Below, in pieces: positions 1-64,000 of a stretch of 64,000 nt of DNA. The stretch spans positions 1,054,001 to 1,118,000 of the forward strand of contig NZ_CP011427.1 in the NCBI RefSeq assembly GCF_001506165.1. The letters are read 5' to 3'. This stretch comes from Pantoea vagans. GTDB lineage: Bacteria > Pseudomonadota > Gammaproteobacteria > Enterobacterales > Enterobacteriaceae. Under the pieces are notes generated by a model, which had not been told where the DNA came from, made no database searches, and worked only from the letters and a program-made list of their open reading frames with translations. Made by a program: the position numbers and the translations under genes. The first letter of the stretch is position 1, and every line of letters starts with the position of its first letter.

Positions 1-1193
1 ACCACGCTGGTGGCGCTCATCAATACCGGCAAAATCACCATCGGCTGACCGAAAGCCTGCAGGATTTGAATCAGCCAGAAGTTCTGGCGTGCCCAGTCAG
101 TGGTGATGTGCATCCCCATCAGGCATGACATCACCAGTAACGTGACGCCCGCCGTCAGCATCCAGCGGCAATCGATCCACCTTATGTTGAGCAGCGCGGC
201 AACCAGCGGGGCGATCAACAGTTGTGGCAGGCCGATGGTTAACGCCAGCGGCGCGAATTGCAGCGTGCGGAAGCCTTCAACCTGAGCGAGATAGGCGGAG
301 GGCAGGGCTGAGCCTGACAGCGATAAAATCAACACTCCCGCCAGAGCCAGTAATCCGTGCGTCAAATTATGCCGACGCAGCATCTGCAATTTGAACAAGG
401 GTAACGGGTGAAACCATTCATTAATAAAGAACACAGTCAGCAATGCGAGTGCGCTGAATAATAGCGCGACGAACAAGGGGGAACTGAGCCAGTCAAGGCG
501 CTCGCCTTGGGTTAAAGCCAGTATCAGCAGCGCCATGCCCGAGCAGCCGGTCAGCATGCCGAACAGATCGATCTGCCTGAAGCGCTCGAAGCGCAGTGGA
601 TCCTGTGGCAACCCCCAGCCAATCAACAGCATGGCAATCAGCATCGCGGGGACCACCTGCCAGAAAACAAACATCCAGCCGACTTCATCGGTCCAGAAAG
701 CGGCCAGCGTGGCGGCGAGGTTGGGGCCAAAGGTCGCGGTCAAGGCATAGGCACCCAAGCCATACAGCTTAATGGGAGGCGGTAAAAAACGCAGTGCGAC
801 GGTCATCAGCAGCGGTGGCAGTGCACCACCGAACAGGCCCTGAATCACACGCAGTGCGATGAATAGCGTCGAGCCAGGCATTAAAGGCAGCAGTAATCCG
901 CTCAGCATAAATCCGGTGCATACGGCCAGGGCGAAGCGTCGCAGTGAAAACGTCACGGCAAACCAGGGTGCGATCATCATGGCGGCCACTTCCGCGGCTT
1001 GGTAGGCGGAGATGATCCAGCTGCCTTGATCGTAGCTAATGCCGATCGCAGCTCGGATATCCGCCAGCGCGATATCGGTCACGCGGTCGTTTAATCCGGA
1101 AGTGAGCGCAGCTATCAGCACGCCAACCAACCCTAACGCCAGGCGCAAGGTAAACGGATGGGGAGCCGGAGCCGCAACAGGCTGGGCGTTCAT
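1..1193 (-). CDS. DHA2-type MFS exporter (3' end outside window)
   Basis: The minus strand reads open from an ATG at 1193 to the window edge, about 397 codons without a stop. The protein is very hydrophobic with repeated membrane segments. Its N-terminal part (LGLVGVLIAALTSG, then a segment reading SWIISAYQAAE) resembles the first helices of DHA2 (EmrB/QacA-like) drug exporters of the inner membrane. A purine-rich stretch on the minus strand, AAGAGAAG, lies about 8 nt before the ATG. The gene is divergent from the IclR regulator at 1344 with paired repeats between them, so that regulator probably controls it. The substrate is unknown. Confidence 0.8.
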   Translation of the reverse strand, partial: MNAQPVAAPAPHPFTLRLALGLVGVLIAALTSGLNDRVTDIALADIRAAIGISYDQGSWIISAYQAAEVAAMMIAPWFAVTFSLRRFALAVCTGFMLSGLLLPLMPGSTLFIALRVIQGLFGGALPPLLMTVALRFLPPPIKLYGLGAYALTATFGPNLAATLAAFWTDEVGWMFVFWQVVPAMLIAMLLIGWGLPQDPLRFERFRQIDLFGMLTGCSGMALLILALTQGERLDWLSSPLFVALLFSALALLTVFFINEWFHPLPLFKLQMLRRHNLTHGLLALAGVLILSLSGSALPSAYLAQVEGFRTLQFAPLALTIGLPQLLIAPLVAALLNIRWIDCRWMLTAGVTLLVMSCLMGMHITTDWARQNFWLIQILQAFGQPMVILPVLMSATSV

Positions 1194-1224
1194 AACAGGC
1201 TTCTCTTGTTTTTATTGATGCAGT

Positions 1225-1285
1225 GTATTGCGATGTGATACATGTCGCATCTTACATCTCGGTATGATGTATTGCAATGTGATAC
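1225..1285. promoter_or_regulatory. Paired 17-bp operator-like repeats between the exporter and the IclR gene
   Basis: Two near-identical 17-mers, gtattgcgatgtgatac at 1225-1241 and gtattgcaatgtgatac at 1269-1285, lie 44 bp apart (about four helical turns) in the divergent intergenic region. Each has GTAT...ATAC ends. The arrangement suits a dimeric or tetrameric regulator binding both sites; the adjacent IclR protein is the obvious candidate. Binding is inferred. Confidence 0.6.
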
Positions 1286-1343
1286 AGGGTGTAAAAGTGC
1301 GGTCATTCGCGCTAAAGTAGGGCAGGCCAAAAAGGAACGGACA

Positions 1344-2129
1344 ATGGTTGAAATTCCCTCTAGCCGTGAGGATGAAAAAGCGGGTGGCATTCAGGTCATC
1401 GCGCGTGCGGCAAAAATTCTGAATGCGCTGGGTGAACATCCCGGCGGCATGAGTCTGGGTGAAATTGCGCAGGTGGTTGATCTCCCTCGCTCCACGGTGC
1501 AGCGCATCATCGCCGCGTTGGATAGCGCCCAACTGGTGCGTAGCAGCGGCGCGGGCGGTTTGCGTCTGGGGCCGGCGCTGCTCAAATTGATCTCCAGCGT
1601 GCACAGCGACGTAGTTGAAATCGTGCGCCCGTTCCTGGAACAACTTTCAGCAGAAATCAACGAGACCGTCTCACTGGCGCGCGCCAGCGGCACACAGCTG
1701 GCGATCGTGCATTATGTGGTGGCCTCACGTGAATTGCGTGTGGTGCCGCGTATTGGGCTGAATCTTCCGCTTTACAGCACCTCTGGCGGTCGCGCATTGC
1801 TGGCGCTGGAGAGTGATGACGATGTGCGGGTGATGGTCGGTGAAGCTTATAAAGAGCTGACCGAAATGACGGTGAAAACCCTGCCGCAACTGCTGGAGTT
1901 GATTGCAGAAGTGCGCATCAGCGGTCTGGCCATCGATCGCGGCGAAACGCTGGAAGGTATTTCCACCATGGCAGTGGCGATCGACACCTTGTTCGGGCGC
2001 TTTTCTATCTCGTTGCTGGTGCCAACCGCTCGTTTTCATAAACAGGAAGCGCGCTATCGTGAGGAAATCTTGAAGTGCAAAGAGGCGATAATTCGCGAAA
2101 TTGGCAAAATGACCGCTGTGGAAGGATAA
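1344..2129 (+). CDS. IclR-family transcriptional regulator
   Basis: A 261-residue protein with the IclR plan: an N-terminal winged HTH (residues about 15-75, including GMSLGEIAQVVDLPRSTVQR) and a C-terminal effector domain (about 85-255) of GAF-like fold, including the LPLYSTSGGRALLA segment common in this family. The ATG at 1344 was chosen because AAGGA at 1332-1336 precedes it and because an upstream in-frame ATG at 1242 would run through the operator repeats. It is divergent from the exporter at 1193 and probably regulates it and itself. The effector is unknown. Confidence 0.88.
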   Translation: MVEIPSSREDEKAGGIQVIARAAKILNALGEHPGGMSLGEIAQVVDLPRSTVQRIIAALDSAQLVRSSGAGGLRLGPALLKLISSVHSDVVEIVRPFLEQLSAEINETVSLARASGTQLAIVHYVVASRELRVVPRIGLNLPLYSTSGGRALLALESDDDVRVMVGEAYKELTEMTVKTLPQLLELIAEVRISGLAIDRGETLEGISTMAVAIDTLFGRFSISLLVPTARFHKQEARYREEILKCKEAIIREIGKMTAVEG

Positions 2130-2136
2130 CCAACTG

Positions 2137-2589
2137 ATGAAAACGTTGCTGATGGCCATTGATAACTCACCGGTGGCAGAAAAAGTGATTGCGCTGACCA
2201 TTGAACAGGCGTTAGCGCAACAGGCGCAGGTGACGGTGCTGTGCTGCGTCGATCCGGCCTATTCATCCTGCAATCAGCCCATCGAAATTGATGCTGGAGA
2301 AGATCCCGACGATTTCGTGGCCGCAAAAGATGAACAAAACACCGCAGAAATGGTGGTGCGTCACGCGCTGGCTCCACTATTGCGTGCGGGCGTAGCAGCG
2401 AAAGGCTTGATTTTGGCCGGTGAAGCGGCGGAAACCATTGTGGCCCAGTCCAATGTATTAAAGGCCAGCATGATTATTATTGGTCGCCGCCATCTCTCGC
2501 CTTTTAACCGTCTGCTGAAAGGTTCGGTTAGCGCAGCCGTTATCGAGCGCGCCAACTGTCCGGTATTGATTGACGTTCGCAAGGATTAA
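2137..2589 (+). CDS. Universal stress protein, UspA family
   Basis: A 150-residue single Usp domain. It begins with MKTLLMAIDNSPVAEK, containing the conserved early Asp, and ends with GSVSAAVIERANCPVLI, which matches the family's C-terminal G-S...CPVL signature. The internal IIIGRRH stretch replaces the usual G-x-x-G, so nucleotide binding is uncertain. It starts 7 nt after the IclR gene and is followed 9 nt later by the next gene, so the three are probably co-transcribed. Confidence 0.85.
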   Translation: MKTLLMAIDNSPVAEKVIALTIEQALAQQAQVTVLCCVDPAYSSCNQPIEIDAGEDPDDFVAAKDEQNTAEMVVRHALAPLLRAGVAAKGLILAGEAAETIVAQSNVLKASMIIIGRRHLSPFNRLLKGSVSAAVIERANCPVLIDVRKD

Positions 2590-2598
2590 TCACGCTCC

Positions 2599-3402
2599 AT
2601 GCTCTCGCTTTTCCCCATTACGCTGGTGGCCTTTGTGCTGCTGGCAATCATCATCATTGTGTTGGTTCGCACCACATCGCTGCGTTTATGGCAGGGAGTG
2701 ATTCTCTTTCTGCTGCCGTTAGTGCTGGCCAACTTACTGTGGTTTAGCTGGCTGCATCCTCGTCAAGAGCGGCAGGCGCTGGCTCAGGAAGTCTCGACAC
2801 AACTCAGTCTGGCTCCGGGCTATCGTTTGCTGAAAACCCAGGAACCGGCACTATGGCAATTGCTTAACCGAGAACTGCTCCACAAGCGGATGGAAGGCGT
2901 TCCCGCCGACCAGGCGCTGGGTGAACTACGGGGCTGGCTGATGGATTTAGTCAACCAGCGTATGGCGCGTGCCGATGATGCTACGTTGGTCAATTATTTG
3001 CGCGTCTCAGTAGAAGAAATGCAGGCATTGCAGCAGCCTGAACCACAGCGCTGTTTCCGTTTTCTTTACCCACAGGTCAATGGCGGGATTAACCTGCAAC
3101 AAGCCTTGTCACCGGAACTCTACCAGCGGGACGCACAGGCACTCGATCAGCTGTTGCTAAAGAGCACAGGCAACGATCAACCCTTGGATCAGGCCCTGGC
3201 GCAGCGGGATTTGCAAAGCATCGTCGAAAAACTCTACGGGAAGTGGGGCGATAAACTGCAACAGCTCAACATGCCAGCAGACACCGCCGTCGATCGCAGC
3301 GCGATGTGTGCCATGTCGATTGATCTCTACAGCGGCATTCTCGCATTGCCTGCCAAACAAGCCGCCAATCTTTTACGTAAGATGGTCAGCCTAACCGGTT
3401 AG
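2599..3402 (+). CDS. Membrane-anchored protein of unknown function
   Basis: A 267-residue protein I do not recognise. Two hydrophobic segments at about residues 5-24 and 33-50 form an N-terminal hairpin anchor. The rest (about 55-265) is soluble and mostly helical by composition, rich in Gln and Leu, with two Cys residues (RCFRFLYPQ and SAMCAMSID). It follows the UspA-family gene by 9 nt, so it is likely the last gene of that operon. Confidence 0.65.
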   Translation: MLSLFPITLVAFVLLAIIIIVLVRTTSLRLWQGVILFLLPLVLANLLWFSWLHPRQERQALAQEVSTQLSLAPGYRLLKTQEPALWQLLNRELLHKRMEGVPADQALGELRGWLMDLVNQRMARADDATLVNYLRVSVEEMQALQQPEPQRCFRFLYPQVNGGINLQQALSPELYQRDAQALDQLLLKSTGNDQPLDQALAQRDLQSIVEKLYGKWGDKLQQLNMPADTAVDRSAMCAMSIDLYSGILALPAKQAANLLRKMVSLTG

Positions 3403-3413
3403 CGTTAGCGGGC

Positions 3414-3439
3414 AAAAAAAAGCCCGCTCAGCGCGGGCA
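3414..3439 (-). terminator. Minus-strand intrinsic terminator
   Basis: GCCCGC and GCGGGC arms at 3422-3427 and 3434-3439 enclose a TCAGC loop. The eight-A run at 3414-3421 becomes eight U downstream of the hairpin on the minus strand. A second pairing of the left arm with 3407-3413 exists, but no U-run follows it on the plus strand. Confidence 0.7.
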
Positions 3440-3550
3440 CAAAGGTCACTATTGGTTTTCTTTTCTGGGTATCACCTGGTGTGGTGCAGACTTTGTTACG
3501 TCTGTAGGCATCTTCTCATTGCCTATGAGTGAAGGAAAACCGTTTGGTTT
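3414..3550 (-). ncRNA. Candidate small RNA ending at an intrinsic terminator
   Basis: Read on the minus strand, a GC hairpin (GCCCGC/GCGGGC, plus coordinates 3422-3439) is followed at once by eight T (3421-3414). This is a canonical terminator, but no minus-strand reading frame leads into it. Upstream on that strand lie further hairpins: CAGAC/GTCTG, and TAGGCA/TGCCTA with a 9-nt loop. The 5' boundary is a guess and no convincing promoter is visible. I cannot assign it to a known small RNA. Confidence 0.35.
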
Positions 3551-3659
3551 TATCAATTTAATTGGTAAAAACTTTGTTTTTTGAAAATTTTCGCGCCTGA
3601 TTCCTATAGATGCGCGCGATGCTGCCTTTTAAACTGCGGCATCTAATGAGGACATCCTA

Positions 3660-3941
3660 ATGAAAAAAATATTTATTAGCGCGATGGCGCTCTTTATGCT
3701 GGCCGGTTGTAGTGTCAGCAAACCCGGTGGATTTGAACGTGTTGATGAAGATACCAGCTCAAATACTGTTCAGTACCGCTACGATCCGCAAAAGCTAAAT
3801 AAAGATGCGATGGAACTCGATCTGGCTAATTACTGTAACCAGCGCGGTTTCGATAAAGTGGAATCATTGCCTGCGCAGGAAAGCCATTTACCAGGATTAA
3901 AGAAAGCCTGGTACCAATGTAATTATGCGGTAAAAAGCTAA
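3660..3941 (+). CDS. Small secreted lipoprotein
   Basis: A 93-residue protein with a lipoprotein signal: MKK, a hydrophobic core, then the lipobox LAGC with Cys at residue 17. The mature part is polar, with two further Cys residues (NYCNQRG and WYQCNYA) that could pair in the periplasm. I do not recognise the family. A strong terminator follows immediately. Confidence 0.75.
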   Translation: MKKIFISAMALFMLAGCSVSKPGGFERVDEDTSSNTVQYRYDPQKLNKDAMELDLANYCNQRGFDKVESLPAQESHLPGLKKAWYQCNYAVKS

Positions 3942-3944
3942 AAG

Positions 3945-3971
3945 AAAGGGCGGGATAAATTCCCGCCCTTT
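3945..3971. terminator. Bidirectional intrinsic terminator
   Basis: Perfect 11-bp arms AAAGGGCGGGA (3945-3955) and TCCCGCCCTTT (3961-3971) enclose a 5-nt loop, with T-rich sequence after and A-rich sequence before. It separates the convergent lipoprotein genes at 3660 (+) and 4155 (-). Confidence 0.9.
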
Positions 3972-4008
3972 TTATTTTTTTATTATTTGCTGTGTGTGCT
4001 TTGCCCAA

Positions 4009-4155
4009 TTACCAGTGGCGACCATGGTAGCCACGGTCATGATGCCAGCCGCCATTACCCCAGCCGGGACCGTGTCTGTAACCGTCATGGACGATACAGC
4101 CACTCAACATGGTCATAATGGCCGCAACCGAAGCAATTTTAATAAACGTTTTCAT
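4009..4155 (-). CDS. Tiny His/Gly-rich lipoprotein (48 aa)
   Basis: An open frame from ATG at 4155 to TAA at 4009-4011 encodes MKTFIKIASVAAIMTMLSGC followed by a 28-residue tail rich in His, Gly and Trp (GWHHDRGYHGRHW-type). The lipobox LSGC puts the lipidated Cys at residue 20. The minus-strand AGGAGG lies 8 nt before the ATG. The tail suggests metal binding or an envelope role, but this is inference. Short genes like this are easily missed. Confidence 0.75.
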   Translation of the reverse strand: MKTFIKIASVAAIMTMLSGCIVHDGYRHGPGWGNGGWHHDRGYHGRHW

Positions 4156-4406
4156 GGAGAGTCCTCCTCTTTTTCAATGAAGCCAGATTACTGGGAAAAA
4201 GTGGAGTGAAGATGCAGGGAATGTAGAGTTATTTCTGGATCTATTACCAGATATGTCAATTTAAAGCTAAAAACGTCTGGGCGGGGAATAAACCAATCAG
4301 ATAAAGCTGAATACATAAAGATAATAGCGCGAATAATCTGAAATGCAATACTAAATAACAGCTGTTCTCAATAACGCTTTATTTGTGCAGAAAAGAGGGA
4401 GAAAGA
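4156..4406. other. Intergenic region without a gene
   Basis: About 250 bp of AT-rich sequence upstream of the tiny lipoprotein gene, which should hold its promoter. I see no gene here. Confidence 0.6.
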
Positions 4407-4431
4407 GGATGCCGCACAGGCTGCGGCATCC
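4407..4431 (-). terminator. Terminator of the YhjX-like gene
   Basis: Arms GGATGCCGCA (4407-4416) and TGCGGCATCC (4422-4431) form a 10-bp stem with a 5-nt loop. On the minus strand the hairpin lies just past the transporter stop codon and is followed by a pyrimidine-rich, T-containing tail. Confidence 0.75.
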
Positions 4432-4438
4432 CGGAAAA

Positions 4439-5656
4439 TTAATTATGCAGCAAAGGTTCGCTGACGTTTTGACGATTTGGCAGACGGATACTGAGCGACA
4501 ATACCAGCGAAATCACCAGCAGCGTCATAATCAGGCTGAAGGTGACGGTAAAGCCGCCGAACACCGAAGCCACCAGAGAACCCATTACGCTGCCGATACC
4601 AAAGCCAAGGTAAATCAGACCGTAGTTTTTGGTCAGGTTATTGAGACCGAAGAAATCACTGACCAGCGACGGGAACACGGTGATGGTGCCGCCAAAGCTA
4701 AAGGCGACACAAGCCAGCGACAGGAAGAAGGTGGTTTCATTCATACGCGTGAACAGCAGGATGCTCATGCCGACCAGCGAAACCATCTGTGCCAGAGAAA
4801 TCACGCGAATACGTGCCATTTTATCGGACAGTACGCCAAGAATCAGACGACCGCTAAGGTTAGCAATGGCAATCACCGTGACCGCATTGGCTGCCGTTTG
4901 TGTGGTCAGATGCACCATACCTTCGCCGATATCTTTCGCTACGCCGATAACGTAAAGGCCGCTCATACACGCGGTGAGGAACATCAGCGCCAGCATCCAG
5001 TACTGCGGCAAACGTACTGATTGCGCCAGGGTGTAATCTTTTGCCTGCAACTGCGCATTACCGCTGGTTTGCTGCACTGGTGCATCACGCATCATCAAGG
5101 CACCGATGATAATCATGCTCATGGCCAGCACACCCCAAATCATAAAGGTGTTTTCAAGGCCGTAGGTACTCAACAACGCACCACAAATGAATTTAAAGCC
5201 GAGGCTGCCTAATCCATAGGCACCAATCGAAAAGGCGGAGATCAGCCCTTTACGCTCTGGGAACCACTTTACGCAGTTAGACAGGGTTAACAGGTAACCG
5301 GCACCATCAGCCAGACCGACCAGAATGCCTGCGCTGAGATACAGCATCATCAGGTTATCGGCATGGGCGGTGAGCCAGAAGCCGACGGCCATTAAGATCC
5401 CGGCGCCGATGGTGACGTTGCGAACGCCGAATCGTTCCTGCAGTTTGCCCGCCAGTGACGAGGCGATCGCCAGTCCCAGACTTAACAAACCAAACGAGAA
5501 AGCGACCTGGCTGATTGGTGCATCCAACTTATGCGCCAGTTGGCCGTTGAACAGGCTCCAGGTGTAGACCGAACCCAGGGCAAACTGGGTGATGATGGTG
5601 CCAATTAGGGTAAACATACGAGTACGCTGGTGTTGCGCGGTTAGGGCTGTTTTCAT
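4439..5656 (-). CDS. yhjX: YhjX-like MFS transporter (OFA family)
   Basis: A 405-residue MFS protein of the oxalate/formate antiporter (OFA) group with about 12 membrane helices. It contains long stretches I recognise from E. coli YhjX, such as LIGTIITQFALGSVYTWSLF, FSFGLLSLGLAI and NCVKWFPERKGLISAF. In E. coli yhjX is induced by extracellular pyruvate through the YpdA/YpdB two-component system. The start at 5656 was chosen because GGGGAGAG lies upstream and homology begins there; a longer in-frame extension is not conserved-looking. A YpdB-type site lies about 100 bp upstream. Confidence 0.88.
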   Translation of the reverse strand: MKTALTAQHQRTRMFTLIGTIITQFALGSVYTWSLFNGQLAHKLDAPISQVAFSFGLLSLGLAIASSLAGKLQERFGVRNVTIGAGILMAVGFWLTAHADNLMMLYLSAGILVGLADGAGYLLTLSNCVKWFPERKGLISAFSIGAYGLGSLGFKFICGALLSTYGLENTFMIWGVLAMSMIIIGALMMRDAPVQQTSGNAQLQAKDYTLAQSVRLPQYWMLALMFLTACMSGLYVIGVAKDIGEGMVHLTTQTAANAVTVIAIANLSGRLILGVLSDKMARIRVISLAQMVSLVGMSILLFTRMNETTFFLSLACVAFSFGGTITVFPSLVSDFFGLNNLTKNYGLIYLGFGIGSVMGSLVASVFGGFTVTFSLIMTLLVISLVLSLSIRLPNRQNVSEPLLHN

Positions 5657-5754
5657 TTTTATCTCTCCCCTCAGGGAATACGGAATCTGCAGCGATAATA
5701 AGCGCCTTACGCGCGTGCGGGGCAGGTGAGGGCGTGAATGGACTGGAGGGCGGA

Positions 5755-5785
5755 ATGAAATGCAGTGAAACGGGTATGAATGGCA
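5755..5785 (-). promoter_or_regulatory. YpdB (PyrR)-type direct repeat upstream of yhjX
   Basis: On the minus strand two decamers, TGCCATTCAT (5785-5776) and TGCATTTCAT (5764-5755), are separated by exactly 11 nt. From memory, the E. coli YpdB site at yhjX is GGCATTTCAT-N11-GGCATTTCAT; the match in spacing and in 17 of 20 positions supports pyruvate-responsive control. A possible -10 (TATTAT) lies downstream at 5700-5695. Confidence 0.75.
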
Positions 5786-5934
5786 TTGGCAACGAATAAA
5801 CGAAGCGTGAGTGTCAATCAACAACAGGAGATTGCTGTTAGTGAGTATTTGTAATGAGTTGTATCAATTGCGCCCTATCGCCTGCAAATTCGCCAGCTTT
5901 TGCCAGGCTTAAAACTCACTAAACAGGAGGAAAT

Positions 5935-6174
5935 ATGACAGACCGAGCATATGAATCCGCGTCAAGCGAGGATGAAGTTTGCTGCATCATCGGTCAGGCG
6001 GTGATCGAGTTAAGCGATGAGCATCAGCCTGTGACTAAATCCACGCTGTCGCTTAAACTACTGGCTATGGCCGATCGCGACAGAGATGATGAACGCGTTC
6101 TGCTTTACTGGATTGCCAGAAAAGCCATCAATAAACCTCACCAGCTCAATATCGGCGTGCAGGGCTGGCGTTAG
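5935..6174 (+). CDS. YmgB/AriR-like small regulatory protein
   Basis: A 79-residue acidic helical protein. The pattern EDEVCCIIGQAVIEL, followed by a helix-rich C-terminus, resembles the YmgB/AriR family of small dimeric proteins linked to biofilm and acid-resistance regulation. A strong AGGAGG at about 5925 precedes the ATG. The family call rests on pattern and length only. Confidence 0.6.
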   Translation: MTDRAYESASSEDEVCCIIGQAVIELSDEHQPVTKSTLSLKLLAMADRDRDDERVLLYWIARKAINKPHQLNIGVQGWR

Positions 6175-6183
6175 AGGAAAAAA

Positions 6184-6204
6184 GAGCGGGCGCAATGCCC
6201 GCTC
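6184..6204. terminator. Convergent terminator
   Basis: GAGCGGGC (6184-6191) and GCCCGCTC (6197-6204) form an 8-bp stem with a 5-nt loop. On the minus strand the stem is followed by a T-run (A-run at 6177-6183), so it ends the EamA gene and probably also the gene at 5935. Confidence 0.8.
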
Positions 6205-6212
6205 TCGCTTTA

Positions 6213-7112
6213 TCAGGCCAGGCGCAATTTGCGCGCCTTCGGCCAGCGTACGAACATCACCATGTTCCCTGCCAGAATCATCACCAGTCCAACAATCGCA
6301 TTGTCATGCCACTGATATCCTTCATAGACGGTGGACAGCGTGAGCGCCACCAACGGGAATAGCAGGGTGCTGTAAGCGGCCTGACTGGCACCAATACGGC
6401 CTACTAACGTGAAATAGGCGCCAAAACCCAACACAGAACCAAAGATGGCCAGATAACTCATTGAGCCAAGCCATTGCAGATTGAGCGCAGGGGCCAGTGA
6501 ATCACCGTTCAGCAGTGCCAGAACCGCCATCATAATCGCGCCATACAGCATGGCGTAGCTGTTGGTGGTCAGCACGTCGCGTTGACGACGCTGGTGGCGG
6601 GTGGAGATCATATTACCCAGCGAGAAGCCCAATGTGCCCAAGGCACTGAGTCCGACGCCCCACAGCAGCTGTGGCGCGGGATGTGCAGCCTGAATATCAT
6701 TCCAGAACAGCGCGACGATTCCTCCTAGCCCCAATACTGCCGCAGGCAACAGGCGAAACGGTGGGCGCTGGCGGAAGAAAATCCAACTATTGAGGGCGTT
6801 ATACAGCACCGCCATGGAGAAAATCACTGATTCCAGTCCGCTGCTGATCCACGCCGCCGCATGATAAAAACAGACGAAATTGAAGCCGAACACACAGCAG
6901 CCTTGCAGCACGCAAAACAGGTGGTCTTGTTTGTCCAGTGGTCGTAGGCGTTTTAACAGTTTCAGGATTACCAGCATCAGTACAGATGCCAGTAAGAAAC
7001 GCCAAAACACCGCCACCAACACCGGGGTATTGGCGGCATCTTGTTGTAGAAAAATCGCGATCCAGGTGGTGCCCCAAATAAGCACGACTGCAAGGTAAAG
7101 CATTATGTTCAT
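6213..7112 (-). CDS. EamA/DMT-family exporter
   Basis: A 299-residue inner-membrane protein with about ten helices in two EamA repeats (residues about 3-135 and 145-290). It begins MNIMLYLAVVLIWGTTWIAI, typical of the drug/metabolite transporter superfamily (RhtA/YedA-like), which export amino acids or other metabolites. The start at 7112 is where membrane homology begins. It is divergent from the AraC gene at 7295, its likely regulator. The substrate is unknown. Confidence 0.82.
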   Translation of the reverse strand: MNIMLYLAVVLIWGTTWIAIFLQQDAANTPVLVAVFWRFLLASVLMLVILKLLKRLRPLDKQDHLFCVLQGCCVFGFNFVCFYHAAAWISSGLESVIFSMAVLYNALNSWIFFRQRPPFRLLPAAVLGLGGIVALFWNDIQAAHPAPQLLWGVGLSALGTLGFSLGNMISTRHQRRQRDVLTTNSYAMLYGAIMMAVLALLNGDSLAPALNLQWLGSMSYLAIFGSVLGFGAYFTLVGRIGASQAAYSTLLFPLVALTLSTVYEGYQWHDNAIVGLVMILAGNMVMFVRWPKARKLRLA

Positions 7113-7294
7113 CAGATACTCTCCAGCAAAATCATGGCTGCAGTGTGCTGATTTCAACGCAGAGACGCTTGCAGGGCTTTGCGGGATAATTGCAAAATCT
7201 TGCGCATTTTTTCCATCATGTCCCATGCTGGTCTGTCTTCTGTCCGAAGAGATACGTAAACTGTGCCTAATTGAACTGCGAGTAGACACCTTCC

Positions 7295-8170
7295 ATGCCT
7301 GATTACCAGACCTTCGACATGCTGCAGCGCCACAAAGCGCAACTGCGAGATAGCGTGCAGCTGTCGAGTGGCATCAAGTTGGCGGCGTGGTTTAACAGTG
7401 GCGATCGCGTGACCAATCTCAGCGATCACCATACGCTCAGCCTGTATACCGCAGATGGCTATGACACCTGGCATAAAACGCCCCACGGCTGGCGCAACGG
7501 TGGCGGCCCGGATCGCTTTTGCCTGATGCCTTCCGGTGTGGAGTCCACCTGGGACCTGCGGTCAGATTTATCGTTTGTGCATCTCTATTGTACCGATGCG
7601 CATTTGCGTCATCTGGGTGAGCAGATTTGGGATCGCAGTCCCGCTCAGCTCAATCTGCACGAAAAAATCTTTGCCGATGACGATCGCATCACGCAGCTTT
7701 ATCGCCATTTCCTGCTGAGCGTGGACTGGCAGCAACCTGCTAACCAGTTAATGTTGAGCAGTGCCTCAACTTTGCTGATGACGCATCTTTTACAGCGTTA
7801 CAGTGAAGTGCAATGGCAGGCACCTCAAGTCCGAGGCGGCCTTGCCCCAGCGGTGCTGCGTCGTGTGCTGGCGTATATTGATGCCCAGCTGGATCAGCCA
7901 TTAACCCTGGCGCAATTAGCCGCCGAAGCTGCCTTAAGCGAATACCATTTTGCACGCATGTTCCGCAGCAGCGTAGGTGAAGCACCGCATCAATATGTGA
8001 TGCGCCGCCGCATGGATACCGCACTGCAACTGTTGAAGTTCAGCTCCCTGCCGTTAACCGAGATCGCACTGCGCTGTGGTTTCCACTCCTCCAGCCACTT
8101 CAGCAACCGCTTCCGCCAGCAGCATGGCGTCACGCCTTCGGTGTGGCGTCAAAGCGCGCATCAGATTTAA
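7295..8170 (+). CDS. AraC-family transcriptional regulator
   Basis: A 291-residue regulator. The N-terminal 170 residues form the effector/cupin-like part, and two HTH motifs occupy about 185-288 (LTLAQLAAEAALSEYHFARMF, and LTEIALRCGFHSSSHFSNRF followed by GVTPSVWR), the AraC/XylS signature. It is divergent from the EamA exporter. The last 15 codons and the downstream sequence are duplicated at 8825-8919. Confidence 0.87.
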   Translation: MPDYQTFDMLQRHKAQLRDSVQLSSGIKLAAWFNSGDRVTNLSDHHTLSLYTADGYDTWHKTPHGWRNGGGPDRFCLMPSGVESTWDLRSDLSFVHLYCTDAHLRHLGEQIWDRSPAQLNLHEKIFADDDRITQLYRHFLLSVDWQQPANQLMLSSASTLLMTHLLQRYSEVQWQAPQVRGGLAPAVLRRVLAYIDAQLDQPLTLAQLAAEAALSEYHFARMFRSSVGEAPHQYVMRRRMDTALQLLKFSSLPLTEIALRCGFHSSSHFSNRFRQQHGVTPSVWRQSAHQI

Positions 8171-8220
8171 TTTCGCTGTAATTCACTGAAACAGCCGAAA
8201 TTACACTGCGAGAAACGTCT
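8124..8220. repeat. Tandem-duplicated module, left copy (AraC 3' end)
   Basis: This stretch, the end of the AraC gene and its downstream sequence, is repeated with a few changes at 8823-8919, about 699 bp away. The promoter-proximal sequence before each coiled-coil gene is also similar (8310-8344 versus 9011-9045), so one duplication probably produced both small genes. Confidence 0.8.
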
Positions 8221-8443
8221 CAGATTCATTCACGCACATGCTTAATGCGGTGATTTCTCCATCGCTTGAGATACAATACAAACCATCAAGATGTTGTTTT
8301 TATTGTTATAATTACGTGTTCAACTTATGAGGTTTTGCAAAATGGCAGTTTTGACGGTGCGGAGTGACACCCTGCTAAACAGAGGGGCATTTCTGTCTGA
8401 GCAGAACAGGTTCCATTATCCAGGGGACAATGACGGAGGAAAC

Positions 8444-8722
8444 ATGTTCGAATCGCGCGTTGTAAAACTTGAATCTGATGTCAAATACATTCGACGTGAT
8501 GTGGATGAGTTAAAGGCTGATGTAAAATCCATTGATAGAAATATGGTCACCGTACTTGAAAAACTGGACAGCATCAAAGAGTCACTCGCTAAAAAGCCTT
8601 CAACAGATACAGTCGATAAGAAGATCTCTGAAGCTAAGCTCTCGATTTTACTGGGTGTTCCAGCCTTAATCGCTGTTGGCAGTGCAGCCTACAAGTTGAT
8701 AACGCATTTTTACTTCGTATGA
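8444..8722 (+). CDS. Small coiled-coil protein with C-terminal membrane helix
   Basis: A 92-residue protein: a heptad-rich coiled coil (residues about 5-48, VVKLESDVKYIRRDVDELK and onward), a short linker, then a membrane helix at about 70-90. The layout resembles XhlA-type haemolysin-associated proteins. The ATG at 8444 has GGAGG just upstream. It is paralogous in layout to the gene at 9042. Function unknown. Confidence 0.65.
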   Translation: MFESRVVKLESDVKYIRRDVDELKADVKSIDRNMVTVLEKLDSIKESLAKKPSTDTVDKKISEAKLSILLGVPALIAVGSAAYKLITHFYFV

Positions 8723-8822
8723 AGACCCGGAATTATTTGTGGTTAATTGATCCCTTCGCCAGTTATCGAACATCTTTGCGAGTAAATCTGATTCTTCAAT
8801 CTGTTTGATTGTGAGGAGGAAG

Positions 8823-8919
8823 ATGGCGTCACACCCTCGGTGTGGCGTCAAAGCGCGCATCAGATTTGATTTCGCTGTAATTGACTGAAACAGCCGAAGT
8901 TATCTCTGCGAGAATCGTC
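8823..8919. repeat. Tandem-duplicated module, right copy
   Basis: Right-hand copy of 8124-8220. It still encodes the AraC C-terminal tail and stop codon, but with no gene in front of it. Confidence 0.8.
8825..8869 (+). pseudogene. Fragment of the AraC gene 3' end
   Basis: In frame it reads GVTPSVWRQSAHQI then TGA, identical to the end of the regulator at 7295-8170. The upstream reading frame does not continue into an AraC protein. It is a remnant of the tandem duplication. Confidence 0.8.
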
Positions 8920-9041
8920 TCATATCTCCTCTCTGACACCGACATTGTGATGAATTTGCGTTTAGACGCTGTACAATGAAAGGCATTAACACATTGTTAT
9001 TCATCATTAAATTACATGTTCAACTTATGTGAGGTAGTAAA

Positions 9042-9377
9042 ATGGAAATGCGCGTGTCGAAGTTGGAGGCTGATGTGCTTGAGATGAAATCGGATATTAA
9101 AACGATGAAAACCGATATTAATACGTTGAAGACTGATACGGAAACGATGAAAAACGATATTAATACATTGAAAAGCGATACGGAAATCCTGAAAACCGAT
9201 ATGGCATCGGTGAAAACTGATATCGCGGTGATCAAATCCAACTACGTCACCAAAGGCGATCTGCATCAGGAGATAGCTAAAATTCATGTCGAGATCACCA
9301 AACAAACCAAATGGATCGTGGCAGGTATGTTGAGCACGGCTGGGCTGAGCCTGGCGTTTGCACGCTGGTTGTTTTGA
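9042..9377 (+). CDS. Heptad-repeat coiled-coil protein with C-terminal membrane helix
   Basis: A 111-residue protein. Residues about 5-70 are an almost perfect 7-residue repeat of the type (M/L)K(T/S)D(I/T)xx, predicting a long coiled coil, and residues about 90-110 form a membrane helix. The DNA carries a matching internal repeat of about 42 bp (around 9099-9192). It lies just downstream of argW. Function unknown; it resembles XhlA-like proteins in layout. Confidence 0.65.
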   Translation: MEMRVSKLEADVLEMKSDIKTMKTDINTLKTDTETMKNDINTLKSDTEILKTDMASVKTDIAVIKSNYVTKGDLHQEIAKIHVEITKQTKWIVAGMLSTAGLSLAFARWLF

Positions 9378-9395
9378 ATGGGGGAATGCGGCTAC

Positions 9396-9470
9396 TGGTG
9401 TCCCCTGCAGGAATCGAACCTGCAACTAGCCCTTAGGAGGGGCTCGTTATATCCATTTAACTAAGGAGAC
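9396..9470 (-). tRNA. argW: tRNA-Arg (anticodon CCU)
   Basis: The minus strand from 9470 folds as a tRNA with anticodon CCT and encoded CCA (9396-9398). It closely matches my memory of E. coli argW, a known phage integration site. The prophage begins inside the gene: its first 19 nt (9470-9452) are one copy of the att direct repeat, so everything upstream of the gene is now prophage DNA. Confidence 0.95.
9452..9470. repeat. attL core repeat
   Basis: The 19-bp sequence tccatttaactaaggagac, the 5' end of argW, occurs here and again at 49733-49751. The two copies bound the prophage. Confidence 0.93.
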
Positions 9471-9506
9471 CTTGTTTTCTTTACTTCCGAATTAACCGAA
9501 GTGGTT

Positions 9507-9536
9507 TCTATACTACCGTAAAACCTCAGATTTTAA
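9507..9536 (-). promoter_or_regulatory. Prophage-supplied promoter candidate for argW
   Basis: On the minus strand TTAAAA (9536-9531), an 18-nt spacer and TATAGA (9512-9507) lie about 37 nt before the tRNA 5' end. Since integration removed the native promoter, some phage sequence must drive argW; this is the best candidate I see. Confidence 0.4.
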
Positions 9537-9610
9537 CAACCGTTACAGTTCTAACTGTGTGAGTTTGTTTCGATTGTTTCTTAATCAAATCTTGTTCGTT
9601 CACTTGTCTT

Positions 9611-9632
9611 TGAGTACACAATGAGTACAGAA
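9611..9632. repeat. Tandem 11-bp repeat upstream of the integrase
   Basis: TGAGTACACAA and TGAGTACAGAA lie in direct tandem between attL and int, a usual place for integrase arm-binding sites. Related GTACA/GTAC words occur near attR at about 49655-49675. Confidence 0.5.
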
Positions 9633-9665
9633 TGCAATTAAACAGTGTGTACAGGACATAAATAA

Positions 9666-10835
9666 GTGGCACTCAGCGATACCAAGCTTCGCAGCATCAA
9701 CGGCAAGCCATACGATGGCCCTGCAGAAGTCACTGACGGTGACGGACTCAGCGCGCGCATCACTCCCACCGGGACAATAGCTTTTCAGTTCCGCTTCCGC
9801 TGGAATGGTAAACCCGTTCGCCTGACTGTTGGCCGCTATCCCACCACTACGCTCAAAGATGCTCGTGTCATCGTTGGCGAGATGCGCGGATTGTACACGA
9901 AGGGTATCCACCCTAAAACCTACTTTGCCAGCAGCAAGGGTGAATTAACGCTGAAAGAGTGCCTGGATGAATGGTGGAACAAGTATGTTGATGGACTAAA
10001 GGCCAACACAAAGATTCTGTACAAGTCGGTTGTGTACAACACGATGTACACGGAATTTGAGGATATACCGGTTGCCAACATCCCTGTGTCACAATGGGTT
10101 CTGTTCTTCGACAAACAAGAAAAATTAAATAAGAAAAGGGCGAGGGTGCTGCTTCTGCAGCTCCGTTCTGTGATCAACTGGTGTATCAGCCGTCAGCTTA
10201 TCCCATCTTGCGAATTGACCAAGTTAAGCGTTAAAAACATCGGCAAGAAACCTGACGTTGGTGATCGTGTACTCACCTATACGGAACTCGCAAAAATATG
10301 GCTGGCGCTGGAAAACAGTAAAATCACCACCTCTAACCGAATCCTCCATCAGCTGCTTTTACTTTGGGGCGCTCGCCTGTCTGAATTACGCCTGGCGACC
10401 GCTTCAGAATTCAATATGAGCGACTACATATGGACCACGCCCGCCATCCATTCAAAGATGGGTAATGTTATTCGCCGTCCTATCTTTGAGCAGGTAAAGC
10501 CTTACATCGAGAGGCTACTTGCTACCGACAATAAAATACTCTTCCCCGGCCAGGAACTGGACAAGGCAATAGACAGGTCCTCATCAAACCTCTACATGAG
10601 GAAGTTACGGAGCGGAATTGAAATACCAGAATGGCGAACACACGATTTCCGGCGTTCTCTAGTCACCAACCTATCCAGTGAGGGGATAATGCCGCATGTC
10701 ACTGAGAAAATGCTGGGACATGAGTTAGGCGGGGTAATGGCTGTTTATAACAAACACGACTGGCTAGAGGATCAGCGCAAAGCGTATGAGCTCTACGCTG
10801 ATAAAATCTTTTGGCATGTTAAACAGCTCGGTTAA
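9666..10835 (+). CDS. int: Tyrosine-recombinase integrase
   Basis: A 389-residue integrase with a GTG start. An N-terminal DUF4102-like domain (about 1-90) and a SAM-like core-binding domain (about 100-185) precede the catalytic domain. Visible catalytic residues are Arg237 (GARLSE), His326 and Arg329 (HDFRR), and Tyr361 (AVYNKHDW). It lies next to attL, pointing into the prophage, and its 3' end overlaps the convergent excisionase-like gene by 17 bp. It is thus not on the PL transcript, unlike lambda int. Confidence 0.95.
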   Translation: MALSDTKLRSINGKPYDGPAEVTDGDGLSARITPTGTIAFQFRFRWNGKPVRLTVGRYPTTTLKDARVIVGEMRGLYTKGIHPKTYFASSKGELTLKECLDEWWNKYVDGLKANTKILYKSVVYNTMYTEFEDIPVANIPVSQWVLFFDKQEKLNKKRARVLLLQLRSVINWCISRQLIPSCELTKLSVKNIGKKPDVGDRVLTYTELAKIWLALENSKITTSNRILHQLLLLWGARLSELRLATASEFNMSDYIWTTPAIHSKMGNVIRRPIFEQVKPYIERLLATDNKILFPGQELDKAIDRSSSNLYMRKLRSGIEIPEWRTHDFRRSLVTNLSSEGIMPHVTEKMLGHELGGVMAVYNKHDWLEDQRKAYELYADKIFWHVKQLG

Positions 10836-11001
10836 CGCCACCTGATTCAATCCAGCGCTGAACGGCTTTGCGGCTGTAGCGCGCTGGATGAGTCAGAACA
10901 GGCGAGGGGAAGCCGTGGCATTTACGCAAGCGCCACAGAGCGGTGCGCGCTTTGCCAATTTCCTGCATAACTTCCTGTTCGCTCATAAAATCAGTATTCA
11001 T
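10819..11001 (-). CDS. Excisionase/AlpA-like DNA-binding protein
   Basis: A 60-residue protein with one winged-helix/HTH_17 pattern: FMSEQEVMQEIGKARTALWR, then the basic FPSPV...RYSRKAVQRWIES. This is typical of AlpA/Xis-type recombination directionality factors. It is the last gene of the leftward PL operon and overlaps the integrase 3' end. The role as Xis is inferred from size, domain and position. Confidence 0.8.
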   Translation of the reverse strand: MNTDFMSEQEVMQEIGKARTALWRLRKCHGFPSPVLTHPARYSRKAVQRWIESGGVNRAV

Positions 11002-11049
11002 ATTTCCTCCACGCTTCCTGCTGCAACAGGCTTGTTGTGCCGTGACATG

Positions 11050-11385
11050 TCACGGCTTAAGTTTGGTTTCGTGCCACCCAAGGCGGCACCAACACGCATC
11101 TTCTTTCTTAAAGCAGCAATCCTGCACAGGCAGTGAATCACCGCACTTCCCACACTGACGTTTACTCATGGACTTAAAGAGGCTGCGCTTACGAGCATCG
11201 TCCTGTCGAATAAGCAGAGAGATGTACTCGGTCATATCGTAGGGTTCACGACCTGGCCGACGAGCGGCGCAGTTGTGAGCCAGCATTGCGACTTCCTGAG
11301 CATCGAGCACCAGTTCAACCTTAGTTTCACCGGCAGCGGCCTGACGTGCCCGCTGCGCTGCTTTGCGCTCTGCAGGTGAGGCCAT
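11050..11385 (-). CDS. Phage protein with C-terminal Cys-rich zinc motif
   Basis: A 111-residue protein. The first half is basic and helical (KAAQRARQAAA). The C-terminal part carries CGKCGD, QDCCF and CWC, which could form a zinc ribbon. The ATG at 11385 overlaps the TGA of the preceding gene (TGATG), implying translational coupling. Function unknown. Confidence 0.65.
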   Translation of the reverse strand: MASPAERKAAQRARQAAAGETKVELVLDAQEVAMLAHNCAARRPGREPYDMTEYISLLIRQDDARKRSLFKSMSKRQCGKCGDSLPVQDCCFKKEDACWCRLGWHETKLKP

Positions 11386-11525
11386 CAATCGTCATCCTCT
11401 TCTGTTTCTTCCAGAGCATCACGAAAAGCCACTGCGACAACCTTGCCGCCAAACACTTCCATGTGCGCGTGTACTGGCGGCTCTTTGCCTTCTTCGAACT
11501 CAACAACGAAAGTTAGCCTGGACAT
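11385..11525 (-). CDS. Small acidic phage protein (46 aa)
   Basis: ATG at 11525 encodes MSRLTFVVEFEEGKEPPVHA and an acidic end (EETEEDDD). TGATG overlaps at both ends link it to its neighbours. A longer in-frame start upstream would run over the neighbouring gene. Function unknown. Confidence 0.6.
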   Translation of the reverse strand: MSRLTFVVEFEEGKEPPVHAHMEVFGGKVVAVAFRDALEETEEDDD

Positions 11526-11902
11526 CACTCCACCTCCGGCGCTGCTGCTAACATAGCCTGCCAGCAAAGCAATGCACAGTGCGCCGCCTGCTGACATCCG
11601 CTCATATCTTCATATGCAGCCCATTCCTCAGGTGCGCTCCAGAACTCATCAGGTTTTGATTCGAAACCACGAATTATCATGTCTTCAGTTGGCTCGATTG
11701 GTACCAGCTTCCAACCATCAGGAAACTTGTAACGATGGCTTACAGGTTGCTGAATGAGCGCAGCCATATCATCAATGCAACGATTCCAAATTTGAGCTTC
11801 TGCTCTGTTCATTTCCAGGTCAGGAGCACTACTTGAATAATAATATTGTTCAAATGGTCGCTTACCGCGCTTAGCCTTCTCCGGCAACTGATTACTGTTC
11901 AT
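11525..11902 (-). CDS. Phage protein of unknown function in the PL operon
   Basis: A 125-residue protein. The central GWKLVPIEPTEDMI followed by an end reading MLAAAPEVE is a pattern common in early proteins of lambdoid phages (DUF551-like), with no assigned role. ATG 11902 has GGAG 7 nt upstream and was preferred over an ATG at 11920 lying deeper in the previous gene. Confidence 0.65.
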   Translation of the reverse strand: MNSNQLPEKAKRGKRPFEQYYYSSSAPDLEMNRAEAQIWNRCIDDMAALIQQPVSHRYKFPDGWKLVPIEPTEDMIIRGFESKPDEFWSAPEEWAAYEDMSGCQQAAHCALLCWQAMLAAAPEVE

Positions 11903-12209
11903 TGGTTGGCTCCTTGCCATCAGAAGCTCCGTTAAGAAATACAGCTTCTACAAATTGGATATAGTCATCTGAATCCAATGCCAGCAACCCCGGCGTTGGC
12001 TCAAAATCGCTCGTTGTTTCCCAACGCTTCGTTGCGTGGTTGAGTGCAATCGCCGGGTTCAGCTCACGGTAAGCCCTTAAATCCCGCGTAGCTGTAGGCT
12101 CGGTGACACCAAACATGCTAGTTATGTCAGACCGATTGATAGCACCGCTGGTAATCATCATCGCCTCAATGAAGCGCAGACGAACTTGTTTGAAATCTTC
12201 GTAACGCAT
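11892..12209 (-). CDS. Small HTH protein of the PL operon
   Basis: A 105-residue protein. Residues about 15-55 (MITSGAINRSDITSMFGVTEPTATRDLRAY) read as a winged HTH of DeoR-like type. The C-terminal half is acidic. The ATG at 12209 overlaps the previous TGA. It may be a DNA-binding regulator; its target is unknown. Confidence 0.6.
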   Translation of the reverse strand: MRYEDFKQVRLRFIEAMMITSGAINRSDITSMFGVTEPTATRDLRAYRELNPAIALNHATKRWETTSDFEPTPGLLALDSDDYIQFVEAVFLNGASDGKEPTNEQ

Positions 12210-12927
12210 CACTCACCCTCCACGCGCTTAAACTCAATCACCCACACCCACGGGTTAGCCTGCCAGCTTTCCTCTCCGTAGATAGATCGCCACAGGCTAT
12301 GGAAACCGAGGAAGTGCTTATCACCGATAACGCAACATTCAGTTGGCGCACCTTCTGATTTTGCATCTTCCTCACTGTTATCCTGCAACCGCTCCACACG
12401 AACGCCGGTAATCTCCAGCGTTATGCGGGAAGCCCAGCGCGGCATGTGGATGGATGGACGCCAAGGGATTTCTTTTTCTGAAAGCAGTTTCCCACCTAAA
12501 CCAATGCAGTCGTAGAAGACGCTTGGATTGGAATCCTTCCATTAGCCGCGTAGAAAAGCCCAGCCTTAATACCAAACCGGGCGCTACCATTTAGATGCTC
12601 ATGCGGGTCACCAAACAATTCAGAATCCCATGGGAATACGTCGTACTCGCTACCAGTTTCAGCATCACTAGTTTCGCGCGCGACCTGCCACGTCTCACGC
12701 ACCCACAGGCGATCACCTACTGCACCGAACGGGCAACATTCACGGTAATAGCTCTGACTGTTTGCGTGCTGGTGGCCGGACTCAAGTGGATAGCACTCAC
12801 CAATGCTGGCGGCAGCATCGATCATCTTGAGTTGGCGAGGCGACAACATGCGCCGCGTCTGCGTCTTCCTGCCTTCCAGAACTGCACGAACCATTTCGCC
12901 GTTGAAAATCATTCCACGTTCACGCAT
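12209..12927 (-). pseudogene. Frameshifted phage protein (ASCH-like)
   Basis: Two frames together make one protein. The first (from 12927, MRERGMIFNGEMVRAVLEGR, with GDRLWVRET) stops at 12496. The second carries WRPSIHMPRWASRITLEITG to the stop at 12209. Read one base differently around 12537-12542, the sequence continues as NPSVFYDCIGLGGKLLSEKE into the second part, so a single base appears lost there. Such proteins in lambdoid phages look ASCH-like; that assignment is tentative. No slippery heptamer is visible, so this is a mutation or a sequencing error. Confidence 0.75.
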
Positions 12928-13555
12928 TGTCGCCACACTTAGCCGCTGCGGCGCGCTCAGCGAACAACTCTGCTTTCTGATCATCAGTCAGCATGTCGTC
13001 AGAAACGATGGCAGCGTACTTTCCGCCTTGCCATGAAACAGGTTCACTTTCACGAATAGCTTTGTTCAACGCTTCTGCTGCGAGCCAGATTGCTTCGGGT
13101 ATATCGTGATGATCACCGCCGTCAGGAATGATTTCTTCGCAGTGATCATTCATGTCGATTTCGCGCGGGTAATTCGGTTCGCAGATTAGTAATTTCAGCT
13201 CCGAAGGAAGCACGTTGTGTTCCTGGCAATGGTCAACTAAAGATTCTGCGTCGAAGAAGTATTTATCGTCATCGAAAATCACCAACGGCTCACCGGCCCA
13301 CGGCTTTCTCTCCAGAGACTGGAACTGCTTAAGGCGACTTTCTTGCCAGCATTTATCACACCAACCATTGCTCGCGTGCGAACCATGTACGGGGTTTTTA
13401 GAGCAAATGCGGTGAGTACTGCCGCAGTAGCGCGCCATGTGCTCATCATTTCCCCAGAAGCGACCATTACGATCAACCCAACCGGTAACGGTCTGAATGC
13501 TTGCCGCTTCGTCAGATTCGTACATGACAACATTTGGTTTCTTTTGAATGTTCAT
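12920..13555 (-). CDS. Phage protein of unknown function with Cys/His cluster
   Basis: A 211-residue acidic protein. An N-terminal cluster with C44, C51, H58/H61 and a CDKC pair (ASNGWCDKCW) could bind zinc. The C-terminal region is helical. It overlaps its neighbours by a few bases on both sides, as expected in a packed PL operon. I do not recognise a family. Confidence 0.6.
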   Translation of the reverse strand: MNIQKKPNVVMYESDEAASIQTVTGWVDRNGRFWGNDEHMARYCGSTHRICSKNPVHGSHASNGWCDKCWQESRLKQFQSLERKPWAGEPLVIFDDDKYFFDAESLVDHCQEHNVLPSELKLLICEPNYPREIDMNDHCEEIIPDGGDHHDIPEAIWLAAEALNKAIRESEPVSWQGGKYAAIVSDDMLTDDQKAELFAERAAAAKCGDNA

Positions 13556-13992
13556 GACACCACCTGCAAGTTAGGTCGTGAGCGCAGCAAATCCATTTCC
13601 ATCTGAGAGATGATGTTTATTGCGTGAGCAATACCGGGCTGCTGGTGGTTAGCTAAAATGCCAATCATCCGCTTAGCTTCACCGAGCGCCTCGCTACGCA
13701 TAACACGAATCCATTGGTCGCAAGCAGGGGTAGCTAGTGCAACATTGATTTCATCAATCAGGCCGATATCAGCATCTGTCTTCTGCAAAGCTGTAATCGC
13801 GTCAGGAAGAACACTGTTGATGCGCAGCACTTCAGCAGCCATTACATTGGCACGAGCATTGGAAACATCGAGACGGTTAGCCAACTCGGTGACCATCTTT
13901 GCGATTACGATGATTGGCGTGTCCATGCTCATAGCAGCAGCGAATGCGTGACCTGCTTTCACCAGTTCTTTGTTTGATTGTTGATTAGTCAT
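13552..13992 (-). CDS. Ead/Ea22-like phage early protein
   Basis: A 146-residue helical protein. The pattern VTELANRLDVSNARANVMAAE and the segment with MRSEALGEA resemble the ead/Ea22-like proteins in the PL operons of lambdoid phages, whose role is unknown. ATGA overlap with the following gene. Confidence 0.65.
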   Translation of the reverse strand: MTNQQSNKELVKAGHAFAAAMSMDTPIIVIAKMVTELANRLDVSNARANVMAAEVLRINSVLPDAITALQKTDADIGLIDEINVALATPACDQWIRVMRSEALGEAKRMIGILANHQQPGIAHAINIISQMEMDLLRSRPNLQVVS

Positions 13993-14003
13993 GCTGGTGG
14001 CCC

Positions 14004-14165
14004 TTAGTGAAATGTACGGTGAGCGCTATTCAGTCGCTCAGCTGCGTTCTGTGCTGCCACAGGGTTATGGATAACTGATCCGTCAGGCATGATCCAACCC
14101 GCCAGGATGATGCTGTAGGGCAGGGTGACGATGCCTACAGTGATGTGATCACGCGAATGTTTCAT
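14004..14165 (-). CDS. DUF1317-family small phage protein
   Basis: A 53-residue protein from ATG 14165: HSRDHITVGIVTLPYS, then GWIMPDGSVIHNPVAAQNAAE. This matches the DUF1317 proteins of the lambda PL operon. It overlaps the end of the HD-domain gene by 17 bp. Function unknown. Confidence 0.75.
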   Translation of the reverse strand: MKHSRDHITVGIVTLPYSIILAGWIMPDGSVIHNPVAAQNAAERLNSAHRTFH

Positions 14166-14688
14166 TGTGCTCTCTCCACAGCTCATCAAAACGGTTGAGG
14201 AATTCCGCACGCGCCTGCTTTGGCGTCAGTGGGAAGATGACAAACTCAGCGGGGGTGATGCCTTCCAGACATGGCCATATAGTTCCGTCATCCAAATCAA
14301 AGTCGCGGCGCTCGGTAGCCAGCATGACCATGTCAGCGTGCTTAACGCATTCAGACTTGCGGACCGGAATATTGAAGTTGTGGCGAATGGCCATCTCAAC
14401 GCGGTGCTCAATCACTTTGTAATCGGGAAGCATTGCTTTTAACGGAGCAGCGATATCGTTTATGTAAGCCTCGGCTGCATCGTGCATGAGCGCTTCGAAG
14501 GCGAACTTAGCCGGCACAAGCTTGCTGCAGAGAACTGAGTGCTGAGCATCGCTGTAGAACTGATCGAGGTGACCAGTGAAACGGCAAATGTTTGATAAGG
14601 CACAGGCGATATCTTCAATGCAGATAGCCTCACGAACCGGATCAACGAAGCTGAAATGCTTCTGGCTGTTGGTGCAAATCCAAGTCAT
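14149..14688 (-). CDS. HD-domain phosphohydrolase (YfbR-like)
   Basis: A 179-residue protein with HD-superfamily metal-binding residues: His about 50 (DAQHSVLCS), the His-Asp pair at about 68-69 (FEALMHDAAEAYIND) and a later Asp (KHADMVML). It resembles phage-encoded YfbR-type 5'-nucleotidases acting on dNMPs. It is the first large gene after the PL leader. Substrate not provable from sequence. Confidence 0.8.
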   Translation of the reverse strand: MTWICTNSQKHFSFVDPVREAICIEDIACALSNICRFTGHLDQFYSDAQHSVLCSKLVPAKFAFEALMHDAAEAYINDIAAPLKAMLPDYKVIEHRVEMAIRHNFNIPVRKSECVKHADMVMLATERRDFDLDDGTIWPCLEGITPAEFVIFPLTPKQARAEFLNRFDELWREHNETFA

Positions 14689-14830
14689 TTAATGACCTCC
14701 ACGCTGTTTTTTGGTTGCACGAATCCCTTGCCGTAGATGGCAATAAATCACTGAGGGATTCATAAAATTGGCTGGCAGGTTCTGCAAAACCTGCAGCCGG
14801 TTAACTCCACGCTATGAAAGGTATTGCGGT

Positions 14831-14951
14831 GCCGGGTGCCTCCCGGTGCTCTGGCTGAACTGACAAGCACCAGAGCGGTGACTTAGACTTGTAGCACCAA
14901 CTGACCGCATGAAAGTTGGTATCAGTTCACCGCGAGCGCATAGCCGCATTC
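14831..14951 (-). ncRNA. Structured RNA element, copy in the PL leader
   Basis: On the minus strand: GAAT, a weak first hairpin (GCG/CGC around GCTATGCGCT), a variable middle, the hairpin GCTCTGG (14876-14870) with CCAGAGC (14854-14848), one A (14847), and the hairpin CCGGG-AGGCA-CCCGG (14846-14832). The three copies at 23185-23527 have the same order, the same single-A spacing and an identical last hairpin, while the middle stem differs in sequence but still pairs. Confidence 0.7.
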
Positions 14952-14953
14952 AC

Positions 14954-15025
14954 CACAACGTTGAGAGCACTTAGTGCCTCTTATGGCGCGCCAGAGTACG
15001 CCCACCAAATGCTCTCAACGTTGTG
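14954..15025. repeat. Perfect 16-bp inverted repeat
   Basis: cacaacgttgagagca (14954-14969) and tgctctcaacgttgtg (15010-15025) are exact reverse complements separated by 40 nt. In the PL transcript this is the strongest hairpin of the leader. Confidence 0.9.
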
Positions 15026-15138
15026 AAAAAGAGGCGGTCACCCCGGTCGAACACTATCTTCACTCTCCTGATAAGGGTGAAAGCCCCGGAGAGACCGCCA
15101 AAGTAAAACAACATCTCTCATTCCACTACACACAGCCT

Positions 15139-15306
15139 TTAAAACGGACCCTTGGAGGGCATTTGTACTTCTTCCAGCTCAACACTCAGAACACCAGTAT
15201 CTGCATCACAGATCAGTTCAGCATTTGGGAAAAGCTTAAGAAACGTAATCAAATCCCCGATGCTTGTAGCCGCCATCTGCTTGACCATCATTGGCAATTT
15301 ACTCAC
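15139..15306 (-). CDS. Small first gene of the PL operon (55 aa)
   Basis: GTG at 15306 with GGAGG about 9 nt upstream opens a 55-codon frame: SKLPMMVKQMAATSIGDLIT..., ending TAA at 15139. A later in-frame ATG (15291) is also possible. It begins about 100 nt after PL. An 18-codon upstream frame overlaps its start and could couple translation. I do not recognise the protein; it is not obviously N-like (not arginine-rich). Confidence 0.55.
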   Translation of the reverse strand: MSKLPMMVKQMAATSIGDLITFLKLFPNAELICDADTGVLSVELEEVQMPSKGPF

Positions 15307-15409
15307 CTGACAACCTCCGCAAAACCACGCTTAAGCGAATCATCCCGATATTCATATGCCTCGGGCGGCTACTTCGTGGGCGTCCTGCCTGTTCGCTGTT
15401 GATGGATTA

Positions 15410-15460
15410 AAAGTACCTTTAGTTACCTTTGCTGTCAATACTGTTTGTACCTTTAGTTAC
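15410..15460 (-). promoter_or_regulatory. PL promoter with two CI operators (OL1, OL2)
   Basis: On the minus strand TTGACA (15438-15433), a 17-nt spacer and TACTTT (15415-15410). The 14-mer gtacctttagttac occurs at 15413-15426, over the spacer and -10, and at 15447-15460, just upstream of -35. The same word is found at PR (16211-16224). It is an imperfect palindrome (GTACCT / AGTTAC), so both copies are repressor operators. Confidence 0.85.
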
Positions 15461-15470
15461 ATTCAGGAGC

Positions 15471-15493
15471 AAAAAAAAGCCGCGAAGAGCGGC
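15471..15493 (-). terminator. Terminator of the cI gene
   Basis: GCCGC (15479-15483) and GCGGC (15489-15493) enclose a 5-nt loop. On the minus strand the stem is followed by eight T (15478-15471), 10 nt past the cI stop. It separates cI from PL. Confidence 0.85.
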
Positions 15494-15502
15494 TTGATGT
15501 AA

Positions 15503-16162
15503 CTATAGGTTCTGAGTAACTTGAACAACCTTGCCAATTATTCGGCAATTTCCGTCTATCGATATCGGCTTAAACATGGGGTTCAAAGGCATCAGGTATG
15601 CGTTCGGGCTATCCCACACCAGCTTCTTAACCGTGGCTTCTGATGAGCCATCCAGAATGGCTACAACAATTTTCCCGTAAAGGTCGTCTATCTGCCCAAA
15701 GTTTGGTTCAACGATTACTACAGATCCCTCAGGTATTGAGGGCAGGCCGTTAGGGTTTGTCATCGACTCCCCTCTAACGATCAAGCCGAAAACTTCATCA
15801 GAAACATCACTGGTAGTATGGGTCCAACTCAACACGTCGCTCAACCTTGAACTTGCATAGCTATCCGTCCAAAGACCCGCCTGGACAGCAGAAATTATGG
15901 GCACACCAATTGGTTTTTTGATGTATGGGGCAATTTTAATGTCATCTTCCTGAGTGGCATCTTTCGAGTAAAGCAGCCATTCAGGACTGGTTTGTAAAAT
16001 CTTAGCCAACCTGTGGAGGTTTTCTCCGTCAGGTTTTGTAGTCCCGTTTTCCCATTTAGTGACTGATACGCGACTTATACCAAGCGCCTTTGCCAAAGCA
16101 TCTTGGGTCAGATTCAGCTGCAGCCTTCTAGATCTTATGCGGTCTTTCATCTCTGTTTTCAT
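15503..16162 (-). CDS. cI: CI-type phage repressor, LexA/S24 family
   Basis: A 219-residue repressor: N-terminal HTH (about 16-40, LTQDALAKALGISRVSVTKWE) and C-terminal S24 autoprotease domain with cleavage site Ala95-Gly96 (AVQAGLW), Ser133 (GESM) and Lys179/180 (ATVKKL). It should hold lysogeny and be cleaved in the SOS response. The ATG at 16162 directly abuts an operator and has no Shine-Dalgarno sequence, like the leaderless cI mRNA of lambda. Confidence 0.92.
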   Translation of the reverse strand: MKTEMKDRIRSRRLQLNLTQDALAKALGISRVSVTKWENGTTKPDGENLHRLAKILQTSPEWLLYSKDATQEDDIKIAPYIKKPIGVPIISAVQAGLWTDSYASSRLSDVLSWTHTTSDVSDEVFGLIVRGESMTNPNGLPSIPEGSVVIVEPNFGQIDDLYGKIVVAILDGSSEATVKKLVWDSPNAYLMPLNPMFKPISIDGNCRIIGKVVQVTQNL

Positions 16163-16233
16163 GTAACCAATGTTACCCAAAAGCAATGTAACTTTTGTTT
16201 GCTTTTGTGTGTACCTTTAGTTACCTTATTATC
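16163..16233. promoter_or_regulatory. OR region with PR and PRM
   Basis: Three operator-like words: gtaaccaatgttac (16163-16176), gtaacttttgtttg (16188-16201) and gtacctttagttac (16211-16224), spaced about 24 bp centre to centre as in a lambdoid OR. A rightward promoter fits TTGTGT, a 16-nt spacer and TATTAT around the third site (16205-16232), so CI binding there would block cro. The first site abuts the cI start and should serve autoregulation. Confidence 0.75.
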
Positions 16234-16255
16234 CATTATGTGAAGGAGGGGAAAA

Positions 16256-16459
16256 ATGCTTAAACAAATCGTTGTAGCGCACTTTGGCGGCATATCTAAA
16301 ACCGCAATTGCCTTAAAAATTTCTCACCCAGCTGTTTGCCGATGGGGAGATGTAATTCCGGAAAAACAAGCCTTCGTTATTGAGCGAATTACGAAAGGCA
16401 AACTTAAGTATGACCCAAGCCTATATGCAAAGAATAACGCACCGGCGGCTTTAAAATAA
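16256..16459 (+). CDS. cro: Cro/YdaS-like repressor
   Basis: A 67-residue protein with a single HTH (GGISKTAIALKISHPAVCRWG), divergent from cI across the operators. GGAGGGG precedes the ATG. Position, size and HTH fit Cro; sequence alone would also allow the YdaS family. Confidence 0.85.
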   Translation: MLKQIVVAHFGGISKTAIALKISHPAVCRWGDVIPEKQAFVIERITKGKLKYDPSLYAKNNAPAALK

Positions 16460-16475
16460 CCACAGTAGAAGGGGT

Positions 16476-17045
16476 ATGACAGTGGGTAAACCAGAATCAC
16501 AAATCGATAAGCAACCAGCTTGGATGGTGGCGGCTATTAAGAAAACCATAACGGAGATGCCTGGCGGGTACGCTGGCGCAGCTGACTGGCTTGGTGTTTC
16601 GGAAAACATGCTTTTCAACCGTCTGCGTGTGGATGGCGATCAGATGTTCCCAATCGGCTGGGCAATGCTTCTGCAGCAGGCCAGCGGCACAAAGTACATT
16701 GCTGACGCCGTATCTCGCAACAGCAACAGCGTGAACGTCCCGCTGGTGGACCTTGAAGAGGTTGATAACGCCGATATCAATGATCGCCTGATGGAAACCA
16801 TCGAATGGATTGGCAAGCACACAGCTTACCTTCGTGAAGCGACCGCAGATGGAGAGATTGATCACTCAGAGCGTGAGCGTATCGAAGAGAACAGCTATCA
16901 GGTAATGGCTAAGTGGCAACAGCACCTGACCTTACTCTATCGCACTTTCTGCCAGCCAGAAAAGGCGAACGCCCCGGGTTGCAGCCCAGAGCGTTCTGTC
17001 GCGATCAATATCCAGCGTGGAGAACGTGGAGATAAATCAGCATGA
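16476..17045 (+). CDS. CII/YmfL-like phage regulatory protein
   Basis: A 189-residue protein. The N-terminal part (about 15-70, MVAAIKKTITEMPGGYAGAA then WLGVSENMLFNRL) is an HTH region like the YmfL/CII-type regulators that follow cro. The C-terminal part is helical and acidic. It starts 16 nt after cro and overlaps the next gene by 4 nt. A role in establishing lysogeny is inferred from position. Confidence 0.7.
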   Translation: MTVGKPESQIDKQPAWMVAAIKKTITEMPGGYAGAADWLGVSENMLFNRLRVDGDQMFPIGWAMLLQQASGTKYIADAVSRNSNSVNVPLVDLEEVDNADINDRLMETIEWIGKHTAYLREATADGEIDHSERERIEENSYQVMAKWQQHLTLLYRTFCQPEKANAPGCSPERSVAINIQRGERGDKSA

Positions 17046-17377
17046 GCAATTTAACCAGACAACAGGCTTTTCCGCAAATGCGTTGCCTCCCGCTGCATGG
17101 CATTACCGATGTGTATCGGTATGTGCAGATGGTAAACGGGGTGTGGGTTCCAATCAACCACATCAAACCTTCAGCAACTGTGGGTGACATCACCAATGAA
17201 TTGGGAGAGCAGCCATGCGAGTTCTCGACCGGTGGTTCACCGACAAACGAGGTATATCCGTCCGAGTTATCCGCTGGGAGCCTGAATCAAGCCGGGTTAT
17301 CTACCTTCGGACCGGTTATGAACATGGTGAGTGCTTCTGTCCTCTCATCCAGTTCAAGCGCCATTTTCGGGAAATAG
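17042..17377 (+). CDS. Phage protein of unknown function, overlapping DUF4222 gene
   Basis: ATG 17042 overlaps the previous stop. Residues 1-55 (LPLHGITDVYRYVQMVNGVW, VPINHIKPSATVGD) look like a genuine phage protein. The last 55 residues lie in another frame over the DUF4222 gene at 17215 and are Ser-rich and low complexity. The N-terminal part is probably coding; the long overlap suggests a lost stop or frameshift. Confidence 0.45.
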   Translation: MSNLTRQQAFPQMRCLPLHGITDVYRYVQMVNGVWVPINHIKPSATVGDITNELGEQPCEFSTGGSPTNEVYPSELSAGSLNQAGLSTFGPVMNMVSASVLSSSSSAIFGK

Positions 17378-17424
17378 AGGCACCAGATGAGCTTACTTCT
17401 GAAAGTGAAACCGCTGGTGGTTAG
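17215..17424 (+). CDS. DUF4222-family small phage protein
   Basis: A 69-residue protein: MRVLDRWFTDKRGISVRVIR, then VIYLRTGYEHGE and FKRHFREI, matching DUF4222 proteins of lambdoid prophages. GGGAG lies just before the ATG. Function unknown. Confidence 0.7.
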   Translation: MRVLDRWFTDKRGISVRVIRWEPESSRVIYLRTGYEHGECFCPLIQFKRHFREIEAPDELTSESETAGG

Positions 17425-18319
17425 CCCTTTGCTTGCCTGCCGTATTGGTCTGAATGAGGCTATCGTGCTTCAGCAGATTTGTTACTGGCTGGAAGACACA
17501 CCATCAGGCGTTGAGAAGGCAGGGCGTAAATGGGTTTACAACACTCACGAGCAGTGGAATGAGCAATTTCCGTTCTGGTCATCGGACACGGTTAAACGCG
17601 CTCTTAACAGCTTGAAAAGGCATGAGCTGATTCATGTGGAGCAGTGGAATAAGTCCAAACATGATCGCACTAACTTCTATGCGATTAATTACGAAAACCC
17701 ACTTTTAACCGATGAGTGCAATTTGCCCTCATCGAGTAGTGCAAATTCCACCTCATCGAACAGTGCAAAAACACCACCATCGATGGGTGGCAATCTGCCC
17801 TCATCCATCGGGGCAAAACGCCCTGTTCTTACAGAGAATACAACAGAGAATACTACAGAGATTACAGGTAAAGACTCTCGTCAGGTTTCTGCGAAACCCG
17901 ACACGTTGAGTGATGTTCGTCCTGATGCAGCAGTAAGTAATCCGTCAAAACGTCAATGGGGATCTGAAGAAGACCTGATCTGCGCCAAATGGATTTGGTC
18001 CCGCATTTCCAGCATGTACGAGAAAGCCGCTGAAGCAGATGGCGAAGTCAGTAAGCCTAAAGATCCGAACTGGGCTGATTGGGCCAACGAAGTGCGCCTG
18101 ATGTGCAGCCGTGATGGTCGCACCCATCGTCAGATTTGCGAGTTGTTCAGCCGAGTCCAGCGTGACCCGTTCTGGTGCCGCAACGTTCTTAGCCCATCAA
18201 AGCTGCGTGAGAAGTGGGATGAACTCTCAATCAAGCTCAGCCCTGCTGGTGGCCAGCGCAACGTTAACGATACGGCAAGTACTGACTATGAAATTCCTGA
18301 CGGCTGGAAGGGGGCATAA
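17387..18319 (+). CDS. Phage replication initiator, O-like
   Basis: A 310-residue protein. Residues about 1-100 form a winged-helix replisome-organiser domain (LLACRIGLNEAIVLQQICYW, SSDTVKRALNSLKRHELI). A Ser/Pro-rich linker (about 113-150) is encoded by tandem 24-bp iterons, and a C-terminal helical domain follows (about 190-300). A central origin inside the initiator gene is the lambda O arrangement. No P-like helicase loader is evident downstream, so the partner may be a host protein. Confidence 0.78.
   Translation: MSLLLKVKPLVVSPLLACRIGLNEAIVLQQICYWLEDTPSGVEKAGRKWVYNTHEQWNEQFPFWSSDTVKRALNSLKRHELIHVEQWNKSKHDRTNFYAINYENPLLTDECNLPSSSSANSTSSNSAKTPPSMGGNLPSSIGAKRPVLTENTTENTTEITGKDSRQVSAKPDTLSDVRPDAAVSNPSKRQWGSEEDLICAKWIWSRISSMYEKAAEADGEVSKPKDPNWADWANEVRLMCSRDGRTHRQICELFSRVQRDPFWCRNVLSPSKLREKWDELSIKLSPAGGQRNVNDTASTDYEIPDGWKGA
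17723..17868. other. Phage replication origin: four 24-bp iterons plus AT-rich stretch
   Basis: Four 24-bp units at 17723-17746, 17747-17770, 17771-17794 and 17795-17818 share a cctcatcga...gtgcaaa core, and a partial unit precedes them. They are followed by a repetitive AT-richer stretch (acagagaatac repeats, about 17830-17868) suited to unwinding. The repeats lie inside the O-like gene, as in lambda ori. Confidence 0.75.
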
Positions 18320-18321
18320 CC

Positions 18322-18732
18322 ATGAACACAGAAACTTTGATACTCACCCATCTCATGCTGCATAGCGGCCAGAAGCCCGGTCAGATTGCCGATGCAATTG
18401 GACGCACCTTCAGCACCGTTAAGAACTCACTGCAAGCTCTGACTGCAACAGGTGATGTCTGGTATGACGCCGAGGCCCGCTACTATGCCGCTGAACAGAT
18501 TGGTGATTGTGATGAGGTTTACGCCACCCTGAGCGACCAGGCTATCGGCCTGCAGGACCGGAATCTTTGGTACCGCGCAGCGCGTGTATGGCTTGAGGCC
18601 CATGACGCCACCCAGCGCCCCGGACTCCGTCAGAAAGCGATTATCTGCCGTGCGCAGTGCATCAAGCGAGGCAACAGCCTGGCACCCAAACCGGAGCCTG
18701 AGTTTCCGGAAAAACGGAGCCGAAGCCGATGA
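18322..18732 (+). CDS. PerC-family/HTH phage regulator
   Basis: A 136-residue protein. An N-terminal HTH (GQKPGQIADAIGRTFSTVKN) and a C-terminal region (LWYRAARVWLEAHDATQRPG, then AIICRAQCIKRGN) resemble PerC-family proteins common in lambdoid replication regions. It starts 3 nt after the initiator gene. Confidence 0.7.
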   Translation: MNTETLILTHLMLHSGQKPGQIADAIGRTFSTVKNSLQALTATGDVWYDAEARYYAAEQIGDCDEVYATLSDQAIGLQDRNLWYRAARVWLEAHDATQRPGLRQKAIICRAQCIKRGNSLAPKPEPEFPEKRSRSR

Positions 18733-18848
18733 GGGCAATAAAAGCGCACTTCATGCGCAACGCAGAGTTTTACCTCGGGGCACGAGTTTCGATTTCGATG
18801 ACCATCGGTTTGATTATTTATCTGGCGTGGGAGTTTCACAAAGCATGA
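18729..18848 (+). CDS. Tiny membrane protein (39 aa)
   Basis: ATG 18729 overlaps the previous TGA; TGA 18846-18848 overlaps the next ATG. The frame encodes a basic start (MRAIKAHFMRNAEFYLGARV) and one hydrophobic helix (ISMTIGLIIYLAWEF). The ATGA junctions on both sides argue that it is real. Function unknown. Confidence 0.55.
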   Translation: MRAIKAHFMRNAEFYLGARVSISMTIGLIIYLAWEFHKA

Positions 18849-19663
18849 GCAATTTACTTCAGGTATACAAAAACAAAGACGACAGCAACACCAACATCAC
18901 GGTGCGTAAAACTTACCTGCTGGGCGTTGATGAGCTGTACATCGAACCCGGTAACAACGTCCGGGAGATCGATCAGACCCACGTCGAAGAATTCCGCGAT
19001 GCATACATTGCCGGTGAGCATGTCCCGCCGCTGACCGTTCAGGTGACAGGACAGGGCGTGAAGGTTATCGACGGTCACCACCGTTGGAACGGCGCGAAGC
19101 TGGCACAGGAAGCGGGCTACGCTATCCGTCTTGAGTGCAAAGACTTTGTTGGCAACGAAGCTGACCGCATTGCCTACATGGTAACCAGCAGTCAGGGCCG
19201 CGCACTGGAGCCACTGGAACGCGCAGCAGCTTACCAGCGCCTGATCAATCAGGGATTGGAGCCAGCTGAAATCGCGAAGAAGGTGAAGCGCTCAGTTGCT
19301 GACGTTGATCACCACCTCGCACTTCTGACTACAGGCGATGAGCTGATTGGCATGGTGAAGCGTAATGAAGTCGCCGCGACCACCGCCGTTGCACTATCCC
19401 GCGAACATGGAGCCAAAGCAGGAACGATTGCCGCAGAGGGACTGGCAAAGGCCAAGGCCAGCGGTAAGAAGAAACTGACCCGCGCCGCAGCAATCCCACA
19501 ATTTAGCGCCACACGTGCCCGCCGTCTGGTTGAGTTGCTGGCTGGCGCTGAGAGTTTTCCCCACGGTGATGCTTCAGCGCTTGAATTGTCTCAACAGGTC
19601 GAATTCGAAGTGCTCGCCATTCTTGAAGAGTACCGCTCAAGCCAGACCAAGGAGGACGCGTAA
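18845..19663 (+). CDS. ParB/Srx-domain phage protein
   Basis: A 272-residue protein. The ParB N-terminal domain spans about 20-115, with VIDGHHRWNGAKLA as its GxHR-type nucleotide-binding box. A central HTH (about 125-165, EPAEIAKKVKRSVADVDHHL) and a C-terminal helical part follow. No ParA is nearby, so it is not a classical partition system. It is coupled (TAATG) to the MT-A70 gene, suggesting a joint DNA-modification or regulatory role. Confidence 0.78.
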   Translation: MSNLLQVYKNKDDSNTNITVRKTYLLGVDELYIEPGNNVREIDQTHVEEFRDAYIAGEHVPPLTVQVTGQGVKVIDGHHRWNGAKLAQEAGYAIRLECKDFVGNEADRIAYMVTSSQGRALEPLERAAAYQRLINQGLEPAEIAKKVKRSVADVDHHLALLTTGDELIGMVKRNEVAATTAVALSREHGAKAGTIAAEGLAKAKASGKKKLTRAAAIPQFSATRARRLVELLAGAESFPHGDASALELSQQVEFEVLAILEEYRSSQTKEDA

Positions 19664-20289
19664 TGCCATACCAACTCATCTACGCCGATCCTCCATGGGA
19701 ATACGGCAACAAAATCAGCAACGGTGCAGCAAAGAACCACTACAGCACGATGACCATGGCTGACCTTAAGCGCCTGCCCGTGTGGGCGCTGGGTGAGGAA
19801 AACTCGGTGTTGGCTATGTGGTACACCGGCACTCACAACCTGGAAGCTCGCGAACTGGCTGAAGCATGGGGCTACCGCGTGCGCACCATGAAGGGCTTTA
19901 CATGGGTGAAGCTGAATCAACTGGCAGAGCAGCGCGTAAACCGCGCTCTCACCGAGCAGACAATCCACGACTTCACTGACTTGCTGGACCTGCTTAACTC
20001 AGAGACCCGCATGAACGGCGGCAACCACACCCGCAGCAACACAGAGGATGTGCTGATAGCGACACGCGGTACCGGACTGGAACGCGCCAGCGCATCGGTA
20101 AAGCAGGTTGTTTATTCCTGCCTTGGAGAGCACAGCGCTAAGCCGTGGGAAGTGAGAAACCGTCTGGAGCAACTTTATGGTGACGTGTCCCGCATTGAGC
20201 TGTTTGCGCGAACCGCCGCCGATGGCTGGGATTGCTGGGGCAACCAGTGTGACAGCAGCGTGCAACTGATCGCCGGGAGGGTGGCATGA
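19663..20289 (+). CDS. MT-A70-family adenine methyltransferase
   Basis: A 208-residue protein with the N-terminal catalytic motif DPPW (residues 9-12, LIYADPPWEYG) and SAM-site features later (NTEDVLIATRG). Such phage enzymes methylate adenine N6 in DNA, possibly protecting phage DNA or altering regulation. No cognate restriction enzyme is adjacent. It overlaps both neighbouring genes. Confidence 0.88.
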   Translation: MPYQLIYADPPWEYGNKISNGAAKNHYSTMTMADLKRLPVWALGEENSVLAMWYTGTHNLEARELAEAWGYRVRTMKGFTWVKLNQLAEQRVNRALTEQTIHDFTDLLDLLNSETRMNGGNHTRSNTEDVLIATRGTGLERASASVKQVVYSCLGEHSAKPWEVRNRLEQLYGDVSRIELFARTAADGWDCWGNQCDSSVQLIAGRVA

Positions 20290-21041
20290 TTCATTATCAC
20301 GGTGGGCCGATTACACCTGATACATGCGCCATTCGCGCATGGAAAGCCCGTCACGCGTTTATCTCTTTTGCCCATGCGAGCCAGATAAATCTCGCCGCTG
20401 AGAACTGCCAGTCGTTCGCTTTGGACAATGGCGCGTTCACAGCGTGGAAGGCAGCAGGGCGCAATAAAATCGACTGGGCCGACTATTACGACTTCGTAGC
20501 TTGCTGGAAAAATCACCCTGGCTTTGATTTCGCAATCATTCCTGACGTAATCGACGGCGGTGAAGCTGAGAACGAGGCGCTCCTTGACGAATGGCCACAC
20601 GGTGATTTTTACGGAGTTCCGGTCTGGCACATGAACGAGAGCGATGATCGCTTCATCCGCCTCTGCAATGAATACCCACGCGTGGCCATCGGAAGTTGTG
20701 GCGAATATGACGTGAAAACACCAACACGTGCTGTGACCCGCATGAAAGACCTGATCCGCCACGTAACCGACAGCAATGGTCAGCCCATCGCTAAGTTGCA
20801 TGGTTTACGCATGCTCAATCCTGAAATTTTCACAAAGCTACCGCTGGCCAGCGCCGACAGCACCAACGTAGCCAGGAACATCGGCATCGATAAGGCGTGG
20901 AAAGGTGCTTATGCCCCAGCCTCAAAAGAGACCCGCGCAGCCCTGATGGTAGAGCGTATCGAATCACACAACAGCCCCGGCTCACTCGACTACTGCGAGC
21001 AGCGTGACCGGTTCAGCATTCAGCTGCCATTGGCGGTTTAG
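20286..21041 (+). CDS. Putative TGT/DpdA-like protein
   Basis: A 251-residue protein. FALDNGAFTAW resembles the D-S-G-(G/A)-(F/Y) motif of tRNA-guanine transglycosylases and the DNA-modifying DpdA relatives. Later DFAIIPDVID, VPVWHMNE, RVAIGSCGE and KLHGLRM fall in the order expected for that TIM barrel. The TGT zinc cluster (CxCxxC) is not evident. It overlaps the MT-A70 gene by 4 nt. If correct, it could insert a 7-deazaguanine into DNA or RNA using host preQ0; no preQ0 genes are in the prophage. The family call rests on motif resemblance. Confidence 0.5.
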   Translation: MIHYHGGPITPDTCAIRAWKARHAFISFAHASQINLAAENCQSFALDNGAFTAWKAAGRNKIDWADYYDFVACWKNHPGFDFAIIPDVIDGGEAENEALLDEWPHGDFYGVPVWHMNESDDRFIRLCNEYPRVAIGSCGEYDVKTPTRAVTRMKDLIRHVTDSNGQPIAKLHGLRMLNPEIFTKLPLASADSTNVARNIGIDKAWKGAYAPASKETRAALMVERIESHNSPGSLDYCEQRDRFSIQLPLAV

Positions 21042-21049
21042 GAGAGCCG

Positions 21050-21415
21050 ATGAAATTAACTCTGCCATTCCCTCCATCCGTAAACACTTACTGGAGAAAT
21101 ACCAGTAAAGGAGTATTAATCAGCGCCTCCGGGCGCTCTTTCCGATCCAACGCTATTGCAGCGGTGTATCAGCAACTGAAACGCAGGCCAAAGCCGATTA
21201 CAGTTGGCGTAGAGGTATCAGTCATCCTGTACCCTCCATCACGGCAGTCACGCGACCTTGATAATTACCTGAAAGCGCTATTCGACAGCATGACGCACGC
21301 CGGAATCTGGCTGGATGACAAGCAGGTGAAAAGATTCACTGTAGAGTGGGGCGAAGTCGTAAAAGGCGGCAGGTCGGAAGTGACGATCAGTGAATATCAG
21401 GCGGTGGCCGCATGA
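21050..21415 (+). CDS. rusA: RusA-family Holliday junction resolvase
   Basis: A 121-residue protein: LPFPPSVNTYWR at the N-terminus and SRDLDNYLKALFDSM with the conserved Asp residues that bind the catalytic metal. RusA resolves four-way junctions in phage replication or recombination. It overlaps the next gene by 4 nt. Confidence 0.92.
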   Translation: MKLTLPFPPSVNTYWRNTSKGVLISASGRSFRSNAIAAVYQQLKRRPKPITVGVEVSVILYPPSRQSRDLDNYLKALFDSMTHAGIWLDDKQVKRFTVEWGEVVKGGRSEVTISEYQAVAA

Positions 21416-22416
21416 GGGCGATATTCACACCTGATGTTGCCATGAAGACCGGGATTGTGTTGCTAAAGCCCGGTCGCGAACTCATACCAATGTTTCGTGA
21501 ACGCGTCATGGTCTGCACAATTCCCCGTGACATGTCACACCTTCCAGCAGGCTTAATCAACGACAGCAGCCAGCCGCTACTGGATGAGCCAACCCTGAAA
21601 GACTTCTTCGCCGATAAGAAGGTGATCGCCGCTGCTGGTGGAATGGATGCACATGATGCGTGGGTGCAAAGAATTGGCACCTGCCAGTTTGAGAAAAAGG
21701 ATATTTATCACCATGCGCATTACACTACCCTGCGGACCGATTACGGGAGTCTCTGCCTGTGTTATTCCTGCGACAATTACTGTCGTTCTAACGGTCTACC
21801 TGGTATCCTGGAATCAGTAGCGGCAGGCAATCTGGCAAGGTGGATTATCGAGTCGGCATGCATCCAGATGGGGTTAGGTTCGGACCATCAGATGACGCTG
21901 CCAGAGTTGTGCTGGTGGGCCTGTCTGAATGGCGTAATCGACTTGATACCGGAGTCGCATGCCCGCCGCGTGCTGCGCATGCCACAGCTGATTGCCGATA
22001 CCGGGCCAATGCCTGAAGCGATGATTAACCCGGCACCCTCGGCGCAGGAGGTGATTCAGGAAGTGGCTGAGGTGGTTAAGCAGGTGCTGACCATAGGCAT
22101 CAACCCGGAATCGCCACAGTCATATATGGCGAGGCCAAAGCGGTTACGCTGGACCAATGAGAAGTACACGCGGTGGGTTAAAGCGCAGCCATGCGCATGC
22201 TGCAACAAGCCAGCAGACGACCCGCACCACATCATTGGGCACGGACAGGGAGGAATGGGAACGAAGGCGCATGATTTATTTGTGATACCGCTTTGCAGGG
22301 CGCATCACGATGAGCTGCACCGTGATCCAAAGGCATTCGAAGAAAAATATGGCAGTCAGTTAGAACTGCTTTTCAGGTTTCTCGATCACTCGATTGCAGT
22401 CGGCGTGGTTGGGTAA
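21412..22416 (+). CDS. DUF968-family HNH-like protein
   Basis: A 334-residue protein. The C-terminal DUF968 domain (about 225-330) carries CACCNKPADDPHHIIG, then PLCRAHHDELH, a Cys/His pattern like HNH nucleases. The N-terminal half is a phage-specific domain with several Cys and His residues. A recombination or nuclease role is likely but not shown. Confidence 0.82.
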   Translation: MRAIFTPDVAMKTGIVLLKPGRELIPMFRERVMVCTIPRDMSHLPAGLINDSSQPLLDEPTLKDFFADKKVIAAAGGMDAHDAWVQRIGTCQFEKKDIYHHAHYTTLRTDYGSLCLCYSCDNYCRSNGLPGILESVAAGNLARWIIESACIQMGLGSDHQMTLPELCWWACLNGVIDLIPESHARRVLRMPQLIADTGPMPEAMINPAPSAQEVIQEVAEVVKQVLTIGINPESPQSYMARPKRLRWTNEKYTRWVKAQPCACCNKPADDPHHIIGHGQGGMGTKAHDLFVIPLCRAHHDELHRDPKAFEEKYGSQLELLFRFLDHSIAVGVVG

Positions 22417-22439
22417 AATTAAAGCGTGGAGGAAAATAT

Positions 22440-22868
22440 ATGCGTGACATGTCACAGGTATTAGAACGCTGGGCGGGTTGGGCTCGCTCAGACCGTAGCG
22501 GCGTAGATTACTCACCAATCGCAGCAGGATTTAAAGGCTTGCTGCCACAGGATTCAAAGCTAACCCTGTCGTGCACTGATGACGATGGACTGGTTATTGA
22601 GTCATGCCTGGCTAAGCTACGCACCCGCCGCCCCGATGAGCACGAACTTATTGTGCTGCATTACTTCTACAATATCTCCAAACGCAAGCTGGCTCAGCGC
22701 GCTAAATGCGATGAGAAGATGATCCGTATTCAGGTCCAGATGGCTGAAGGCTTCCTTGAAGGCTGTCTTGCGTGGCTTGATGTTCGTCTCGAAATGGACC
22801 CTGAATTAGAGCCGAAAAAAATAACTCAAAAAACATTATCGCGGTCCGCAAAATCATTGGTAATGTGA
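22440..22868 (+). CDS. Q: Late antiterminator Q
   Basis: A 142-residue protein: VLERWAGWARSDRSGVDYSP at the start and an HTH-like LIVLHYFYNISKRKLAQRAK match the phage antitermination Q family. It stands at the end of the early operon, just before a terminator and the late genes, where Q should act on RNA polymerase at PR'. GGAGG precedes the ATG. Confidence 0.88.
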   Translation: MRDMSQVLERWAGWARSDRSGVDYSPIAAGFKGLLPQDSKLTLSCTDDDGLVIESCLAKLRTRRPDEHELIVLHYFYNISKRKLAQRAKCDEKMIRIQVQMAEGFLEGCLAWLDVRLEMDPELEPKKITQKTLSRSAKSLVM

Positions 22869-22937
22869 TAAGACTCGGTACTGTGATGTACTGCTTATCT
22901 TCAAGAATTCAGTTGCAAAAGCTGTGAATAATTAAAG

Positions 22938-22971
22938 CGCCCGGAGCCTCACCAGCTTACGGGCGTTTTTT
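22938..22971 (+). terminator. Terminator downstream of Q (tR'-like)
   Basis: CGCCCG (22938-22943) and CGGGCG (22960-22965) with a T-run. It lies between Q and the late genes, as tR' does, so Q would be needed to read through. A clear PR' promoter is not evident in 22869-22937. Confidence 0.75.
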
Positions 22972-22975
22972 ATTT

Positions 22976-23051
22976 GCGCCATTAGCTCAACGGATAGAGC
23001 ATCGGAGTTCTAATCCGCTGGTTCGGGGTTCGAATACCCGGTGGTGCACCA
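22976..23051 (+). tRNA. Prophage tRNA-Arg (anticodon UCU)
   Basis: A 76-nt cloverleaf with acceptor GCGCCAT/GTGGTGC, anticodon TCT, T-loop GTTCGAATA and encoded CCA (23049-23051). Position 32 is G and 27:43 is a T/C mismatch, unusual but tolerable. Decoding AGA/AGG would help phage genes rich in codons that are rare in the host. Stx phages carry arginine tRNAs at the same place after Q. Confidence 0.85.
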
Positions 23052-23184
23052 AATCTCAAAAATGCGCAGTTTTGCGATTACGTGAGATCAGCTTAACCCT
23101 GTGCTCGACGGGGCAAGAAACTATCGCGTAATGCGTCAGGGTTTATTATTTTTATCTTATGTTCTAGATTGTTATCAATGCGGT

Positions 23185-23281
23185 GAATCCCTCTATGCGA
23201 CGGGGTCAAATCTGAGCTATTCCAAGAGTTGTGAGCCGACATACCTGTTTCAGATGGCAGGTATACCGGGAGGCACCCGGC
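23185..23281 (+). ncRNA. Structured RNA element, late copy 1
   Basis: GAAT, a first hairpin around CTATGCGA (CCC...GGG), a variable middle, hairpin ATACCTG (23241-23247)/CAGGTAT (23258-23264), one A (23265), hairpin CCGGG-AGGCA-CCCGG (23266-23280). A decayed first hairpin (about 23096-23112) precedes it. Confidence 0.7.
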
Positions 23282-23307
23282 ACCGCAGACATTTTCAAAG
23301 TCGGAGC

Positions 23308-23398
23308 GAATCCCCCTAAGCGGCGGGGCATCAGCCAAGAACCAGCGCAAGTTTGCGGACGAAGGTGGCTGTACTTCGTTCACCGGGAGGCACCCGGC
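23308..23398 (+). ncRNA. Structured RNA element, late copy 2
   Basis: First hairpin CCCC-TAAGCGGC-GGGG (23313-23328); middle hairpin GGACGAAG (23357-23364)/CTTCGTTC (23374-23381), including one G-T pair; one A (23382); CCGGG-AGGCA-CCCGG (23383-23397). It starts 123 bp after copy 1. Confidence 0.7.
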
Positions 23399-23433
23399 GT
23401 TCCGGCAACCTGCTAATATGACAATGTTGCTAT

Positions 23434-23527
23434 GAATCCCCCTATGCGGAGGGGCGTCAGCTTTACTCCCAAGATCGGTCTCAAGCGGTAAGTATTGGCT
23501 GGTACTTATCACCGGGAGGCACCCGGC
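23434..23527 (+). ncRNA. Structured RNA element, late copy 3
   Basis: First hairpin CCCCT-ATGCGG-AGGGG (23439-23454); middle hairpin GGTAAGTA (23487-23494)/TACTTATC (23503-23510); one A (23511); CCGGG-AGGCA-CCCGG (23512-23526). It starts 126 bp after copy 2. A terminator follows at 23556. Confidence 0.7.
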
Positions 23528-23555
23528 ATAGCAATTCCAAATTCACGTATATAAG

Positions 23556-23578
23556 GGCTCGCTTCGGCGAGCCTTTTT
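23556..23578 (+). terminator. Terminator after the RNA array
   Basis: GGCTCGC-TTCG-GCGAGCC with five T. The UUCG tetraloop makes it very stable. It separates the tRNA/RNA array from the lysis genes, so lysis depends on Q read-through. Confidence 0.9.
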
Positions 23579-23687
23579 CGTTTTTGCGCCCGCCAATCAC
23601 TGCAAACCACGCTTACTTTAAGCTGTGGCGGAGCGCAATTTCATTTAAGAGACCATAGACAGCACCTGCCAACTACTGGAGGTGAGG

Positions 23688-24050
23688 ATGAAGCGCATGC
23701 CAGACAAAGATCCAGGCTTATGGGCAAGCCTGCTTGCATGGCTGTACGCCCACAAAAACGAATCAGGTTATGCAGCTCTAGCTGGAGTGATGGCCATACT
23801 ACGCGCCACTTACATCGGCAAAGACACATGGCCAAGACGTTTGCTTGATGCGGCAATGTGCAGCCTCTTCGCATTCTTTCTCCAGCCAACGCTGCAGGTG
23901 CTTGGTTCTGTCTTCAACTGGAATTTCAGCGAGGGCACAACGCAGGTTGCGGCTGTGTTCCTTGGATTTCTCGGCGTTGACTGGCTTTCATCAAAGCTGC
24001 GCCGGTTCATTGATAAGCGCATAGGGGATGGCAATGCTGACACCCAGTAA
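23688..24050 (+). CDS. Lambda-family holin with dual start
   Basis: About 120 residues with three hydrophobic segments (about 20-40, 48-68, 80-95) and a charged C-terminus, the lambda S plan. It begins MKRMPDKD, with a second Met three codons later (ATG 23688 and 23697), like the S107/S105 antiholin/holin pair of lambda. GGAGG lies just upstream. Confidence 0.85.
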   Translation: MKRMPDKDPGLWASLLAWLYAHKNESGYAALAGVMAILRATYIGKDTWPRRLLDAAMCSLFAFFLQPTLQVLGSVFNWNFSEGTTQVAAVFLGFLGVDWLSSKLRRFIDKRIGDGNADTQ

Positions 24051-24666
24051 TTTTCAGAAGGCTACTGGCGTAACTGATGCCCAGCGTGATACGTGGTTTC
24101 CGCGCATCTCAGCCAGCATGGCAGCATTTGGCATCACCACGGCATTACGTAAGGCTCACTTTCTGGCTCAGGTTGGTCATGAATCGGCAGGATTTACTAA
24201 AACCGAGGAAGGACTCAATTACAGCGAGAACGCGCTCACCGCGATGTTTGGCAGGCGCATTACTGCGGCGCAGGCTAATGCCTATGGACGCAACACCGCG
24301 CACCCGGCAAACCAGAAGATGATTGCTAACTTCATTTACGCCAACCGCAATGGTAATGGTGATGTGGCTTCGGGTGATGGATACCGTTATCGCGGTCGCG
24401 GTCTTATCCAGATCACGGGCAGAGCAAACTACGCGGCGCTGGCCGGGCAGTTAAGCGCTGATGTGGTGGCGAACCCTGATTTGCTGAAAGAACCGATGCA
24501 GGCCGCAATGTCAGCGGCGGCATGGTGGAAGAATCACGGATTAAACGAACTGGCTGACACTGATGATGTTACCCGCATCACCAGAGTTATTAACGGTGGA
24601 ACTAACGGCCTGGACGACAGGATCACCCGCTTACTCAAAGCTAAGGGGATTCTATGCTCAACGTAA
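24034..24666 (+). CDS. Endolysin, glycoside hydrolase family 19
   Basis: A 210-residue chitinase-like lysozyme. HFLAQVGHESAGF contains the catalytic Glu and GDGYRYRGRGLIQITG is the GH19 signature, with a conserved end (VTRITRVINGG). It cuts peptidoglycan after holin action. ATG 24034 was preferred over 24028 because AGGGGA is well spaced. It overlaps the holin and Rz genes. Confidence 0.92.
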   Translation: MLTPSNFQKATGVTDAQRDTWFPRISASMAAFGITTALRKAHFLAQVGHESAGFTKTEEGLNYSENALTAMFGRRITAAQANAYGRNTAHPANQKMIANFIYANRNGNGDVASGDGYRYRGRGLIQITGRANYAALAGQLSADVVANPDLLKEPMQAAMSAAAWWKNHGLNELADTDDVTRITRVINGGTNGLDDRITRLLKAKGILCST

Positions 24667-25127
24667 TCGGCTTTATCCGAAACTATTCACACGTCATTTT
24701 CATTGGCCTTATCTGCGTCTGCCTTTGGGGGCTTAACGCCCGTAACTCACAGCTGACCGCGACAAACGACCGGCTGGAAAAGTTATCAAACAGTAAAGAC
24801 GACCAGATAAACGACCTTCGCTCTAAAAACGATGACCTGGCTTCCAGCGTTAACGACCTCGTTACAGCGGTAAAGAAGCAAAACGAAGTGATGGGGCAGG
24901 TAGCAGACCAGCGAGCGGTAACAGCAGAGCAGAACCGGAAACTCCAGAATGAAATCAAGCAATACCTTGCGGCTGATAAAAACGCTGCCGCTCCTGTTCC
25001 TGCTGATGCTGTTAAGCGGTTGCGAGACGCAGCGAAGTCAGCAAGTGGAGTACAGGACGATAAAGCAGCCCCGGTTAAATCTTCCAGCGGAACTGACCAG
25101 CCCGATAAAGGCACCGGAGCCCGCTAG
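24654..25127 (+). CDS. Inner-membrane spanin Rz
   Basis: A 157-residue protein: one N-terminal membrane helix (about 10-29) and a long periplasmic coiled coil rich in Asn, Asp, Gln and Lys. It overlaps the endolysin end and contains the rz1 gene in another frame, the standard Rz/Rz1 layout. Confidence 0.88.
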   Translation: MLNVIGFIRNYSHVIFIGLICVCLWGLNARNSQLTATNDRLEKLSNSKDDQINDLRSKNDDLASSVNDLVTAVKKQNEVMGQVADQRAVTAEQNRKLQNEIKQYLAADKNAAAPVPADAVKRLRDAAKSASGVQDDKAAPVKSSSGTDQPDKGTGAR

Positions 25128-25236
25128 CGCGATGAGTTATGGCGATTCGGTTGAGTTGAACGTGGTGCTATATGGGTTGGTTGAGCAGTGCAATATTGAT
25201 AGGGCTGCAGTTCGGAAAATCGAAGGGAACAGATAG
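24949..25236 (+). CDS. Outer-membrane spanin lipoprotein Rz1
   Basis: A 95-residue lipoprotein read in another frame inside and past Rz. Signal peptide LPLLFLLMLLSGC with the lipobox LSGC. It pairs with Rz to fuse inner and outer membranes at lysis. It is longer than lambda Rz1 because it extends about 110 nt past the Rz stop. Confidence 0.85.
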   Translation: MKSSNTLRLIKTLPLLFLLMLLSGCETQRSQQVEYRTIKQPRLNLPAELTSPIKAPEPASAMSYGDSVELNVVLYGLVEQCNIDRAAVRKIEGNR

Positions 25237-25325
25237 AATAAGTATGCTGTAAAAACTTAAAAAGTGCTTCAATAACATCCACGTTGGCTGTAATTTGGTT
25301 GTTTTCATTTTAGAGGTATTCAACC

Positions 25326-25685
25326 ATGAAACTAGTGGGTATTGATAAGTTGCTGAGCAGTACGGAGAATGGATTGGCCCAACGGTATCTAGTTTTAGAC
25401 TATGTACCTAATAATTATTGGGCAGATATGTTTTTAAAGTTACACAAAAATTCAATCTCTCCAGAGAAGCGAGAGGTTTCCCTAAGAGGTAAATATGTCA
25501 TCGTTGAATGCCTTGTTGAAGAAATTCAGGGGCAGGTCAACTTCCTGAATAAATTATGTGAGGAAGCTGAAATACAGCTCATTAAAGCGCATGATCAGGA
25601 ACAAAAAGCTAAACAAGCTAAAGGTAGGTTAGAGGAAGAAAATAGAATCCTAGCTTTAGAGGCTTTCGAAAAGCTGAAATTCTGA
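25326..25685 (+). CDS. AT-rich accessory gene (moron candidate)
   Basis: A 119-residue protein I do not recognise, with a helical, charged C-terminus likely to form a coiled coil (EQKAKQAKGRLEEENRILAL). It has lower GC than its neighbours, its own upstream spacer and its own terminator, features of a moron inserted between the lysis and packaging modules. Confidence 0.6.
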   Translation: MKLVGIDKLLSSTENGLAQRYLVLDYVPNNYWADMFLKLHKNSISPEKREVSLRGKYVIVECLVEEIQGQVNFLNKLCEEAEIQLIKAHDQEQKAKQAKGRLEEENRILALEAFEKLKF

Positions 25686-25691
25686 TGACTG

Positions 25692-25715
25692 AACCGCCTA
25701 AAGGCGGTTTTTTAA
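25692..25715 (+). terminator. Terminator of the accessory gene
   Basis: AACCGCC (25692-25698) and GGCGGTT (25703-25709) followed by T-rich sequence. Confidence 0.88.
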
Positions 25716-25816
25716 TTTTGAAGTTTAATGCGCTATCAAAATAAACAACTTACTGATGGTTGATGACTTTATTTTTGTAAAACAGTTTTATTCGATCTTC
25801 ACCGAGGAACTTTCAA

Positions 25817-26155
25817 ATGGCTGAACCGCGCATATATAACAGTCGGTGGGATAAGGCCAGGCTTTCATTTCTCAGGTCGCACCCTATCTGCGTAATGTGT
25901 CACCGACAGGGCCGCGCGGTTGCCGCCACTGTGGTCGACCACATCAAACCTCACCGTTTGAAAGAGGCGCTCAACGGTGGCAAGCAGGAGGAGGTTGTTA
26001 AGGCTCAGAAGCTGTTCTGGGACAAAGGCAACTGGCAGCCATTGTGCAAGCAGCATCATGATTCAACGAAGCAGCGTGAAGAGAAGCGTGGGCATGTCAT
26101 CGGGTGCGATGAGAATGGCATGCCTCTTGACCCGTCATCCCACTGGCACAAATGA
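25817..26155 (+). CDS. HNH endonuclease of the packaging module
   Basis: A 112-residue HNH protein: CVMCHRQG, VVDHIKPHR (His-Asp-His) and NWQPLCKQHHDSTK. HNH proteins directly before terminase genes in HK97-type phages assist terminase cutting at cos. That role is from known families. Confidence 0.9.
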   Translation: MAEPRIYNSRWDKARLSFLRSHPICVMCHRQGRAVAATVVDHIKPHRLKEALNGGKQEEVVKAQKLFWDKGNWQPLCKQHHDSTKQREEKRGHVIGCDENGMPLDPSSHWHK

Positions 26156-26204
26156 TAATCAATATCGTTTGAATGAAGGTGGCACAAAAATGGTGCAAAA
26201 ATTT

Positions 26205-26276
26205 AACATCAGACGGAGGAGGGGCGGGGTAAATGTTCAGGGTACATCGCCTTCCTGACCGCCCGCCCCCCTTTTT
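26205..26276. other. Candidate cos region
   Basis: The HNH-terS gap contains GGGGCGGG (about 26220-26228) and CCCGCCCC (about 26262-26270), which can pair, with a T-run after. Cohesive-end sites of HK97-type phages lie between the HNH and terS genes, but I cannot identify the nick positions; the pairing could also be a terminator. Confidence 0.3.
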
Positions 26277-26319
26277 ATGCACAACCGCGAAATGAAAAGT
26301 TTTTTTCTGGGAGGTTTTT

Positions 26320-26787
26320 ATGGCCGGAAGACGACCAAAACCTACCCATCTGAAAGTTGTTACAGGGAATCCCGGCAAGCGCGCGCTCAATAAAAAAGAG
26401 CCGAAGCCCGCCCGGGAAATTCCAAGCCCTCCATCACATCTGACCGACTGGGGTAAAACAGCCTGGGGAAAGCTCACCGTTCTGCTGGACGGGATGGGCG
26501 TGCTCACGGTTGCGGATACACTTGCGCTCGAACGGCTCTGCGATCTTTATGCAGAAATTCTGCAATTGCGCCAGATAGTCGATATCGAAGGGCGCACCTA
26601 TACGACTAAAACCCAGATGGGTGATTTTTTGATTAAAGCAAACCCGGCTGTCGCCATGCTGGCGGATGTGGATCGCCGGTTCAAAAGTTATCTGGTGGAG
26701 TTCGGCCTTACACCGGCTGCCCGGTCAAAGGTAAATGCTGATGGTGGAGAAAAAGAAGAAGACCCGCTCAACCAGTTCTTCGGTTGA
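26320..26787 (+). CDS. Terminase small subunit, P27 family
   Basis: A 155-residue protein beginning MAGRRPKPTHLKVVTGNPGK, typical of P27-type TerS, which recognises the packaging site. GGGAGG is upstream. The end overlaps TerL by about 50 nt. Confidence 0.92.
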   Translation: MAGRRPKPTHLKVVTGNPGKRALNKKEPKPAREIPSPPSHLTDWGKTAWGKLTVLLDGMGVLTVADTLALERLCDLYAEILQLRQIVDIEGRTYTTKTQMGDFLIKANPAVAMLADVDRRFKSYLVEFGLTPAARSKVNADGGEKEEDPLNQFFG

Positions 26788-28486
26788 TCCAGCTACACAA
26801 TATGCCATGGACGTTACCAGCGGCTCAGTCATAGCGGGCCCGGATATTCGCGCTGCATGCGCACGGCACCTTCGGGATTTAGAAGAAGGGCCTGAGCGCG
26901 GACTGTTTTGGGATGTTGAAGCCGTCACTCGCGTCGTTAATTTCTTCGCTCAGGTTCTGAAGCTTAACGGCGGTGAGCATGAGGGAAAACCGTTTATCCT
27001 GCTGCCATGGCAGTGTTTCATTGTGGGTTCTCTCTTTGGCTGGAAAGCGGAGGACGGCACGCGCCGCTTTCGCATGAGCTACATAGAATCAGGTAAGGGT
27101 TCAGGCAAGTCGCCTCTTGCTGGCGGTGTTGGCCTTTACCTTCTGATGGCAGACAAGGAGCCACGCGCCGAAGTATATGCGGCGGCCACAAAAAAAGACC
27201 AGGCGATGATCCTGTTTCGCGATGCGGTAACGATGGTCGATCAGTCGCCCGCGCTGGCGCAGCGCATCACCAAATCCGGCACCGGGCTGAATGTTTGGAA
27301 TCTCGCGTTCTTGCAGACAGGCTCTTTCTTCAAACCGATCAGCTCCGATGATGGTCAGTCAGGCCCGCGCCCTCACGGCGCGTTGATCGACGAGGTCCAT
27401 GAGCACAAAACAAACGCCGTTGTTGAGATGATGCGCGCCGGGACCAAGGGCCGTCGTCAGGCTCTGATGTTCCTCATCACCAACAGTGGCCACGATAAGA
27501 CCAGCGTCTGTTATGAGTATCACGAGTACGGTCGCAAGGTTGCAGCCGGTGACCTCGTTGATGACAGCTTTTTCAGCTTCATCTGTTCGCTGGATGAGGG
27601 CGACGACCCGTTCAAAGATGAATCCTGCTGGGGGAAAGCTAACCCCTCACTGGGGCAAACATTCACGGATAAATATCTGCGTGAGCAGGTGACGCAGGCG
27701 CGCGGAATGCCTTCGAAAGAGAGCATCGTGCGCCGCCTTAACTTCTGTCAGTGGGTGGAAGCGTCCGATCCTTGGATTGACAGCGACACCTGGATGAACT
27801 GCGAACAGGACTTTGATCCCGCAGATTTGGCGGGAGAAGAGTGTTACGGGGGGCTGGACCTGTCAGGTTCTCGTGACCTGACGGCACTGGCGCTTTACTT
27901 CCCGAAATCCAAAAAGCTTTTAGTCGAATTCTGGACCCCTAAAGACTCACTGCTTGAGCGCGCCAAAACGGACCATGTTCCCTATGACGCCTGGTTGCGT
28001 AACGGCTTCATCCATGCACCACCGGGGAAGGCGGTTAACTACGGCTTTGTAGCGGTACGAATTGGAGAGTTGGCGGCCAGATATGACATTAAGTGCATCG
28101 CGTTTGACCAGTATCGCATTAAGTATCTGGAGCCCGAACTCGAAAGCGAGTCTGTGAGCGTTGACCTTGTTCCGCACGGTCAGGGCTTTTATAAGGCCCA
28201 GGAATCCGGACTCTGGATGCCGCGCTCTATCGAGTTGTTTGAGGAACACCTCAATAACCGGGTTCTAGTTATACGGCCTAATCCCTGCCTGCGCTGGAAC
28301 GCTGCCTCTGCAGTGCTTGAGGCAGATCAGAAGGACAACCGTATCTTTGCCAAAAAGAAAAGCACTGGTCGAATTGATGGCGTGGTGGCGTCTGCAATGG
28401 CAATCGGTGCGGCTGAGGATGCAGTGCTGGTAGACAGTGGCGACCCCGATGACTTTTTTGACGACCCGATTATGGTAGGTATCTGA
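26735..28486 (+). CDS. Terminase large subunit
   Basis: A 583-residue packaging motor. Walker A ESGKGSGKS (about 118-126) and Walker B GALIDEVHEH form the ATPase, and the C-terminal half holds the nuclease (Asp-rich stretches GLDLSGSRDL and AFDQYRIKYL). The Met two codons later (26741) could be the true start. Confidence 0.95.
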   Translation: MLMVEKKKKTRSTSSSVDPATQYAMDVTSGSVIAGPDIRAACARHLRDLEEGPERGLFWDVEAVTRVVNFFAQVLKLNGGEHEGKPFILLPWQCFIVGSLFGWKAEDGTRRFRMSYIESGKGSGKSPLAGGVGLYLLMADKEPRAEVYAAATKKDQAMILFRDAVTMVDQSPALAQRITKSGTGLNVWNLAFLQTGSFFKPISSDDGQSGPRPHGALIDEVHEHKTNAVVEMMRAGTKGRRQALMFLITNSGHDKTSVCYEYHEYGRKVAAGDLVDDSFFSFICSLDEGDDPFKDESCWGKANPSLGQTFTDKYLREQVTQARGMPSKESIVRRLNFCQWVEASDPWIDSDTWMNCEQDFDPADLAGEECYGGLDLSGSRDLTALALYFPKSKKLLVEFWTPKDSLLERAKTDHVPYDAWLRNGFIHAPPGKAVNYGFVAVRIGELAARYDIKCIAFDQYRIKYLEPELESESVSVDLVPHGQGFYKAQESGLWMPRSIELFEEHLNNRVLVIRPNPCLRWNAASAVLEADQKDNRIFAKKKSTGRIDGVVASAMAIGAAEDAVLVDSGDPDDFFDDPIMVGI

Positions 28487-29790
28487 TGAAGCAAAAGAAA
28501 CAGCCGGGCCGCATTAAAAGCGCGATTGTTAACTGGCTTGGCGAGTCCATTGGGCTTAACGATGCTGCTTTCTGGCAGGAATGGTACGGCACCAGTAGTA
28601 GCGGAAAAGTAGTGACAGCTGAGAAAGCGCTGGCGCTGGCTTCAGTCTGGGCATGTGTTCGACTACTCAGTGAGTCGGTTTCAACCCTACCCATGAAGGT
28701 TTATGAACGCGCTGCCGATGGTTCCCGCAAGCTTGCTCTGAATCATCCGGCCTATCAGCTGCTTTGCCGCCGCCCAAACAGTGAAATGACACCGTCACGA
28801 TTTATGCTGATGGTGGTTGCCAGTATCTGTCTGCGGGGCAACGCCTACGTTGAGAAAAAGATGATAGGCACCAAGCTGGTTTCGCTTGTTCCACTTCTTC
28901 CACAGAGTATGAAGGTAGAACGCCTCGACAGCGGTGAGCTGCAATATACCTACACCGAAAAAGGCATACCCCGCATCATTCCTGTAAAGAACATGATGCA
29001 TATTCGTGGTTTCGGGCTAGATGGCGTCTGCGGGATGATGCCGATGCGCACCGGGCGTGATGTGTTCGGGGCGGCAATGGCGGTAGAAGAATCCGCTGCC
29101 AAGATTTTTGAAAACGGTATTCAGACTTCCGGCTTCTTCCTCTCGAAGAACCTGCTGACAAAAGAGCAACGCCAAAAGAACCGTGAAAACCTTAACCGGT
29201 TCGTTGGTTCAAAAAATGCCGGAAAGGTGATGGTGCTGGAGGGCGATATGTCCTATCAGGGTATTACGCTGAACCCTGAAGACGCTCAGATGCTTGAATC
29301 ACGCTCGTTCAGCATTGAAGAAATCTGCCGCTGGTTCCGTGTTCCGCCATTTATGGTGGGCCACGTTGATAAACAAAGCAGTTGGGCTTCAAGTGTAGAG
29401 GGCATGAACCTGCTGTTCCTGACCAACACGCTGCGCCCGATGCTGGTTAACATTGAGCAGGAAATTTCACGCTGCCTGCTTAACGGCGATGAAGATTTGT
29501 TTGCTGAGTTCTCCGTTGAGGGGCTGTTACGCGCCGACAGCGCCGGACGTTCCGCCTATTACACTACAGCACTTCAGAACGGCTGGATGTCACGTAATGA
29601 CGTTCGTCGCCTTGAGAATCTGCCACCAATTGAAGGCGGTGATATCTACACCGTGCAACTGAACCTTACCCCGCTTGAGGATTTGCGCAAAAACAGCATT
29701 GAAGCAAGGGCTACGTTGTTGCGCGAAGTTCACAATGCCGTTTTCCCGGACATTCCTTTAGAACAGTCACCGCTTAAACAAGCGGCTTAG
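28486..29790 (+). CDS. HK97-type portal protein
   Basis: A 434-residue portal: ALALASVWACVRLLSESVST, then FSIEEICRWFRVPPFMVGH, both characteristic of the family. It forms the ring at one head vertex through which DNA enters. It overlaps the TerL end. Confidence 0.95.
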   Translation: MKQKKQPGRIKSAIVNWLGESIGLNDAAFWQEWYGTSSSGKVVTAEKALALASVWACVRLLSESVSTLPMKVYERAADGSRKLALNHPAYQLLCRRPNSEMTPSRFMLMVVASICLRGNAYVEKKMIGTKLVSLVPLLPQSMKVERLDSGELQYTYTEKGIPRIIPVKNMMHIRGFGLDGVCGMMPMRTGRDVFGAAMAVEESAAKIFENGIQTSGFFLSKNLLTKEQRQKNRENLNRFVGSKNAGKVMVLEGDMSYQGITLNPEDAQMLESRSFSIEEICRWFRVPPFMVGHVDKQSSWASSVEGMNLLFLTNTLRPMLVNIEQEISRCLLNGDEDLFAEFSVEGLLRADSAGRSAYYTTALQNGWMSRNDVRRLENLPPIEGGDIYTVQLNLTPLEDLRKNSIEARATLLREVHNAVFPDIPLEQSPLKQAA

Positions 29791-29801
29791 GAGCAACCCC
29801 C

Positions 29802-30650
29802 ATGACATTGAAAAGTCTTCCGGCAGCGCCGGAGGGGCGGCCTTTTGCGCGCGAAAATCGCGATCTGCCGTCCTCCGCAATGGAACGCTGGAACGGCGGT
29901 ATTAAAGCCGCGAAGCAGGCAGACAACAGCATTTCCGTGTTCGACGTCATTGGCGCTGACTGGTACGGCGATGGAGTTACCGCCAGCCGCATTGCTGCTG
30001 CCCTCCGGTCAATCGGCGGCGCTGATGTGACCGTGAATATCAATTCGCCCGGCGGAGATATGTTTGAAGGCCTGGCAATTTATAACCTGCTGCGCGAGTA
30101 CGAGGGAAAAGTCACCGTCAAGGTGCTGGGCCTCGCTGCTTCTGCTGCTTCGATCATCGCGATGGCCGGTGATGAGGTCCAGATTGGTCGCGGTGCCTTC
30201 CTGATGATCCATAACTGCTGGGTGTATGCGATGGGCAACCGTCACGACCTGCAGCAGATTGCGGCTGACATGGTGCCTTTTGATAAAGCCATGAACGATA
30301 TTTACGGCGCTCGCACGGGGCTGGATACCGCCACTATCGACGCAATGATGGACGCAGAAACTTACATCGGCGGCAGTGATGCTGTTGATAAGGGATTTGC
30401 GGATCGTCTTCTTTCTGCAGATGAAATTGCGGATGACGACGACAGCCCCGCAGCTGCATTACGCAAACTGGACGCGATGCTGGCTAAAACCGATGCACCC
30501 CGTTCCGAACGTCGAAAACTTCTCAAAGCACTAACCGGCAGCAAGCCAGGCGCTGCTGCCACCCCTGAAGGTATGCCGGGCGCTACCGACGAAATCAACC
30601 CTGAAAGTATTGAACAACTTCAAAACGCGCTGGCCGCGTTCGGCAAATAA
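29802..30650 (+). CDS. Prohead protease, ClpP (S14)-like
   Basis: A 282-residue protein. NINSPGGDMFEGLAIYNLL, LGLAASAASIIAMAGD with the catalytic Ser, and FLMIHNCW with the catalytic His show the ClpP fold. It cleaves the scaffold region of the major capsid protein. It is followed 9 nt later by the capsid gene. Confidence 0.93.
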   Translation: MTLKSLPAAPEGRPFARENRDLPSSAMERWNGGIKAAKQADNSISVFDVIGADWYGDGVTASRIAAALRSIGGADVTVNINSPGGDMFEGLAIYNLLREYEGKVTVKVLGLAASAASIIAMAGDEVQIGRGAFLMIHNCWVYAMGNRHDLQQIAADMVPFDKAMNDIYGARTGLDTATIDAMMDAETYIGGSDAVDKGFADRLLSADEIADDDDSPAAALRKLDAMLAKTDAPRSERRKLLKALTGSKPGAAATPEGMPGATDEINPESIEQLQNALAAFGK

Positions 30651-30659
30651 GGAATCATC

Positions 30660-31871
30660 ATGTCAGATGTAAATGAGTTACTTAAGAAAGTATCTGCAAA
30701 GCTTGAAGAGGTTTCAGGCACCTTCAGCGCGAAGGCTGAAGATGCGCTTAAGGAAGCAAAGAACTCTGGTCAGTTGTCAGCCCAGACAAAAGAGGCGGTC
30801 GATAAAATCGCCACTGAATTTAACGCTCTTAACGAGGCGAATAAAACGCTGAAAGCATCACTCGGTGAGCTGGAACAGCACGTCGCACAGATGCCGATGA
30901 ACCACGCGGCCAAAGTTGTTGAAACCGTGGGTCGTCAGGTCGTCTCATCTGAAGCGCTTAAAGCCTTCACCGCTGGCGTTGAAGGTAATAAACGCATCAG
31001 TATTCCAGTTAATGCAGCGCTGGTTTCAGTCGATGTTCCTGGTCAAATCGTTGCGCCTGATCGCCTTCCTGGTATCGACACCCAGCCAAAGCAGCGCCTG
31101 TTTATTCGTGATTTGATTGCGCCGGGCCGTACGGCTTCCAACACCATTTACTGGGTGCAGCAGACCGGTTTCACCAACAAAGCCGCTGCCGTTGCTGAAA
31201 ATACGACCAAGCCGTACAGCGACATTGCGTTTGCTGAGAAGATCACGCCAGTTCGCACGATCGCTCACCTGTTTAAGGCGGCCAAGCAGATTCTGGATGA
31301 TATGCCGCAACTGCAGTCAACGATTGATGCAGAGCTGCGCTACGGTCTGAAGTACGTTGAGGAGCAGGAAATTCTGTTTGGTGACGGTACCGGTGCCCAT
31401 CTCGAAGGTATCGTTCCGCAGGCTTCAGATTTTGCCGCTGCATTTACAGTCGAAAGTCAGAATGGTATTGACGATCTGCGCCTGGCCATGCTTCAGGCTC
31501 AACTGGCGAGATTCCCGGCTTCGGGTCACGTCCTGCATTTCATCGACTGGGCCAAGATTGAATTGACCAAAGACACGCTGGGTCGCTATATCCTGGCGAA
31601 TCCTGCGGCGCTGACAGGGCCAACCCTCTGGGGTCTTCCTGTCGTGGCTACCGAAGCGGCTGCATTCCAGGGCAAATTCCTGACAGGCGCATTTAATGCC
31701 GGTGCACAAATCTTTGATCGTGAAGATGCCAACGTCGTTATCTCCACCGAAAACGCCGACGACTTTGAGAAAAACATGATCTCAATCCGTTGTGAAGAGC
31801 GTCTCGCTTTGGCGGTTAAACGTCCTGAAGCATTCATCTACGGTACCTTCACCGTTCCTGCAGCCAGCTAA
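30660..31871 (+). CDS. HK97-type major capsid protein
   Basis: A 403-residue protein with an N-terminal helical delta/scaffold domain (about 1-105, a coiled coil to be removed by the protease) and the HK97 fold (TASNTIYWVQQTGFTNKAAA, PVRTIAHLFKAAKQIL). Confidence 0.93.
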   Translation: MSDVNELLKKVSAKLEEVSGTFSAKAEDALKEAKNSGQLSAQTKEAVDKIATEFNALNEANKTLKASLGELEQHVAQMPMNHAAKVVETVGRQVVSSEALKAFTAGVEGNKRISIPVNAALVSVDVPGQIVAPDRLPGIDTQPKQRLFIRDLIAPGRTASNTIYWVQQTGFTNKAAAVAENTTKPYSDIAFAEKITPVRTIAHLFKAAKQILDDMPQLQSTIDAELRYGLKYVEEQEILFGDGTGAHLEGIVPQASDFAAAFTVESQNGIDDLRLAMLQAQLARFPASGHVLHFIDWAKIELTKDTLGRYILANPAALTGPTLWGLPVVATEAAAFQGKFLTGAFNAGAQIFDREDANVVISTENADDFEKNMISIRCEERLALAVKRPEAFIYGTFTVPAAS

Positions 31872-31877
31872 CTAATC

Positions 31878-31897
31878 AGGCGGCCTGAGTGCCGCCT
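31878..31897 (+). terminator. Weak terminator after the capsid gene
   Basis: AGGCGGC and GCCGCCT around a 6-nt loop with a short T-run. It may reduce transcription beyond the highly expressed capsid gene. Confidence 0.5.
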
Positions 31898-31914
31898 TTA
31901 TCAGGGGTACGTTC

Positions 31915-32418
31915 ATGAAACTGATTCTGTTAAAGCCGAATTACTTTAATGGTGTGGTCGTAACTGAAGGTCAAACTATTGAAACGACTGAGCAACACGG
32001 TCGTGAACTCATCAAGCTTAAATATGCCCGTTCAGTCGATGATGACGGCGATGCAGAAGCAAAGGCTAAAGCCGATGCTGAAGCGCAAGCCAAAGCAGAA
32101 GCCGAAGCACAGGCTAATGCCGAGGCTGAAGCCAAAGCGAAGGCTGAAGAAGATGCTCAGGCTAAAGCCGATGCTGAAGCGCAAGCCAAAGCAGAAGCCG
32201 AAGCACAGGCTAATGCCGAGGCTGAAGCCAAAGCGAAGGCTGAAGAAGATGCTCAGGCTAAAGCCGATGCTGAAGCGCAAGCCAAAGCAGAAGCCGAAGC
32301 ACAGGCTAATGCCGAGGCTGAAGCCAAAGCGAAGGCTGAAGAAGATGCTCAGGCTAAAGCCGCTGCTGAAGCGCAAGCCAAAGCAGATGCCGAAGCAAAG
32401 GAAAAAGCTAAAAAATAA
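31915..32418 (+). CDS. Ala/Glu-rich repeat protein of the head module
   Basis: A 167-residue protein. The first about 40 residues form a small folded-looking domain (LILLKPNYFNGVVVTEGQ). The rest is an Ala/Glu/Lys helix of 32-residue repeats encoded by identical 96-bp DNA repeats. Its position between the capsid gene and the connector genes suggests a head or connector accessory protein. Confidence 0.7.
   Translation: MKLILLKPNYFNGVVVTEGQTIETTEQHGRELIKLKYARSVDDDGDAEAKAKADAEAQAKAEAEAQANAEAEAKAKAEEDAQAKADAEAQAKAEAEAQANAEAEAKAKAEEDAQAKADAEAQAKAEAEAQANAEAEAKAKAEEDAQAKAAAEAQAKADAEAKEKAKK
32065..32352. repeat. Three identical 96-bp tandem repeats
   Basis: Units at 32065-32160, 32161-32256 and 32257-32352 appear identical base for base; a diverging partial unit follows at 32353. 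Each encodes 32 residues, keeping the frame. Identity implies recent expansion, so copy number may vary. Confidence 0.9.
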
Positions 32419-32427
32419 GGCGTGGTC

Positions 32428-32757
32428 ATGCTGCTGACGCTCGAAGAAATCAAATTGCAGTGCCGCCTGGAAAGCGATTTCACTGCAGAGGATCAGCTTC
32501 TTGAGCTTTTTGCTCTGGCTGCTGAAGCGAAGGCGGTGACCTACCTCAACCGCAACCTCTATAAAACAATTGCCGACATTGCCCCACTTGATACTGACGG
32601 CATTGTGATCACCGAAGATATTCGACTTGCTCTGCTAATGCTGGTAAGTCACTGGTACGAACACCGCAGTTCTGTGTCGGAACTGGAAATGACAGAGACG
32701 CCTCAGGCGTTTGAGTTTCTCCTCTATTCACGCCGCCTGCCCGTGTCGGGGTACTGA
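32428..32757 (+). CDS. Head-tail connector, gp6-like
   Basis: A 109-residue helical protein beginning MLLTLEEIKLQCRLESDFTA, matching HK97 gp6-type connector proteins below the portal. Followed 1 nt later by the next gene. Confidence 0.82.
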   Translation: MLLTLEEIKLQCRLESDFTAEDQLLELFALAAEAKAVTYLNRNLYKTIADIAPLDTDGIVITEDIRLALLMLVSHWYEHRSSVSELEMTETPQAFEFLLYSRRLPVSGY

Positions 32758-32758
32758 T

Positions 32759-33148
32759 ATGCAGTTACGGTCATCTAATACCAGCGCGGTATTCACGCTG
32801 CCCGATCCCGGTGAACTGAATAAGCGCATTCACTTACGGCAGCGCATAGACCAGGCGGCAGCCGATTATGGCGTACAGCCGGTTTATCAGAATGAAAATG
32901 ACGTGTGGGCAAAGGTCCGGCAGGTCGGGGCCACAACCTATCACGAATCCATTCAGGCTGATGACATCATTACCCATTACATCACGATCCGCTTTCGTCA
33001 GGGCATCACTTCCGACTTTGAAGTGGTTTATGGCGGCAATATTTACCGGGTTAAGCGCCTTCGCGATCTTAACTCGGCTGGCCGTTATCTGCTGATGGAA
33101 TGCGAGGAGCTGGGCGCGGTAGAGCGCGATGGAGAGATGTATGGCTAA
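32759..33148 (+). CDS. Head closure protein
   Basis: A 129-residue protein (LPDPGELNKRIHLRQRID, then DVWAKVRQV, YRVKRLRDLN) of the SPP1 gp16/HK97 gp7 head-closure type that seals the connector. Overlaps the next gene by 8 nt. Confidence 0.82.
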   Translation: MQLRSSNTSAVFTLPDPGELNKRIHLRQRIDQAAADYGVQPVYQNENDVWAKVRQVGATTYHESIQADDIITHYITIRFRQGITSDFEVVYGGNIYRVKRLRDLNSAGRYLLMECEELGAVERDGEMYG

Positions 33149-33647
33149 GCCGCTGCTGCACGTCGATTTCGACCAACCGAAAGAGCTCGTTTTTAACCGC
33201 GCCAAGATGCGCAAGGCCTTTGTGAAAATAGGCCAGGTGCATATGCGCGATGCCCGCCGGATGGTGATGCGTCGCGGTCGTTCTTCTCCGGGGGAAAGTC
33301 CGGGATATCGCACTGGCAGACTGGCGCGCTCAATTGGTTATTACGTACCCCGGGCATCTAAAAACCGTCCTGGACTGATGGTGCGCATTGCCCCAAACCA
33401 GAAGCGGGGCGAAGGCAACCGCCTTATTGAAGGGGATTTCTATCCTGCTTTCCTGTTCTATGGCGTCCGGCGTGGCGCAAAACGCGGTAAAAGCCATCAT
33501 AAAGGCAAGTCTGGTGGCAACGGCTGGCGTATTGCGCCACGTAAAAACTATATGGCGGAAGTGCTTGAATCCCGCAAGAGCTGGACGCGTTATGTCCTCA
33601 GCAGGGCGTTGCGCACCTCCCTCCGGCCAGAAAGGAAAAAGAAATGA
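33141..33647 (+). CDS. HK97 gp10-type neck protein
   Basis: A 168-residue basic protein (DARRMVMRRGRSSPGESPGY and a Lys/Arg-rich end) resembling HK97 gp10-like neck/connector proteins. Start at 33141 from overlap and frame. Confidence 0.72.
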   Translation: MAKPLLHVDFDQPKELVFNRAKMRKAFVKIGQVHMRDARRMVMRRGRSSPGESPGYRTGRLARSIGYYVPRASKNRPGLMVRIAPNQKRGEGNRLIEGDFYPAFLFYGVRRGAKRGKSHHKGKSGGNGWRIAPRKNYMAEVLESRKSWTRYVLSRALRTSLRPERKKK

Positions 33648-34204
33648 AGCTCTCTCTTGTGATAGCTGCCCTTCGCGCAAGGTGTCCACGCTTTGCGGGC
33701 AACGTAGCAGGTGCGGCGGAATTTAAAGCCATTCCTGAAACCGGGAAAATGAAACTTCCGGCGGCTTACGTGGTGCCGACTGAGGACATTACCGCCGAGC
33801 AAAAGTCACTGACCGACTACTGGCAGAACGTCACTGAAGGGTTTGCAGTTGTCGTTGTACTGGACAACACCCGTGACGAGCGCGGTCAGGCATCAGGCTA
33901 TGACGCGGTACATGATGTGCGGGGTGAAATCTGGAAGGCGCTGCTGGGCTGGGAGCCGGATGAAGACGCGGGTCCAGTAGCATACTCGGGTGGCCAGCTT
34001 CTGGATATGGACAGAGGCCGCCTCTATTACCAGTTTGAGTTCATGCTCACACGTGAAATTACTGGTGAGATGACGCGCCAGCAGGACGATCTCAACGCCC
34101 TGGATGAATTCAGTGAAATTGATGTCGATGTGGATTTCATAGGCAAAGACCAGAAACCAGACGGCATCATCGAACATAAACTTCGGGTCAACCTCAGCGA
34201 GTAA
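33644..34204 (+). CDS. Tail terminator-like protein
   Basis: A 186-residue protein (PAAYVVPTEDITAEQKS, LYYQFEFMLTREITGE) like the Gp37/tail-completion proteins before DUF2635 and the sheath gene in Mu-type tails. It should cap the tail tube. Assignment rests on pattern and position. Confidence 0.7.
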   Translation: MKLSLVIAALRARCPRFAGNVAGAAEFKAIPETGKMKLPAAYVVPTEDITAEQKSLTDYWQNVTEGFAVVVVLDNTRDERGQASGYDAVHDVRGEIWKALLGWEPDEDAGPVAYSGGQLLDMDRGRLYYQFEFMLTREITGEMTRQQDDLNALDEFSEIDVDVDFIGKDQKPDGIIEHKLRVNLSE

Positions 34205-34207
34205 CCA

Positions 34208-34396
34208 ATGAAACTAAAACCTGTAGGCGGGCGGTCAGTTCCTGATCCAGCCCGTGGCGACCTGTTGCCCAAAGAAGGGCGAAACGTCGAAATGAGTACT
34301 TACTGGCTCCGCCGTATGAAGGTTGGAGATGTTACGGAAGTCAAAGCAGAAACCAAGGCTTCTGCAAAAGACGCAACTAAACAAGGTGGCGAGTGA
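34208..34396 (+). CDS. DUF2635 protein
   Basis: A 62-residue basic protein (LKPVGGRSVPDPARGDLLP, GRNVEMSTYWLRRM) matching DUF2635, found directly before the sheath gene in Mu-like tails. Function unknown. Overlaps the sheath start by 4 nt. Confidence 0.85.
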   Translation: MKLKPVGGRSVPDPARGDLLPKEGRNVEMSTYWLRRMKVGDVTEVKAETKASAKDATKQGGE

Positions 34397-35892
34397 TGAC
34401 TGTCAGTTTTAATCAGGTGCCTTCTGATATCCGCGTGCCGCTGTTCTGGGCAGAAATGGATGCCAGCCAGGCGAATACCGAGAGTTCAAGCAGCCCGGCG
34501 CTGCTAATCGGCACTGTGGCGACCACGTCAACGGTTGTGAAAAATGCGCTCACTATCATGCCATCAGCCGATCTTGCCGGGAAAATCTGCGGATTCGGCA
34601 GCCAGTTACACCGTATGGTCAAACGCTATCGCGCCATCGACCCCTTTGGTGAACTCTGGATTCTGGCAGTAGGTGAATCAACAGGTGCGCAGGCGGCAGG
34701 CTCGGTAGTCATTGCAGGCACCGCGCAGGCATCTGGAACTCTCAGCCTTTATATCGGGGTTGAACGTGTTCAGGCCTCCGTGGTTATTGGCGATGAGGCT
34801 GCTGACGTTGCCACTACGCTTGCGGCTGCTATCAACGCGAATACCAGCCTTCCTGTCACCGCGACCGCCACTGACGGCACCGTTGCAGTCAAGGCTCGCC
34901 ATAAGGGACTGCCCGGGAACGACATCCCGTTGATGCTGAACTATTACGGCACGGTGGGCGGTGAAACTACCCCTGACGGCATTACCGTGATCATTACCGC
35001 GCTTTCTGGCGGCACCGGTTCACCTGACCTTACCGACACCATTGCTGCGATGGGTGATGAGCCGTTTGATTTTATCGGGCTACCGTTCAGTGATTCAGCT
35101 TCCCTCGCGACTATGGCGCTGGAAATGAATGACGGTTCAGGTAGATGGAGCTACGCACGCCAGCTTTATGGCCACGTATACACGGCTAAAACAGGCACAC
35201 TGTCAGATCTGGTTGCCTTCGGCGACACCATGAATAACCAGCATATCACCGTTGCGGGTTATGAAGTGTCCACGCAAACCTGCTGCGATGAGCTGGTGGC
35301 GATGCGTACCGCCCGCAATGCGGTATTTATCCGTAACGATCCGGCGCGACCAACGCAAACCGGAGAACTGACCGGGGCATTACCTGCGCCGAAAGGCACC
35401 CGTTTCATTCTTTCAGAGCAACAGTCTCTGCTGACGCATGGCATTGCAACAGCCTATGCAGAGAGCGGCGTGCTACGTATTCAGCGTGATATTACGACCT
35501 ATCAGCAGAACAGTTACGGCGTGGCTGATGACAGCTATCTGGACAGTGAAACGCTGCATACCAGTGCTTACGTACTGCGCGAACTGAAGAGCGTGATCAC
35601 CTCCAAGTACCCTCGCCATAAACTGGCCAATGACGGCACCCGATTTGGTGATGGTCAGGCTGTGGTGACGCCATCGGTCATCAAAGGTGAGATGTGCTCG
35701 GTCTACAAACAGATGGAGCGATCAGCCATCGTTGAGAACTTTGACCTGTTCAAAACCTATCTGGTGGTGGAGCGCAACACGGATAATCCAAACCGCGTAG
35801 ACGTGCTGTTCCCGCCTGACTACGTTAATCAGCTGCGCGTGTTTGCTCTGGTTAATCAGTTCCGTCTGCAATACAGCGAGGAGAGCGAATAA
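34393..35892 (+). CDS. Contractile tail sheath protein (Mu L-like)
   Basis: A 499-residue protein. The start (VSFNQVPSDIRVPLFWAEMD) and end (NTDNPNRVDVLFPPDYVNQL) match Mu gpL-type sheath proteins. Its presence shows the phage is a myovirus. Confidence 0.95.
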   Translation: MMTVSFNQVPSDIRVPLFWAEMDASQANTESSSSPALLIGTVATTSTVVKNALTIMPSADLAGKICGFGSQLHRMVKRYRAIDPFGELWILAVGESTGAQAAGSVVIAGTAQASGTLSLYIGVERVQASVVIGDEAADVATTLAAAINANTSLPVTATATDGTVAVKARHKGLPGNDIPLMLNYYGTVGGETTPDGITVIITALSGGTGSPDLTDTIAAMGDEPFDFIGLPFSDSASLATMALEMNDGSGRWSYARQLYGHVYTAKTGTLSDLVAFGDTMNNQHITVAGYEVSTQTCCDELVAMRTARNAVFIRNDPARPTQTGELTGALPAPKGTRFILSEQQSLLTHGIATAYAESGVLRIQRDITTYQQNSYGVADDSYLDSETLHTSAYVLRELKSVITSKYPRHKLANDGTRFGDGQAVVTPSVIKGEMCSVYKQMERSAIVENFDLFKTYLVVERNTDNPNRVDVLFPPDYVNQLRVFALVNQFRLQYSEESE

Positions 35893-36248
35893 TGTCCCGT
35901 ATTGCTGGTACCACGTATTTCAAACTCGACGGGCTTCAGCTGTCGCTGACGGGCGGCATTGAAGTGCCAATGAACACTAAGGTTAATGATGATGTGATCG
36001 GCCTTGATGGTTCTGTTGACCGCAAAGAAACGCACCGCGCGCCCTATATCAAAGGCACTTTCAAAGTGCCGAAGGGATTCCCGCTCAGCAAAATCACAGA
36101 GTCCGACAGCATGACCGGTACTGCTGAGCTGGCGAACGGTCAGGTGTATGTCCTGACCGAAGCCTGGCTGTTTGGTGAGGCCAACCACAATGCTGAAGAG
36201 GGCACGGTTGACCTTGAATTCCACGGTTCAGAAGGATTCTACCAGTGA
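35892..36248 (+). CDS. Tail tube protein (Mu M-like)
   Basis: A 118-residue protein (MSRIAGTTYFKLDGLQLSLT, GSVDRKETHRAPYIKG) of the Mu gpM tube family. It directly follows the sheath gene. Confidence 0.93.
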   Translation: MSRIAGTTYFKLDGLQLSLTGGIEVPMNTKVNDDVIGLDGSVDRKETHRAPYIKGTFKVPKGFPLSKITESDSMTGTAELANGQVYVLTEAWLFGEANHNAEEGTVDLEFHGSEGFYQ

Positions 36249-36568
36249 AAGAATTGGTACTGACTAAACCCATTGTGGCGGCAAATGAAACGCTTCATGT
36301 GCTGGAAATCCGCGAGCCTACTTACGACGAAGTTGAGCAGTTCGGTATTCCCTTCAGCTACAACGAGTCCGGGGAAATGAAACTGGACTCCCGCGTCTCG
36401 CTGAAATATATCCCTGTGCTCGCCTCTATCCCGCGATCTTCTGCGGCTAAGTTAGCGCTCAAAGATGTCTTTATGGCATCAATGACAATCGTTGGTTTTT
36501 TTACGGGGTCGGAAGCGGCAGAGAGTTCAGAAAGCGACTCTACAACACTGCCCACTTCTGGCGAATAA
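36245..36568 (+). CDS. Tail assembly chaperone (Mu gp41-like)
   Basis: A 107-residue protein (LTKPIVAANETLHVLEIREP, PTYDEVEQFG) matching Mu gp41-type chaperones. It contains the slippery heptamer T TTT TTT at 36496-36502, so a longer -1 product is expected. Confidence 0.88.
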   Translation: MKELVLTKPIVAANETLHVLEIREPTYDEVEQFGIPFSYNESGEMKLDSRVSLKYIPVLASIPRSSAAKLALKDVFMASMTIVGFFTGSEAAESSESDSTTLPTSGE

Positions 36569-36663
36569 ATCCGCTTGAACTAAAAAATGTCAGCCTCAGC
36601 AAGTTTCTGGAAATGGAAGCTGAGGCTGTACGCATCTCTGAGGAAATAAACCGTGGCGGATAG
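36245..36663 (+). CDS. Tail assembly chaperone -1 frameshift product (gp41-gp42)
   Basis: After GGT TTT TTT a -1 slip reads TAC GGG GTC... and adds 53 residues (YGVGSGREFRKRLYNTAHFW, NPLELKNVSLSKFLEMEAEA, ending INRGG) to TAG at 36661-36663. The extension matches the gp42-type partner of Mu-like phages. Two products with a shared N-terminus guide tape-measure assembly in many tailed phages. Confidence 0.82.
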
Positions 36664-38488
36664 TTTTCAGCTGAAGGCGATCATCACGGCAGTGGATCAG
36701 TTGTCTGGTCCACTGAAGGGGATGAGCAAAAACCTAAAAGGCTTCCAGAAGGAAGCCAAAAATATCATGGTCAATGCGGCTGCTATGGGCGTCGCGCTGA
36801 CTTCAGCGTTTGCAGTGCCAATCAGCCAGGCGATGGATTTCGAATCGCAGATGGCGGACGTTCGCAAAGTCGTGAACTTCGACACCCCGCAGCAGTTTAA
36901 AGAGATGAGTGAGGACGTACTCAAACTCTCGACTCAGTTGCCGATGGCTGCAAACGGTATTGCGCAGATCGTTGCGGCTGGTGGTCAGTCCGGTATTGCG
37001 CGTAAAGATCTGATGCAGTTCGCCAGCGATGCGGTGAAAATGGGCGTGGCATTTGATCAGACCGCTGAAGAGTCTGGCCAGATGATGGCACAGTGGCGAA
37101 CCGCGTTCAAAATGACTCAGGATGGCGTGGTGGTTCTCGCCGATAAAATTAACTACCTGGGTAACACTGGCCCGGCAAATGCACAAAAGATTTCCGACAT
37201 CGTCACCCGTATAGGTCCTCTGGGTGGCGTAGCAGGCGTGGCGTCTGGTGAGATTGCCGCGATGGGCGCTACCATCGCGGGTATGGGCGTGGAGTCTGAG
37301 ATAGCCGCAACGGGCATTAAAAACTTCATGCTTTCCCTGACCTCCGGCAAATCAGCCACGGCATCACAAAAGAAAGCGCTGAAGTTTATAAAGATTGATC
37401 CGGGCCAACTGGCAGCAGACATGCAGAAGGATTCACGCGCCGCGATGCTGAAGGTGCTGGACTCTCTGGCTAAGGTGCCAAAAGATAAACAGGCAGCGGT
37501 CATGAATGCGCTGTTTGGCAAAGAGTCGCTTGGTGCGATTGCCCCTCTGCTGACAAATCTGGACTTATTGAGCACCAACTTCAATCGCGTTGCGGATGCG
37601 CAGCAGTATGCAGGGTCGATGCAGAAAGAATATGAGTCGCGAGCGGCCACTACTGCTAACTCTGTTCAGTTGCTTAAGAATCAGTTCAACGCTGCCAGTA
37701 TTACCATCGGTGATATGTTCCTTCCCGATATCGTCAGGCTGACGCAGAAGGTTCAGCCGATGGTCGAACAGTTCAGACAGTTCACCAAGGCTAACCCCGA
37801 GATGGTTCGCGGCACCTTTAAGTTTGGTCTGACCTTGCTTGGCACAGCCTCTGCTGTTGGCATTGCCGTCAAAGCGGTGAAGATGTTTGAAACCGTGCTG
37901 AAGATGTCCACCATGGGCAAACTGGTTTCTCTGCTGGTGCTGGGAGGTAGCCTTATTGTCAGCAACTGGGATCAGGTTGGTCCGGTTGTTAAAGCAGTAT
38001 GGCAAGACGTGAATGATGTCGTTGAAGCGATGGGTGGCTGGAAGAGCACTATTGAGGGCGTCAGTGCCGTAATGGCTGGCGTATTCACCATCCGTACCGT
38101 CGGCACGCTGAAAACCGCGCTCACAACAGCGACTTCACTTTCTGGCGTACTGGCGCAGATAGCTTCACTCGGTGCTCTGACGGTGTCCATCGGCGTTGCG
38201 ATTTACATCTTCAAAAAACTGAATGATATCGCTGATGCAGTTACCGAAAAGGACGGCACAACATCGTTCTGGCAATCCCTGAAGAACCGCTGGAATGCGG
38301 GAGGCTGGTATAACAATCAGCAGGGCGGTCCGGGCTATCAGTCAGCGGTCCCGCTTTCTCGCCCACAGCAGGGTGAGCTGAAGGTGACATTCGATAATGC
38401 GCCGCCTGGCATGCGCGTTGCGCCAGCGGGTAACTCCCTGCCCTGGCTTAACTATGATGTCGGATATAACCGCTTCTCAAACCAGTAA
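36653..38488 (+). CDS. Tape measure protein
   Basis: A 611-residue helical protein with a GTG start (36653) overlapping the frameshift product. The start (DSFQLKAIITAVDQLSGPLK) and TP901-type central region (FESQMADVRKVVNF) identify it. Hydrophobic stretches at about 385-430 and 500-520 suit membrane passage during ejection. Confidence 0.93.
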   Translation: MADSFQLKAIITAVDQLSGPLKGMSKNLKGFQKEAKNIMVNAAAMGVALTSAFAVPISQAMDFESQMADVRKVVNFDTPQQFKEMSEDVLKLSTQLPMAANGIAQIVAAGGQSGIARKDLMQFASDAVKMGVAFDQTAEESGQMMAQWRTAFKMTQDGVVVLADKINYLGNTGPANAQKISDIVTRIGPLGGVAGVASGEIAAMGATIAGMGVESEIAATGIKNFMLSLTSGKSATASQKKALKFIKIDPGQLAADMQKDSRAAMLKVLDSLAKVPKDKQAAVMNALFGKESLGAIAPLLTNLDLLSTNFNRVADAQQYAGSMQKEYESRAATTANSVQLLKNQFNAASITIGDMFLPDIVRLTQKVQPMVEQFRQFTKANPEMVRGTFKFGLTLLGTASAVGIAVKAVKMFETVLKMSTMGKLVSLLVLGGSLIVSNWDQVGPVVKAVWQDVNDVVEAMGGWKSTIEGVSAVMAGVFTIRTVGTLKTALTTATSLSGVLAQIASLGALTVSIGVAIYIFKKLNDIADAVTEKDGTTSFWQSLKNRWNAGGWYNNQQGGPGYQSAVPLSRPQQGELKVTFDNAPPGMRVAPAGNSLPWLNYDVGYNRFSNQ

Positions 38489-38510
38489 CCCGCTCCGGCG
38501 GGTTTTTTAT
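38487..38510 (+). terminator. Intrinsic terminator inside the tail operon
   Basis: AACCCGC-TCCG-GCGGGTT followed by a T-run, right after the tape measure stop and before the next tail gene in the same operon. Genes beyond it need read-through, presumably by Q-modified polymerase. Confidence 0.8.
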
Positions 38511-38524
38511 TGCCCGGAGATTGC

Positions 38525-39856
38525 ATGAGCTGGATTGATAATCTGCAGGATGCCTCACTGCGCGGCGTGCCTTTCAAAGTCGATGAGGATGAAGCCACTT
38601 TTGGTCGCCGTGTTCAGGTTCATGAATACCCCAACCGGGATAAACCATGGGCTGAAGATATGGGGCGTGCAACGCGGCGCTTCAGCGTTCAGGCGTATCT
38701 GGTAGGCGATAACTATTTTGAGCAGCGCAACAGGCTGATCGAAGCAGTTGAAAAGCCCGGAAGCTGCACGCTCGTTCATCCATTCTACGGCGAAATGACC
38801 GTCACCGTTACGGATGAAGTTCGCGTAAGCCACACCAAAGACGAAGGCCGAATGTGCCGCGTCAGCTTCAGCTTCATTGAATCAGGCGAGCTGTCCTTCC
38901 CAAAAGCCGGTATTGCAACCGGAACGAAGCTGACCGGGGCTGCAGCGCTGATGGATGATTTTTTGTCATCTGCATTTGGAGCGTTTGGGCTTGATGGTCT
39001 GCCAGATTTCACGCAAAACGGCCTGCTGGATGATGCCACTGAAATGTTCGATACCGTAACTGACGCCATGCAGTACGTGGATTCCGGTATCAGTGCAGCA
39101 TCCCGCCTGATGCAGGGTGATTTGTCTGTGCTGCTGATGCCACCATCCAGTGGCATGAACTTCGTTAATCAGCTTCAGACGATGTGGCGGGCAGGGACAA
39201 AACTGACTGGTAATGTCACAGACCTGATCACAATGGTTAAAGGTCTCAGTGGTATTACCCTCGATACGGGACTTGCCCCGCGCGGGGTGTGGAAAACAGA
39301 CAGTGCCAGCACACAGGCCAGAACGGAGCAGCGCAATTTCGTTGCGCAGGCCATTCGCACGTCAGCACTCAGCGAGGCTGTTAATACGGTAACGAACCTT
39401 CCCAAATCCACCTCATCAACAACGAAGCCAGCAGACCAGCAAGCGTCAGCAACCGTCATTGTTTCACATCCTGCCGTTAATGATGTGCTTGAAGACGATA
39501 CAGCCGTGGGGGTAACAACCTCTACAGCAACTGATACGGTCCCGTCCTGGGATGATTTAACTGAAGTTCGCGACACGCTCAATACGGCCATCGATCAGGA
39601 AATGGTGCGTGTCACCGATGACGGACTGTTTCTCGCTTTGCGACAGGTACGCACCGCGCTGAATGAAGATATCACCGCCCGACTTGAGCAAACCGCCAGA
39701 ACGGTTGAGCGCGTCCCGCCAGAGGTTTTACCCGCAGTCGTGCTTGCTGCTGACTGGTACGACGATGCCGGGCGTGAATATGACATTACCGCGCGCAACG
39801 CCATCCGGCACCCCGGCTTTGTCCCGGTTAAAACTCTGAGAGTGCCCGTCCAGTGA
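38525..39856 (+). CDS. DNA circularisation/baseplate protein (Mu N-like)
   Basis: A 443-residue protein (MSWIDNLQDASLRGVPFKVD, RVQVHEYPNRDKPWAED) of the Mu gpN/gp43 family. ATG 38525 is where homology begins. Confidence 0.9.
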   Translation: MSWIDNLQDASLRGVPFKVDEDEATFGRRVQVHEYPNRDKPWAEDMGRATRRFSVQAYLVGDNYFEQRNRLIEAVEKPGSCTLVHPFYGEMTVTVTDEVRVSHTKDEGRMCRVSFSFIESGELSFPKAGIATGTKLTGAAALMDDFLSSAFGAFGLDGLPDFTQNGLLDDATEMFDTVTDAMQYVDSGISAASRLMQGDLSVLLMPPSSGMNFVNQLQTMWRAGTKLTGNVTDLITMVKGLSGITLDTGLAPRGVWKTDSASTQARTEQRNFVAQAIRTSALSEAVNTVTNLPKSTSSTTKPADQQASATVIVSHPAVNDVLEDDTAVGVTTSTATDTVPSWDDLTEVRDTLNTAIDQEMVRVTDDGLFLALRQVRTALNEDITARLEQTARTVERVPPEVLPAVVLAADWYDDAGREYDITARNAIRHPGFVPVKTLRVPVQ

Positions 39857-40926
39857 ATACAACCGTACTTCTTCGCGTTAATGGCCGTGAGTGGGGCGGA
39901 TGGACCTCTGTCCGCATTGCCGCTGGCATTGAACGTATCGCAAGGGATTTCAACGTCCAGATTACCCGGTCCTGGCCGGGTGATGAATCACAGGTGAGTC
40001 GCCGCAGCCGCATTAAAAAGGGCGATAAGGTTGAAGTACTTATAGGTGACGATCTGGTTATCACCGGATGGGTAGAAGCAACGCCCGTGCGGTATGACGC
40101 TAACAGTATCTCAATGGGCATCGTTGGCCGCAGTAAAACGGCTGATCTGGTTGATTGCTCAGCTACACCCTCGCAGTACAACGGACGATCAATCGTTCAG
40201 GTTGCCGCAGACCTCGCTAAACCTTTCAGCATCAACGTTGTGGATGCGGGCGGCGTGTCAGGCGTACTGCAGGGCGTGCAGGCCGACCAGGGTGAATCCG
40301 TTATGGATGTGCTGAATAAGATGCTGGGGCTACAGCAGGCTCTGGCCTATGACAACGCAGCGGGTGATTTAGTTATTGGCGGGATAGGTACCGTCAAAGC
40401 TACAACCGCGCTGGTGCTGGGCGAAAATATCCTTACCTGTGACAGCGAGCAGAGTATTAAAGACCGCTTCAGTAGTTATCAGGTATCAGGCATGCGCGCC
40501 GGAAACAACAATGATTTTGGCGAAGCAACCACAACAGCGATTCGCGGTACGGCCACTGATACTGGTATTGCCCGGTACAGGCCACTACTGGTCAGGCAGA
40601 CCGGTAATGCTACATCAGCAACCTGCGCAGAGCGCAGCGAGTTCGAAATGCGCCAGCGAGCCGCCAAAACTGACGAGGTGACTTACACCGTTCAGGGATG
40701 GCATCAGGGAGACGGTAAGCTGTGGCAGCCCAACATGCTGGTGAACGTATTCGATCCCGTTCTGGGTTTTGATAACCGTGAAATGGTAATCGCGGAGGTT
40801 ACCTATCAGCAGGATGACAACGGCACCATCAGTGAATTACGCGTTGGCCCTGCAGATGCTTATCTACCCGAGCCAGCCAAGCCCGGCAAGCGTAAGAAAA
40901 AAGCAGCAGCGGAGGATGATTTCTGA
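39853..40926 (+). CDS. Baseplate hub protein (Mu gp44/P-like)
   Basis: A 357-residue protein: LRVNGREWGGWTSVRIAAGI, YTVQGWHQGDGKLWQPN and a Lys-rich end (GKRKKKAAAED). This is the late control D/gp44 family forming the hub above the spike. Confidence 0.9.
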   Translation: MNTTVLLRVNGREWGGWTSVRIAAGIERIARDFNVQITRSWPGDESQVSRRSRIKKGDKVEVLIGDDLVITGWVEATPVRYDANSISMGIVGRSKTADLVDCSATPSQYNGRSIVQVAADLAKPFSINVVDAGGVSGVLQGVQADQGESVMDVLNKMLGLQQALAYDNAAGDLVIGGIGTVKATTALVLGENILTCDSEQSIKDRFSSYQVSGMRAGNNNDFGEATTTAIRGTATDTGIARYRPLLVRQTGNATSATCAERSEFEMRQRAAKTDEVTYTVQGWHQGDGKLWQPNMLVNVFDPVLGFDNREMVIAEVTYQQDDNGTISELRVGPADAYLPEPAKPGKRKKKAAAEDDF

Positions 40927-41483
40927 TGGCTGGTCCACTTGATGCGATTAATCGCGCTATTTCAAATGTTCTCGCCCGCGCGGTATTACGCGGTATCGAC
41001 ACCGCCAGCAAATGCCAGATGCTGGAAATCAGCATGCCGGGCAATGAAGGAAAGAGCGATATAGAACATCTTGAGCCTTATGGGTTTACGTCAGCTGCAC
41101 TGAGCGGCGCGGAGGCCATTGCGGCTTACTTCGATGGTGATCGCTCTCATGGTGTCGTGCTGGTGGTGGCGGACCGTCGCTATCGCCTCAAAGGATTACA
41201 GGGCGGCGAGGTCGCCATTTATGACGACCAATCCAAGTCAGTAACCCTGACCCGGTCAGGAATTGTTGTTGATGGTGGTGGGAAACTTATCACCCTCAAA
41301 AATGCCCCTAAAGCCCGTTTCGAAATGGACATTGAGGCCACCGGAAATATCACCGACAACTGTGATTCTGGTGGCGTTTCTATGGCCCAGATGCGTGTGA
41401 CTTACAACGGTCATAAGCATAAAGAAAACGGCGATGGTGGCGGCACAACGGATGCAACCTTGCAACAAATGGGCGGATCATGA
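40926..41483 (+). CDS. Baseplate spike protein (Mu gp45/V-like)
   Basis: A 185-residue protein with an OB domain (about 20-90) and a beta-helical tip carrying HxH (NGHKHKENG), the likely metal-binding tip that pierces the outer membrane. Family known from P2 V and Mu gp45. Confidence 0.9.
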   Translation: MAGPLDAINRAISNVLARAVLRGIDTASKCQMLEISMPGNEGKSDIEHLEPYGFTSAALSGAEAIAAYFDGDRSHGVVLVVADRRYRLKGLQGGEVAIYDDQSKSVTLTRSGIVVDGGGKLITLKNAPKARFEMDIEATGNITDNCDSGGVSMAQMRVTYNGHKHKENGDGGGTTDATLQQMGGS

Positions 41484-41893
41484 TCCTTACGATAAATGGT
41501 AAGCAGCAGGCGGTGTACCAGTTGACTGACCCGCTTACCCGTGCGGTGGTCATCTCACTTTTCACCTGGAGAAAAGCAGGCAAAGACGATGCGCCTGAAG
41601 AGGTCAATGGCTGGTGGGGTGACACATACCCAACCGTACAGAATGACCGAATCGGTTCACGCCTTTATTTACTTAAGCGCTCAAAACTGACCAACCAGAC
41701 GCCGCTGAAAGCCCGCGAGTACATCACAGAAGCGCTGCAGTGGCTCACGGCTGATGGTGTGGCCTCGCGGGTGGACGTGACAGCGCAAAGGCTCGGCATC
41801 AACGCTATGTCAGCTTCGGCGGTTATCCAGAAACAGGACGGCACAACCCTGACGCTTTCCTTTGATGATTTATGGAGTGAACTCAATGGCTGA
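41480..41893 (+). CDS. Baseplate wedge (Mu gp46/W-like)
   Basis: A 137-residue gp25/W-type wedge protein (LKRSKLTNQTPLKAREYITE, ALQWLTADGVASRVDV). Overlaps both neighbours slightly. Confidence 0.9.
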   Translation: MILTINGKQQAVYQLTDPLTRAVVISLFTWRKAGKDDAPEEVNGWWGDTYPTVQNDRIGSRLYLLKRSKLTNQTPLKAREYITEALQWLTADGVASRVDVTAQRLGINAMSASAVIQKQDGTTLTLSFDDLWSELNG

Positions 41894-42953
41894 CAGCGGA
41901 TTTTCCCGCCCGACACTCCCGCAGCTGATCACCGCAGTACGGAGCGATATTCTTACCCGCCTCGCGGCTGATTCAACCCTGGCCGAATTACGCCGGACTG
42001 ACGCCGAGGTATACAGCCGCGTTATTGCCGCATCGGTTCATACCGTATATGGCTACATAGATTATCTCGCCCGGAATCTCCTTCCAGACCTTGCGGAAGA
42101 AGACTGGCTTATCCGACACGGAAATATGAAGCGCGCCCCGCGCAAGGCAGCAACTTATGCGAGCGGCTATGTTCGCTGGGACGGCGTGACGGGCACTACC
42201 GGTATTGATGCTGGCGTAACGATCCAGCGTGACGATTTGGTGTCATTCACCACAACAGCCAGCGCTACGCCTTCCGGGGGGGTGCTTCGCGTGCCAGTCA
42301 CCTGTGATACGTCAGGGGTCACTGGAAATACTGATGACGGCATCACAATGCGCCTCACCAGTCCGGTAACGGGTCTGGCTTCGGCTGGAGTAGCGGACAC
42401 CATTCAGGGCGGTACTGATATCGAAGACCTTGAGGTATGGCGCGCCAGAATCATTGAGCGCTGGTATTACACACCACAGGGTGGAGCAGACGCCGATTAT
42501 GAGGTGTGGGCGAAAGAAGTATCAGGCGTAACCCGTGCATGGACTTACCGGCACTGGTCAGGTCGCGGCACGGTGGGGATCATGCTGGCAAATAGCGACC
42601 TCTATGACCCTATACCGGATGCCGCTGTCGTGGCCGCTGTGCAGGCGCATATCGAACCCCTTGCCCCGATAGCAGGATCGGATGTTTACGCCTTTGCCGC
42701 AACACCGCATGTCGTTGATTATCACATCCGACTCACGCCCGACACGGAAGAAATCAGGCTGGCTGTAGAAGCGGAGATCAGAGCGATGAATCTTCGCGAT
42801 GGTGTGCCTGAAGGCGCGCTTGAGCCATCCCGAATTAGTGAAGCCATCAGCCTGGCGACCGGGGAATACAGCCACGTTCTGGTTAGTCCAACCGATGAGG
42901 TGGCAATAGCAAAAGGTGAAGTGGGCGTAGTGGGAGACTTCACATGGACCTGA
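41886..42953 (+). CDS. Baseplate protein (Mu gp47/J-like)
   Basis: A 355-residue baseplate_J protein: [42 protein letters not shown] 41886 overlaps the previous stop by 8 nt. Confidence 0.92.
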
Positions 42954-43525
42954 CAGCACAGTATGAGCAGATGCTGGGCGCGCTGCTGCCGCGAGGCCCA
43001 GCGTGGGATGGTGAAGACCCGCTGCTGCTGGGATTGGCTCCCGTTATGTCACGAGCACATCAACGCGCTGATGCATTGATGCTGGAAACTGACCCGCGCT
43101 CAGTGACGGAACTCATAGAACGCTACGAGAACATTACTGGCTTGCCTGACAGTTGCACACCTTCGGGAACGCAGACGTTGCAGCAGCGCCGCCAGCGGCT
43201 GGATGCAAAGATAAATCTGTCTGGTGGAATCAATGAAGCTTTTTATCGCGCGCAACTGGATGCGCTTGGGTATACCGATGCAACGATAACGCGCTATCCC
43301 AAGAGTAGTTTCACTTGTTTATCTGACTGTACAGAGTCCCTGTACAGCGATGAGTGGCGCTATTACTGGCGTGTGAATATCCCAGCAGCCGCGCAAATCA
43401 GCCCTATGACTTGCATCAGTAACTGTACGGACTCAATCCGTACATGGGGTGAAACCATAGTCGAGTGTGTACTTAACAAGCTTGCCCCATCGCACACCTA
43501 CGTAATCTTCTTATACACGGAGTAA
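42944..43525 (+). CDS. DUF2313 tail protein (Mu gp48-like)
   Basis: A 193-residue protein ([27 protein letters not shown]) of the Mu gp48/YmfQ family, which links the baseplate to the fibre. Several Cys residues in the C-terminal half are notable. Confidence 0.9.
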
Positions 43526-43528
43526 TCC

Positions 43529-44392
43529 ATGCATCGTATTGATACGTCTACCGCTCAGGTGGACAAATTTGGCTCGGGTAAAAATGGGTTCACTGGTGGC
43601 AACCCGCAAACAGGTGTGCTACCGACTGCGCTGGATGCGGACTATTTCGATACCCTACAAGAAGAGCTTGCGGGCGTCATTGAGGCCGCTGGAATCACAT
43701 TAAAAAAGGATACTAATACGCAGTTGTTAACTGCAATGAGAGCATTATTTACTGGCCGCCAGATTGGCGCGCCGATAGTGATGTCTGCGACTGGAACTTA
43801 CACCCCAAGCTCATCTTTTGTTAAATATGTTGAAGTCGAGCTTTACGCACCTGGTGGTGGTGGCGCAGGTGTGCCAGCATACTCAGGAAGTACTGCCGCT
43901 ATAGGCGGAGGAGGTTCGGCTGGATCTTGGGTAAAATTCAGAATCCCGGTATCACTGATTTCTGCGGGCGTACTGGTGACCATTGGTGTCCAGGGAACAG
44001 CAGGAGCTTCAGGTGGAGGAGTCGGAGGGACAGGAGGTAATTCATCATTTGGTTCACTGGTTGTTTGCCCAGGTGGAATCGGAAGCGGTTACTCAACCTC
44101 CACATCAGCAACTAACGCCGGCGGTGCTAACTCACCTGCAGACGCAACTATTTCTGCATCAGTTACGGTTATTGCCAAATCTAGGGGGCAAGCTGGTTCT
44201 CCTGGGTATCTTTCTAATAATACCAGTGGTTCGCCTGGACTTGGTGGGGCAACTCCTGTTGGTTCTTCTGGCCCAGACTCCGCGGGAAATGGAGCGGGAG
44301 GAAGTGGTAGCCGAGCTATTTCATCAGACACTACTGCAAAAGCAGGCAACATCGGTGGCCCCGGTCTTTGCATCATAAGGGAGTTCGCATAA
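43529..44392 (+). CDS. Tail fibre with glycine-rich tip
   Basis: A 287-residue fibre. A baseplate-binding N-terminus (about 1-90, MHRIDTSTAQVDKFGSGKNG) leads into a Gly/Ser/Ala-rich tip (about 105-280, with runs such as GGGGSAG and GVGGTGG), suggesting polyglycine-II helices like the adhesins of phage S16. Receptor unknown. Confidence 0.85.
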   Translation: MHRIDTSTAQVDKFGSGKNGFTGGNPQTGVLPTALDADYFDTLQEELAGVIEAAGITLKKDTNTQLLTAMRALFTGRQIGAPIVMSATGTYTPSSSFVKYVEVELYAPGGGGAGVPAYSGSTAAIGGGGSAGSWVKFRIPVSLISAGVLVTIGVQGTAGASGGGVGGTGGNSSFGSLVVCPGGIGSGYSTSTSATNAGGANSPADATISASVTVIAKSRGQAGSPGYLSNNTSGSPGLGGATPVGSSGPDSAGNGAGGSGSRAISSDTTAKAGNIGGPGLCIIREFA

Positions 44393-44817
44393 TGGGTTCA
44401 TTTGCTCTGATTCAAGATGGCGTTGTGGTAAATACGATTGTTTGGGATGGCCCGGAAATTTCACCGGTAGATTTTGGAGAGAGTATTACTTACGCGGAAA
44501 TCCCAGATAGTGAAGGAAATCAACCATCGATTGGCTGGAGTTACGATGGTTCGGTATTTGCATCCCCACCTTTAACGGCCGAAGAGATTGCCACGCAAAA
44601 TGCTCAGAAGATTGCCAACAATGTTGCCATGAAAGCGAACTTGATTGCTCAAGCTACGATTGCAATCGCACCACTTCAGGATGCGGTAGATTTAGATGAG
44701 GCCACAGACTCCGAAATAGCCTCCCTTAAAGCATGGAAGCAGTATAGGGTGGCAGTCAATAGGATAGATGCAAACACGACAGATGAGTTGAATTGGCCAG
44801 CTTCGGAGTCTATGTAG
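44392..44817 (+). CDS. Tail fibre assembly chaperone (Tfa)
   Basis: A 141-residue protein. The N-terminus is (FALIQDGVVVNTIVWDGPE) and the C-terminal segment is SLKAWKQYRVAVNRID, as in Tfa proteins. TAATG overlap with the fibre gene. Confidence 0.88.
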   Translation: MGSFALIQDGVVVNTIVWDGPEISPVDFGESITYAEIPDSEGNQPSIGWSYDGSVFASPPLTAEEIATQNAQKIANNVAMKANLIAQATIAIAPLQDAVDLDEATDSEIASLKAWKQYRVAVNRIDANTTDELNWPASESM

Positions 44818-44818
44818 T

Positions 44819-44841
44819 TAAAGCCCCGATAAGGGGCTTTA
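44819..44841. terminator. Terminator between fibre and cargo genes
   Basis: AAAGCCCC-GATAA-GGGGCTTT type stem right after the tfa stop; it also ends the leftward cargo genes. Confidence 0.8.
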
Positions 44842-44843
44842 TG

Positions 44844-45938
44844 TTAGATAAATGACGCCAGATAATGTGAGTTTTTGAAACTACTTTCATCAACATTTTG
44901 CGAAAGAAGAGAATCAAATTTATTGGAATCATATGACTTCAACAAGCCAGTCTTAATTTCTTTTGCATCATTTTTTATCTCTTCTGCATTATAAAAAGAT
45001 GAGGCAGATTCAAACTCTGAAATTAAATTCTCGACTCCTGAGCAGTTGAATACGTTGACCCTCTTTGAGTGCATTTCATAATCAAGGAGGCATGTGGTAA
45101 CTGTTGAAATGCCATATTCACAGTAAGGGATCAGATCATCTGTGCCTTCAATACCATGAAAATAAATATCATTATGTAGGCCATAAAGTAGAAAGTTGTT
45201 AGGTTTAAAATCCATAGCGGCAAAGCTGAATGTATCTGGCATTAATTCCGCTGGATGTGGGCACCAAATGAAAATCTCATCGCTATTTTTTTCTGCATAA
45301 TCAAAGATCTCTTTATAGAATCTTCTCTTATCAGACTGAGAGTATAAAAACCAATTTGTATTTGAAGTAATTAATGTGAATTTAGGTAAAACCCTCTCAT
45401 GATATTTTTCCATCAAAGCGGTTCTTGGGTATCCGAAACCATCATCACCAGACCAGCTCAACTTAATGTTGGTAAGCGATGGTAAATTTTCACCAATTCC
45501 ATCATAGTAAGAGTTAGTATCAATCAAGTTTGAATTGTCGATCAAATTTTGCCCAGACTGAAAAAGCCCATGAGGAACTTCGTACATAGGCTTTTTTGTT
45601 TTAAGGCAAGCAAGAATTATTCTTTTGAAATTACTCATTGAAAATTGTGTTACGCTACCGTAAAAGACTACAACCTTATCAATTATTGGTAAAAAGTCAG
45701 CTACTGAACTTTCCGTCAAGAAAAATTTAACTTTAGAAGAGCTATTGTTTTTAATATAATTTCTAGCAATTACGTCGTATCCATTCGCATATATATAACC
45801 ATCATATTTACTTGTTTCAGCAAATATTAGCGCCATATTGAAATGAGAACCATTTCCCGGGAGATACAATACCTTCTCTTTTTTATCTTCTTTTACTGTA
45901 AGAGGTTTGGAAAGCGAAGCTTTGATGATTCCATTCAT
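44844..45938 (-). CDS. Glycosyltransferase-like cargo protein (GT-B, CDP-glycerol-transferase-like)
   Basis: A 364-residue protein with low GC. YEVPHGLFQSG, then FIWCPHPAEL, then YGISTVTTCLLDYEMH, are spaced like the HG...HP...S/T-rich motifs of TagB/TagF-type CDP-glycerol glycerophosphotransferases and polysaccharide GT-B enzymes. It is transcribed leftward, opposite to the tail genes, and overlaps the gene at 45935 by 4 nt. It probably alters host surface glycans or a virion protein; the target is unproven. Confidence 0.55.
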   Translation of the reverse strand: MNGIIKASLSKPLTVKEDKKEKVLYLPGNGSHFNMALIFAETSKYDGYIYANGYDVIARNYIKNNSSSKVKFFLTESSVADFLPIIDKVVVFYGSVTQFSMSNFKRIILACLKTKKPMYEVPHGLFQSGQNLIDNSNLIDTNSYYDGIGENLPSLTNIKLSWSGDDGFGYPRTALMEKYHERVLPKFTLITSNTNWFLYSQSDKRRFYKEIFDYAEKNSDEIFIWCPHPAELMPDTFSFAAMDFKPNNFLLYGLHNDIYFHGIEGTDDLIPYCEYGISTVTTCLLDYEMHSKRVNVFNCSGVENLISEFESASSFYNAEEIKNDAKEIKTGLLKSYDSNKFDSLLSQNVDESSFKNSHYLASFI

Positions 45939-47290
45939 ACACTGTAACTCCGTAACGCAGATTCGTAAGCTTTTATGCCAATATCCTCTAAATCGAATTC
46001 TTTGAGGATTATTGATTTTAGGTTCTCATACCAGTCAAGTTCATTTTCACACAACCAACCATTAACGCCTGATGATATCGCTAAATTATATTGGTCAACG
46101 TTCGATGCTATTACAGGAACGCCCTGAGAGGCTGCTTCAATAAATTTGATATTGGACTTAGCATTATTGAAAACAGTGTTTTCCAATGGTACAAGAACGA
46201 GGTCATTCCTTCCTATTTCCTGTATCATTTCCTCGAAACTCACGAAGGGGATGAAGTTTGTTTCGACGCCTAAATTAGAAAATATAGATGTTTGATCGTT
46301 TAGTGTCCCTAAGAAATTTATTGAGAACCTGTCAGGATGCTCCATGGCTAGTTTAATGAGGCATCCACAAATTATCGTATAATCTTTAATGTGTGTCTTA
46401 GAACCGGAAAGATAAAGAAGCTTAATCTTTTTTGATTTTCTTTCTTTTCTTTTTAGATTCAAATCTTCTTTGGATAAAAAATACTCTATTGGGAGTTTGT
46501 TATGCTCAACTGATATCTCATCGACAAATCCTGAAAAGGTTTGGCTAAGTTTTTCTGTCGATAATACAAGTTTTTCAGCACCTAAAAGCATCGCAGAATC
46601 CCTAATCAAACTATCTCTCATTGAAGGGATGTCAGCAATTTCAGAACGAACTGCACCTTTTTCAAGAATGTATTCAGGGGTAAGAAGATCGTCGAAATTC
46701 ATTGATATTTTAATATTAAGAGACTTGCATAGTCCCATGAAATATTTTGTTCTTGCACTTCTAACAGACGGCCTAATGAAAACCATTTCATTTGCAGAGA
46801 AAACGGCCTTTACGGCAGTCATTAAATCAGTTTCTTGATGAATTATATCAGCGGTTTCATTTCTTATTTCCGGGAAGAACCCCCTATAAAGGAATGAAGC
46901 ATTGTTTTTAAGTGTATCAAAGAAAATGATTTTTTTTGTGCCTGTTTCCGCTGATGTTTTCTTGATTGCCCGGAAGTTGGGGGCGCAAAACATTCTACCC
47001 TCTTTATTACCATAAGTATAATAGTGATAAATTGGGCACATTTTAGCAGCTTTTACGTCCTGATTTAATTCAAGGTAAAGTCTCTGGTTTAGTAAGATTT
47101 CACTAATAAAATCAGTAGTTAGATCTGGCCTTAAGTTAGATAAATCACTCAAAAAGGTTTCGTATTCATTTTCTTTAGGGGGCTGAGGTTTTTTGAATGC
47201 GATTTTACCCATCTTAACAATTATTTCTTTAGGATAAGAAAGAACGGCAGGGCTTTTAGTAGGAGTATTCATGCTACTAAACAGACTCAT
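45935..47290 (-). CDS. GT4-type glycosyltransferase cargo protein
   Basis: A 451-residue protein. The C-terminal half (about 260-450) shows a GT-B donor site: KLLYLSGSKTHIKDY, DLVLVPLENTVFNNAKSNIK, FIEAASQGVPVIASN. The N-terminal half has a domain reading CPIYHYYTYGNKEGR, typical near glycosyltransferases. ATG 47290 has GGAG upstream. AT-rich codon use sets it apart from the phage core. Confidence 0.72.
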   Translation of the reverse strand: MSLFSSMNTPTKSPAVLSYPKEIIVKMGKIAFKKPQPPKENEYETFLSDLSNLRPDLTTDFISEILLNQRLYLELNQDVKAAKMCPIYHYYTYGNKEGRMFCAPNFRAIKKTSAETGTKKIIFFDTLKNNASFLYRGFFPEIRNETADIIHQETDLMTAVKAVFSANEMVFIRPSVRSARTKYFMGLCKSLNIKISMNFDDLLTPEYILEKGAVRSEIADIPSMRDSLIRDSAMLLGAEKLVLSTEKLSQTFSGFVDEISVEHNKLPIEYFLSKEDLNLKRKERKSKKIKLLYLSGSKTHIKDYTIICGCLIKLAMEHPDRFSINFLGTLNDQTSIFSNLGVETNFIPFVSFEEMIQEIGRNDLVLVPLENTVFNNAKSNIKFIEAASQGVPVIASNVDQYNLAISSGVNGWLCENELDWYENLKSIILKEFDLEDIGIKAYESALRSYSV

Positions 47291-47834
47291 ATTGTCACTC
47301 CACAATCTGGAAAGCTTTACATAAACAATCATTACAAAATATAACATGTTCTCAACTTTAGCAAATGCTTTGCAAGAAGTAACTACCGGAAACTAATCAT
47401 TAATGGTGATTTGCAAGATGGGATTTTGTGGGATTAGTATCAATTCTCAAAATCAAAGGTTTTAGGATGATTTAATCTCATATATATCATGATTTTACAT
47501 TGTAATCGCTTGTTATGAGAGGCGCCTAAAACTTTCTAAATTTTTACGATGGGCTCGTTCATTTGGTGGTGTAGTACTGATTTGAGAGCCTTTACTTAAA
47601 GATCTTAATAGTTAGGCTAGCCAATTGCTGCAAGTTAAGCCAAGCGAAATCAAAAAAGTTCGCGCTGAGTGCGAGAACAAGCGCGGGCTACCTTTGGGAA
47701 AAACTATAGTACCTTCAGATCTCTCCCCATCATGCATGATGTCTATAAGAATGTTGTTATCGCTACTGCTTACGCAAAAAAGCCCGCAGGCGGCGGGCAA
47801 AGGAGAGAGTATTTTATAGTTTGAATCCTGCCTG
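47291..47834. other. AT-rich intergenic stretch without a clear gene
   Basis: About 540 bp between cargo genes. It should hold the promoter of the glycosyltransferase pair and, at about 47778-47801, the terminator of the dinI-like gene. A 64-codon plus-strand frame at 47625 lacks a good ribosome site and I do not trust it. Confidence 0.55.
47778..47801 (-). terminator. Terminator of the dinI-like gene
   Basis: On the minus strand GCCCGCC-GCCT-GCGGGC followed by TTTTTTG, about 35 nt past the dinI-like stop. Confidence 0.75.
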
Positions 47835-48077
47835 TTATGTCCCTTCACACATCCACATATCAGCCTCTTCAAACATTTCTTGGATGGTTGCGTTGATCTT
47901 CTCCTTCTGGGCCTTGTTGCAGTCAGAGTTAACGGCGTTCGCCTGCATTGGCTTCACCCTGATTTCTGCTTCAGGGAAAATGCTGTGAATGCGTTTCGTC
48001 AGCTCAGCTTCAATGATCCCTTTCGCATTTCTCAGCCCTTCCGTATTGCGCTTATCGTAGACAAGTTCGACGTACAC
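47835..48077 (-). CDS. DinI-family SOS protein
   Basis: An 80-residue protein. YVELVYDKRN, then EAELTKRIHSIFPEAEIRV, and an acidic end (EMFEEADMWMCEG) match the DinI family, which modulates RecA filaments. LexA-box-like sites lie directly upstream. Confidence 0.85.
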   Translation of the reverse strand: MYVELVYDKRNTEGLRNAKGIIEAELTKRIHSIFPEAEIRVKPMQANAVNSDCNKAQKEKINATIQEMFEEADMWMCEGT

Positions 48078-48093
48078 TTTTCACCTCATTTGA

Positions 48094-48137
48094 CTGGATG
48101 GATATACAGTTAATTTATATACTGTGTTTACATACAG
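48094..48137. promoter_or_regulatory. Two SOS (LexA) boxes between divergent genes
   Basis: CTGG-N8-ACAG at 48094-48109 and CTGT-N8-ACAG at 48122-48137. The second matches the LexA consensus ends exactly. They lie between the divergent dinI-like and UmuD-like genes and should control both. Confidence 0.8.
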
Positions 48138-48161
48138 TGCAACCAATCGAGGGCAAAAATC

Positions 48162-48482
48162 ATGGGTTTTCCTTCTCCAGCACAGGACTACGTTGAATCT
48201 CGTGTAGACTTGAACGAGGTATTTTTACCTAACCGTTCGAACACATTCATGATCGAGACCGCTACAGGCTGTCTACTAGTTGACCAGGTGGCGAAGGTTA
48301 CGCCTGGCGACACAGTCGCGTTTCAGATAGACGGCTGCCCACTGATTGGAAAGTGGTACCCAAAGCACCTGATGACAGAGGATGGTGTGATTGAGGCTGA
48401 TGCGCTGGAGAATGTGATCGTGCTTGGGAAGGTTACGGTTGAGGTTCTGACGCTGGATAACAATCGGCGTCCAACGATTTGA
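48162..48482 (+). CDS. UmuD/S24-like protein lacking the catalytic serine
   Basis: A 106-residue protein. FPSPAQDYVESRVDLNEVF is nearly the UmuD start after its cleavage site, and VTPGDTVAFQIDG matches the S24 core. At the place of the active-site Ser-Met pair the sequence is TGCLLVD, with no Ser. It may therefore be a non-cleaving UmuD' mimic. No UmuC is nearby. SOS boxes precede it. Confidence 0.7.
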   Translation: MGFPSPAQDYVESRVDLNEVFLPNRSNTFMIETATGCLLVDQVAKVTPGDTVAFQIDGCPLIGKWYPKHLMTEDGVIEADALENVIVLGKVTVEVLTLDNNRRPTI

Positions 48483-48830
48483 GCCAAAAAAGCCTGCGTT
48501 ACACAGGCATAAATTCGTTCAATGGGAAATTCATCTCTTGTAAGCAACACGTTTGCTGTGTGTATTACGTTGCTATAATAGCAACGAAACCTAAACAGTT
48601 CACAAAATGATCGATGATAAGAATTTACTGAGATGATTAGGGGATTTGGTGCCGTTTCGGAAGTGATTATTACAAAAATAAAAAGCCCGTCACTGATGGC
48701 GTACGGGCTGCACAAAGGGTGCGAATCATGATCAATCGGAGTTTGTCGTTAGTACAGGGAAGTAGCAGCGACTCATAAAATGTAGTCGATATTTTTAGGG
48801 GTGATCTTAATTCTAAGATGAGAAGGAAAG
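48483..48830. other. Intergenic region, no gene seen
   Basis: About 350 bp between the UmuD-like gene and hicA. GCCTG/CAGGC at about 48490-48507 may be a weak terminator, and a minus-strand terminator lies at 48674-48704. I see no coding frame to support. Confidence 0.55.
48674..48704 (-). terminator. Terminator of hicBA
   Basis: On the minus strand AGCCCGT/ACGGGCT with a 12-nt loop, followed by TTTTATTTTT, about 125 nt past the hicA stop. Confidence 0.75.
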
Positions 48831-49109
48831 TTATGTGAGTTCTAGATCGCTGAGCCGACAATTTCCCTTGCAATAGGCGTAAAATTTGCGGTGATTGACA
48901 TCAGCTTGTCTGGCCATAGCTAAAATCAAATCTTTAGCGAATGGTTGCAAGTGCTTAGAAACTGTGACTACCAGCTTTTTGCCCGATGAGTTAATGCGCG
49001 TCCATTTTTCATGGCTAGTAGATGTTTTGGGATGCAAGGTGAACCCCATGTCCAAAAGAGCGGAGCTCACCTCTTTATATGTTAACGTCCCGATTTTCGA
49101 CTTAAACAT
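48831..49109 (-). CDS. hicA: HicA-type toxin
   Basis: A 92-residue basic protein with TSTSHEKWTRI, the catalytic His context of HicA mRNA interferases, and LTYKEVSSALLDMGF at the start. ATG 49109 lies 5 nt after the hicB stop. A longer in-frame start (49220) would overlap hicB heavily and is not favoured. It is longer than typical HicA. Confidence 0.75.
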   Translation of the reverse strand: MFKSKIGTLTYKEVSSALLDMGFTLHPKTSTSHEKWTRINSSGKKLVVTVSKHLQPFAKDLILAMARQADVNHRKFYAYCKGNCRLSDLELT

Positions 49110-49114
49110 GGCAG

Positions 49115-49414
49115 TTACGCCATTGCCGGACAATCTTCTGTAAACACTGCGGCCTTGCCGGCACGATGTGTAAACATCATGCGGAGATGGATTGAGTAGT
49201 AGCGAACCCACAATTGCCATGGGGCTTTGCGATTTAGTAGCTGGTTGGCATGTTCAGGCTCGGAAACTGCCTCATGAATGTAGTCAAACAACTGTTCTTC
49301 GAGAGCTTTTTGAGCGCCCTTGAGAGTGTCCGCTTGCGCTGCCAAAGATAAATCAAGGCAGACTGCAACAAAAACGCCATCTTGATTGTATGCCATGCAA
49401 CGTAAGGTTTTCAT
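49115..49414 (-). CDS. hicB: HicB-type antitoxin
   Basis: A 99-residue protein with the partial RNase H-like HicB fold (VFVAVCLDLSLAAQADTLKG, AQKALEEQLFDYIHEAV). It precedes hicA, an antitoxin-first order. GGAG lies upstream. Confidence 0.75.
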   Translation of the reverse strand: MKTLRCMAYNQDGVFVAVCLDLSLAAQADTLKGAQKALEEQLFDYIHEAVSEPEHANQLLNRKAPWQLWVRYYSIHLRMMFTHRAGKAAVFTEDCPAMA

Positions 49415-49456
49415 TTTGTATCTCCTATCTGACCCACTTTATTGAGTCGGACGCCA

Positions 49457-49484
49457 ATTGTACTGAATTGCAAAATTCAATCAA
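49457..49484 (-). promoter_or_regulatory. hicBA promoter with palindromic operator
   Basis: On the minus strand TTGATT (49484-49479), a 16-nt spacer and TACAAT (49462-49457). The spacer contains the palindrome TGAATT-GCAA-AATTCA (49464-49479), a likely HicB operator for autorepression. Confidence 0.7.
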
Positions 49485-49683
49485 GGTCCACAGCATCATT
49501 TGGGAAGAAGCTTACCTTCAAAAAAGACACCACAGTATGAGAGAGGAAGAGGCATAAAAATTATCGTCAATTAAGAATAAAGCTTTATGCCAGACATACA
49601 AAAAATCCAGTATCGGAAGGTAATTTCAGCAAAAACGTTACTCAATGTGCGTACATAATTGGGTACTTTTTTTATGTTTAATA

Positions 49684-49736
49684 TGGACTAAATCATATAT
49701 AAAACATTGTGTTATGATTTAAATAAGTTTAGTCCA
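49684..49736. repeat. Nested inverted repeats beside attR
   Basis: TGGACTAAA (49684-49692)/TTTAGTCCA (49728-49736) and TAAATCATA (49689-49697)/TATGATTTA (49713-49721). They lie in the phage arm next to attR and may be recombination-protein sites. Confidence 0.6.
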
Positions 49737-49751
49737 TTTAACTAAGGAGAC
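49733..49751. repeat. attR core repeat
   Basis: Second copy of tccatttaactaaggagac. It marks the right end of the prophage and is what remains of the original argW 5' end. Confidence 0.93.
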
Positions 49752-49789
49752 GCGGCGCGCAGTATAGCGTACCGACCCGCAAAATTTAA
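49752..49789 (-). promoter_or_regulatory. Displaced native argW promoter
   Basis: On the minus strand TTAAAT (49789-49784), a 17-nt spacer, TATACT (49766-49761) and a GC-rich discriminator (GCGCGCCGC), typical of stable-RNA promoters, end directly at the tRNA 5' end remnant. Integration cut it off from argW; it now fires leftward into the prophage. Confidence 0.65.
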
Positions 49790-49837
49790 CCGTGAAAAGC
49801 TTGATTGCTCAATCTATCAACAATCTAGTACCAAACT

Positions 49838-50758
49838 TCACTTCGACTGACCTTGCGCTTTCTCTTTCCGTTTCTGCTCAGCCTTGGCTTTGGCCTTTGC
49901 CGCTTCGCTCATATCGTTGCGAATCTGGGCATGGCTGATTAAGGCAAAAATGAGCGTACCGCCGGTTATATTGCCCAGCAACGTCGGCAGGGCAAATGGC
50001 CAGAAGAACTCATACCAAGGCAGTGTGCCGGCAAATACCAGATACAGTACTTCCACCGATCCGACCACGATATGAGCCAAATCACCCAATGCGACCAGCC
50101 ACGTCATCATCACGATAACCACGATTTTCGCCGCGCCCGCATAAGGGAACATCCAGACCATGGTGGCGATGATCCAGCCGGATATCACCGCATTGGCGAA
50201 CATCTCGCGCGGTGGATTTGCCATCACTTTTTCGCTTATAGAGGTAAAAGCCTGGCGTGTGGCATCGTCAAAGATGGGCATATGATTAAACGCCAGTGCG
50301 CCGAGTGCTGTACCGATCAGGTTTCCCGCCAACACCACACCCCACAGGCGTAAAAGCAGCAACATATTGCCACCGGTGGGTTTGTGCATCACGGGCAACA
50401 CGGCTGTGACCGTGTTTTCAGTGAACAGCTGCTGACGCGCCATAATCACGATAACAAAGCCAAAGGTGTAACCCAGATTCTCGAGTAAAAAACCGCCCGG
50501 CACCTCAGCTAAATGTACGTGGAAAATCCCTTTCGCCATCAGTGAGGCACTCATGGAAAGCCCAGCGGCAACAGCAGACCAAAGCAATGCCATACCGTCG
50601 CGCTCTAACTCTTTCTCACCGTCCTGACGGATCTCTTCATGAATAGCGGCTGCCCGTGAAGGCAAGGCATCTTCGTCTACCTCAATCTCTTTGCCTTGCT
50701 CCTTTTCTTCGCTTTCCACATCGTTGTCATGTTCTGTAATGGATGGCGATTGCTTCAT
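49838..50758 (-). CDS. yfdC: FNT-family membrane protein YfdC
   Basis: A 306-residue protein with a charged N-terminal region (about 1-55) and six membrane helices of the formate/nitrite transporter fold (GGFLLENLGYTFGFVIVIMA, ENTVTAVLPV). Its place next to argW and upstream of mlaA matches E. coli yfdC. Substrate unclear. Confidence 0.88.
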   Translation of the reverse strand: MKQSPSITEHDNDVESEEKEQGKEIEVDEDALPSRAAAIHEEIRQDGEKELERDGMALLWSAVAAGLSMSASLMAKGIFHVHLAEVPGGFLLENLGYTFGFVIVIMARQQLFTENTVTAVLPVMHKPTGGNMLLLLRLWGVVLAGNLIGTALGALAFNHMPIFDDATRQAFTSISEKVMANPPREMFANAVISGWIIATMVWMFPYAGAAKIVVIVMMTWLVALGDLAHIVVGSVEVLYLVFAGTLPWYEFFWPFALPTLLGNITGGTLIFALISHAQIRNDMSEAAKAKAKAEQKRKEKAQGQSK

Positions 50759-51002
50759 GTTTTCCCCCAGTGATAATGCCAGCGCGTAATAAGCGTAGAC
50801 GTTTTTATCAAGGGCGAAATGTTACTAAGATTCAATTTAAGAGTAACAAGATTTTAACTGAGGCGTTTTTTTGAGCAGTTTATTGATCTGATGCGCACGA
50901 ATACCCCCTTTGAGGGAAGTGAGAGCCAACTCACAGACTTCGGCCCACAGATTCATTGTGGTATTATCCCCGCCTTATTTCATTGCTGCGATTCCCTCTT
51001 TC

Positions 51003-51617
51003 ATGCTCGAAGTCATTAATCTCTCATGCGTTCGCGATGAGCGAACCTTGTTTCATGGACTCAGCTTCCATGTGCAACCGGGTGACATTGTGCAAATTGA
51101 AGGTCCTAACGGGGCGGGAAAAACCTCACTGTTACGCTTACTGGCGGGTTTGAGCCGGGCAGAAGAGGGGGAAGTGATGTGGCAATCGCAGCCGACGCGT
51201 CAGCAACGCGAAATATGGCACCAAAACCTGCTTTATCTTGGCCATCATCCGGGCGTGAAATCAGTACTCTCGCCAATGGAAAACCTGCAGTTCTGGCATG
51301 GCCATCACGATGAGGAACGCCTCTATGACGCGCTGGAGCAGGTCAACCTGTTGGGTTACGAAGAGGTGCCCGTGGCACAACTGTCGGCCGGACAGCAGCG
51401 ACGCGTTGCACTGGCGCGCCTGTGGCTGAGCACGGCAAAAGTCTGGATTCTGGATGAGCCGCTGACGGCGATTGATAAAGGCGGCGTGGAAAAATTAATG
51501 GCCCGCTTCGCCGAACATGCCGATAACGGAGGCGCGGTCATTTTGACCACCCATCAGGATTTACCCGGTGACAGCGACCGCGTGCGCAAAATTCGTCTGA
51601 CTTCGGAGTGGGCTTGA
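51003..51617 (+). CDS. ccmA: Haem exporter ATP-binding protein CcmA
   Basis: A 204-residue ABC ATPase: Walker [10 protein letters not shown], signature [14 protein letters not shown], Walker [16 protein letters not shown] 51003 is where homology starts. It works with CcmB, CcmC and CcmD in releasing haem-loaded CcmE for cytochrome c maturation. TGATG coupling to ccmB. Confidence 0.95.
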
Positions 51618-52276
51618 TGTTAGGTCGGGTCATTCAACGAGAATTAAAAATTGCTTTTCGCAGCGGTGCAGAAGTGATCAACCCGCTGTGGTTTTTCCTG
51701 ATTGTTATCACGCTGTTTCCTTTGGGTGTCGGTCCGGATCCGCAGCAGTTGGCTCGCATTGCACCCGGCATCGCGTGGGTTGCTGCGTTATTGGCGTCTT
51801 TGCTGGCGCTGGAACGGCTGTTTCGTGATGACTTTCTGGATGGTTCGCTTGAGCAACTACTTTTGTTGCCAACACCACTGCCGGTGACGGTGCTGGGCAA
51901 AGTGATTGCGCACTGGTTAATTACCGGCTTGCCGTTGATCTTGCTATCGCCTCTGGCAGCGTTACTGCTGTCGCTGGATTTCTCCGGCTGGCGCGCGATG
52001 GCGCTGACACTGTTGCTCGGTACACCCACCTTGAGTTTCCTGGGCGCAATTGGTACAGGCCTAACGGTGGGGCTGCGACGCGGCGGCGTATTACTGAGTT
52101 TGCTGGTGTTGCCGTTGTCGATACCGGTACTGATTTTTGCCAGCGCGGCGATTGATGCCGCGGGCCAAGGGCTGCCGATCGGAGGTTATCTGGCGATTCT
52201 TGGCGCCATGCTGGCAGTGAGCGCAACACTTTCGCCGTTCGCAACTGCTGCGGCTTTGCGTATTAGTCTGCACTGA
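51617..52276 (+). CDS. ccmB: Haem exporter membrane protein CcmB
   Basis: A 219-residue protein with six membrane helices (LGRVIQRELKIAFRSGAEV, NPLWFFLIVITLFPLGVGP), the CcmB family. Start coupled to ccmA. Confidence 0.94.
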   Translation: MLGRVIQRELKIAFRSGAEVINPLWFFLIVITLFPLGVGPDPQQLARIAPGIAWVAALLASLLALERLFRDDFLDGSLEQLLLLPTPLPVTVLGKVIAHWLITGLPLILLSPLAALLLSLDFSGWRAMALTLLLGTPTLSFLGAIGTGLTVGLRRGGVLLSLLVLPLSIPVLIFASAAIDAAGQGLPIGGYLAILGAMLAVSATLSPFATAAALRISLH

Positions 52277-52325
52277 TTCGTGCTGCCCCAGAGCAGCCGG
52301 ATACCGAATTCTTTTATTGTGAGCT

Positions 52326-53072
52326 ATGCAAATGTGGAAATGGTTACACCAGTGGGCGAAGCCTGAACGGCTTTACCAACTATGCGGTCGCTTGATTCCG
52401 TGGTTCGCCGTATTGGGCGTGGCAACGCTGCTACTCGGTTGGGTGTGGGGCTTCGGCTTTGCACCGGCGGATTATCAGCAGGGCAACAGCTTCCGTATTA
52501 TGTACATTCATGTGCCCGCAGCGATGTGGTCAATGGGGGTCTATGCCTCAATGGCGATTGCCGCCTTTATTGGCCTGGTCTGGCAGATGAAGATGGCGGA
52601 TTTGGTCTCGGCGGCGATGGCACCCATTGGTGCGGTGTTCACTTTCATCGCCCTGATCACCGGCTCTGCGTGGGGCAAACCGATGTGGGGCACCTGGTGG
52701 ATCTGGGATGCGCGTCTGACTTCTGAACTGGTGCTGCTGTTCATCTATATGGGTGTCATTGCGCTCTATCACTCGTTTGAAGACCGCCGTACGGCGGGTC
52801 GCGCCGCGGGTATCCTGATTCTGGTGGGCGTGGTCAATCTGCCGATTATCCATTTCTCGGTGCAGTGGTGGAACACGCTCCATCAGGGATCTTCAGGTAT
52901 TCTGCAGCAGGCCATCGCGCCAAGTATGCGCACACCGCTGCGCTGGGCGATCCTCGGTTATCTGCTGGTGTTTGGTGCCCTAACGCTAATGCGTCTGCGT
53001 AACCTGATCCTGTTTACCGAGCGTCATCGTCCCTGGGCGATTGATGTGGCTCAGGGAGGGCGCAAAGCATGA
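52326..53072 (+). CDS. ccmC: Haem-handling protein CcmC
   Basis: A 248-residue protein with six helices and the WWD domain (WGTWWIWDARLTSEL) that presents haem to CcmE. It overlaps ccmD by 4 nt. The Met three codons in (52332) is an alternative start. Confidence 0.95.
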   Translation: MQMWKWLHQWAKPERLYQLCGRLIPWFAVLGVATLLLGWVWGFGFAPADYQQGNSFRIMYIHVPAAMWSMGVYASMAIAAFIGLVWQMKMADLVSAAMAPIGAVFTFIALITGSAWGKPMWGTWWIWDARLTSELVLLFIYMGVIALYHSFEDRRTAGRAAGILILVGVVNLPIIHFSVQWWNTLHQGSSGILQQAIAPSMRTPLRWAILGYLLVFGALTLMRLRNLILFTERHRPWAIDVAQGGRKA

Positions 53073-53302
53073 CCCCAGCTTTCTCGTCGTGGAGCGACTT
53101 CTTTGCCATGGGCGGCTATGCCTTTTATGTCTGGCTCGCCGTGATCCTCACATTGATTCCCTTATTCGGTCTGGTGCTGCACACCGTGCTGTTCCGTCGC
53201 CGCTTGCTGGCGGAGATTCGCCAGCGTCAATCCAGGGAGCGCCGCATCCGCGCGGCGAAGTCGAAAAAAGCTGCCAGTGAAGCAGCAGGAGAATCTGTGT
53301 GA
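53069..53302 (+). CDS. ccmD: Small membrane protein CcmD
   Basis: A 77-residue protein with one membrane helix ([20 protein letters not shown]) and a basic tail, as in CcmD, which helps release holo-CcmE. Confidence 0.92.
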
Positions 53303-53784
53303 ATATCCGTCGTCGTAACCGCCTGTATGTGGTGGTGGCGATTTTGGTGGGCTTAGGTCTTGCCACATCGCTGGTGATGTACGCGCTGCGTTCCAACATC
53401 GATCTGTTCTACACCCCAAGTGAAATTCTGTATGGCAAGGGCGAAGCGCATCAAATGCCTGAAACCGGACAGCGTCTGCGCGTGGGCGGTATGGTGATGC
53501 CGGGCAGCGTAAAACGCGATCCTAAAACACTCGCCGTCTCCTTCAAGTTGTATGACGCCAACGGCGTGATCAGCGTCAGCTACGAAGGCATTTTGCCGGA
53601 CCTGTTCCGGGAAGGGCAGGGCGTGGTCGCTCAGGGCGTGCTGGAAGATGGCCACCTGGTGGTGGCAAAAGAAGTCCTCGCCAAGCATGACGAGAAATAC
53701 ACGCCGCCAGAAATTGAAGATGCGATGAAGCAAAATCACAAAGGGCCTGCCGCCACTTATCAGCAGGCAGGTGCGCAATCATGA
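53299..53784 (+). CDS. ccmE: Haem chaperone CcmE
   Basis: A 161-residue periplasmic protein with an N-terminal anchor. [12 protein letters not shown] holds the haem-binding His130, the same number as in E. coli. Confidence 0.95.
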
Positions 53785-55739
53785 TTCCGGAAATTGGTAG
53801 CTTTTTACTCTGCCTGGCACTGGCATTATCGCTGCTGTTAAGTATCTACCCGTTGTGGGGAGCAACCCGCCAGGATGCACGTTTGATGGCGCTGGCACGT
53901 CCGCTGGCCTGGGGCATGTTCGTCTGCATCGCGGCGGCGTTCCTGGTGTTGGTACATGCGTTTATCGTCAACGACTTCACCGTCGGCTATGTCGCTACGA
54001 ACTCCAACACCTTGTTGCCGGTTTACTATCGCATCGCAGCAACCTGGGGCGCACACGAAGGTTCTCTGCTGTTGTGGCTGCTGCTGCTGAGTACCTGGAC
54101 AGTGGCCGTGGCGATCTTCAGCCGCGGTATGCCGCAGGATGCACTGGCGCGCGTGTTGTCGGTGATGGGAATGATCAATCTCGGCTTCCTGCTGTTTATC
54201 ACCCTGACGTCAAACCCGTTTACCCGCACCTTGCCGAACTTCCCGATTGATGGCAACGACCTCAATCCGATGCTGCAGGATATCGGCCTGATTTTCCATC
54301 CGCCGTTACTCTATATGGGGTATGTCGGTTTCTCCGTAGCCTTTGCTTTCGCCATCGCCTCACTGATGGCGGGACGTCTGGATACGGCCTGGGCGCGCTG
54401 GTCACGTCCGTGGACCACCGCCGCATGGGTATTCCTGACGATTGGCATCGTGCTGGGTTCTGCCTGGGCGTATTACGAACTCGGCTGGGGCGGCTGGTGG
54501 TTCTGGGATCCGGTAGAGAATGCCTCCTTTATGCCATGGCTGGCCGGAACCGCACTGATGCACTCGCTGGCGGTCACTGAAAAACGCGGCAGCTTTAAGT
54601 CCTGGACAGTGCTGCTGGCGATCACAGCATTCTCCCTGAGCCTGCTCGGCACCTTCCTGGTGCGCTCTGGCGTGCTGGTCTCGGTGCACTCATTTGCCTC
54701 CGATCCGGCGCGCGGGATGTTTATCCTCGCCTTCCTGGTGATTGTGATTGGCAGTTCACTGCTGCTCTACGCGATTAAAGGCGGCAAGGTTCGCAGCCGT
54801 GTGCAGAGCGAAGTCTGGTCGCGCGAATCTTTCCTGCTGGGCAATAACGTCTTGCTGATTGCTGCCATGCTGGTGGTGCTGCTGGGTACGCTGCTGCCGC
54901 TGGTGCACAAGCAACTGGGGCTAGGCAGTATTTCAGTGGGTGAACCCTTCTTTAACACCATGTTCACCTGGTTGATGGCACCGTTCGCGCTGATGCTGGG
55001 CATCGGGCCGTTGGTGCGCTGGCGTCGTGATGAGCCACAGAAATTGTGGAAGCGTCTTGGCGTGGGCTTACTGGTGACGTTGATCCTGTCGATCGCACTG
55101 CCGTGGCTGCTGCAGGATCGCATTGAAGCGATGACGGTGATCGGCCTGCTGATGGCGATTTGGGTGATTCTGCTGACGTTAATGGAATTGCATGAACGCG
55201 CTACCCATCGTCACAGTTTCCTTAAAGGCCTCCGTCATCTGACGCGCAGCCACTGGGGCATGATGCTGGGCCATCTTGGCGTGGCGGTGACTGTCGTCGG
55301 GATTGCCTTCAGCACGCAGTACAGCGTAGAACGCGACGTGCGCATGAAGTCAGGTGATACCGTGGATATCCATAATTATCACTTCATTTTCCGCGATGTA
55401 CACAATCTGCAGGGGCCAAACTACAGTGGCGGTGTGGCGATTATCGACGTCACGCGTGACGGTAAACCCGAAGCGGTGCTGCATGCAGAAAAACGCTTCT
55501 ATACCGCGGCCCGCACCATGATGACCGAAGCGGCTATCAGCGGTGGCTTCACGCGTGATCTTTACGCCGCGTTAGGCGAAGAGCTGGATGATGGTTCATG
55601 GGCGGTACGTATTTACTACAAACCGTTCGTGCGCTGGATCTGGTTCGGTGGCGTCTTTATGGCAGTGGGTGGCGTACTCTGTCTGCTTGATCCGCGCTAC
55701 CGTTCGCGCAAAAAAGCGCAGCGGGAGGAGTTGGCATGA
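53781..55739 (+). CDS. ccmF: Cytochrome c haem lyase subunit CcmF
   Basis: A 652-residue polytopic protein with the WWD motif ([19 protein letters not shown]), attaching haem to apocytochrome c. Overlaps both neighbours. Confidence 0.96.
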
Positions 55740-56293
55740 GTAAGAAAATCCTTTTCATCCCGCTAGTGCTGTTTTTGCTGCTGGCAGCGGCGTTGTTGTG
55801 GCAGTTGTCACGCAACGCCAACGGTGACGATCCTACCCGTCTGGAATCGGCCTTGATTGGCAAACCGGTGCCAGTGTTCAAGCTGGAAGCGCTCGACAAA
55901 CCGGGGAAAATCTACGACCAACAGGTGCTGACCGACGGTAAGCCGATTCTGCTGAACGTCTGGGCCACCTGGTGCCCAACCTGTCGTGCAGAGCATCAGT
56001 ACCTTAATACGCTGGCAGAGAAAGGCATTCGCGTTGTGGGCCTTAACTATAAAGATGACCGGACCAAAGCGGTGACCTGGCTGAACACGTTGGGCAATCC
56101 TTACGCGCTGAGCTTGTATGATGGTGACGGCATGCTGGGTCTGGATCTTGGCGTGTATGGCGCACCGGAAACCTTCCTGATCGACGGCCATGGCATTATT
56201 CGTTATCGCCATGCGGGTGATATGAATGACCGCGTGTGGAATGAAGAAGTGAAGCCGCTATGGGACAAATACAGTAAGGGGGCGGGAGCATGA
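55736..56293 (+). CDS. ccmG: Thiol:disulphide reductase CcmG/DsbE
   Basis: A 185-residue membrane-anchored thioredoxin: NVWATWCPTCRAEH holds the CxxC that keeps apocytochrome cysteines reduced. Confidence 0.95.
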   Translation: MSKKILFIPLVLFLLLAAALLWQLSRNANGDDPTRLESALIGKPVPVFKLEALDKPGKIYDQQVLTDGKPILLNVWATWCPTCRAEHQYLNTLAEKGIRVVGLNYKDDRTKAVTWLNTLGNPYALSLYDGDGMLGLDLGVYGAPETFLIDGHGIIRYRHAGDMNDRVWNEEVKPLWDKYSKGAGA

Positions 56294-56745
56294 AGCGTCT
56301 GCTTCTTTTGTTAGCGGGCATTTTGCTTAGCACCAGCCTGTGGGCGGCTATCGATACTTACCAATTCGATTCGGTGCAGCAAGAAGAGCAATACCGCGAT
56401 CTCACCGGTTCGCTGCGCTGCCCTAAATGTCAGAACAACAGCATTGCGGATTCCAATGCGATGATTGCCGCCGATATGCGTCTCAAAGTCTATGAACTGA
56501 TGAAGCAGGGCCAGAGTCGTCAGCAGATCATCGACTACATGGTGGCGCGCTACGGCAACTTCGTCACTTATGAACCGCCGGTCACGCCCTCCACACTGAT
56601 TTTGTGGGCGGGGCCTGCGCTGTTTGTGGTGCTGGGGGCGCTGATCATTATTCTGCGTAATCGTCGTGGCCGGACGCGAAGCGATCTTGATGACGATGAA
56701 CAACAACGCCTTGCGGCGATTCTAAAGCGTGACGGGAAGCCGTAA
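56290..56745 (+). CDS. ccmH: CcmH (N-terminal-type, separate)
   Basis: A 151-residue protein: signal peptide, LRCPKCQNNSIADSNA with the LRCxxC motif, and a C-terminal membrane helix. E. coli has this part fused to a TPR domain; here that domain is a separate gene (TAATG coupling at 56745). Confidence 0.93.
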   Translation: MKRLLLLLAGILLSTSLWAAIDTYQFDSVQQEEQYRDLTGSLRCPKCQNNSIADSNAMIAADMRLKVYELMKQGQSRQQIIDYMVARYGNFVTYEPPVTPSTLILWAGPALFVVLGALIIILRNRRGRTRSDLDDDEQQRLAAILKRDGKP

Positions 56746-57956
56746 TGACTGGATTCTGGATTACCCTGATTATTTTACTGGTGGCGGCATCGGTGCTGTT
56801 TGTCAGCGCAGGCTGGCGCCAGCGTGTGGCCAGCAGTGGCGATCGCGATCGCCTGAACACGGATTTCTATCAGCAGCGCCTGCGCGAACTTGAGCGTGAT
56901 GAAGAGGAAGGCGTGGTGGCCGAGCGACCAGAGATGGTGCGCGAGCTGCAACAAACTCTGCTGACCGATGTGCCTGACGCTCACGCAGCGCGTATTCATC
57001 AAAGTAGTCGCTGGGTATTGCTACCCGGTGTGGTGGTGTTGCTGGTGGTCTCGGTCGGTTTTTATCTGAAAACCGGTGGTCTGGGCCAGTTGGCAGGATG
57101 GGTCACCGTGCAACAGGAGTATCCTGAACTGCGTGCCCGTGTCATGGACCCGAAAGCTGCACCGCTGACCATGGAAGAGTTGGCGCGTTTACAATTAGGT
57201 CTGCGTACCTCGTTGCAGAACGATCCACAAAATCTCAATGACTGGACGATGTTGGGTCGATTGGGCATGGTGCTGAACAACGCCACCAATGCCAGCCAGG
57301 CGTTCCAGCGTGCGCTGCAACTGGCTCCCGACAATCTGGAGTTACAGCAGGATTATGCGGAAGTGTTAACCCGTTCCAGCGACCCGCAAGACAATCGCCA
57401 GGCGAACGTGATGCTGAAAGACCTGTTAAAACGCGATCACAGCAATATTCGTACGCTGAGTCTGTTGGCATTTAATGCTTTTGAACAGCAGCAGTACGAT
57501 CAGGCCATCGGTGCGTGGCAGGTGATGCTGAAGCTGTTACCTGCGGGCGATAAGCGCATTACTATGATCGAGCGCAGCATTGAACAAGCGAAAACGGACG
57601 CGGGGCAGCAAAATAGTCATCTGGCATTGACGGTGAATTTAACCCCGCAGGCAGAAAAAATGTTACCGCAAGGCGGAGTGATGTATATTTCTGTGTCTGA
57701 CGGTGTTTCACCGGTGCCTGTGGCAGTGAAGCGTTTACCGCTGAGCCACTTCCCGTTATCGCTCACGCTGGATGACAGTAACGCCATGATGCCAGATCGC
57801 CTGCTTTCGGCGCAGCATCAGGTGCAGGTCAGGGTGCGTATTTCGCGCGATGGTAGTGCCAATCCTCAGTCGGGTGACTGGTTTGGTCTCAGCGCGATCA
57901 CCCCCTGGGATGGTCATCAGCAACTGGCTGTGGAAATTAATCAACAGCAGCCCTGA
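56745..57956 (+). CDS. ccmI: CcmI-like TPR protein
   Basis: A 403-residue protein with two N-terminal membrane helices (about 3-20, 88-108) and TPR repeats (about 150-285, DPQNLNDWTMLGRLGMVLNN, ASQAFQRALQLAPDN). It holds apocytochromes for the CcmF/H complex and corresponds to the C-terminal half of E. coli CcmH. Confidence 0.92.
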   Translation: MTGFWITLIILLVAASVLFVSAGWRQRVASSGDRDRLNTDFYQQRLRELERDEEEGVVAERPEMVRELQQTLLTDVPDAHAARIHQSSRWVLLPGVVVLLVVSVGFYLKTGGLGQLAGWVTVQQEYPELRARVMDPKAAPLTMEELARLQLGLRTSLQNDPQNLNDWTMLGRLGMVLNNATNASQAFQRALQLAPDNLELQQDYAEVLTRSSDPQDNRQANVMLKDLLKRDHSNIRTLSLLAFNAFEQQQYDQAIGAWQVMLKLLPAGDKRITMIERSIEQAKTDAGQQNSHLALTVNLTPQAEKMLPQGGVMYISVSDGVSPVPVAVKRLPLSHFPLSLTLDDSNAMMPDRLLSAQHQVQVRVRISRDGSANPQSGDWFGLSAITPWDGHQQLAVEINQQQP

Positions 57957-57991
57957 AGCGATACATTTTTCAACCGCACAGGGAGATAAGA

Positions 57992-58759
57992 ATGAATAAC
58001 CGCCTGACCGGTCTGGCGCTGGCCAGTTTGCTGCTGGTGGGATGTGCCAGTTCAAAACCGGCCGATCCTTCGCAGCCTGCCCAGCGTAGCGATCCGCTCG
58101 AAGGCTTTAACCGCACGATGTTTAACTTCAACTACAACGTGCTGGATCCTTATGTGGTGCGCCCGGTTGCGGTTGCCTGGCGCGACTACGTGCCTGTGCC
58201 TGCGCGCAGCGGCTTAAGTAATTTCCTCGGCAACCTGGACGAACCTGCCAGCATGCTGAACTCAATCCTGGTGGGTGAACCACGTCAGGCGGGTGTGCAC
58301 TTCACGCGTTTCTTCCTCAATACCGTATTGGGATTGGGCGGATTTATCGATGTGGCGGGCAAAGCGAACCCAGAGTTGGCGCGTGAAGTGCCGCATCACT
58401 TCGGCAGTACCTTGGGCCGTTACGGTGTGGGCTACGGCCCGTATGTGGTGTTACCCGGTTACGGTAGCTTTACGGTGCGCCAGGATGGCGGTGACTACGT
58501 CGATACGCTCTATCCGGTATTAAGCTGGCTGACCTGGCCGATGTCGATCGGTAAATGGACTCTGGAAGGCGTGGAAACGCGCGCGCAGCTGTTGGATTCC
58601 GATGCCATCCTCAAGCAGCAGCAAGATCCTTACAGCTTTATTCGTAATGCTTACTTCCAGCGTAATGACTTCCTTGCCAATGGCGGTAAGTTGAAACCGG
58701 AAGAAAACCCGAACGCCAGCGCGATTCAGGACGATTTGAAAGACATCGATTCACAATAA
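57992..58759 (+). CDS. mlaA: Outer-membrane lipid-asymmetry lipoprotein MlaA
   Basis: A 255-residue lipoprotein: lipobox LVGC, then DPLEGFNRTMFNFNYNVLDP, the MlaA/VacJ signature. It removes phospholipids from the outer leaflet with the porin partner and MlaC. Its position beside the yfdC/argW region is conserved. Confidence 0.95.
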   Translation: MNNRLTGLALASLLLVGCASSKPADPSQPAQRSDPLEGFNRTMFNFNYNVLDPYVVRPVAVAWRDYVPVPARSGLSNFLGNLDEPASMLNSILVGEPRQAGVHFTRFFLNTVLGLGGFIDVAGKANPELAREVPHHFGSTLGRYGVGYGPYVVLPGYGSFTVRQDGGDYVDTLYPVLSWLTWPMSIGKWTLEGVETRAQLLDSDAILKQQQDPYSFIRNAYFQRNDFLANGGKLKPEENPNASAIQDDLKDIDSQ

Positions 58760-58764
58760 AAATT

Positions 58765-58794
58765 ATGGCGACTTTTATAGTCGCCATTTTTTTA
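58765..58794. terminator. Terminator after mlaA
   Basis: ATGGCGACT (58765-58773)/AGTCGCCAT (58779-58787) followed by a T-run; A-rich before, so it probably also serves the convergent exporter gene. Confidence 0.88.
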
Positions 58795-60303
58795 TCCTTT
58801 ATTTGCAGGACGCTTGAGCAGTAAGCCCACCAGTACCGCGCACCCCAGGGTGATGGCGGCTAATCCGTACAGCAATATCTGATACGCGTGTTGCACGTTC
58901 AGCACCAGCAAGGCTGCTGAAATGTGCGGCAGTATCTCTTGTGCTTGAAGGACATGGCTGCCGGATAACCATACGGCAGCCGCCTGCCGTGTCGCACTAT
59001 CCACATCCGGCAAATGCTGCTGTAAGCCGATGCGGTTAAGCAGCGCCAGCACCGCCATCACGACTGCCAGCGCAACGCCTTCTCCTGCTACACGCACGGT
59101 GTTGAATAGACCTGCCGCCATACCTGCACGATCAACGGATACCGCGGAGACGGCCAACCCATCCATCAGCCCCCAAGGTAATGCGGCTCCTGCGCCCGTG
59201 AGCAGCATGGCGCAGGCGAGCAGCATCAGATCTGCGGAGGCCAGGGTGTATGCCATCCCGACTAATCCCAGCGTGGCCAGTAGCAAACCCATCACGGATA
59301 TGGCACCCGCCGCAAACCAGCGCGTAAGCCAGGCGGCAATACCGGGAAATATCAACATCGGCGCGGTAAGAGAGAGCAACAGGGTCGCACTCTGCGTTTC
59401 ACTGAGATTGCGTGCCCCCATCAGAAACAGTGGAATGACAATCAGTAAAACCACGTAGCAATAACAGGTGGCCACGGGCAAGAGCAGAACACCGGCAAAG
59501 TGCGGCTGACGCAGCAGCGAGAGGCTAAACACTGGATGGATAGTGCGCTGGGTGTGGCGGATAAAGATGACTGCAGCCAGTAAAGTCAGCGCCAGACCGA
59601 TCAGTGTTACCCATGACGCTACCCCATATTGCGGTAACAGTATCAGCGTGGCGGTCAATGCCAGCAGTGTGAAGCTAAACATCGCGGTACCGCGAATATC
59701 GGCTGCGGGAGAGGGCGCGACCGGTGCAGAGACCAGACTGAGTTGGCCAGCCAGAGCGACAACGGCTGCCACAGTTGCCAGCAGTGCATAAACCCAGCGC
59801 CAACTGAAGGCATCCGTGATGATACCCATCAACAAAGGACCAAAGGCCAGGCCCACGCCAAATAAGGTGCCGAGTAGACTAAACGCACGCGTTCGGGCGG
59901 GGCCATTGTAGAGGTGCGCCAACGCCGTGGCTCCACCGGCTAAGGTGAGCGCCGCCGCAATGCCCTGCAATGCGCGGTAGATCCCCAGAGAAAAACTACT
60001 CTGGGTCAGTGCAATCAGCATCGAACTGATCGCGAACAGCGCCAGACCCGCAATGAAGATGCGCTTGTGACGAAGTTTATCTGCAGCTACACCTGCCGCC
60101 AGCAGGCCACTGCCAAAGGTCAGCATAAAGCCGTTGGTGAGCCACGCCAGTGACAACGGCCCACCGTGCAGTTCCATGCTGATGGCCGGGGTGGTGACCA
60201 CACCGCCAGTAAAACTCAGAGGAAGCAGGAGCGCAGCCAACAAAATTGCCAGCGTCGCGCTGATCCTGACGCTTGAAGGAGAAGTGCTACTAATTTCCGT
60301 CAT
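58792..60303 (-). CDS. DHA2-type MFS exporter
   Basis: A 503-residue protein with about 14 helices: SLAWLTNGFMLTFGSGLLAA, GLALFAISSMLIALTQS (motif-A region nearby), typical of the EmrB/SmvA-like DHA2 family. Probably exports toxic organic cations or drugs. It is divergent from a LysR regulator. The pair is inserted in the otherwise conserved mlaA-fadL order. Confidence 0.85.
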   Translation of the reverse strand: MTEISSTSPSSVRISATLAILLAALLLPLSFTGGVVTTPAISMELHGGPLSLAWLTNGFMLTFGSGLLAAGVAADKLRHKRIFIAGLALFAISSMLIALTQSSFSLGIYRALQGIAAALTLAGGATALAHLYNGPARTRAFSLLGTLFGVGLAFGPLLMGIITDAFSWRWVYALLATVAAVVALAGQLSLVSAPVAPSPAADIRGTAMFSFTLLALTATLILLPQYGVASWVTLIGLALTLLAAVIFIRHTQRTIHPVFSLSLLRQPHFAGVLLLPVATCYCYVVLLIVIPLFLMGARNLSETQSATLLLSLTAPMLIFPGIAAWLTRWFAAGAISVMGLLLATLGLVGMAYTLASADLMLLACAMLLTGAGAALPWGLMDGLAVSAVSVDRAGMAAGLFNTVRVAGEGVALAVVMAVLALLNRIGLQQHLPDVDSATRQAAAVWLSGSHVLQAQEILPHISAALLVLNVQHAYQILLYGLAAITLGCAVLVGLLLKRPANKG

Positions 60304-60409
60304 GAAGAGTCTCGCAAAGAGAGGGATAGTGATGTGGCAGGTTATTGCGGATATAAATGATGATAAATAGGGTTAACATCTACACTTTGCGGACATAAGG
60401 TTAATTATC

Positions 60410-61306
60410 ATGGACAGTCTTACAGCGTTAACTTCTTTTATACGTACTGCTGAAACATTGAGCTTTGTTCAGGCGGCACAACTGCTGGGGATTTCTGCTT
60501 CTGCGGTGGGTAAGAATGTGGCCCGGCTTGAGCAGCAACTCGGTGTAAGGCTGTTAAATCGCAGCACACGCAGCGTCAGCCTGACGGTTGAAGGGGCGCT
60601 GCTACTGGCGCGTTCGCGCCCGATTCTGGAACAGTTACGTGATGTTGAAGCAGAAATCACGCAAGCCGTCGCCCATCCCAGCGGCAAGTTACATGTTTCA
60701 TTACCCGTGGTGGGATACCGGCTGATCACGCCACTTCTTCCGTTATTCAGCCAGCTCTATCCCGATATAGAATTAGATTTTGATTTCAGTGACCGGCTGG
60801 TCAATGTGATTGATGAGGGTTTTGATGTCGCGATTCGTAGCGGTGAGATGCAGGACTCACGCCTGCAGGCGCGTGCACTGGGGCCCTTTCGTTTTGTGCT
60901 TTGCGCCAGCCCCGCTTATCTGGCGTTACAGGGCACTCCCTCCTGTAGCGATGAATTAGTCGATCATCACTGCATTCTGTTCCGCTTTCCGGCGACAGGT
61001 CTGATTCAAAACTGGGAGTTGGCGGATCTCCGTGTGACGGGTGATTTCCATCCTGCACACACCCTGACGGTGAACAATATCGAAGCGATGGTGCAGAGCA
61101 CGTTTGCGGGCATGGGCATTAGCTATGTGCCGGATTTTGTGGTGGGGGATTTGCTGGCGCAGGGTACATTAGTGGAAGTGTTGCCAGGCAACTGTATTCG
61201 CGAAAGCGGTTTTTCGGCGATTTGGCCCGGACGCTATTTGTCACCCCGCGTGCGCTGCTTTATCGACTTTTTAGCGGAACATTGGCCGGTAGCGCGCCGT
61301 CAATAA
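60410..61306 (+). CDS. LysR-family regulator
   Basis: A 298-residue LysR protein: N-terminal HTH (SFVQAAQLLGISASAVGKNV, then RLEQQLGVRLLNRSTRSV) and a substrate-binding domain (about 90-295). It is divergent from the DHA2 exporter and probably regulates it. Confidence 0.9.
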   Translation: MDSLTALTSFIRTAETLSFVQAAQLLGISASAVGKNVARLEQQLGVRLLNRSTRSVSLTVEGALLLARSRPILEQLRDVEAEITQAVAHPSGKLHVSLPVVGYRLITPLLPLFSQLYPDIELDFDFSDRLVNVIDEGFDVAIRSGEMQDSRLQARALGPFRFVLCASPAYLALQGTPSCSDELVDHHCILFRFPATGLIQNWELADLRVTGDFHPAHTLTVNNIEAMVQSTFAGMGISYVPDFVVGDLLAQGTLVEVLPGNCIRESGFSAIWPGRYLSPRVRCFIDFLAEHWPVARRQ

Positions 61307-61308
61307 AA

Positions 61309-61330
61309 ACGGCGACATCACTGTCGCCGT
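61309..61330 (-). terminator. Terminator of fadL
   Basis: ACGGCGACA/TGTCGCCGT with a 4-nt loop; on the minus strand followed by TTTTTATT. It also separates the convergent LysR gene. Confidence 0.85.
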
Positions 61331-61350
61331 AGTTCATAGCGATGCTGGTT

Positions 61351-62634
61351 TTAGAACTTGTAGTTAAAGTTCGCGCCGTACAGCCATGCGGTACCATCGG
61401 AATTAAAGGTGTAGTTACCTTCTTTGATGGTGACTTTTTGGCCGTGCATGTATGAGACACCAACGTCAACTGACGCATCTTCGTTAAATGCGTAAGAAGC
61501 ACCTGCACTCAGCCACAGGCGATCCTGATCCGGGATCGAGATAGAACGCTTGTCAGCCGGTACTGGGCTGTCATCAAAGGCGATACCGGTACGGAAGGTC
61601 CAGTTGTCGTCATAGAAATAGGAAGTACCCAGCGCGATGCGGTAAGCATCATGGAAGCCTTCATCTTTATAGAACAAGGTCTGTCCGTTGCTGCCGGTGG
61701 CTTTCAGCTCCTGGAACTGGCTCCAGCTGGTATAGGTCAGGCTGTAGTGAACGGCCCACTGAGGCGCGACTTTGTTGTAACCTGACAGCTCCCACATTTC
61801 CGGCAGGTTCAGGGTTAATGAACCCGGAATAGTTGAACCGCCCGTACCATACGGCAGACCCAGCAACTGTGCCTGCGGCAGTGAGTTCACGTAAGTCGGC
61901 AGGTTGCTGCGATAGTTGCCGTCAAAGTCGATTTTGACTTCTGAACGATAGGTGAAGCCATAACGATTATTTTTGTCCACTTCATACAGGATGCCGGCAT
62001 TCCAGCCGTAACCCCATTTGTTGCCGTTCAGATGCGCAATCTGCGTATTGGCAGGAATGCCGAGTGCGGCACCGGATTCTCCCGCGTAACGCTCGATTTT
62101 TGCTTTGGCATAGACTGCATCAAAACCGACACCGAAGCTGAAGTGCTCGTTCAAACGGTAAGCGGTGCTGATATTAAAATTACCGGTCTGCAAATCGGTT
62201 TTGCCGCCGTAACCGCCCGCGGTATAGCCATCATTGAATTCGGTGGCAAGACCGTAATTGGAGGTGACAGATGCGCCTACCCACCACTGATCATTGATCG
62301 GGTGAACATAGTGAATATTGGGCACCCACTGATTTGGGGCAATATTTTTAGCATCAAGGCTGCGGCCAGAAGGGCTGGTACCCGTAATATTGACGTCAGG
62401 ATCGATATAAACAGCACCGATGGAGAACGAAGGACGATCCATCAATGCCATGGTCGCGGGGTTGCGACTGGCGGATGCGGCGGTATCGCCCATCGCACCT
62501 TCACCCGAATATGCACGACCTAAACCAATTGCTGAGAATTCATTAAGTTGAAAGCCTGCGGCGTAAACATGGGAAGAGACGAGCGCCACTGCAGCTGCCA
62601 CAGCTGACTTTGCAAACAGGTTCTTATGGTTCAT
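61351..62634 (-). CDS. fadL: Long-chain fatty acid transporter FadL
   Basis: A 427-residue outer-membrane beta-barrel: signal peptide ending SSHVYA, mature N-terminus [20 protein letters not shown] (the plug), and a C-terminal aromatic residue (NFNYKF). It brings in fatty acids for beta-oxidation. ATG 62634 was chosen over GTG 62640. Confidence 0.95.
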
Positions 62635-62723
62635 GACCACAACCTCATCTAGATTTATTATTAAACGTTGTTACGTCGCGTAACAAAGGACGGCGGATTG
62701 TAGGGACTGACGACAAAGACACA

Positions 62724-62760
62724 TATCAGACCAGTGCGACGAGTATAGGTCCGACCTGTG
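62724..62760 (-). promoter_or_regulatory. FadR-type operators upstream of fadL
   Basis: TATAGGTCCGACCTGTG (62744-62760) closely fits the FadR consensus (TGGTCNGACCT core), and 62724-62738 reads on the minus strand as CACTGGTCTGATATG, a second, weaker site. E. coli fadL is also repressed by FadR through two sites. Confidence 0.8.
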
Positions 62761-62992
62761 TATTTGTTGCAATATTGTTTTTTAAATATTTCCAATTTGA
62801 TCGACAAAATCAGATCTGCTTAACAAAATCTTGTCGATGCCTCTCCAGCATAGCGGTCAAATTTGTTTTGGATCAATTTTTAGTGTGATATTCGTCACTT
62901 AGCTGCTGAGAGATAGATGCCAGGGCGCGTGGAGCGTACACTTTGCGATAGAAAATGATCCGATTGTGTCGATTTATCGTCAGGAGAGAGCA
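62761..62992. other. Upstream regions of fadL and yfcZ
   Basis: No gene seen. AT-rich stretches here should contain the divergent fadL and yfcZ promoters; GGAGAGAG at 62983-62990 is the yfcZ ribosome site. Confidence 0.55.
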
Positions 62993-63289
62993 ATGACTGA
63001 TGCCATTAAAAAATGCAGTGCTAACGAAACCGCAGCCTGTTGCTGTGTCGATGTGGGCACCGTGATGGACAATACCGATTGCACGGCCAGTTGGTCGGGC
63101 GTGTTTGCAGACCGCCATGCGGCGGAGGCGATGCTGACGCACCTGAGCGATAAAGCTCGTCAGGTTGAGTCCGAACCTTGTGATATTCGCGCAGACTTTG
63201 TTGAAGAAGCGGCTGCTGTTCGTCTCAATATCGATTTCACCTTTGCCTGCCAGGCCGAGACGCTGATTTTCCAGCTCGGCTTACGTTAA
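62993..63289 (+). CDS. yfcZ: YfcZ/YiiS-family protein
   Basis: A 98-residue protein: ETAACCCVDVGTVMDNTDCT and DFTFACQAETLIFQLGLR, as in YfcZ. It lies between fadL and fadI as in E. coli. Function unknown. ATG 62993 has a good ribosome site. Confidence 0.88.
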   Translation: MTDAIKKCSANETAACCCVDVGTVMDNTDCTASWSGVFADRHAAEAMLTHLSDKARQVESEPCDIRADFVEEAAAVRLNIDFTFACQAETLIFQLGLR

Positions 63290-63452
63290 TCCTGCGGCTG
63301 CCGGAAGCCCTCTCGGCAGCGTTATACCCTTCATACTTCAAGTCCCCATGAGGGGAGTCGAATTATTTTGGGTATATTTCTTTTTCGTGTCTTCCCTCGC
63401 ACTTTTTTTCTTCTGTTATTGGCGACTTAGCAGCACCTGGTTAACACTGATG

Positions 63453-63469
63453 ATCAGGTCAGACCTGTT
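63453..63469 (+). promoter_or_regulatory. FadR-type operator upstream of fadI
   Basis: ATCAGGTCAGACCTGTT fits the FadR consensus with a nearly perfect palindrome and lies 40 bp before the fadI start. It implies repression of the fadIJ operon in the absence of long-chain acyl-CoA. Confidence 0.82.
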
Positions 63470-63508
63470 TGGCAATGATGCTACGGTCGTAAATTACAGG
63501 TGAGTGCA

Positions 63509-64000
63509 ATGAGCAAAGCGCAGCCGCTGCTGACGCGTCAGGGCGAACGTATCGCCATAACCCACGGATTACGGACACCTTTTGCTCGCCAGGCGAGTGA
63601 CTTTCATGGCATCCCAGCACTTGAGCTGGGGCGCATGGTGGTGTCTGAACTCATGGCGCGTAGCGAATTACCGGTCGAGGTAATCGACCAACTGGTATTT
63701 GGTCAGGTGGTACAGATGCCGGAAGCGCCAAACATTGCGCGTGAGATCGTGCTGAGTAGCGGGTTGAGTGTGCACACCGATGCTTACAGCGTTAGCCGGG
63801 CTTGCGCCACCAGTTTTCAGGCCGTGGCCAATGTGGCTGAAAGTTTAATGGCGGGCACCATCAATGCCGGGATTGCAGGTGGAGCCGATTCATCCTCCGT
63901 TTTGCCGATAGGGGTCAGTAAGACGCTGGCGCGTGCGCTGGTGGATCTCAATAAGGCCCGCACCTTTAGCAAGAAGCTGCAAATCTTACGTCGTCTGCGC
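63509..64000 (+). CDS. fadI: 3-ketoacyl-CoA thiolase FadI (5' part)
   Basis: An open frame of 164 codons running off the window. [15 protein letters not shown] at the start and SRACATS with the active-site Cys99 identify the FadI thiolase, alpha partner of FadJ in (anaerobic) beta-oxidation. Confidence 0.93.

Follow-up and report, generated by a model that had tools for sequence, protein, structure and literature searches.

The window analysed here, a stretch of 64,000 nucleotides from Pantoea vagans, encodes an integrase, a repressor, a terminase and a major head protein (assigned through PHROGs) beside its Q and lysis genes, and it therefore carries a prophage, residing in a host genome of 4.31 Mb. 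PHROGs also identify Q at locus L009 of the collection described below. Directly after the major head protein gene, it also contains an ORF of 167 aa (31915–32418, plus strand) that is mostly made up of Ala/Glu/Lys/Gln/Asp-rich repeats. The region of interest, 23173–23539, lies between the phage Q and tRNA-Arg genes on one side and the holin gene on the other. Its features are given below, where R1 denotes the covariance model that we used with cmsearch, describing a multi-helix unit of 118 positions, and RF02076 is the Rfam family STnc100 (gathering score 47 bits).

22440–22868 (+): phage late antiterminator Q (PHROG 79 'anti-termination protein Q-like', E 1.8e-39)
22937–22975 (+): terminator-like hairpin plus T run just after Q (tR'-like), by reading; its loop is too long for the terminator scan
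22976–23051 (+): tRNA-Arg, anticodon tct (ARAGORN, Rfam)
23173–23293 (+): STnc100-type unit 1; R1 85.0 bits, E 5.4e-23; RF02076 50.1 bits (match at 23148–23337)
23296–23410 (+): STnc100-type unit 2; R1 89.5 bits; RF02076 55.4 bits in the scan of its own whole genome, absent from the list of the window scan
23422–23539 (+): STnc100-type unit 3; R1 92.2 bits; RF02076 79.8 bits (match at 23405–23585)
23179–23185/23281–23287, 23302–23308/23398–23404 and 23427–23434/23527–23534 (+): outer closing stems (P1), by reading; counted in the covariation test
23241–23264 (+): variable hairpin P4 of unit 1 (ATACCTG/CAGGTAT), by reading; helix covariation
23357–23381 (+): variable hairpin P4 of unit 2 (GGACGAAG/CTTCGTTC), by reading; helix covariation
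23487–23510 (+): variable hairpin P4 of unit 3 (GGTAAGTA/TACTTATC), by reading; helix covariation
23266–23280 (+): conserved hairpin P5 of unit 1 (15-base hairpin motif search)
23383–23397 (+): conserved hairpin P5 of unit 2 (same search)
23512–23526 (+): conserved hairpin P5 of unit 3 (same search)
23553–23576 (+): intrinsic terminator ending the array (terminator scan)
23682–24050 (+): holin (PHROG 126 holin/anti-holin, E 1.7e-30)
24028–24666 (+): endolysin (PHROG 181 endolysin, E 3.8e-81)

A sequence-only reading of this DNA had described three head-to-tail copies, and their spacing is readily reproduced: GAATCC... recurs at 23185, 23308 and 23434 (123 and 126 nt apart), and ACCGGGAGGCACCCGG at 23265, 23382 and 23511 (117 and 129 nt apart). 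That description also holds for the variable stem of each copy, for the one A and for the last hairpin, which is identical in all three, and the shared 15-base hairpin, with up to two mismatches, occurs four times in the window against 0.17 expected, a number that none of 100 shuffles reaches. The first hairpin (P2) exists as well, but its register had to be corrected: it is better drawn with a bulge (C-C-C-.-C-C / G-G-.-G-G-G), as judged from lineages with a 6-bp form, this helix having 6 bp in some lineages and 5 bp plus a bulge in most. Moreover, the outer stem that closes each copy had been overlooked. The terminator noted after the array is present, as one of three terminator-like sites in 22800–23700, where chance would give 1.0. 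The 'decayed first hairpin' before the array, however, does not qualify as a further copy, as cmsearch finds no match there at E ≤ 1; the fourth copy in the window sits elsewhere, on the minus strand at 14819–14963. Scans located no promoter at the array, the only promoter-like site being on the other strand, where chance expects 1.1, and no terminator between the copies. Copies 1 and 2 are thus devoid of a terminator of their own and, unless they are processed, of an obvious Hfq site.

Assignment of the array to STnc100

The copies do represent a real structured-RNA family, as had been proposed, yet not an unnamed one, since all three pass the gathering score of RF02076. The array units belong to STnc100, a prophage sRNA in Rfam, so this is no new family. 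Its Rfam consensus already includes the outer stem, P2, P4 and P5, with copies 1 and 3 aligned to the model, and R1 recovers these consensus helices in all three copies; the 3' terminator hairpin of the STnc100 model is matched in copy 3, and for copy 1 it is aligned with P2 of copy 2. The array resembles STnc100 in its score, in these four helices, in its prophage location and in the terminator after the last copy, whereas it differs in having three tandem copies with one shared terminator. A weak Rfam match elsewhere in the same genome (C1:808616–808773, 29 bits) is not confirmed by R1, the main text of PMC2515195 does not contain the name STnc100, and a nucleotide search with the whole array gave no match in phage or E. 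coli collections, from which records of or near the window's genome were possibly excluded.

Several other identities were considered and rejected. ARAGORN and Rfam together find two tRNAs in the window (9396–9470 and 22976–23051), none within the array, and no reading frame is kept open across 98 representative units (antisense frames are open in 24, 3 and 28 of them, sense frames in 18, 25 and 15), the lengths of which fall in all three classes modulo 3. Neither of the two outcomes that the sequence-only reading had itself held against its proposal, a lack of covariation or membership in a coding or tRNA-like family, thus occurred. By homology, the units are neither a CsrB/RsmX sponge (rsmX scores 23.1 bits against a cut-off of 56, and no such family reaches its gathering score) nor a put-like antiterminator (no R1 match in HK022 22000–40751); antitermination as a mechanism is taken up below. 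A type III toxin-antitoxin RNA was dismissed as well: the next genes encode holin and endolysin, no antitoxin RNA family reaches its gathering score, and istR scores 19.4 bits against 45. The anti-sRNAs AgvB and AsxR (RF02702 and RF02703, as numbered in the available part of PMC13192938) have no match in the window at gathering score.

Relatives of the array have been described in E. coli and Salmonella, and the following is taken from excerpts of the papers cited. Strain EDL933 has 11 STnc100 loci with RNA-seq reads, one of them confirmed by Northern blot (PMC5331693), and LT2 carries multi-copy STnc100 with RpoD and RpoN binding (PMC10794520). The Hfq-binding EcOnc27 / sRNA103 of E. coli O157:H7, located just downstream of stx2B, partly overlaps STnc100, and its overexpression is reported to raise fimZ and espA transcripts (PMC12711010); Hfq binding of EcOnc27 is also reported in PMC4104026. 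Likewise, a locus in our collection that derives from an Stx phage and has other genes in place of stx (L283) has a unit after them. EcOnc27 is, however, a single copy with reported Hfq binding. PasD, an sRNA found by Hfq RIL-seq, is said to share structure with STnc100, and PasD1 and PasD2 of EPEC, which we liken to the array by their description, also have Q as a neighbour; in contrast to the array they are not tandem, and PasA/PasD copies likely arose via superinfection rather than tandem duplication (PMC13192938). Convergent sRNAs lie 3' of PR', and AgvB and AsxR occupy the same moron site after PR' (PMC4104026), but these are 51–60 nt long, and AsxR is antisense to stx2AB. Finally, sequence features in the stx2-linked copy are associated with clinical outcome (PMC12711010, in the part available), which makes the structure of STnc100 worth having right.

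Fold of the unit and its predicted pseudoknot

Units were collected by motif from the window's own genome, from its relatives and from two collection scans (at least 120 stretches each). At least 368 units were kept, at least 247 of them distinct, the motif step having removed matches with fewer than four outer-stem pairs or without AAT. As the motif demands P5, this hairpin looks invariant by construction; matches of the Rfam model and of R1 include P5 variants. R1 was run on 100 of the at least 120 genome loci listed, and the motif alone on 20 genome loci and on the viral loci L041–L160 and L012–L040.

From the 98 representatives, 76 were in the length range, 60 of these were listed and 42 diverse units were taken into an alignment, A1. 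In its four helices, 96.1% of the cells are paired, compared to 82.2% in shuffled and 40–49% in slid alignments; both sides change in 18 of 25 pairs (9.5 in shuffles), and the covariation score is 0.422 (0.147 in shuffles). None of 500 shuffles attains any of five observed values, so that the selection on RNA pairing proposed in the sequence-only reading is supported. P5 is nearly invariant in A1, with four of its five stem pairs never varying, which is in part due to the motif requiring it. The folding energy of the entire segment 23140–23590 does not stand out from that of shuffled sequences (z −1.16; 15 of 100 equal or surpass it), so that the case for structure rests on covariation and not on stability. 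What covariation shows for each copy is a predicted closed multi-helix RNA, composed of the outer stem P1, P2, a variable linker, P4, one A and the conserved P5. A conserved hairpin P3 in the linker was not supported as a general feature (mean z −0.37; z < −1 in 24 of 93).

The bases that directly follow P2 can pair with the P4 loop. Across the 94 of 98 representatives that were parsed, the mean longest Watson-Crick run is 5.43 bp, compared to 3.50 (sd 0.10) after permutation of the loops among units, with a maximum of 3.79 in 300 permutations; the next linker segment gives 2.98 (93 units), reversed loops give 3.5, and another form of the test, on 109 representatives, gives 5.30 against 3.68. 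In these 94 representatives, 57 different strands of at least five bases are in use. At least five Watson-Crick pairs are found in 66 units, four in 23 and three or fewer in five, and units of the latter two groups are singly no better than chance. In a second alignment, A7, composed of 26 units that were chosen by eye for one pseudoknot register, 89.7% of the cells are paired (75.6% shuffled, 14–46% slid) and both sides change in five of six pairs, a number reached by 12 of 500 shuffles; given that its units were picked by eye, this test is biased, and the permutation test on the 94 representatives is the fairer one. Together, the comparisons show a covarying, family-wide pairing that we interpret as a pseudoknot between the post-P2 strand and the P4 loop. 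Such a fold alters which bases may be called a seed. In the window, its strands are as follows.

23210–23215 (+): pseudoknot strand ATCTGA of unit 1, pairing with P4 loop TCAGAT at 23250–23255; by reading, 6 bp in the pairing test
23332–23337 (+): pseudoknot strand CAGCCA of unit 2, pairing with P4 loop TGGCTG at 23366–23371; by reading, 6 bp in the pairing test
23458–23461 (+): pseudoknot strand CAGC of unit 3, pairing with P4 loop GCTG at 23498–23501; only 4 bp, alone not above chance

The consensus line that cmscan prints for STnc100 shows no such pairing, and a covariance model cannot hold a pseudoknot. The word 'pseudoknot' is absent from the available text of the STnc100-related papers PMC13192938, PMC12711010, PMC5471319 and PMC5331693, and the part of PMC12370729 at hand uses it for other RNAs. 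The word 'tandem' is absent from the available text of PMC12711010, PMC5331693 and PMC12370729; in that of PMC13192938, it appears only in one reference title and in two statements denying tandem duplication for the PasA/PasD copies, or calling it unlikely. As far as the literature searched shows, the pseudoknot, the tandem form and the second unit type described below are new.

Arrays, distribution and genomic contexts

Tandem arrays recur in the family, with two to seven units. By the strict motif, the matches listed form 208 distinct groups: 174 single units, 23 pairs, six triplets and five quadruplets, so that 34 of the 208 have two to four units. Their pitch clusters at 116–130 nt, as in the window, and at 250–268 nt (others range from 150 to 783), the shorter pitch leaving little room between units; spacers of 100–199 nt contain a terminator in 14 of 19 cases among the matches listed. 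Locus L288 has seven R1 units within 1.3 kb together with a terminator, and a second Q locus of the window's own genome (Q by PHROG 753) has six. To the array at this second locus, the segment 23265–23601 of the window, comprising copies 2 and 3 and the terminator, is 94.7% identical over 338 nt. The match begins precisely with the A that precedes P5 in copy 1, and this break in homology suggests recombination at P5. Natural arrays of this kind amount to a ready dose series.

A second unit type (class II), sought with one loose motif, gave 14 matches, six of them distinct (L009:11743–11864, minus strand; L281:5028–5167; L214:5328–5464; L288:632–756, minus strand; L152; L014; those in L009 and L014 are near-identical). 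Its P2 loop is UAGU or UAGC, and its P5 has about 4 bp with the loop UARCG. A terminator-like hairpin directly follows the unit in all six distinct examples (by eye), and the complementary pseudoknot strand is kept in L009, L210, L214, L281 and L288 (by reading). One class II unit is found in Fels-1 and one at the second Q locus of the window's own genome, and none in the window array.

In the window's family, R1 finds units in 41 of 246 genomes and 28 of 154 genera; in 143 genomes drawn from the class, it has no match except in G000. With the Rfam model, matches occur in 33 of 99 relatives, all from the window's own genus, and in none of 39 genomes from other families of the order. The titles of 80 of the at least 120 genome loci in the collection scans name Enterobacteriaceae and near relatives, with the exception of L218, a metagenome bin labelled Bryobacteraceae that may be contamination; an STnc100-labelled element is also listed in Shewanella in the available part of PMC5471319. 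With a single E. coli-type unit as query, blastn matches 3268 of 5426 complete E. coli genomes at E ≤ 1e-3, which makes the RNA very common; matches covering at least 80% of the unit occur in 2779 of the 5426, at up to 12 places in one genome. At a permissive E-value limit of 10, the same unit matches 118 of 50,697 phage records, among them Fels-1, mEp460_ev081 and an Stx-phage derivative, and 39 of these matches cover at least 80% of the query.

Counted unit by unit and without deduplication, 149 of the 336 units listed are preceded by a Q relative on their own strand within 7 kb and 186 are followed by a lysis or esterase marker, both being true of 114; for most of the remainder, the context is limited by the ends of the loci, many of which end within 3 kb. 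Units outside the Q region lie, for instance, in a phage tail operon that we read as P2-like (L094), among tail genes (L110) and at umuC/SRAP (L220). A terminator follows the last unit in 68 of 136 deduplicated cases among the matches listed, at a median distance of 28 nt, and no terminator was detected for the other half; control positions give 21/147 (upstream), 14/136 (antisense) and 1/141 (far downstream). A tRNA-like gene with an abnormal anticodon loop, for which ARAGORN gives no amino acid and the anticodon 'ctaa' or 'ta', occurs among the units at L009:11967–12039 (−), L204:5214–5286 (−), L210:2239–2311 (+), L216:5680–5752 (−) and L291–L293, some of these loci being records of the same phage type.

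Furthermore, units recur at two places in host chromosomes, one ahead of kdgM and the other behind a peptidase M3 gene. In all 15 loci listed with a KdgM relative (73–100% protein identity to that of L183), the unit lies 74–272 nt upstream of the gene on the same strand, without a terminator in between in 13 of 15, and a conserved block lies upstream in nine of ten that were aligned. These loci, with KdgM-type porins, are L183, L185, L252, L191, L169, L194, L274, L259, L264, L248, L200, L180, L242, L249 and L213, and the titles shown include Kosakonia, Klebsiella, Enterobacter and Intestinirhabdus. At seven of 11 peptidase M3 loci listed (L265, L243, L272, L195, L167, L269 and L268), the unit lies 76–123 nt after the gene on the same strand, followed by a terminator in six of the seven; at the other four, the distance is 308–3562 nt.

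The fourth unit of the window occupies yet another position, close to the repressor gene:

14819–14963 (−): fourth STnc100-type unit; R1 65.7 bits, Rfam only 29 bits, under the cut-off; in the leader of a probable early-left (pL) operon
15503–16186 (−): repressor (PHROG 4)

The early-left location is probable, as judged by eye from repeated GTAACTAAAGGTAC sites; a promoter scan found no promoter at this position, and the pR region of the window has no R1 match. By reading, the unit has the pseudoknot strands GAACTGA/TCAGTTC. A relative of the small ORF at 15139–15306 adjoins six units, including this one (the ORF of the window being the query), and four of these six early-left-type units are also near a cI relative. 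The ORF itself (55 aa, minus strand) has no PHROG match; its tblastn relatives lie beside early-left-type units in five other loci. We also noted a perfect 14-base inverted repeat on the minus strand (CAACGTTGAGAGCA at 15023–15010 and TGCTCTCAACGTTG at 14969–14956), which overlaps the unit's 5' end and could form at the expense of its outer stem.

Possible functions of the units

Our preferred reading, tentative and held with not quite even confidence, is that the units are trans-acting small RNAs made from the late transcript, whose arrays raise dose and variety. The copies of the array would be transcribed together in a Q-dependent late transcript, with a main 3' end presumably at the terminator 23553–23576, and the early-left copy in a pL transcript. 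The folded units may then act in trans, with RNAs of the host or the phage as targets and probably together with Hfq, as has been reported for the E. coli relatives EcOnc27 and PasD. In such a unit, the pseudoknot and the outer stem could form a scaffold that presents the conserved P2 loop, the GC before P4, and P5, while the variable linker would be the free part, so that targets could differ from copy to copy; tandem copies might arise via recombination at the conserved hairpins and thereby add dose and variety. We prefer action in trans to action in cis because the units stand in unrelated contexts (after Q, in an early-left leader, at umuC/SRAP, in a tail operon, 3' of peptidase M3), often with a terminator, and because relatives are reported to be expressed, to bind Hfq and to be related to PasD.

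The units upstream of kdgM, with their constant orientation and mostly uninterrupted path into the gene, argue against trans action and fit a cis-acting leader. They raise the rather unlikely but serious alternative that the unit acts on the transcript to which it belongs, be it as a leader subject to regulation, by antitermination, by stabilising the RNA or as a site of processing. The conserved block upstream of the kdgM units and the unit in the probable early-left leader, with the same small-ORF neighbour in five other loci, agree with this, and HK022 put, a phage RNA structure, also adjoins pL. However, put is only about 70 nt long with two stem-loops, is also found by pR and acts on RNA polymerase in cis (PMC9378689, as far as available), whereas our unit is a 118-position multi-helix RNA with one copy by the probable pL, none by pR and no R1 match in the HK022 region searched. 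Moreover, Q is already present, an antiterminator just upstream of a conserved terminator (68/136) would be self-defeating, and units 3' of peptidase M3 or of moron genes are not leaders of those genes; a cis element fits the leaders, above all those of kdgM, but not the terminators.

Base pairing with targets could draw only on the linker or on loops that open up. Most of the conserved positions are located in stems and closed loops, a distribution that suits a protein ligand no less than a base-pairing seed, and the conservation of the P2 loop and P5 is better explained by a protein ligand. CsrB soaks up CsrA, and tandem pseudoknot antitoxin RNAs soak up type III toxins. Likewise, each unit could fold into a ligand that binds one RNA-binding protein or nuclease, of host or phage origin, which tandem copies would soak up. 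This explanation, unlikely in our view but a serious rival as well, draws on the conserved P5 and P2 beside freely varying helices, on the pseudoknot, on the arrays at a pitch of 116–130 nt and on the seven units of L288. Against it, the conservation of P5 is partly forced by the search motif, the neighbourhoods examined contain no partner gene that constantly accompanies the unit, most groups are single (174/208, among the matches listed), and the CsrB/RsmX and antitoxin RNA families all stay below their cut-offs. A wider conjecture, which in its full form is doubtful, would make STnc100 the founder of a class of ligand RNAs with a pseudoknot rather than an ordinary base-pairing sRNA. Phages of Enterobacteriaceae would deploy it singly or in tandem arrays of two to seven, host chromosomes would have taken it over before kdgM and after peptidase M3, and the same hairpin would be shown to one host factor, with the terminator-proximal class II unit as a companion and array length setting the dose.

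As for the break in homology with the second Q locus exactly at P5, it would also suit a non-functional scar, i.e. DNA conserved at a phage recombination site and kept by exchange. We regard this as highly improbable because of the covariation: compensatory changes in P1, P2, P4 and the pseudoknot require selection on RNA. Nor does it agree with the conserved chromosomal positions before kdgM and after peptidase M3, or with the expression reported for E. coli in the available parts of PMC5331693 and PMC12711010.
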